Of a stretch of 21,058 bases of DNA, positions 1 to 21,058 are shown in pieces. The stretch comes from a virus. The notes under the pieces were generated by a model. It was not told the DNA's origin. It saw only the letters and a list, made by a program, of their open reading frames with translations, and did no database searches. How positions within the stretch are numbered: the stretch's first letter is position 1; each line of letters begins with the position of its first letter. Position numbers and translations under genes: made by a program. The stretch spans positions 1-21,058 of IMG/VR virus record IMGVR_UViG_3300028806_000042; one strand, given 5' to 3'.

Positions 1-2
1 AC

Positions 3-50
3 GCCTATAACGCTGTCTGCGCTGTAGGCTACATGTTTCCGGTGGAGTAG
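3..50 (+). CDS. Possible 3' end of an upstream gene (partial)
   Basis: The frame that begins at base 3 is open from the window edge to a TAG at 48-50 and encodes about 15 residues (AYNAVCAVGYMFPVE). It could be the tail of a gene whose body lies to the left. The other two forward frames stop at 10-12 and 25-27. An open stretch this short can arise by chance, so this is weak. No function can be inferred. Confidence 0.25.
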   Translation, partial: AYNAVCAVGYMFPVE

Positions 51-51
51 G

Positions 52-80
52 TAGATTGAGGGATAGGAGTGTCGTATAAT
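52..80 (+). promoter_or_regulatory. Candidate promoter for the 121-906 gene cluster
   Basis: A perfect TATAAT lies at 75-80. Seventeen bases upstream is a poor -35 match (TAGATT, 52-57); a better-looking TTGAGG at 56-61 is too close (13-base spacer). The -10 lies in the loop of an imperfect inverted repeat, AGTGTCG at 68-74 against CGATACT at 84-90, an arrangement that could be an operator. Transcription would start near 87 and read into the small gene cluster. Only the -10 is strong, so this is a candidate. Confidence 0.35.
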
Positions 81-120
81 CTCCGATACTGCACCGCTAG
101 GTATCTAAAGGAATTATTAA

Positions 121-402
121 ATGCCCCAGATCATAACTAACAAAGATAGATTCTTGAAATTGACTAAGCACATTGCAGACGAATACGATGAACTATTAGA
201 ATTGGTTATAGCGTCTAAGAACTTAAGACAACTTGCTGAGTCTGCTCTCTCTCTGTCTAGTTTCATTGGATACGTAACAGAAGAAGACGAAGAGTATAGA
301 AATAATACTCATAACCTAAGTTTCTTTTTTAAATCTGTTAATTCTGAATGCGATAAATCTAAACGCTTACCACATTTAATTACATGTTCTGGTAAGAGAT
401 AG
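121..402 (+). CDS. Small protein of unknown function (93 aa)
   Basis: I do not recognise this protein. It is mostly charged and helical, with an acidic stretch (TEEDEEY, about residues 53-59) and a basic C-terminus. It has no signal peptide or membrane segment. The start is supported by AAAGGA at 107-112, eight bases before the ATG. It is the first gene of a compact forward cluster: the next ATG (404) follows its TAG by one base, so translational coupling is likely. Lying directly before a Tad2-like gene, it could be another accessory host-takeover or anti-defence protein, but that rests only on position. Confidence 0.75.
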   Translation: MPQIITNKDRFLKLTKHIADEYDELLELVIASKNLRQLAESALSLSSFIGYVTEEDEEYRNNTHNLSFFFKSVNSECDKSKRLPHLITCSGKR

Positions 403-403
403 A

Positions 404-652
404 ATGGATTTTGTCAAAGCATTAGAAGCTATTAAATTACGTTTAGTAGTTACCAGAAAGAAATGGCAAGGTAAAGCAAAGGTTTATCTTGTACATAATA
501 AACTCAATAATATTACTCATATCGAAGTTAGAACGTTAGGAAGTTGCCTTATGTATGCAGCTAGTTCTGAAGATTTACTTGCAACTGATTGGTTAATGGT
601 AGATAAAGAGTTTTCAGTCAAGCAATTGAAACAGGAAGAAATTATCTTATGA
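404..652 (+). CDS. DUF2829/Tad2-like protein (putative Thoeris anti-defence)
   Basis: This 82-residue protein matches the DUF2829 pattern along most of its length. It has an N-terminal MDFVKALEAIK helix, then V-x-R-x-x-W-x-G-K (R18, W21, G23, K24), a central strand YLV, H39-I40, and the C-terminal signature S-x-E-D-L-L-A-x-D-W (residues 54-63) followed by a V. The family includes Tad2, a phage protein that binds and sequesters the cyclic ADP-ribose-type signal made by the Thoeris defence sensor, so the effector is never activated. Databases also label members as MW1434-family toxin. Family membership is seen from motifs; the anti-Thoeris role is inferred. It acts in the cytoplasm, probably as an oligomer as other Tad2 proteins do. 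Its ATG follows the previous stop by one base and its end overlaps the next ATG (ATGA at 649-652). Its own ribosome site is weak (AAGAGA, 394-399), which suggests coupled translation. Confidence 0.78.
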   Translation: MDFVKALEAIKLRLVVTRKKWQGKAKVYLVHNKLNNITHIEVRTLGSCLMYAASSEDLLATDWLMVDKEFSVKQLKQEEIIL

Positions 653-906
653 GTTTACATCCTGCGCGAGATGAAGCGGAAGCTAAGAAGAAGAGAGAGA
701 CAATAGAGTTATGCGGAAAGAACCGTGGGCCACATGATTATATACCGATTGAGTGGTCACATAAAAAAGATGAAGATGGAAAAGAGTATAAACGTGTGTC
801 ACGATTCTTATGTAGGGTTTGTTTTAATAACGTTAACACAATAACCTTACTTAAAATGTATAAAGATGTTAGCGAAGAGACTGCAAAAAATCACGATACT
901 TTTTAA
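649..906 (+). CDS. Small Cys/His protein, possible zinc finger (85 aa)
   Basis: The function is unknown. The protein is highly charged and carries C22, H29, C55 and C58 (C-x6-H-x25-C-x2-C). This layout could bind one zinc ion, like the small zinc-ribbon proteins common in phage accessory regions. The segment between the halves (IEWSHKKDEDGKEYKR) looks like a charged loop. No membrane segment is present. The ATG overlaps the TGA of the Tad2-like gene (ATGA), so the two are probably translated together. Its last 38 bases lie over the end of the lysozyme gene on the opposite strand. Zinc binding is inferred from residue spacing only. Confidence 0.7.
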   Translation: MSLHPARDEAEAKKKRETIELCGKNRGPHDYIPIEWSHKKDEDGKEYKRVSRFLCRVCFNNVNTITLLKMYKDVSEETAKNHDTF

Positions 907-1345
907 TAGATTCGTCTTTCTGTGCAGCACCTTTTGGGGTATTGTAATATTTCTTATAGTAATCCCAAATAGCGTTTATATCATTAAAAGCTGGCAAAGC
1001 TGCCTGCACTCTTAAATAGAATATCCTAGTCATGGCGGTTGCAAATCTAAGGTCATAGATCAATCTACTTTCTGGTGGCATTCTGTTTACATCGAAGTTA
1101 TTACATAGCCGTAATGCTAATTTATTATCCATTAGAATGAAATTATGCCATATATCATTATATGTCATTGGTTCCATTTGATAGATACCCAAGGCGGGGC
1201 CACTGACTTGATGAAGGTAAGTCCCACCTCTAGATTCAACTGCGCACGTGAATACCATTAACTCTTCTGCTTCTTGAGAATATAACAACAAGTCAGACAA
1301 GCTAGACTTTACTATAAGGTCACGAAATTGATTAATGTTTAACAT
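869..1345 (-). CDS. Lysozyme-like / soluble lytic transglycosylase-type enzyme
   Basis: This 158-residue protein carries the lysozyme-fold signature seen in many podophage muralytic proteins: A-V-E-S-R-G-G (residues 35-41), where E37 is the candidate catalytic acid, then GPALGIYQMEP (49-59) and a Tyr/Trp-rich tract ending in YYNTPKG. The likely role is cleavage of glycan strands in peptidoglycan. There is no signal peptide or membrane anchor, so release would need a holin or virion packaging; neither partner is visible nearby. It is the only credible gene on the reverse strand in the window. It diverges from the terminase gene (41 bases between start codons) and converges on the 649-906 gene. 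No good ribosome site precedes the ATG; the nearest purine run (AAAGAGA) is about 18 bases away, so expression may be low or the start may differ. It could be the endolysin, or a stand-alone equivalent of the transglycosylase domain of T7 gp16. Confidence 0.75.
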   Translation of the reverse strand: MLNINQFRDLIVKSSLSDLLLYSQEAEELMVFTCAVESRGGTYLHQVSGPALGIYQMEPMTYNDIWHNFILMDNKLALRLCNNFDVNRMPPESRLIYDLRFATAMTRIFYLRVQAALPAFNDINAIWDYYKKYYNTPKGAAQKDESIKKYRDFLQSLR

Positions 1346-1356
1346 GAGACTATATT
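1328..1356 (+). promoter_or_regulatory. Candidate sigma70-type promoter for the rightward structural block
   Basis: TTGATT at 1328-1333, a 17-base spacer, and TATATT at 1351-1356 make a good vegetative promoter match. It would start transcription near 1363, just before the AAGGA ribosome site of the terminase-like gene. It overlaps the first codons and upstream region of the reverse-strand lysozyme gene, so the two transcription units probably interfere with each other. Confidence 0.5.
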
Positions 1357-1385
1357 AAAGTATCTCTTTAAGGAATGAAACCACG

Positions 1386-2009
1386 ATGTCAGTCATCACA
1401 GGTTTAGATATTAATAAGATTTATACACGTTTTAAAAACAAATTTAACGAAAAATATAAAGAACCTGAACATTGTAAACTTCTAATTAAAGTTATGATGA
1501 ACAAGGACTATGGCTGTCATAGTGCATTTTGTGTACAAGCTATGATTGCGGAGACTACTTTCTACTACTGGGTGCGTACACATGAGCTATTCGGTAATCT
1601 GTTTTATTTTACTCGAATGGTTGCCAAACAACTTTGGTATGAAGAAGGTAGAGCGATTAGAGATAAAGAATACCAGATCGGTACGCTAAACTATGAATAC
1701 GAACACTGGAAGATGATGGGATGGACTAAGTTTGGTATTAGTAAAAACTCTAGAATCAAAATCAATGTTGATCCTGATGCCTCCCCTGCCAAGCATTACG
1801 CTGATATATTGCGACAAGCTACAGAGGGTGATTTTACTGCTTCAGAGTTCAAACAGCTTATGGAAGCTGTTAATGTCGGTTTAAACGTGCATCAAGTATA
1901 TGAGTTACAAAAACAAATAAATGAGCTAAAATCAGACTTGTCGATAGTAACGGCAAATACGAATGCAGACAATCCTTTCGCAAATAAAGGAATTAAGAAA
2001 ACAGATTAA
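1386..2009 (+). CDS. terS: Terminase small subunit-like protein
   Basis: This 207-residue protein has a helix-turn-helix-like block at about residues 43-66 (G-x4-F-x5-I-x2-T-T-F-Y-Y-W-V-x2-H-x2-F). It is followed by a helix with Trp and EEG (about 85-90) and a W-x3-G-W segment. This is the usual layout of phage terminase small subunits, which bind the packaging site and form a ring that loads the large subunit. The C-terminal third contains a short coiled-coil-like stretch (VYELQKQINELKSDL). The start has TAAGGA at 1369-1374, with an 11-base spacer. It opens the forward structural block. Unusually, no large subunit follows it before the portal. Its 3' end overlaps another open frame (1963-2097). 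The assignment is by pattern; a generic phage DNA-binding protein is the main alternative. Confidence 0.68.
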   Translation: MSVITGLDINKIYTRFKNKFNEKYKEPEHCKLLIKVMMNKDYGCHSAFCVQAMIAETTFYYWVRTHELFGNLFYFTRMVAKQLWYEEGRAIRDKEYQIGTLNYEYEHWKMMGWTKFGISKNSRIKINVDPDASPAKHYADILRQATEGDFTASEFKQLMEAVNVGLNVHQVYELQKQINELKSDLSIVTANTNADNPFANKGIKKTD

Positions 2010-2097
2010 AATTCCCTGGCATATTGTTTATGTGACTAGAGAAATTAAGCCAGAAGAATTTAAACCAAAGACTATATACGTTCATATATGGATATAG
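1963..2097 (+). CDS. Possible overlapping small ORF (44 aa) or frame-shifted extension
   Basis: A +1 frame relative to the terminase-like gene opens with ATG at 1963 and runs to TAG at 2095-2097. It overlaps the end of that gene by 47 bases and fills the whole apparent gap before the next gene. The predicted peptide is basic with hydrophobic strands (KIPWHIVYVTREIKPEEF near its middle). No Shine-Dalgarno sequence precedes the ATG; GTG at 2032 is a possible alternative start. Its stop overlaps the AGGAGG of the next gene, which fits translational coupling. It could be a real small gene, an extension reached by ribosomal frameshifting, or chance. Confidence 0.35.
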   Translation: MQTILSQIKELRKQIKIPWHIVYVTREIKPEEFKPKTIYVHIWI

Positions 2098-2101
2098 GAG
2101 G
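2096..2101 (+). promoter_or_regulatory. Strong ribosome binding site for the 2107 gene
   Basis: A perfect AGGAGG sits five bases before the ATG at 2107, the best Shine-Dalgarno match in the window. It overlaps the TAG stop (2095-2097) of the small frame at 1963. It fixes the start of the following gene and suggests high expression of that small protein. Confidence 0.8.
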
Positions 2102-2106
2102 ACTTT

Positions 2107-2424
2107 ATGAGTTTGTGGACAGAAATTAGAGATGCTGGTGAATATTTTTTAACAGGAACTATGTATGATCCTGGTAAAAGAAGAAGGCAAGAGCGAGATC
2201 AAAGAGATATGATTAACGCTCAAATGAAAGCTTATCAAGAACAAACCAACCTAGCGCAACAACAACTTAATGAAGCACGTGAACAAACGAATGCTCAAAA
2301 GCGAAGAGTTGAAGAAAAACAGATTCGTTCGTTAAGAAGGAATCAGCGAGCACAATATAATCAAGGATTCTTAGGTGCGGGAAATCCAGCTTCAGGGGAT
2401 ATGGACACCAAACTAGGCGGGTAA
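2107..2424 (+). CDS. Small charged coiled-coil protein upstream of portal (105 aa)
   Basis: The function is not known. The N-terminus (SLWTEIRDAGEYFLTGTMYD) is followed by a long Gln/Arg/Glu-rich helix at about residues 25-82 that looks like a coiled coil. A Gly-rich tail ends in DMDTKLGG. There is no membrane segment or enzyme motif. Small proteins of similar build often sit just before the portal gene in podophages, and some are minor virion or head-completion proteins, but homology is not established here. The start is secure because of a perfect AGGAGG. The stop at 2422-2424 is three bases from the portal ATG, so the two are probably co-expressed. Confidence 0.8.
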   Translation: MSLWTEIRDAGEYFLTGTMYDPGKRRRQERDQRDMINAQMKAYQEQTNLAQQQLNEAREQTNAQKRRVEEKQIRSLRRNQRAQYNQGFLGAGNPASGDMDTKLGG

Positions 2425-2427
2425 TAA

Positions 2428-4080
2428 ATGGATACAACGCAAGGAATGCCGATTGTAGCAATGCCCGCGAATTCGCTACTTGAAACGCTGCGCAAACGCT
2501 ATAATGCTGCTAAGTATATTGCTGACCTATGGATACCTATACAACAAGCTTCATATTTCTACTGTATTCCTTTCAGAAATAGATACTATTTGCCTGGTAA
2601 AGAATTTCAAGGAACGATTCAGAACACACGAGTTTACGACACAACCGCAGTAGAAGCTGTTACTAATTTCGTCTCCAAAATCCATGACACGATGACACCC
2701 CCACAAACACAATGGGGATTCTTAGAAATTGATGAAGCAATGGTTGATGATCCGTCTTCAGAAGATAATCTGGAAATGATGGAAGAAGGTCAGATGATTC
2801 TGGATACCTACATGCGTAGGTTATTCAGTTATATTCATGATTCAAATTTCGATGTCACTATTAATGAATGTTACTATGATCTTGCCGTAGGCACTAGCGC
2901 ACTTGTCATCAATCAAATTAATGATGAAATGCCGTTTATGTGTACGAGCATTCCCGTTGATAAGTTAGCTATTGAAGAAGCGGTCAATGGCAATGTAGAA
3001 TCCTGGTTTAGAACCTGGCAGAACTTAAAGATAGCAGAACTTAACACCCGTTGGCCGAATATTGTTATTACTCCAAATCTTGCATCGTTATTATCAAGTG
3101 ATCCTGATGCTGTTATTAGAAACATTTATGAAGGTACGGCATACTTTGCTAATCAACCGCAGAAATATGTATACGCTGTCTGGGCTGATAATGATTTACT
3201 GTATGTACAATGGTTAGATTCTTCGCCTGGTATTGTCTGGCGTTGGAAGAAGGTCAATAATGAAACCTGGGGCCGTGGCCCTGTAATGGAAGCTTTACCG
3301 TCTATAATTAGTTTAAATGAAATGGCGAGGGTTGAACTTGCTTCTGCTAATCTTAATACTTTTAGGCCCTATATGGGATTTAGTGATGCTGTGTTTAATC
3401 CACACACCTTTAAACTCGAACCATTTACAATTATACCTATCTCTCCAATTGGCAGTAATGGCCAAGTGCCTCTTATTCCCCTACCTAATAGCGCAAGTCC
3501 TGAATTTGCACAAATGACAATGGCTGATCTGCGAATGCAGATTAAGCAATTACTTTATGCTGAACAACCTCAAGATTCTAAGAGTGTACAGCCACAAACA
3601 GCTTATGAGTTGGCTATGAAGCAATCAACTTTAGCTGAAAAGATCGGCCCTATATTTAGCCGTATGCAGCAAGAGTTCTTATGGCCTGTAGTCAAACGCT
3701 TTGCGTTTATCCTAAATTCAATGGGTTTATTGCCCTATCCAGAAGTGGGTGGCATGCCTATCAAATTTAGATATAAGTCACCGTTGGCTCTTGCTCGTGG
3801 TCGAGCAGAGGTTGAGAAGTTCGTGCAGTACGTTCAGGTCATGCAAGGAATCATGGGGCCGGAAGCGTCTCAACTTTATATCAATCCGAAGACAACGCCA
3901 TACATGCTTGCGGAACTCTTGCAAATTGATGAGCGTTTCCTGAATAAGCCAGACGATGTCGCTAAAGTCATGCAGCAAATACAGAACAAACAAAGTTTAA
4001 TGGAACTCGCAAACCCTGCTGGCAGTATGCCAGAAGCAGCCCCAAACCCAAGCGCACAACCTATCGCAACAGCACAATAA
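2428..4080 (+). CDS. Head-to-tail connector (portal) protein, T7 gp8-like
   Basis: At 550 residues it is close to T7 gp8 (536). It carries the family hallmark W-G-R-G-P-V-M-E-A-L-P followed by S-L-N-E-M-A-R at about residues 281-301. Upstream are the mixed alpha/beta clip and wing sequences, and a long C-terminal helical part ends in a Pro/Ala/Gln-rich tail (about 528-550). Twelve copies would form the ring at one capsid vertex through which DNA is packaged and ejected and to which the tail binds. It lies between the terminase-like region and the scaffold, the standard place in the assembly block. The ribosome site before the ATG is modest (AGGCGG, a few bases away), so it may be coupled to the previous gene. 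Confidence 0.95.
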   Translation: MDTTQGMPIVAMPANSLLETLRKRYNAAKYIADLWIPIQQASYFYCIPFRNRYYLPGKEFQGTIQNTRVYDTTAVEAVTNFVSKIHDTMTPPQTQWGFLEIDEAMVDDPSSEDNLEMMEEGQMILDTYMRRLFSYIHDSNFDVTINECYYDLAVGTSALVINQINDEMPFMCTSIPVDKLAIEEAVNGNVESWFRTWQNLKIAELNTRWPNIVITPNLASLLSSDPDAVIRNIYEGTAYFANQPQKYVYAVWADNDLLYVQWLDSSPGIVWRWKKVNNETWGRGPVMEALPSIISLNEMARVELASANLNTFRPYMGFSDAVFNPHTFKLEPFTIIPISPIGSNGQVPLIPLPNSASPEFAQMTMADLRMQIKQLLYAEQPQDSKSVQPQTAYELAMKQSTLAEKIGPIFSRMQQEFLWPVVKRFAFILNSMGLLPYPEVGGMPIKFRYKSPLALARGRAEVEKFVQYVQVMQGIMGPEASQLYINPKTTPYMLAELLQIDERFLNKPDDVAKVMQQIQNKQSLMELANPAGSMPEAAPNPSAQPIATAQ

Positions 4081-4089
4081 GAGGACTCA

Positions 4090-4413
4090 ATGGATCAAGA
4101 CCAGAAAAACCCGTTTTTGGAACAAGAAGATTACTTTGCCGGATACAAGAAAAACATAGATGCCTTACGAAATGACCCAAACCTCATTGAGTTAGATACA
4201 CTTTGTTTTGAACTTTTTGGATTAAATGAACAGGGCAAAAAATTCTTGGAATTAGCAACAGACCGTTGGCTCTATCCGGCATTAGCTAAACCTGGGACTG
4301 CAACCTATCAAATAGATGTTCTCTGGGCCGAAGGATTTAAGGATTTCATAAGAATGATCCGTATGGCGATTGTTACTCATACTCAACGTATTAAGGCGGT
4401 TCAAGCACCATGA
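4090..4413 (+). CDS. Small protein between portal and scaffold (Bbp19-like)
   Basis: This 107-residue soluble protein has a central F-x-L-F-G-L-N-E-Q-G-K-K-F-L-E-L block (about residues 41-56) and a later G-F-K-D-F-I-R-M-I-R block (about 85-94). The arrangement resembles the Bbp19-like family (named after a Bordetella phage protein), which lies in the same place between portal and scaffold genes in many podophages and has no settled function. The similarity is by recall of pattern only. GAGGA at 4081-4085 supports the start. Its TGA overlaps the ATG of the scaffold gene (ATGA at 4410-4413), so the two are translationally coupled. It may help in head assembly. Confidence 0.7.
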   Translation: MDQDQKNPFLEQEDYFAGYKKNIDALRNDPNLIELDTLCFELFGLNEQGKKFLELATDRWLYPALAKPGTATYQIDVLWAEGFKDFIRMIRMAIVTHTQRIKAVQAP

Positions 4414-5081
4414 CAGATGAAAACCAAGATCAACCGAAATGGTTTATTGATGAAGGATTACCTGGGGTTGGTGATAGACCTACGTGGTTGCCTGATAAGT
4501 TTAAGAGTGTAGCGGATATGGCACGTAGTAATGCAGAGCTTGAGAAAAAGCTAGGAAGTGTACCTGAAAGTTACGACTTTACTAAGTCTAGGTTCCTAGA
4601 TCCTGACTATGTACCGTTTCAGGAACTTCAAGTAGCAGCTAAGGAAAAGCGGGTACCTCAAGAATTTATCGACAAAATGATAGAATCAGTAGACAAGTAT
4701 GTTGATGAGTTTAGAACAGATAACACAGAAGAATTAAAGAAGTTGGGTGATAATGCTAGAGAACGAATCGGTATACTTGATAATTGGGCAAAAGCCAATC
4801 TATCTAAAGAATCTTATGAAGCATTAACGAATAATTTAAACACTGCGGATTCAGTTAAAGCACTCGAAGAGCTGAGAGGTAAAATGATGTCAAACGTTAC
4901 GCAAGTACCCAATAACCAAGGCAATGTATCGGGTGGTCAATCGGTTGATGATATTAAGATGGAACTTCAGAATAACTTACAGAAATATAAGACCGATGAA
5001 AACTATCGTAAAGACCTCACGAAACGTTTAGAACTCGCTGCAAAATCTGCCCCTGGCTATGTAGATAAAGTGGGAGCATAA
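4410..5081 (+). CDS. Capsid assembly scaffolding protein, T7 gp9-like
   Basis: This 223-residue acidic, helical protein begins with a conserved podophage scaffold pattern: R-P-T-W-L-P-D-K-F-K-S-V (about residues 23-34), then A-E-L-E-K-K-L-G and V-P-E-S-Y-D-F (about 52-58). The rest is rich in charged helices, with a Gln/Asn linker at about 166-178 and a basic C-terminal helix, the part that binds coat protein in other scaffolds. It guides procapsid formation and leaves before DNA is packaged. It is shorter than T7 gp9 (307). It directly precedes the coat protein gene, with a 117-base leader between them, and overlaps the preceding gene by four bases. Confidence 0.88.
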   Translation: MTDENQDQPKWFIDEGLPGVGDRPTWLPDKFKSVADMARSNAELEKKLGSVPESYDFTKSRFLDPDYVPFQELQVAAKEKRVPQEFIDKMIESVDKYVDEFRTDNTEELKKLGDNARERIGILDNWAKANLSKESYEALTNNLNTADSVKALEELRGKMMSNVTQVPNNQGNVSGGQSVDDIKMELQNNLQKYKTDENYRKDLTKRLELAAKSAPGYVDKVGA

Positions 5082-5198
5082 TGTAGGTAATTAGGACAAC
5101 TTCCTATATAGACCTTGGAAACAAGACAATCTATAAAAATGGCAAGCCCTGAGATGATTTGTCAATCCATTGATTAATTATTTTAGGGGTTAAAAGCC
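5082..5198 (+). promoter_or_regulatory. Leader of the coat protein gene with candidate promoter
   Basis: This is one of the longest gaps in the window (117 bases). It contains a small perfect inverted repeat (TAGGA 5092-5096, TCCTA 5102-5106), a weak promoter-like pair (TAGACC 5109-5114, 17 bases, TATAAA 5132-5137), a 12-codon open frame from ATG 5140, and a dyad TCAAT/ATTGA at 5162-5173. AGGGG at 5185-5189 is the ribosome site for the coat gene. An extra promoter here would raise coat protein levels, but no element is strong alone. Confidence 0.35.
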
Positions 5199-6032
5199 AT
5201 GTCCACTTCATTGACAGCCGTACAACAAATTGAATTTGATGCTCTAGTTAAAGCCGAATACCAATCGCTTGGGTTCTTATTAAGAGACACCGTGCGAGTT
5301 CGCAGAGACGTTATAGGCGCCTCTGTATCCTTCAGAAAAGTAAACCAGATTCAGGCAGTGCCCACTGGCTACTTACAAACTGTAGTCATTCAAGACCCAG
5401 GTTATACGCAACAATCAGCTATCTTACAAAAGTACACTGCACCTACCGCAGTAGATTCAGTACAAGAACTCACTGTTAACTTTGATGCCAAGATGGAAAA
5501 TGCCATGCTTGTCGCAAATGCGTTAGGCAGACGTTCAGATCAAATCATTATTAACTCACTAGCAGTCAGCCCAGGCCAGACCATTGTTGATGGCGGTACG
5601 AATCTGACCTATGTGAAATACACACAAGCTATTCAGTTTTTCGATAATAATGCTGTGCCACTTCCAGAACGGTTTGCGGCAATTTCTGCAAGTAACTTTC
5701 AGAGTTTATTACAAGCTGACCAGTTTATTTCAACCTTCTATACCCAGAATCGCGTATTAGATAAGGGTTTTGTCCGTGATTATCTCGGCGTCAATATCAT
5801 CATCATTCCAGAAATGGTAGAGGGTGGATTGCCGTTTGCTTCTAGTAATATCAGAGAGACTTTTTTCTGGCATAAGCAAAGTACGGGTATGGGAATCGGC
5901 CATGATTTCAGAACAGAAATTAACTATCTACCTCGTGAAACTTCCTGGTTAGTTAATGGCATTTTCTCTGCTGGAGCTATCACCATTGATAATTTAGGTG
6001 TGCTACAGATCAATGCAGATGAAGCTGTATAG
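5199..6032 (+). CDS. Major capsid (coat) protein
   Basis: This 277-residue protein sits right after the scaffold gene. It has the features of podophage coat proteins with the HK97-type fold: an N-terminal helical arm, the segment Q-A-V-P-T-G-Y-L-Q (about residues 52-60), the A-N-A-L-G-R-R-S-D-Q-I-I helix (about 105-116, a common coat-protein spine-helix motif), and a C-terminal beta part (IFSAGAITIDNLGVLQINAD). It is shorter than T7 gp10A (345). Many copies form the icosahedral shell. AGGGG nine bases before the ATG and the separate leader fit high expression. The assignment rests on position and motif rather than a direct match to a named coat protein. Confidence 0.9.
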   Translation: MSTSLTAVQQIEFDALVKAEYQSLGFLLRDTVRVRRDVIGASVSFRKVNQIQAVPTGYLQTVVIQDPGYTQQSAILQKYTAPTAVDSVQELTVNFDAKMENAMLVANALGRRSDQIIINSLAVSPGQTIVDGGTNLTYVKYTQAIQFFDNNAVPLPERFAAISASNFQSLLQADQFISTFYTQNRVLDKGFVRDYLGVNIIIIPEMVEGGLPFASSNIRETFFWHKQSTGMGIGHDFRTEINYLPRETSWLVNGIFSAGAITIDNLGVLQINADEAV

Positions 6033-6053
6033 GACTTAGTTAGAGGGTAGAAT

Positions 6054-8327
6054 ATGGCATTTACTAATGCAAACTGGACGTGCGTATCTGCTTCTTTAAG
6101 CCAAGGACAGCAGATTGTCACACCATTTGAAGGGTCATCCACCATACTGAATGCACCTAATATATTTATGTATGGCAGTCCTAATGATATAGTTTCTGTT
6201 ATCCATACTGCTAATTACTTTCTGACTAAATATGCTTCTTTAAATGTTGGTGATTGGATAATGGGATATGGAACTGATGGTAGTTTCATTTTTCAAGTCA
6301 CCTCTTCATCACCTACTTCAGTTACCGTGATAAACGTACTTGGCACTGAACCTTTAACAATCGTAGTGCCGACAAATAATACGATTCTCGTTACACAACC
6401 TAGCCCAGATGTTTTCAGTGTCGCTAGTAACTATCAAGCGGGTACTGGAATAACGATCACGGGAAATGTCATTGCTGCAACGGGTGGTGGTGGTTCAACC
6501 ATTGTTGAAGCAACCGATGACACCATTACGGTGACAAATCCAAGTACAGGTGTGTATTCCATCGCAGCCACTCCTTACACTGCTGGCTCTGGAATTACTA
6601 TTGCAGATTTTGTTATCACTGCAACTGGGGGTGGCGGGGGATTTGTTGGTTATCCTAGCTACCCAATTAATTTAGATGATGAACCGACAGGCACTTTTAC
6701 CATACATAATAATTTGCCTGCGGAGATAACATTTACAACGACCGGAATCGGAGCCACTATTGTTGCACCTCCAGATTACACGATGGAAACACAACAAACT
6801 TATTTACCCGTGACAATTACTAATAGTTTGAGTTCGACAGTACCGTTTGGCCTGGGAGTTAATCTAGTATATCCAGGTCAATCGTATAATTTATATCCCA
6901 CTAATTATACGAGTTCCGACGGTGGTGTTATAGCTATTGGTTATCCAATTTCTAGACCATCAAGAGTAAATGGTGGTTCTATTGTGGTCACATTAAATGA
7001 TAATAATTCTATTATTTATGCGTCAAATAATGGCGGTAATGCAAGTATAATTTTACCAGATACCAGTAATTTACCTGAAAATTTCACGACATATATAGTG
7101 ATTCAGGGAATTGTAGGCAGTACTTTTAGCTATACATTTATGCCGAATGGATCTGATACAGTCGCAGGAACAAATGGTTTAGGTGATACTTTCAATTTTG
7201 CTGCGGGCATTTATTTTCTTGAGTTAGTTTATGCAGGAGGTAGTTCCTTATCAACATGGGTATATAATTTTAATCCAGCAAACGAACCAACGATACATAG
7301 TTTTTTTGGGAATCCAAATGGAAATGTTGCAGGACTTGTCAACGATCTATCCGTGAATGTGGCGGGACAAACTCTTTATTTATGCATCTTAGCAGGAGAC
7401 GCTGCAAGCGCTCAGTGGGTTTTGGTTGGAGGTTATCAAGCAGGCAGTGGAATTAGTATATCTAATAGTACTATATCAGCGACTGGCGGCAGTATCCCAA
7501 GTTTTACAGGTGTGGCTTATAACACTGCCGGAACACTCACCGCAGCAACACCGTCTCAAGTAACAACGGCGGCGTTGTTAAATCCCAATCTAGTAAACAT
7601 TTTTCAAGCTAGTGGCGATATTAATTTAGATGATACGTCTGGACAAACCTTATTGATTGGTTCAGGTTCTACTGGCACAAACTTATATATGCCTGATCCA
7701 ACATCAACTAATCCGTGGGCGGAAGGCCGTCCATATTTAGTGATGATGGCTAAAACGGCGCCTAGTTTCATTTTTGAACAAATGAATGTCAGAAATTTTG
7801 GTGGTGTTCAAATCGTTGACATTTTTGGCTTACCGATTACAATGACACCCTGCGACAATTGGATATTTTGGTTTAATGGCACTGCCGGAGTGGGTTATTT
7901 ACTTTCGAATAATGCTACAGAAACTCAATCTTACATGGCACTTGGACAGTGGTTTTCAACGACAGGCGCGACTATTCCGACTATTCAGCAAACCTTTTCT
8001 TCGACTGTTGTTTATGGGCCAGCGGGAATGCTTTACGTTAATTATGTGATACCTGCATTTTATGCATCATTACTTGCTCCTTCTTCTTTTGTCTTCCAGA
8101 CAACGTCGCAAACTAATTTTCCTGTTACTGCATTTCCAGGCAGCACCAGTCAAGGAATACCTGTAATTAATAGCAGTATTAATGGGGTAGGGCTTGTTAC
8201 AGTTGATAGATTGGCTGTAGGAGGGCAAGTTCTTGTGAATGGCAATACGGGCGGAGGAGACTTTGGTACAGGAAATGTGGTTATCGGGCCGATATCAATT
8301 ATGGCACCGATAACACTACCGTTTTAA
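6054..8327 (+). CDS. Large beta-rich structural protein, probable head fibre or accessory tail protein
   Basis: This 757-residue protein is rich in Gly, Thr, Ser, Asn and Val, as in fibrous beta-structured virion proteins. Residues 1 to about 93 (MAFTNANW, then a GDWIMGYGTDGS block) form a domain that recurs at the start of the next gene, so the two share a paralogous anchor. A motif Y-x-A-G-[TS]-G-I-x-I, ending in A-T-G-G-G or similar, occurs three times, at about 127-147, 175-195 and 461-480. Such motifs are typical of trimeric fibre shafts. The C-terminal part (about 640-757) has no recognised domain. It lies between the coat protein and tail tubular protein A, so it could be a head fibre, capsid decoration or accessory tail protein. 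A GAGGG ribosome site precedes the ATG. The structural role is well supported; the exact location on the virion is not. Confidence 0.8.
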   Translation: MAFTNANWTCVSASLSQGQQIVTPFEGSSTILNAPNIFMYGSPNDIVSVIHTANYFLTKYASLNVGDWIMGYGTDGSFIFQVTSSSPTSVTVINVLGTEPLTIVVPTNNTILVTQPSPDVFSVASNYQAGTGITITGNVIAATGGGGSTIVEATDDTITVTNPSTGVYSIAATPYTAGSGITIADFVITATGGGGGFVGYPSYPINLDDEPTGTFTIHNNLPAEITFTTTGIGATIVAPPDYTMETQQTYLPVTITNSLSSTVPFGLGVNLVYPGQSYNLYPTNYTSSDGGVIAIGYPISRPSRVNGGSIVVTLNDNNSIIYASNNGGNASIILPDTSNLPENFTTYIVIQGIVGSTFSYTFMPNGSDTVAGTNGLGDTFNFAAGIYFLELVYAGGSSLSTWVYNFNPANEPTIHSFFGNPNGNVAGLVNDLSVNVAGQTLYLCILAGDAASAQWVLVGGYQAGSGISISNSTISATGGSIPSFTGVAYNTAGTLTAATPSQVTTAALLNPNLVNIFQASGDINLDDTSGQTLLIGSGSTGTNLYMPDPTSTNPWAEGRPYLVMMAKTAPSFIFEQMNVRNFGGVQIVDIFGLPITMTPCDNWIFWFNGTAGVGYLLSNNATETQSYMALGQWFSTTGATIPTIQQTFSSTVVYGPAGMLYVNYVIPAFYASLLAPSSFVFQTTSQTNFPVTAFPGSTSQGIPVINSSINGVGLVTVDRLAVGGQVLVNGNTGGGDFGTGNVVIGPISIMAPITLPF

Positions 8328-8352
8328 TTTTAATTTTATAGGAGTTTTAAAC

Positions 8353-9234
8353 ATGGCTTTTACATTAAACAACTGGGCGTGTATCTCTTCATCAATGAAT
8401 GAAGGTCAAATCACAGTAACGCCTTTTGGCGGTTCACCGACAGTAGAGAACGCACCAAACGTTTTTACCTATGGCAGCCCTGGGGATACGATTGGTACAG
8501 TATCCGCAGCAAACTATTTCCTAAGTATGTACGCTAGTTTAAGTGTAGGAGATTGGATTCTCGCCTCAGGTTCAGATGCAAGTAATATCCTGCTAGTCAC
8601 TGCTGTTTCTCCAACCTCTGTTACTGTAGGAAGTTTTGGGGCTTCTGGAACGGTGGGTACTGCTAATATCATCAACAACGCAGTGACCTATGCGAAGATG
8701 CAGCAAGCATCCGTTGGAGATGTTTTATTGGGCAATCCAACAGGCGGTGTTGCTAATTACCAAGAAGTAACACTTGGCACTGGGTTAGCGTTTGTGGGAA
8801 GTGCATTAACATTAGCGAGCAATGTGATTAATTATGCTGAAGTTTCGCTATCAGCAGCACAATTCAATGGTATGTATGCAGCACCAGTACTATTAGTTGC
8901 AGCCGCAGGCGCTAATCAGCTTCTTGTTGTAGATAAGTTAGTCCTAGAAATGACCTATGGAACTGTTGCTTATGCTGCGGGTGGTTTTGTTGCTGCACAA
9001 TATAGTCCAACAATAAATGGAGCTGGGCTTGCGGCAACAAATACAGAAACTTCAGTAGATTTCTTTACTACTGCAAGTACATCGTTTGTATTTAATGGAG
9101 CAATAGGGCCATTGCCATTCGCTAACACAGTAAATGAAGGTATATATCTATCTAATGTGACAGGAGCATTTACGACTGGTGATAGCACTTTTACAGCTAA
9201 AGTTTGGTACAAAATAATTCCAAGTAATGCTTAA
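8353..9234 (+). CDS. Structural protein with duplicated N-terminal domain (head decoration/fibre type)
   Basis: This 293-residue protein starts with a domain (residues 1 to about 95) clearly related to that of the preceding gene. Shared blocks include MAFT, N-W-x-C, A-P-N-x-F, Y-G-S-P, A-N-Y-F-L, Y-A-S-L, V-G-D-W-I and S-P-T-S-V-T-V. It is followed by a linker common in phage fibres (A-V-T-Y-A-K-M-Q-Q, then LLGNPTG and LGTGLAF; about 110-152). A C-terminal beta domain (about 160-293) begins L-S-A-A-Q-F-N-G-M-Y-A-A-P-V, a form often seen in phage surface proteins. The pair probably arose by tandem duplication of the anchor, with different outer parts. It likely decorates the capsid or tail. 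AGGAG precedes the start. No catalytic motif is seen. Confidence 0.8.
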   Translation: MAFTLNNWACISSSMNEGQITVTPFGGSPTVENAPNVFTYGSPGDTIGTVSAANYFLSMYASLSVGDWILASGSDASNILLVTAVSPTSVTVGSFGASGTVGTANIINNAVTYAKMQQASVGDVLLGNPTGGVANYQEVTLGTGLAFVGSALTLASNVINYAEVSLSAAQFNGMYAAPVLLVAAAGANQLLVVDKLVLEMTYGTVAYAAGGFVAAQYSPTINGAGLAATNTETSVDFFTTASTSFVFNGAIGPLPFANTVNEGIYLSNVTGAFTTGDSTFTAKVWYKIIPSNA

Positions 9235-9257
9235 TGGTGAATTAGAGGGTTAATGGA

Positions 9258-9863
9258 ATGGCTTATTCTAAGACTAGTATTATCAGCCTTGCTGTAATGC
9301 TGCTTGGCCATAAGCCAATTATTTCTTTAGATAATGCAGATGATATGGTGATATCTGCTGAACAAGCATTCGATATTCTATTGCCTAGTGTATTAGGAAC
9401 TGGAAACTGGCGCTTCTCGATTCAGATTCAGCAACTCACTCTATCAACTGAAGTGCCACCCCCACAGACTAACTTTCAGCAAATTTATTTATTGCCCGCA
9501 GGTTATCTTAAAAACATACGCATTATTCCACAAAACTATGTATACGAAATCTACAGTAACAATCAAATCTGGTGTAACTGGGGAACGCAATCACCGATAT
9601 ACATGGAATATGCTTATTTACCTGATATATCGCAATTGCCAGCGACTTTTGTAAATTATTTTATTTATGAGATTGCAACATTCTTATCATTGTCGAATGC
9701 TCAAAAGCCAGATTATTTCCAAGCACTTGAACAGAAGAAAAATACACAATGGGCTATTGCTGCTGCTGCGGATGCACAAAATAGACCACAGTGGGTTGAT
9801 TACAATATTCCAATGCTAACCAAGCGAAATATTACGGGAATCATTGGGCCACAGATAGGTTAG
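9258..9863 (+). CDS. Tail tubular protein A, T7 gp11-like
   Basis: At 201 residues it is close to T7 gp11 (196). It has the family pattern: an N-terminal helix with L-L-G-H-K-P-I (about residues 15-21), A-x2-A-F-D-I-L-L-P-S-V-L-G, G-N-W-R-F-S (about 49-54), the Y-L-L-P-A-G-Y-L strand, and a C-terminal helix ending in Q-W-V-D-Y. It forms the ring between portal and nozzle in T7-like tails, the gatekeeper that keeps DNA in. It precedes the tail tubular protein B gene by ten bases, the same order as T7 genes 11 and 12. A GAGGG ribosome site supports the ATG at 9258 over an out-of-frame ATG five bases earlier. Confidence 0.93.
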   Translation: MAYSKTSIISLAVMLLGHKPIISLDNADDMVISAEQAFDILLPSVLGTGNWRFSIQIQQLTLSTEVPPPQTNFQQIYLLPAGYLKNIRIIPQNYVYEIYSNNQIWCNWGTQSPIYMEYAYLPDISQLPATFVNYFIYEIATFLSLSNAQKPDYFQALEQKKNTQWAIAAAADAQNRPQWVDYNIPMLTKRNITGIIGPQIG

Positions 9864-9873
9864 GGATTATGAA

Positions 9874-12432
9874 ATGCCATATACATTATGGTCACAGGAT
9901 ATTTTCTCTAAAGGTGAACTCAGCCCTCTTATGTATGGGCGTGTCACCGTCAATGAATATAACAACGGCTTAAAGACCGCACAGAATGTTTTGACCTATC
10001 CAACGGGTGCTGCCGGAAAACGCTTCGGTACCCTTTACCAATCGACTTTAACTGGTTTTACACTCTTCAATCAAATTTACTTCAACACTTTCCAATATCT
10101 CAATGAATGCGTTTACCAATTACTTTTTACACCACTAAATATTTATATCTACCTTGAAGGGTTATTAGTTGCCACTACTTCAACCTCATTAACACCTTTA
10201 AACGTGTTTAATATGTCAACGACAGTTTTAGGCCCAATATTTAGAACGGCTGGTGTAGGTTTCGTACCAACAGATTTAACTCGTGGGCCGAATGCGGCAG
10301 TTGATATCACCGCTTTTACGACTAACACATTTTCAACGACCATAGCGACTTTTACTGCTGGTGTTGTGATGCCAGTCAAATTTGCTGTTACGGGTGGCAC
10401 GGTCATGCAGACGACACCACAGATAACAGTCGGTGTGACTTACTTTGTTGTTGCAAGTAGTCCTACTGAAGCAGTGTTATTTAATACCGCCGTAGAAGCC
10501 AAAGCCTACATTATTAATCCGGCAGACACTTCAAATGTGATAACTATTCAAAGCCTAGGTACTGGAACGACAACCGTAGCACCACAAAATACATGGTCAT
10601 TCGCACCCGCTAGATTTAAGAACCTACCAGCCTATGATTTCAATGGTGCGGTAGTTTCTTATGATGACCAAACGTTTACCCCAGGTGCAACTACAGGTGC
10701 TAATGTAACTATAACTGTATCACCAGGATATTCTCTATTAGACGCTTCTTATGTAGGAGGTGCATTCAGGGGTGGAGGTGGCACTTCACGTATAATATCT
10801 GTAGCTAGCACAACATCATTTAATGTATCTATTCAAGAACCTTTTGATGCGATTACTGCAATTCAAGGCAGTCTTGCGCTTTTACAAGAACCTGCATGGA
10901 GTGATAAACGTGGATGGCCGCAAGTGGCTTCTAGTTATCAGAATCGAGCTTTATTTGCTAATACCACAAGTTTGCCTAATGGCTTCTGGGGGAGTGCCAT
11001 TAATGATTATACTGACTTTGGTGATTTAACGACTGATGATGATGATGCTATTTCGTGGTATCCCACATCGGCAAACATGAACTTCATTCGATTCATCGTT
11101 CCCTATCGCAGTGTTACGGTACATAGCAACACAGGTATTTATTCAAGCCCTTTATCTGATATTGCAGCGATTACCCCATCAAACTTTACTTTGCAATTAC
11201 AAGATTCAACCCCTGCCGATGTCTTGCAACCACAAGCTGTAGACAATCAAATCTTAGTACTATCAGGTAATGACGCTCATCAAATGCTCTGGGATGGTAT
11301 AAACAATGCATATACCTCTAACATTGTTTCAGTCATTAACGAACAAACAATTCGTAACCCAGTCGATGAAACAGCGTTTGCAGACTTACACCGTGCTGGC
11401 AGTCGATTCGTTTTTATCATTAACGCCGATGGCTCAATGGCTATTTTTCAAACTCTTTTGACGCAAGGGGTATCAGGCTTTGTTCCGGCTATCATGGAAC
11501 AATCTTATGGACATGCAGCATTCTTACAAACTGGCAGTAGTTCAGATGGCAGATGCTGGTTTGTCGTTCAAAGAGAAATTGCGACTGCTGGATTTTCTGT
11601 TGCATTAACTGGTATTACGTCACCTTATGTTCTACAAGCTACAAGTAGTAACTTTCCAACAGATTCGCCTACATTAGTAAAATTCTCAACTACAGGTACT
11701 CTAGCAACTACTATTCCACAAATTAATACAACTAACTATTATTGGGCAGTTGGTGTAGATGCTAATGATCTCATGGTTTATCTGACTCAAGAGGATGCTA
11801 TTAACAATATAAATCCTATTCAATGGATTAGCATAGGTACAGACAATCTCATTGCAGCATGGACTTTGTCAACCATATTCACATTAGAAGAGTTGACAAA
11901 AGAGGTGTTCCTAGACTGCGCCGTGCAATACGTTGGAACGCCAACATCGACTATTACAACTGGCGTTCTATTCAATGGGCAAGATATTAAGATGGTCGGT
12001 GATGGTTATGGGTTTGATTCATCCGCAGAAGACAATGTAAGTAATGTTGTCAATTTTGTGGCTCACGGTCAACCCGTTCAAGTGTCTCAAGCTTTCATAG
12101 GGTTTCCGATTAACACCATTATGCAACCTATGCCTCTTAACATTTCTAGTGGCCCATCGTCCAAAGAGACAACCCTGACTAAACCTAAGCGTGTAGAATG
12201 GGTAAGATTTATGTTCAACAATACCATTGGTGGTACAATTAATGGTGTGCCAATCGCTTTGGAACCGTTTGATATGGCCATGATTGGCGAACCTCCATTT
12301 CCTGCTAGAGGTATATTTGAAATGAGTATAATGAAAGGGTGGGATGACTTTAATAACCCAACCTTTACGATTGAACATAATGATCCATTCGATATTCAGT
12401 TGCTAGGCGTTTTCTATTCGGTTGTGACTTAA
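9874..12432 (+). CDS. Tail tubular protein B (nozzle), T7 gp12-like, with inserted beta domains
   Basis: At 852 residues it is slightly longer than T7 gp12 (794). The N-terminus shows the family signature F-S-K-G-E-L-S-P-L-M-Y-G-R (residues 11-23), then N-V-L-T-Y-P-T-G and K-R-F-G-T (49-53). The central propeller-like part includes W-x2-R-G-W-P-Q-V and Q-N-R-A-L-F. Two stretches resemble each other and a small beta domain common in phage tail proteins: about 165-235 (VKFAVTGG, PQI, TYFVVAS) and about 596-655 (VKFSTTGT, PQI, YYWAVG). The second lies between VVQREI and EEVFLD-like nozzle sequence (FTLEELTKEVFLD), so it looks like an insertion. Six copies form the tail nozzle that carries DNA and binds fibres. 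An AGGGATT ribosome site precedes the ATG. Confidence 0.93.
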   Translation: MPYTLWSQDIFSKGELSPLMYGRVTVNEYNNGLKTAQNVLTYPTGAAGKRFGTLYQSTLTGFTLFNQIYFNTFQYLNECVYQLLFTPLNIYIYLEGLLVATTSTSLTPLNVFNMSTTVLGPIFRTAGVGFVPTDLTRGPNAAVDITAFTTNTFSTTIATFTAGVVMPVKFAVTGGTVMQTTPQITVGVTYFVVASSPTEAVLFNTAVEAKAYIINPADTSNVITIQSLGTGTTTVAPQNTWSFAPARFKNLPAYDFNGAVVSYDDQTFTPGATTGANVTITVSPGYSLLDASYVGGAFRGGGGTSRIISVASTTSFNVSIQEPFDAITAIQGSLALLQEPAWSDKRGWPQVASSYQNRALFANTTSLPNGFWGSAINDYTDFGDLTTDDDDAISWYPTSANMNFIRFIVPYRSVTVHSNTGIYSSPLSDIAAITPSNFTLQLQDSTPADVLQPQAVDNQILVLSGNDAHQMLWDGINNAYTSNIVSVINEQTIRNPVDETAFADLHRAGSRFVFIINADGSMAIFQTLLTQGVSGFVPAIMEQSYGHAAFLQTGSSSDGRCWFVVQREIATAGFSVALTGITSPYVLQATSSNFPTDSPTLVKFSTTGTLATTIPQINTTNYYWAVGVDANDLMVYLTQEDAINNINPIQWISIGTDNLIAAWTLSTIFTLEELTKEVFLDCAVQYVGTPTSTITTGVLFNGQDIKMVGDGYGFDSSAEDNVSNVVNFVAHGQPVQVSQAFIGFPINTIMQPMPLNISSGPSSKETTLTKPKRVEWVRFMFNNTIGGTINGVPIALEPFDMAMIGEPPFPARGIFEMSIMKGWDDFNNPTFTIEHNDPFDIQLLGVFYSVVT

Positions 12433-12444
12433 AAAGGGAAGATT

Positions 12445-12975
12445 ATGCCGTTTTACATATTACTAGCTATGCAAGCTGCCGGAATGATAACTGACTTCTT
12501 AGGAGCCAGTAATCAAGACGAAATGATGAAGTTGGGTATGAAACTTCAGCAAGCTGGTATTGATGCCAATCTCAAGCAGACACAAGCCGAATCGCAAGAA
12601 GAAAGCCTTAGAGGAATGATTGAACTACGTAAAACAATAGGCTCACAAATAGCTGTTATGGCAGCGAGAGGAACATCAACGGCGGGAGGGAGTGCTGTAA
12701 GTCTATTGAATGAATCAGTCGCTAATTACAATGCCGATGAACGTGTGAGAAGACTAAACCTACTTGGCAGAGAAAACCAAATGCGCGCCCAATCTGTAAT
12801 GTCACGATTACAATATAGTTCGGATAGTTCAAAGCTATGGCAGAGTTTTGGTCAAAGAACATTTAATAGGTTTCCATCGAGTCTGTCGGGATGGAAACAA
12901 GGTTTTGCAGATGCAAGTGAAGCTTGGGGTGATACAAAAAAATATTTTGGATATGGTTTAACTACAAAAGCATAA
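12445..12975 (+). CDS. Internal virion protein, T7 gp14-like
   Basis: This 176-residue protein (T7 gp14 is 196) has a hydrophobic N-terminal segment (about residues 4-20, FYILLAMQAAGMITDFL). It is followed by a long Gln/Glu-rich helix and the conserved block E-L-R-K-T-I-G-S-Q with A-A-R-G-T and N-A-D-E-R-V-R-R (about 60-103). In T7, the corresponding protein leaves the virion first and forms a pore in the outer membrane. The match is by pattern and by position between the nozzle and the gp15-like gene. AAGGGA before the ATG sets the start. The C-terminal 40 residues are aromatic-rich and unlike anything I recognise. Confidence 0.87.
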   Translation: MPFYILLAMQAAGMITDFLGASNQDEMMKLGMKLQQAGIDANLKQTQAESQEESLRGMIELRKTIGSQIAVMAARGTSTAGGSAVSLLNESVANYNADERVRRLNLLGRENQMRAQSVMSRLQYSSDSSKLWQSFGQRTFNRFPSSLSGWKQGFADASEAWGDTKKYFGYGLTTKA

Positions 12976-12984
12976 GGTTAATAA

Positions 12985-15210
12985 ATGGCTGACTTAGAAC
13001 AATCAAAGCATGTTTCAGAAATTCCAGCCGGACAGCCATTGCCAGGGCCGTATCAACGCAGAGTAAAACCTGAAGTAACACCTTTCCCAGATATTCAAAG
13101 AGCCATGAGTGACTATGCTTCAAACACTAATTGGATGTCATTCATCGGATCAGAAGTAGCATCCCGTGCATCCAATGCTCTTGCTGAACGGATTGGCGGT
13201 GAGCTTGGCAAAAACCCTAAAGGTAATATTGGCATACCTATTACTGACTTTGATAAAACAATGCAACAGAGTTATAACACCCAAGCTCAAGCAACGTTAG
13301 GTTTACAAGCTAATAAATTAATTAATGATTCTAATATTATAACAGCTAAAGCTAATCGTATTACCCCAGAATTGATTGATAAAACAAATCAGAGTATTGC
13401 TAATGGTTTAAAGAACATTTTAAAAAATGCGCCAGATGAAGTTAAACCGCACATGGAGTTTCAGTTTGGTAATGCCATGCTCGACCAGTCGGCTTCATTA
13501 ACTAAAAGAATGCTTAGAGAGCAAAGAGAAGACCAGAAGAATAACAATGCTTTTGCAAGCGATATGAATGCTCAACATGCTTATTCATTCGGATTAAATG
13601 GTAATGAAAAGGCAGCACTTGCGGCAATTGAAAATACACGTAAATTAAACAACGCTTCGGTTGCTGCACGATTGATTAGTCCTGAAGATGCAAAAACAAA
13701 TATTGATGCTGCAAATAAAAGTTATCTAAGCGGCAAAATGATTCGTGAATATGAAAAGGCACATGCTGAAGGAAAAGGAGAAGAATATTTAAAATCAATT
13801 GCAGATAAAAAACCTGATTACCTAAGCGATACAAATTATCTAGCAGTCACAAATAATTTAATGAATTATGTTAATCATCAACAAGCATTGCGCTCACAAG
13901 ATGAACAATTAAGGTTAACTCAATTTCAAAGTAGTGTGGCCATGAATCCAATGGCCCCCAATATAACATCACAACTTCAAGATTTAAAAAATAACGTATC
14001 TGCAAATGCTTATGAGAAAGCACAACTTCACTATATAGATGCAGTTAAAAAATATACTAGAGAACAGGGTAATGATAATGAAGCATTAGCTGCTTGGAAT
14101 GATCCTAGAGCATTCTCTCGACAACCTCAAAAAGCTATAGATAGAAGTTTTGACAAACAGGTTACAGCCTATGTAAAGCAACGTGATCAACAAGGAAACC
14201 CTATTAGTGTAGATGAAGCAGAAGTTCAGATTGCAGCATCGGCAGGTGGACGAGTTCCTGTATTTGAAAAGTCAATTGAAAATAAATTATTAAGTGGAAA
14301 TCCTGCTAACATCGTTTCAGCTACAAATCAAATTGGGATGTTAAGAAGTATGGAACAAGGCCGAGTCTTTGATCGCATACCTCAAAAAGCTAAAGCTATT
14401 GCTGCTTTATTTGAAGAACAACGTGGTTCAATGCCTGACACTGATTTAGCCCGCCAGATCACTGATAACTTATCCAATATCGATGACAAGATGCAAAAGA
14501 CTTTAGATAATTCTTGGAGTTTACTACTTTCAGCTAAAGGTGCGGGTGGTTTAGGTGCTGGTAAGTCATTAGCTAACTTTGCACTTAAAGAAGTTGGTTT
14601 AGATTCAAGGCACAATGAAAAACTGGGTGGTGCTTATTTTGGTACAATTTATGGCAATGATATTTACAACCAATTGAATTCAAACTTCATTGCAACCCGT
14701 GGTGACTATCAAGCTGCTTTGAAAATGACGCAAGATTATGTCGATCAACATTATGGCGAAACGTATGTTAATGGTTTCAAGCAAACTACCGATAGTCCGA
14801 TTGAAAGATATTTAGGATATAAAGGCGATGCCATTACACCTTATGTTCAAGAGGATTTACTCAATCAACTTTCAACTTCATTCGCTGAAGCAAAGAAAAA
14901 TTATCCAGATGATTACTGGGAAATAATACCATTAAAAACAGGTAATGAAACTTTAAAGCAAAACTTATTTAGTCAGGGTGGTGCTGAAGTATCGCGCCAT
15001 ATTCGTACGAAAGACGGTATGAAAGAATATCGTTATCCAGTAGAACTTGTAGGGAGAGCCGGAAACCAATGGGATGTAGTTCTCAAAACTCCTTATGGTC
15101 AACGCAATCTGTTTTTAGTAGCCCCCCATGTAGGTGTCACAAGTTATCAACCGAATAAAGAAGCTATTGAGAAAAGCTTTAAAGCTAACAAAGGGAAAGG
15201 GTGGTTGTAA
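12985..15210 (+). CDS. Internal virion protein, T7 gp15-like
   Basis: This 741-residue protein is almost the same size as T7 gp15 (747) and lies in the matching place. It is hydrophilic and strongly helical, rich in Gln, Asn, Ala and Lys, with no signal peptide, membrane helix or enzyme motif. In T7 the equivalent forms a ring in the ejected periplasmic channel together with gp16. The N-terminal part contains Q-R-R-V-K-P-E-V-T-P-F-P, and the C-terminus has a Gly-Lys-rich tail (NKGKGWL). It is preceded by a weak AAGG site. Its TAA shares one base with the ATG of the next gene (TAATG), so the two are coupled. The assignment rests on length, composition and order, because this family diverges fast. 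Confidence 0.85.
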   Translation: MADLEQSKHVSEIPAGQPLPGPYQRRVKPEVTPFPDIQRAMSDYASNTNWMSFIGSEVASRASNALAERIGGELGKNPKGNIGIPITDFDKTMQQSYNTQAQATLGLQANKLINDSNIITAKANRITPELIDKTNQSIANGLKNILKNAPDEVKPHMEFQFGNAMLDQSASLTKRMLREQREDQKNNNAFASDMNAQHAYSFGLNGNEKAALAAIENTRKLNNASVAARLISPEDAKTNIDAANKSYLSGKMIREYEKAHAEGKGEEYLKSIADKKPDYLSDTNYLAVTNNLMNYVNHQQALRSQDEQLRLTQFQSSVAMNPMAPNITSQLQDLKNNVSANAYEKAQLHYIDAVKKYTREQGNDNEALAAWNDPRAFSRQPQKAIDRSFDKQVTAYVKQRDQQGNPISVDEAEVQIAASAGGRVPVFEKSIENKLLSGNPANIVSATNQIGMLRSMEQGRVFDRIPQKAKAIAALFEEQRGSMPDTDLARQITDNLSNIDDKMQKTLDNSWSLLLSAKGAGGLGAGKSLANFALKEVGLDSRHNEKLGGAYFGTIYGNDIYNQLNSNFIATRGDYQAALKMTQDYVDQHYGETYVNGFKQTTDSPIERYLGYKGDAITPYVQEDLLNQLSTSFAEAKKNYPDDYWEIIPLKTGNETLKQNLFSQGGAEVSRHIRTKDGMKEYRYPVELVGRAGNQWDVVLKTPYGQRNLFLVAPHVGVTSYQPNKEAIEKSFKANKGKGWL
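15191..15200 (+). promoter_or_regulatory. Ribosome binding site that decides the 15210 start
   Basis: The purine run AAGGGAAAGG ends nine bases before the ATG at 15210 but directly abuts the in-frame GTG at 15201. The spacing therefore favours the ATG, which also makes the usual TAATG junction with the previous stop. Confidence 0.75.
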
Positions 15211-18200
15211 TGGATACTGAAACATCTATTGAGATCACACCCCAAAATCCATTCACTATAGATATTCCCACTAAAGAAGGTGAAGATCAAGGTATCGGTT
15301 ATCCTGGTTATCCTGTAGAGCCAGAAAAGGTTGGCTTTGTCAAAACTGCACTAAATGAATTTAAAGAAATGTCTTCCGTATCTCATTTATTACATTGGGC
15401 AAATGCACCATTAACTAAGCCAGCCGGATTAGAAGTCCAATCTCTCTATCCTGAAGTGAATGACAAGTTTTATAATCCACCGCCTGATGGCTGGTCGCCT
15501 AAACAAGAAATAGAAAAATTAAGTGATATATTAGACCCTAAGTTCATTCCTAAGTTATTAAATACTAAAAGTCCTGATGATTTTAACTATCAATTAGATA
15601 GTATCAATGAGGAAGCCATACGAACACATGAACTAGAAAATGGCTCAACACTTGCCAAGATTTTGGGAGGTGGAATAGGACTAACGCTAGGCAGTATTGA
15701 AAACTTGATCCCATTAGCATCCATTGCGACTAAGGCAAAATTCGGTACAGGGTTTGTATCTGCTGTACTAAAAAGTTCACCTAGCATTTTAGCGGCGTCT
15801 GCTATCCATGAAGGCGCAGTACAGATGGATAAAGTAGAAGGAAACCTATCTGAATTTCTGAAGGATACATTCATTGATACCGCTTTTGGCGTCACATTCT
15901 TTGGACTAATAGGTGGTGGAAAGTCATTAATCAATCTAGTTGAGTTTAATAAATTAAAACAATTTGGTAGAGATTGGTTAGATGGAATCGGTTTTAATTA
16001 TAAAGTTGATAAGAAAGGCAACCTATTAGGATTTGAAGCAGTAGACACAACAGGTTCCTTAAGTGCAGCAAAAGTCACTCGCGCACAAGAACATGCTGAT
16101 TCGGCATTCTATAAGGGTGGATTGTTTAAACTTCCTTATGTGGGTGATGTCGCACTTGCTGCCGTATCTGGAAATATCCCTGGGTTAAAATATATCTTCG
16201 GTTCTCCATTAGTTCAGTTAAAAACGTCTGACTATAAAGCTGCTAATGCTTTTGCTGATGCAGCGTTTGATCACTTCATCACGACTGAAGGTGAAGCTAA
16301 AGGCGGTGTTAGACCTAAGAGTTTTGAATTAAAAGTAAAACAAACAAGGGCTGCATTAACTGCTCTTAAGGTTCAGACAGATGCCTTACATGCTGAAAGA
16401 AATGGCTATAGCATTACTGCACGGCCAACACTAAACATTCAGAATGCTTGGAGTGCGATCAAACAAAAGTCGATTGAAACTCTATCTAAAGAATCTAAGA
16501 CTACTAATTATGTAGGACGTGAAGAATTCATGGATGAAATACAAAAAGTTTTATATTCTAAAACATCCAGTGAACATGCTGCTGTCAATGATGCTGCTGC
16601 ACTTTACCGTAAGATCATTGATGATACCTGGGCTGATTATAGAAAAGCTTATAACCTTCCTGATGACTGGCTTCCACCTAGAACGGCTGAAGCTTATTTG
16701 ATGAGAGTTTATAACACACCCTTCTTACAAGAAACCCAAGGTTTATGGATGCAAACTGTTTCTAAATGGCTTGCTGATTCAGACGAACTCATTACCCAGA
16801 AAATGAAACCTATACATGATTTAGAATCTCAAATTAAAGATTTTGAAGTTGCTCACACCAAAGCCGTTGAAGAATTAGGAAAGAGAGAAGCAAAACTTAA
16901 TCCTGGTACAGAATATGTCACCACTGAAGTAGCACGTAAATTAAATCGTCATAAGTATCAAGAACGTTTAACGGCTGGAATTAATGAAATACCAGGACAA
17001 GTTGAAACGCTAGCATCTTCAGAAATGGCAGTCGATGAGAAACATATTGTGACACTAGCAGATATGAAACAACAGTTAAGAACATTAAAAGATAATCTGC
17101 AAAATGAATTGAGAAGAAATCCTGAATATAATATTCATGTAGATAATGTTCATGCACTCTCTGCTGATGAGGCGAAAGCACTTAAAGGAATTCTAACACC
17201 GCTTAATAATTTGAAAAAACAAATTGATGAACAACAACAAATAGTATCTGAATTAAAGAAAAAGAAATCTCGTAAATTAGCTACGACTAAAAAACAAGAA
17301 ACGACAGAGAAAGCAAAACCTCACGCAGAAGAATATCTCGAACAAGAAGAAAATATCAAAAAGGAAGAAGCTAAACTCCATGAATTGAAAATGGCACATG
17401 CTGATGAAGAATATAATCTTTATGATAAAGCGAGAAGTGGCCAGATTAATCCTAGACTTTATTATCCTGAAAACTTTAAATTCAAAGATGTGAATGACAG
17501 ATTAAAGTTTAGAGATGTTTATGGTTCAGATATTTACCGCAACAATGCAGCTAAAGCTTATTACGATTCAATTATGCACATGCAACCTGAAGATATTGTC
17601 TCTGATGTGTTTGGAAAAGTTATGGGGAATTCTGATTCAAATCCATTAAAACAACGAACTTTGATGATTCCAGATGAAATTCTTTATAACAATAATTTTC
17701 TGACGAAAGATGTTTTTGCCAAGACTGCCAATTATGTTAACTATCTTTCAAGACGGACTCACTTAAAAACATCGTTTGAGAATGTAACGGTCAATGGAAA
17801 CTTTGAAGAACTCGCTGAAAACCTTTTGACTGAATATCAATCAAGACGGGATGTCATCAATAATAAAATAGAAAAATTGACTGATCCTAAAGAGATTGAA
17901 AAACAAAAGAAATTGTTAAGAGAAGAAGGTGTCAAGTTTGATAAAATAAAAAAAGTTATGAGAAATCTATTTGAAAATAGAATGATGGGTATTAATAAAA
18001 GAAACGACTTTGACTTGATGGCTAGACGTTCATGGATGGCTTTAACTGCTGCATCTAATTTACATAATCTTCCCGCCACACAAATAACCGATCTTGCCTG
18101 GGGAGGGTTTCAACATGGTTTATGGCCATACGTAAGAGATGGTATCTATCCTCTCATGCAAAGTTTAGGTGGTATGTTAAAGACTAAAGATGCTGAAGCT

Positions 18201-19259
18201 CTACGTGAAATGGCCCCGCATATTAATTTAGGTTATCAGGATATGCTAAACAACTATGCTGATAAAAACTGGCATTCTGAATTACAACCTTATTTAAATA
18301 TGGGCAAAATCGTAAGTGGCATAGAAAAATATGCCCACTTTTCAGCATTAACCGATTTATCACCTTATATAGATAATGCTCTTCAGCGAGCGCATGGCAG
18401 TGTGATTCAATCACGTTTTATGGAACTTCTCCATAAGCAAGTTAAGAATGGAAAGCTATCTGAAAAAGAATCTCTCTATTTAAGAAAGTATGGAATTGAT
18501 CCCAAAGAGTGGGCAAAGAAGATGACAGATGCCTATAAAACTGCGGGTGGGTTTCAGACTAAATTAGGTGGCTATATGTCAAAATCTTGGCAGTGGCAAG
18601 ACCTTGAAGCTGCTAATCTATTTAATGACGCAGTGTTTCGTGGGATTCAAAATACTCTTGTGTGGAAAGGAATGTCTGATAGTCCATTCTTTGCTGATAA
18701 CCTAATAGGTATGTTTTTTCACACTTTTACGGGTTGGACTTATTCAGCTACTAATCGTTATCTCATTCCAGCATTACAACATCCTGACGGCGAACTTTTG
18801 CTTAAGATGATGTGGATGTTAGGTGCAGGTGCTATGGTCAGTCCAATGCGTAGAATCGCTCGTGGTGATGATCCCATCCCAGATGATATGACACCCGCAC
18901 AACATGCCTATGAAGCTTGGCAAGATAGCGGGGTGACGAGTTCCCTCAATAATGTATTAGCAATAGCAAACTTCATGTCTGATGATAAATTGCTAGGCGA
19001 TTTAAAGAACGATAAATTTAAAAATCGTGCTAAGACTGGCATTTTTGGCATGAGTGATGTCGTTAGTTCTACAGCTAGTCGAATATCTGACGTATTAGGG
19101 ATGGCTACTTCTCGTGATTGGAATGAAAAAGACCTTAAGACCGCAGCACACATGCTGCCTATTACAGGTGCTATGTATGGCCATTACTTCAGTGATAAAC
19201 TGATAGAAGGATGGAATTTACCAAGAAATAGAAGAGCAGCACAACTTGAAAATGGTTAA
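15210..19259 (+). CDS. Large internal/ejection virion protein, T7 gp16-like, without visible transglycosylase domain
   Basis: From ATG 15210 it encodes 1349 residues, close to T7 gp16 (1318). Hydrophobic helices occur at about residues 145-245 (AKILGGGIGLTLGS and TAFGVTFFGLIGGG) and near the C-terminus at about 1164-1220 (FFHTFTGWTY, MMWMLGAGAMVSP). Several charged coiled-coil stretches fall at about 537-565, 617-640 and 661-740, the last very Lys/Glu rich. In T7 this protein crosses the inner membrane and drives the first step of DNA entry. T7 gp16 carries a lytic transglycosylase domain at its N-terminus; here the first 150 residues (Pro-rich, then helical) show no ESRG- or GPALG-like motif, so that domain seems absent. 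It follows the gp15-like gene with a one-base overlap and is followed by the tail fibre. Confidence 0.88.
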   Translation: MDTETSIEITPQNPFTIDIPTKEGEDQGIGYPGYPVEPEKVGFVKTALNEFKEMSSVSHLLHWANAPLTKPAGLEVQSLYPEVNDKFYNPPPDGWSPKQEIEKLSDILDPKFIPKLLNTKSPDDFNYQLDSINEEAIRTHELENGSTLAKILGGGIGLTLGSIENLIPLASIATKAKFGTGFVSAVLKSSPSILAASAIHEGAVQMDKVEGNLSEFLKDTFIDTAFGVTFFGLIGGGKSLINLVEFNKLKQFGRDWLDGIGFNYKVDKKGNLLGFEAVDTTGSLSAAKVTRAQEHADSAFYKGGLFKLPYVGDVALAAVSGNIPGLKYIFGSPLVQLKTSDYKAANAFADAAFDHFITTEGEAKGGVRPKSFELKVKQTRAALTALKVQTDALHAERNGYSITARPTLNIQNAWSAIKQKSIETLSKESKTTNYVGREEFMDEIQKVLYSKTSSEHAAVNDAAALYRKIIDDTWADYRKAYNLPDDWLPPRTAEAYLMRVYNTPFLQETQGLWMQTVSKWLADSDELITQKMKPIHDLESQIKDFEVAHTKAVEELGKREAKLNPGTEYVTTEVARKLNRHKYQERLTAGINEIPGQVETLASSEMAVDEKHIVTLADMKQQLRTLKDNLQNELRRNPEYNIHVDNVHALSADEAKALKGILTPLNNLKKQIDEQQQIVSELKKKKSRKLATTKKQETTEKAKPHAEEYLEQEENIKKEEAKLHELKMAHADEEYNLYDKARSGQINPRLYYPENFKFKDVNDRLKFRDVYGSDIYRNNAAKAYYDSIMHMQPEDIVSDVFGKVMGNSDSNPLKQRTLMIPDEILYNNNFLTKDVFAKTANYVNYLSRRTHLKTSFENVTVNGNFEELAENLLTEYQSRRDVINNKIEKLTDPKEIEKQKKLLREEGVKFDKIKKVMRNLFENRMMGINKRNDFDLMARRSWMALTAASNLHNLPATQITDLAWGGFQHGLWPYVRDGIYPLMQSLGGMLKTKDAEALREMAPHINLGYQDMLNNYADKNWHSELQPYLNMGKIVSGIEKYAHFSALTDLSPYIDNALQRAHGSVIQSRFMELLHKQVKNGKLSEKESLYLRKYGIDPKEWAKKMTDAYKTAGGFQTKLGGYMSKSWQWQDLEAANLFNDAVFRGIQNTLVWKGMSDSPFFADNLIGMFFHTFTGWTYSATNRYLIPALQHPDGELLLKMMWMLGAGAMVSPMRRIARGDDPIPDDMTPAQHAYEAWQDSGVTSSLNNVLAIANFMSDDKLLGDLKNDKFKNRAKTGIFGMSDVVSSTASRISDVLGMATSRDWNEKDLKTAAHMLPITGAMYGHYFSDKLIEGWNLPRNRRAAQLENG

Positions 19260-19278
19260 TTTTAAGGATGGTTAAATT

Positions 19279-20631
19279 ATGTCAGATGTCTTGATAGGTG
19301 ATATTTTACCCTACACACAGTCTCCCGCTACTAGCATAGGACAGACAATTTTCAGCACTAATTGGACGGCAAACTATCCTTCTGATGTCGTAGTTTATTA
19401 CACACCACTTGGCAATCCTCCCAATGATGTCACACAGATTTTAAACTATCCGGCGGACTATACAGTCACATTCGTTGGCAGCCAGCAAGATGTTCAAGTG
19501 ACTCTAACAACGGGTGCTATAAACATTGGCGATATTATCACTATCACTAGACAAACCCCTGCTGATAGAGAAAATCTTTATACCAATACTAATTTCACCC
19601 CCAGTATGCTTAATAACGATTTTGGCATACTGACTCTAGTCGATCAGCAAGCGCAATTAGTAAACCAACTTATCGGGCCACGTTACAATTATTCTGCGAA
19701 GATTACCAATGTAGTAGACACTATTTTGCCTATTCTTCCACCTAATTATATGTGGGTGAAGAATAGTGCAGGTACTGGAATCATTGCATTGCCTTATCCA
19801 AGTGCAACTGTTCCTGGTGGTGGCACGATTAACCCTGGCTTAATAAATGAATTAGCAGTGTATCTAGCTAATGGTACTACAGTAAGCGGATTGACTACGG
19901 CTTCTAATGGGATACTCGTCACATCGAATGTAGGCGTTCCTAGCATTAGTTCAACTTTACCTTCAGGTTTAACGATCCCCAATATAGTAGGTGCTGAAAC
20001 CATACATGGACTTGACAGCATATATGGACTTCAAACTATATATGATGTTAACGGCAATCTCATTTTATCAATGACACCAGAAGCGAGTGCCGTCAATTTT
20101 CTTAACATATCAAATAATGTAACGGGCAGTCCGCCTGGAATTAATGCAGAAGGATTAGACACAAATATTCCTTTATTTTTAAGTGGAAAAGGAACAAGCG
20201 GTACTAATATTAAAGGGTTTACGGATGGCACAGCTATTGTTTCTGGAAATGTAGGTGAAGTAATAACTATTAATATTCCTAATTCTGCTCCTATTGATTT
20301 ACCAAATCTTGTTATTACTGATATTACCTCATTAAATTTAAGTCCTGGTAATTGGTTTATTACAGGAAATATATATTTTACTTGGAGTGTTGCAGCAACA
20401 TCAAATGTAGGTATAGCTTGGATAAATACAGTATCTATCACTGAACCAGATGGTTCTATGTTAGCTGCTGCTCAAGGATATGTAGCTAGTGGAAGTGCAT
20501 TAGGTTTGAATGTACCCTCATTCACACTTAATATTAATACTGCCACAATAATTTATTTATCTTGTAGGGCTACTACTACTTCTGGTACTTCTAATGGATG
20601 TGGTAATCTAACAGCTATAAGAATTTCATAA
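19279..20631 (+). CDS. Tail fibre protein, modular, T7 gp17-like N-terminus
   Basis: This 450-residue protein begins with a virion-attachment domain like that of podophage tail fibres: about residues 1-135, with N-Y-P-A-D-Y-T-V and T-I-T-R-Q-T-P-A-D-R-E-N, then L-N-N-D-F-G-I-L-T-L-V-D-Q-Q. A linker follows (N-P-G-L-I-N-E-L-A-V-Y-L and S-G-L-T-T-A-S-N-G-I-L-V) with phrases that recur in fibres of unrelated phages. The C-terminal domain (about 310-450; G-N-V-G-E-V, then L-S-P-G-N-W-F-I-T-G-N) looks like a beta-sandwich receptor-binding tip. It forms trimeric fibres attached to the nozzle and selects the host. There is no separate chaperone motif. The ribosome site is AAGGA at 19264-19268. Modular exchange of the tip is likely, given the recurring blocks. 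Confidence 0.88.
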   Translation: MSDVLIGDILPYTQSPATSIGQTIFSTNWTANYPSDVVVYYTPLGNPPNDVTQILNYPADYTVTFVGSQQDVQVTLTTGAINIGDIITITRQTPADRENLYTNTNFTPSMLNNDFGILTLVDQQAQLVNQLIGPRYNYSAKITNVVDTILPILPPNYMWVKNSAGTGIIALPYPSATVPGGGTINPGLINELAVYLANGTTVSGLTTASNGILVTSNVGVPSISSTLPSGLTIPNIVGAETIHGLDSIYGLQTIYDVNGNLILSMTPEASAVNFLNISNNVTGSPPGINAEGLDTNIPLFLSGKGTSGTNIKGFTDGTAIVSGNVGEVITINIPNSAPIDLPNLVITDITSLNLSPGNWFITGNIYFTWSVAATSNVGIAWINTVSITEPDGSMLAAAQGYVASGSALGLNVPSFTLNINTATIIYLSCRATTTSGTSNGCGNLTAIRIS

Positions 20632-20637
20632 ATATAG

Positions 20638-20647
20638 AAAGGAAAGG
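20638..20647 (+). promoter_or_regulatory. Ribosome binding site that decides the 20654 start
   Basis: GAAAGGAAAGG ends at 20647, six bases before ATG 20654 and directly against the in-frame TTG at 20648. The normal spacing selects the ATG, which removes two residues from the longest open frame. Confidence 0.7.
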
Positions 20648-20653
20648 TTGATA

Positions 20654-20911
20654 ATGAAAGAAACTTTAGACAATGCAGAATTGAATTCGGTTAAAAAAGA
20701 TAATGAACAATTGAAAACTCAAATCGATCAGCATAGTAGAGCTGCTCAAGCATTGCTTGCACAATTGGATGCCCATAAATGTGAACTTGCTGATAGCCGT
20801 GCTATATCATTGCAGCTACGAACTAGGCTGGTGATGGCTGAAAAAGACCTTGAACAATTACATAAGAAAGTTAAAGAATTGGAAAAACCCGTGCCACCTC
20901 CCAAAGAATAG
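20654..20911 (+). CDS. Small coiled-coil protein after the tail fibre (85 aa)
   Basis: The function is unknown. Residues about 10-75 form one continuous helix with heptad-like Leu/Ala spacing (LKTQIDQHSRAAQALLAQLD and a later DLEQLHKKVKELEK), so it is probably a coiled-coil oligomer. It ends in a Pro-rich tail (PVPPPKE). There is no signal peptide, lipobox or membrane segment, which argues against a spanin (Rz-like) role despite the position after the fibre. Small coiled-coil proteins with this build often follow fibre genes in podophages and may help fibre folding or attachment, but this is inference. It is followed closely by another small gene whose AGGAG overlaps its stop codon. Confidence 0.75.
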   Translation: MKETLDNAELNSVKKDNEQLKTQIDQHSRAAQALLAQLDAHKCELADSRAISLQLRTRLVMAEKDLEQLHKKVKELEKPVPPPKE

Positions 20912-20922
20912 GAGTTAAAATT

Positions 20923-21058
20923 ATGCCGTTAATTAAATCTAGTTCTGATGATGCTAGGCAAAAGAACATAGCCGAGATGATCCATTCGGGCTACCCTGTT
21001 AAACAGGCGGTTGCAGCGTCCTACAATAATCAACGTGAAGCAGAGAGACACGCGCATG
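20923..21058 (+). CDS. Small conserved phage protein, partial at window end
   Basis: An open frame starts at ATG 20923 (AGGAG at 20910-20914, eight-base spacer) and runs off the window after 45 codons. The beginning MPLIKSSSDDARQKNIAEM, followed by G-Y-P-V-K-Q-A-V-A-A-S-Y, matches a very common small phage protein pattern (MPL-x-K-S-S-S ... N-I ... G-x-P-x-K-Q-A-x-A-x-A). Those proteins are usually 40-80 residues long and have no settled function; many are found in structural or packaging regions. The 3' end is missing, so length and any C-terminal part are unknown. Confidence 0.75.
   Translation, partial: MPLIKSSSDDARQKNIAEMIHSGYPVKQAVAASYNNQREAERHAH

What the first reader, a model, noticed from the sequence alone, without database searches (positions are those of the whole stretch)
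6054..9234. Tandem structural genes with a duplicated N-terminal anchor domain
The first roughly 93 residues of the 757- and 293-residue proteins are clear paralogues with many identical blocks, while the rest differs. This implies a shared docking domain carrying two different outer modules, perhaps competing for or sharing the same site on the capsid or tail. Ratio control between them could vary virion surface properties.
Basis: seen in the sequence. Interest (0 to 1): 0.5.

Follow-up and report, generated by a model that had tools for sequence, protein, structure and literature searches.

The report
Two capsid fibres, one shared dock
This virus of bacteria carries two neighbouring genes whose proteins start with the same capsid-gripping domain but end in different outer parts, so one virus shell can probably wear two kinds of surface fibre, whereas nearly all the relatives examined carry only one.

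Summary
Residues 1-92 of the 757-aa protein (A, 6054-8327) and the 293-aa protein (B, 8353-9234) are 60% identical (E=7e-33); the rest differs.

The shared domain has a solved relative: chain H (orf16) of PDB 9eg4, the icosahedral capsid of phage LME-1 (Legionella). Seven orf16 and seven major-capsid chains are listed, and only 89 of 269 orf16 residues are modelled in chain H, the stretch that matches this domain. Predicted folds of both window domains match it: B Z 13.4, A Z 11.3. By homology it is a capsid-docking domain.

In relatives the slot between the major capsid gene and tail tubular protein A holds one anchor gene in 102 of 107 distinct loci, none in 2, two in the window, three in 2 others (87 of 92 after stricter clustering). 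Outer parts range from nothing to about 640 residues; two of three long ones scanned resemble tail fibres.

Best explanation: A and B are two head-decoration proteins displayed on one capsid lattice. Co-display, stoichiometry and ratio control are untested. Tandem duplication is unresolved: each anchor resembles other phages' anchors more than its neighbour, but pairing is not rejected (p-AU 0.25).

The parts
5199..6032 (+). major capsid protein, 277 aa (PF19821), the presumed docking partner
   Evidence: Pfam E=2.3e-46; PHROG major head protein E=4.9e-38; matches 9eg4 chain A, 'Phage major capsid protein', E=4.1e-25
6043..6046 (+). likely ribosome-binding site (GAGG) of gene A
   Evidence: read from sequence; 7 bases before ATG
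6054..8327 (+). gene A, 757 aa: anchor domain plus long unique outer part
   Evidence: ORF; no relative of residues 96-757 found
6054..6332 (+). anchor (capsid-docking) domain of A, residues 1-93
   Evidence: 60% identical to B; AF2 block pLDDT 94-96 over residues 41-90; matches 9eg4_H Z 11.3, rmsd 1.6, 78 residues, 30% identity; keeps all 7 positions that are invariant in the 33 other anchors of alignment A5
6432..7487 (+). span with three short repeats of A (residues 127-144, 175-192, 461-478; Y-x-AG-x-GI-x-I-x4-I-x-ATG), perhaps shaft elements
   Evidence: pattern search by script; meaning inferred
6945..7298 (+). possible spike/adaptor beta domain of A, residues 298-415
   Evidence: weak: block pLDDT 34-70; best structural matches T4 baseplate chain 5iv5_AC (Z 8.6; gp10 by recall), a KP1 baseplate protein (8.4), CBA120 TSP4 (7.7), Pa223 capsid spike (6.7)
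8340..8344 (+). likely ribosome-binding site (AGGAG) of gene B
   Evidence: read from sequence
8353..9234 (+). gene B, 293 aa: anchor + linker + jelly-roll-like outer domain; full-length relative of LME-1 orf16
   Evidence: profile A2 against 9eg4_H, positions 1-291 to residues 1-269, E=2.5e-69; AF2 mean pLDDT 80
8353..8634 (+). anchor domain of B, residues 1-94
   Evidence: 9eg4_H Z 13.4, rmsd 1.5, 78 residues, 35% identity; phrog_18004 E=1.1e-5
8809..9231 (+). outer domain of B (ctB), residues 153-293
   Evidence: beta model; matches include phage capsid/cement proteins KHP30, GP4, KHP40 and Pam1 at Z 6.8-7.6, i.e. ambiguous; also present in proteins without a detected anchor
9258..9863 (+). 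tail tubular protein A (TTA) homologue, closes the slot
   Evidence: PHROG 394 tail protein E=6.6e-20

Best explanation
Genes A and B encode two head-decoration (head-fibre) proteins of a T7-like podovirus. Each begins with the same ~90-residue domain, which clips onto the outside of the major capsid protein lattice; behind it A carries a long, unique fibre/spike-like part and B a short linker and a jelly-roll-like head. Both domains should fit the same sites, so a single capsid would display a mixture of two surface appendages, most likely for adhesion to cells or surfaces. Shown: homology of the two domains, matching predicted folds, homology to a domain modelled in a solved capsid, conserved gene slot, varied outer modules on the same dock, recurrence of multi-gene sets. 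Inferred: that A is expressed and incorporated, that the sites are the same, that the outer parts are adhesins. Unknown: stoichiometry and ratio control.
For: Anchor profile hits 9eg4_H residues 1-87, E=8.8e-19; B-family profile hits it full length, E=2.5e-69. The entry is the LME-1 icosahedral capsid, with 7 orf16 and 7 major capsid chains and 89 residues of chain H modelled. Anchor folds of B and A: Z 13.4 and 11.3; the next rows, 7.9 and 8.6, concern other parts of the models. Slot: 105 of 107 distinct loci have anchor gene(s) between capsid gene and TTA; the two without are Vibrio phages. The domain alone (81-109 aa) fills the slot in 7 of the 102 single-gene loci, including Methylophilales phage MEP301 and Pelagibacter phage Hodr, so docking seems to need no outer part. 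Anchors close to A (74% in L085, 70% in L083, 68% in L084) are the only anchors found in phages whose capsid protein is 94-95% identical to the window's, so A-type anchors fit this kind of lattice. Outer parts of L204 (594 aa) and L188 (406 aa) match PHROG tail-fibre families; a third, L127, matched nothing. Multi-gene sets also occur in L204 and L205 (three genes each), whose capsid protein is 40-41% identical to the window's.
Against: No virion data for this phage. A757 is known from one metagenomic contig, so a misassembly or a recent non-functional insertion cannot be fully excluded. Window and LME-1 domains share only 30-35% identity in the aligned region, and the capsid contact residues could not be compared. 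The fold of most of A's outer part is not predicted (557 of 757 residues under pLDDT 50). ctB's structural matches are at the level of common arrangements (Z under 8).
Confidence: 0.75

Rival explanations
1. A is a specialised protein that uses the same fold to dock at a different place (portal vertex, pentons only, or the neck), so A and B do not share sites.
For: The two anchors differ at 40% of positions, and nothing here locates A. Site-selective decoration proteins are known: passages read in PMC11821841 describe a Hoc-like protein confined to some hexamers of Sf14.
Against: Anchors close to A are the only anchors found in phages with capsid proteins 94-95% identical to the window's, and in the LME-1 entry orf16 has as many chains as the capsid protein.
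Confidence: 0.15
2. Ordinary gene replacement in progress: A is a recently captured alternative decoration gene that will be lost or is not expressed; only B works.
For: 102 of 107 distinct loci keep one gene. A's anchor is closer to other phages (up to 74%) than to B (60%), as a captured gene would be. Endonuclease VII genes sit beside the anchor gene in six loci, pointing to recombination in this slot.
Against: A is an intact 757-codon frame with its own likely ribosome-binding site and all 7 anchor positions that are invariant in the 33 others compared. The three-gene sets of L204 and L205 keep their first two genes as counterparts (71% and 69% identical), so multi-gene sets persist.
Confidence: 0.2
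3. Tail fibres anchored on the tail rather than the head.
For: Position next to tail genes; short repeats in A; weak structural match of A residues 298-415 to tailspike and baseplate proteins.
Against: The anchor's only strong structural and sequence relative is a capsid component with as many chains as the capsid protein.
Confidence: 0.04

Closest known systems
orf16 of Legionella phage LME-1 (PDB 9eg4 chain H)
   Same: Same anchor domain, linker and ctB; homologous capsid protein; anchor modelled in the capsid while the outer part is not.
   Different: I saw two molecules of the entry (chains A and H), not its full list; the window adds a second anchored protein with an unrelated outer part of about 660 residues. 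No paper on the structure turned up in the held library.
Hoc (T4), pb10 (T5), gp12 (SPP1), gp8.5 (phi29): adhesive decoration proteins (review PMC7602432, passages read)
   Same: Capsid-bound proteins said there to enhance binding to cell surfaces.
   Different: No sequence match to them appeared in the searches made; the passages read do not describe paralogues sharing one dock.
Shigella phage Sf14 with two decoration proteins (PMC11821841, passages read)
   Same: Two decoration protein types on one capsid.
   Different: Sf14 gp33 (beta-tulip) and gp20 (Hoc-like) have different folds and sites; here both proteins share one docking domain.
Multi-tailspike sets with related anchor domains, such as CBA120 TSP1-4 (recalled; only TSP4 appears in a call, 79)
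   Same: Several outer modules attached through a common kind of anchor (recalled).
   Different: Those sit on the tail; this dock is on the head by homology.

Membership tests
LME-1 orf16 family (B293) | anchor domain | tested here: met
LME-1 orf16 family (B293) | C-terminal ctB domain, match along full length | tested here: met
   A2 profile 1-291 aligned to 1-269 of 9eg4_H, E=2.5e-69
LME-1 orf16 family (B293) | bound to capsid, as many copies as capsid protein | not testable with these tools
   true of 9eg4 by chain counts; no virion data for the window phage
LME-1 orf16 family (A757) | anchor domain | tested here: met
LME-1 orf16 family (A757) | C-terminal ctB domain | tested here: not met
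   no ctB hit in A in three searches; A shares the dock only and is not filed as an orf16 orthologue
anchored decoration slot (gene between major capsid gene and TTA) | gene position | tested here: met
   A and B both lie there
beta-tulip, OB-fold or Ig-like decoration families | fold of the capsid-binding domain | tested here: inconclusive
   only 9eg4_H stands out for the anchor; absence from the lists does not exclude them
phrog_18004 (unknown function) | profile match of the anchor | tested here: met
   30 of 38 anchors at E<=0.01, best 9.9e-14; window B anchor 1.1e-5. Whole A did not hit it at E 1

The most novel reading that the evidence does not exclude
Some podoviruses build mosaic capsids: a set of two or three paralogous docking proteins with different adhesive heads, including tail-fibre-like ones, compete for the same capsid sites, so each particle or population shows a mixed and tunable surface. 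Such sets arose at least twice from a one-gene slot and are fed by exchange of outer modules with tail fibres.
Probability: 0.45. Interest if true: 0.7.

Novelty: new variant of a known kind. Interest (0 to 1): 0.5.

Why it matters
It gives a likely function and a solved template (9eg4) to a small family of unknown function (phrog_18004) that sits after the capsid gene in many podoviruses. It shows a natural plug-in dock on a capsid that, in relatives, carries outer parts from none to about 640 residues, and names three contigs (the window, L204, L205) where several plug-ins coexist, which makes mixed head decoration directly testable. It may also serve as a docking tag for displaying proteins on such capsids.

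Tried and rejected
Search for relatives of A's outer part: none in phages or in an IMG/VR pattern scan; best PDB sequence match E 0.19, an auxiliary capsid protein, not significant; no Pfam match at E 1 and three PHROGs at E 0.096-0.73, not significant. With composition correction switched off, A aligned to the 594-aa protein of L204 at 21% over about 690 columns, E 4e-9; this stretch includes part of the anchor and low-complexity sequence, the corrected search against the earlier set, which lacked L204, had found no relative, and I do not count it. A guess that A holds the repeated domain of L039 and L127 failed (HMMER best E 0.008 at 4.6 bits in maximum-sensitivity mode against four pieces, hhalign probability 0.2%), and two stretches of A that looked alike by eye did not match each other.

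Recent tandem duplication of A and B: the free tree does not pair them, but the AU test does not reject pairing (p 0.253, 94 columns, 50 rows; the test was set after seeing the tree, which had unstable long branches). Unusual divergence of the window anchors: not seen; at capsid identity 88-96% the median anchor identity is 68.5% for 628 other pairs (5th-95th percentile 54-83%), 62.6% for A (29 pairs) and 66.3% for B (29 pairs).

Host: two genome-contig scans (capsid alignment A6, and LME-1 orf16) found no relative, so the host and any prophage form are unknown. Promoter and terminator scans gave about as many sites as shuffles (15 against 15.5; 4 against 3.2). Counts drop 30 of 222 loci without a TTA gene and 85 duplicates; near-identical loci from different contigs remain, and clustering at about 90% of the anchor protein leaves 92: 87 with one gene, 2 none, 1 two, 2 three. 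The loci came from searches with B, the anchor, the capsid protein and two relatives, so frequencies are not population estimates; L204 and L205 came from a search started from L051 because it showed a second anchor at its cut end. Two later IMG/VR scans for more such sets found the L204 and L205 contigs again plus three weak hits in other contigs and are not in the counts. The VIA-align and Foldseek lists are capped; families missing there are not excluded. Literature: ten searches used; no title in the lists shown describes paralogous decoration proteins sharing one capsid dock (one search showed 10 of 197 papers), and 9EG4 is named in no held paper.

Full report
What is there. The window (a virus record of 21,058 bases) holds structural genes of a T7-like podovirus: portal 2428-4080, scaffold-like 4410-5081, major capsid protein 5199-6032 (PF19821), gene A 6054-8327, gene B 8353-9234, tail tubular protein A (TTA) 9258-9863 and tail tubular protein B 9874-12432. 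The names rest on Pfam and PHROG hits; 'tail tubular' follows the annotation of the same slot in phage MEP301.

The observation. A and B share residues 1-92 at 60% identity, E=7e-33, without gaps. Beyond that BLAST finds no relationship. The coordinates and lengths are exact.

What the shared domain is. A profile of 38 anchors finds PDB 9eg4 chain H, 'orf16', E=8.8e-19, over its residues 1-87. A profile of 33 full-length B relatives finds it over its whole 269 residues, E=2.5e-69. The window capsid protein finds chain A of the same entry, E=4.1e-25. The entry is titled 'Cryo-EM structure of the icosahedral capsid of LME-1 phage'; it has seven chains of each of these proteins, which suggests a T=7 lattice with one orf16 per capsid protein (inference), and chain H has 89 modelled residues, 2-90 in the alignment. 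LME-1 is described as a phage-like integrative element of Legionella pneumophila (PMC9765430, passages read; see also PMC5071653, passages read). So the domain is the part of orf16 that is ordered in the capsid.

Do both copies fold alike? AlphaFold2 gave B a mean pLDDT of 80 and A's anchor block values of 94-96 over residues 41-90, though the rest of A is poor (557 of 757 residues under 50). Against 9eg4_H the anchor of B scores Z 13.4, rmsd 1.5 over 78 residues, that of A Z 11.3, rmsd 1.6 over 78. The next rows are 7.9 and 8.6 and concern other parts of the models.

The slot in relatives. Five IMG/VR scans and named phage records gave, with the window, 222 loci with the capsid gene; 30 lack a TTA gene, 85 are duplicates, 107 remain. 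Between capsid gene and TTA, 102 have one anchor gene, 2 have none (the Vibrio phages L076 and L077), the window has two, and L204 and L205 have three each. Stricter clustering leaves 92 loci: 87, 2, 1 and 2. A further contig, L051 (also fetched as L203), close to L204, is cut within its second anchor gene. Of the 102 single genes, 7 are the domain alone (81-109 aa), 79 carry ctB, 16 carry something else. Lengths reach 735 aa (L127). MEP301 gp30 (88 aa) and Hodr 003 (81 aa) are the bare domain; Dunaliella virus SI2 has a 164-aa version. So the dock occurs without an outer part and with many.

Outer parts. ctB is modelled as a beta domain with structural matches to phage cement and capsid proteins and to many other beta proteins at Z 5.9-7.9, a level that may mean only a common arrangement. 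ctB also ends proteins in which no anchor was detected; in L034 one such gene lies between two genes with tail-fibre PHROG hits. Of three long anchored proteins scanned, the outer parts of L204 (594 aa) and L188 (406 aa) match PHROG tail-fibre families and L127 matches nothing. In A, residues 298-415 match phage baseplate and spike proteins weakly (T4 baseplate chain 5iv5_AC Z 8.6; KP1 8.4; CBA120 TSP4 7.7; Pa223 capsid spike 6.7) at low model confidence, and three repeats of the form YxAGxGIxIxxxxIxATG occur. An adhesive, fibre-like role is the natural inference, in line with host-adhesion decoration proteins reviewed in PMC7602432 (passages read).

Would A fit this capsid? Anchors most like A belong to L085 (74%), L078 (73%), L083 and L134 (70%) and L084 (68%). 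L083, L084 and L085 show one anchor gene each and capsid proteins 94-95% identical to the window's; L134 has 92% and L078 87%. B's nearest relatives include L084 (95%) and L103 (94%). Thus both kinds of anchor are used by phages with nearly this capsid. Capsid proteins in this group stay similar while anchors vary: at capsid identity 88-96% anchors have a median identity of 68.5% (628 pairs). The A-B difference (60%) lies inside that spread.

Origin. The anchor of A is closer to other phages' anchors than to B's and the tree does not pair A with B, but 94 columns do not allow rejection of a pair (p-AU 0.253). Capture from another phage or old duplication both remain open. Seven distinct loci of the set have a gap over 250 bases beside the anchor gene; in six of them (L020, L084, L106, L115, L198 downstream, L167 upstream) a minus-strand endonuclease VII gene (PF02945) lies there; the seventh (L137) was not looked at on that strand. 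This marks the slot as recombination-prone (inference); no causal link to extra copies is shown.

Mechanism proposed. Late in infection both proteins are made from one run of genes behind the capsid gene, each with its own likely ribosome-binding site. Their anchors bind the outer face of the lattice; outer parts project and are flexible, as the unmodelled part of orf16 suggests. Because both anchors should recognise the same surface, occupancy would follow supply and affinity, giving a mixed coat. Expression, site sharing and the mixed coat are inference; the docking step rests on homology to a solved capsid.

Novelty. Modular decoration proteins are known, and so is a capsid with two different ones (Sf14, passages read). 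Two or three paralogues on one dock were not found in the searches made. I rate it a new variant of a known kind.

Noticed in passing
L204 2257-5819 and L205 6001-8452: Three tandem anchor genes between capsid gene and TTA; the first two have counterparts in the other contig (71% and 69% identical), the third differs (594 aa, tail-fibre-like, in L204; 222 aa with ctB in L205).
   Followed up: partly
L020, L084, L106, L115, L198, L167 beside the anchor gene, minus strand: Endonuclease VII genes (PF02945) next to the decoration gene in six distinct loci, five downstream and one upstream.
   Followed up: partly
L041 4740-5408, L049 4722-5405: ctB with a weakly similar anchor lies downstream of a terminase large-subunit gene in other phages (in L041 a portal gene follows), hinting that the anchor fold is wider than this capsid family.
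   Followed up: partly
window 15201-19259: 1352-aa protein with only a PHROG of unknown function (phrog_16310, E=2.4e-23); size and position suit a large internal virion protein (inference).
   Followed up: no
window 869-1345, minus strand: 158-aa reverse-strand ORF, largely outside any long plus-strand ORF, that matches a PHROG of unknown function (phrog_3108, E=4.8e-36); by eye its start recalls a lysozyme or transglycosylase (recalled, untested; no Pfam hit).
   Followed up: no
window 19279-20631: 450-aa probable tail fibre (by position and look only; no PHROG at E 0.001 or Pfam at E 0.01); it matches a 590-aa protein next to a ctB gene in L030.
   Followed up: no
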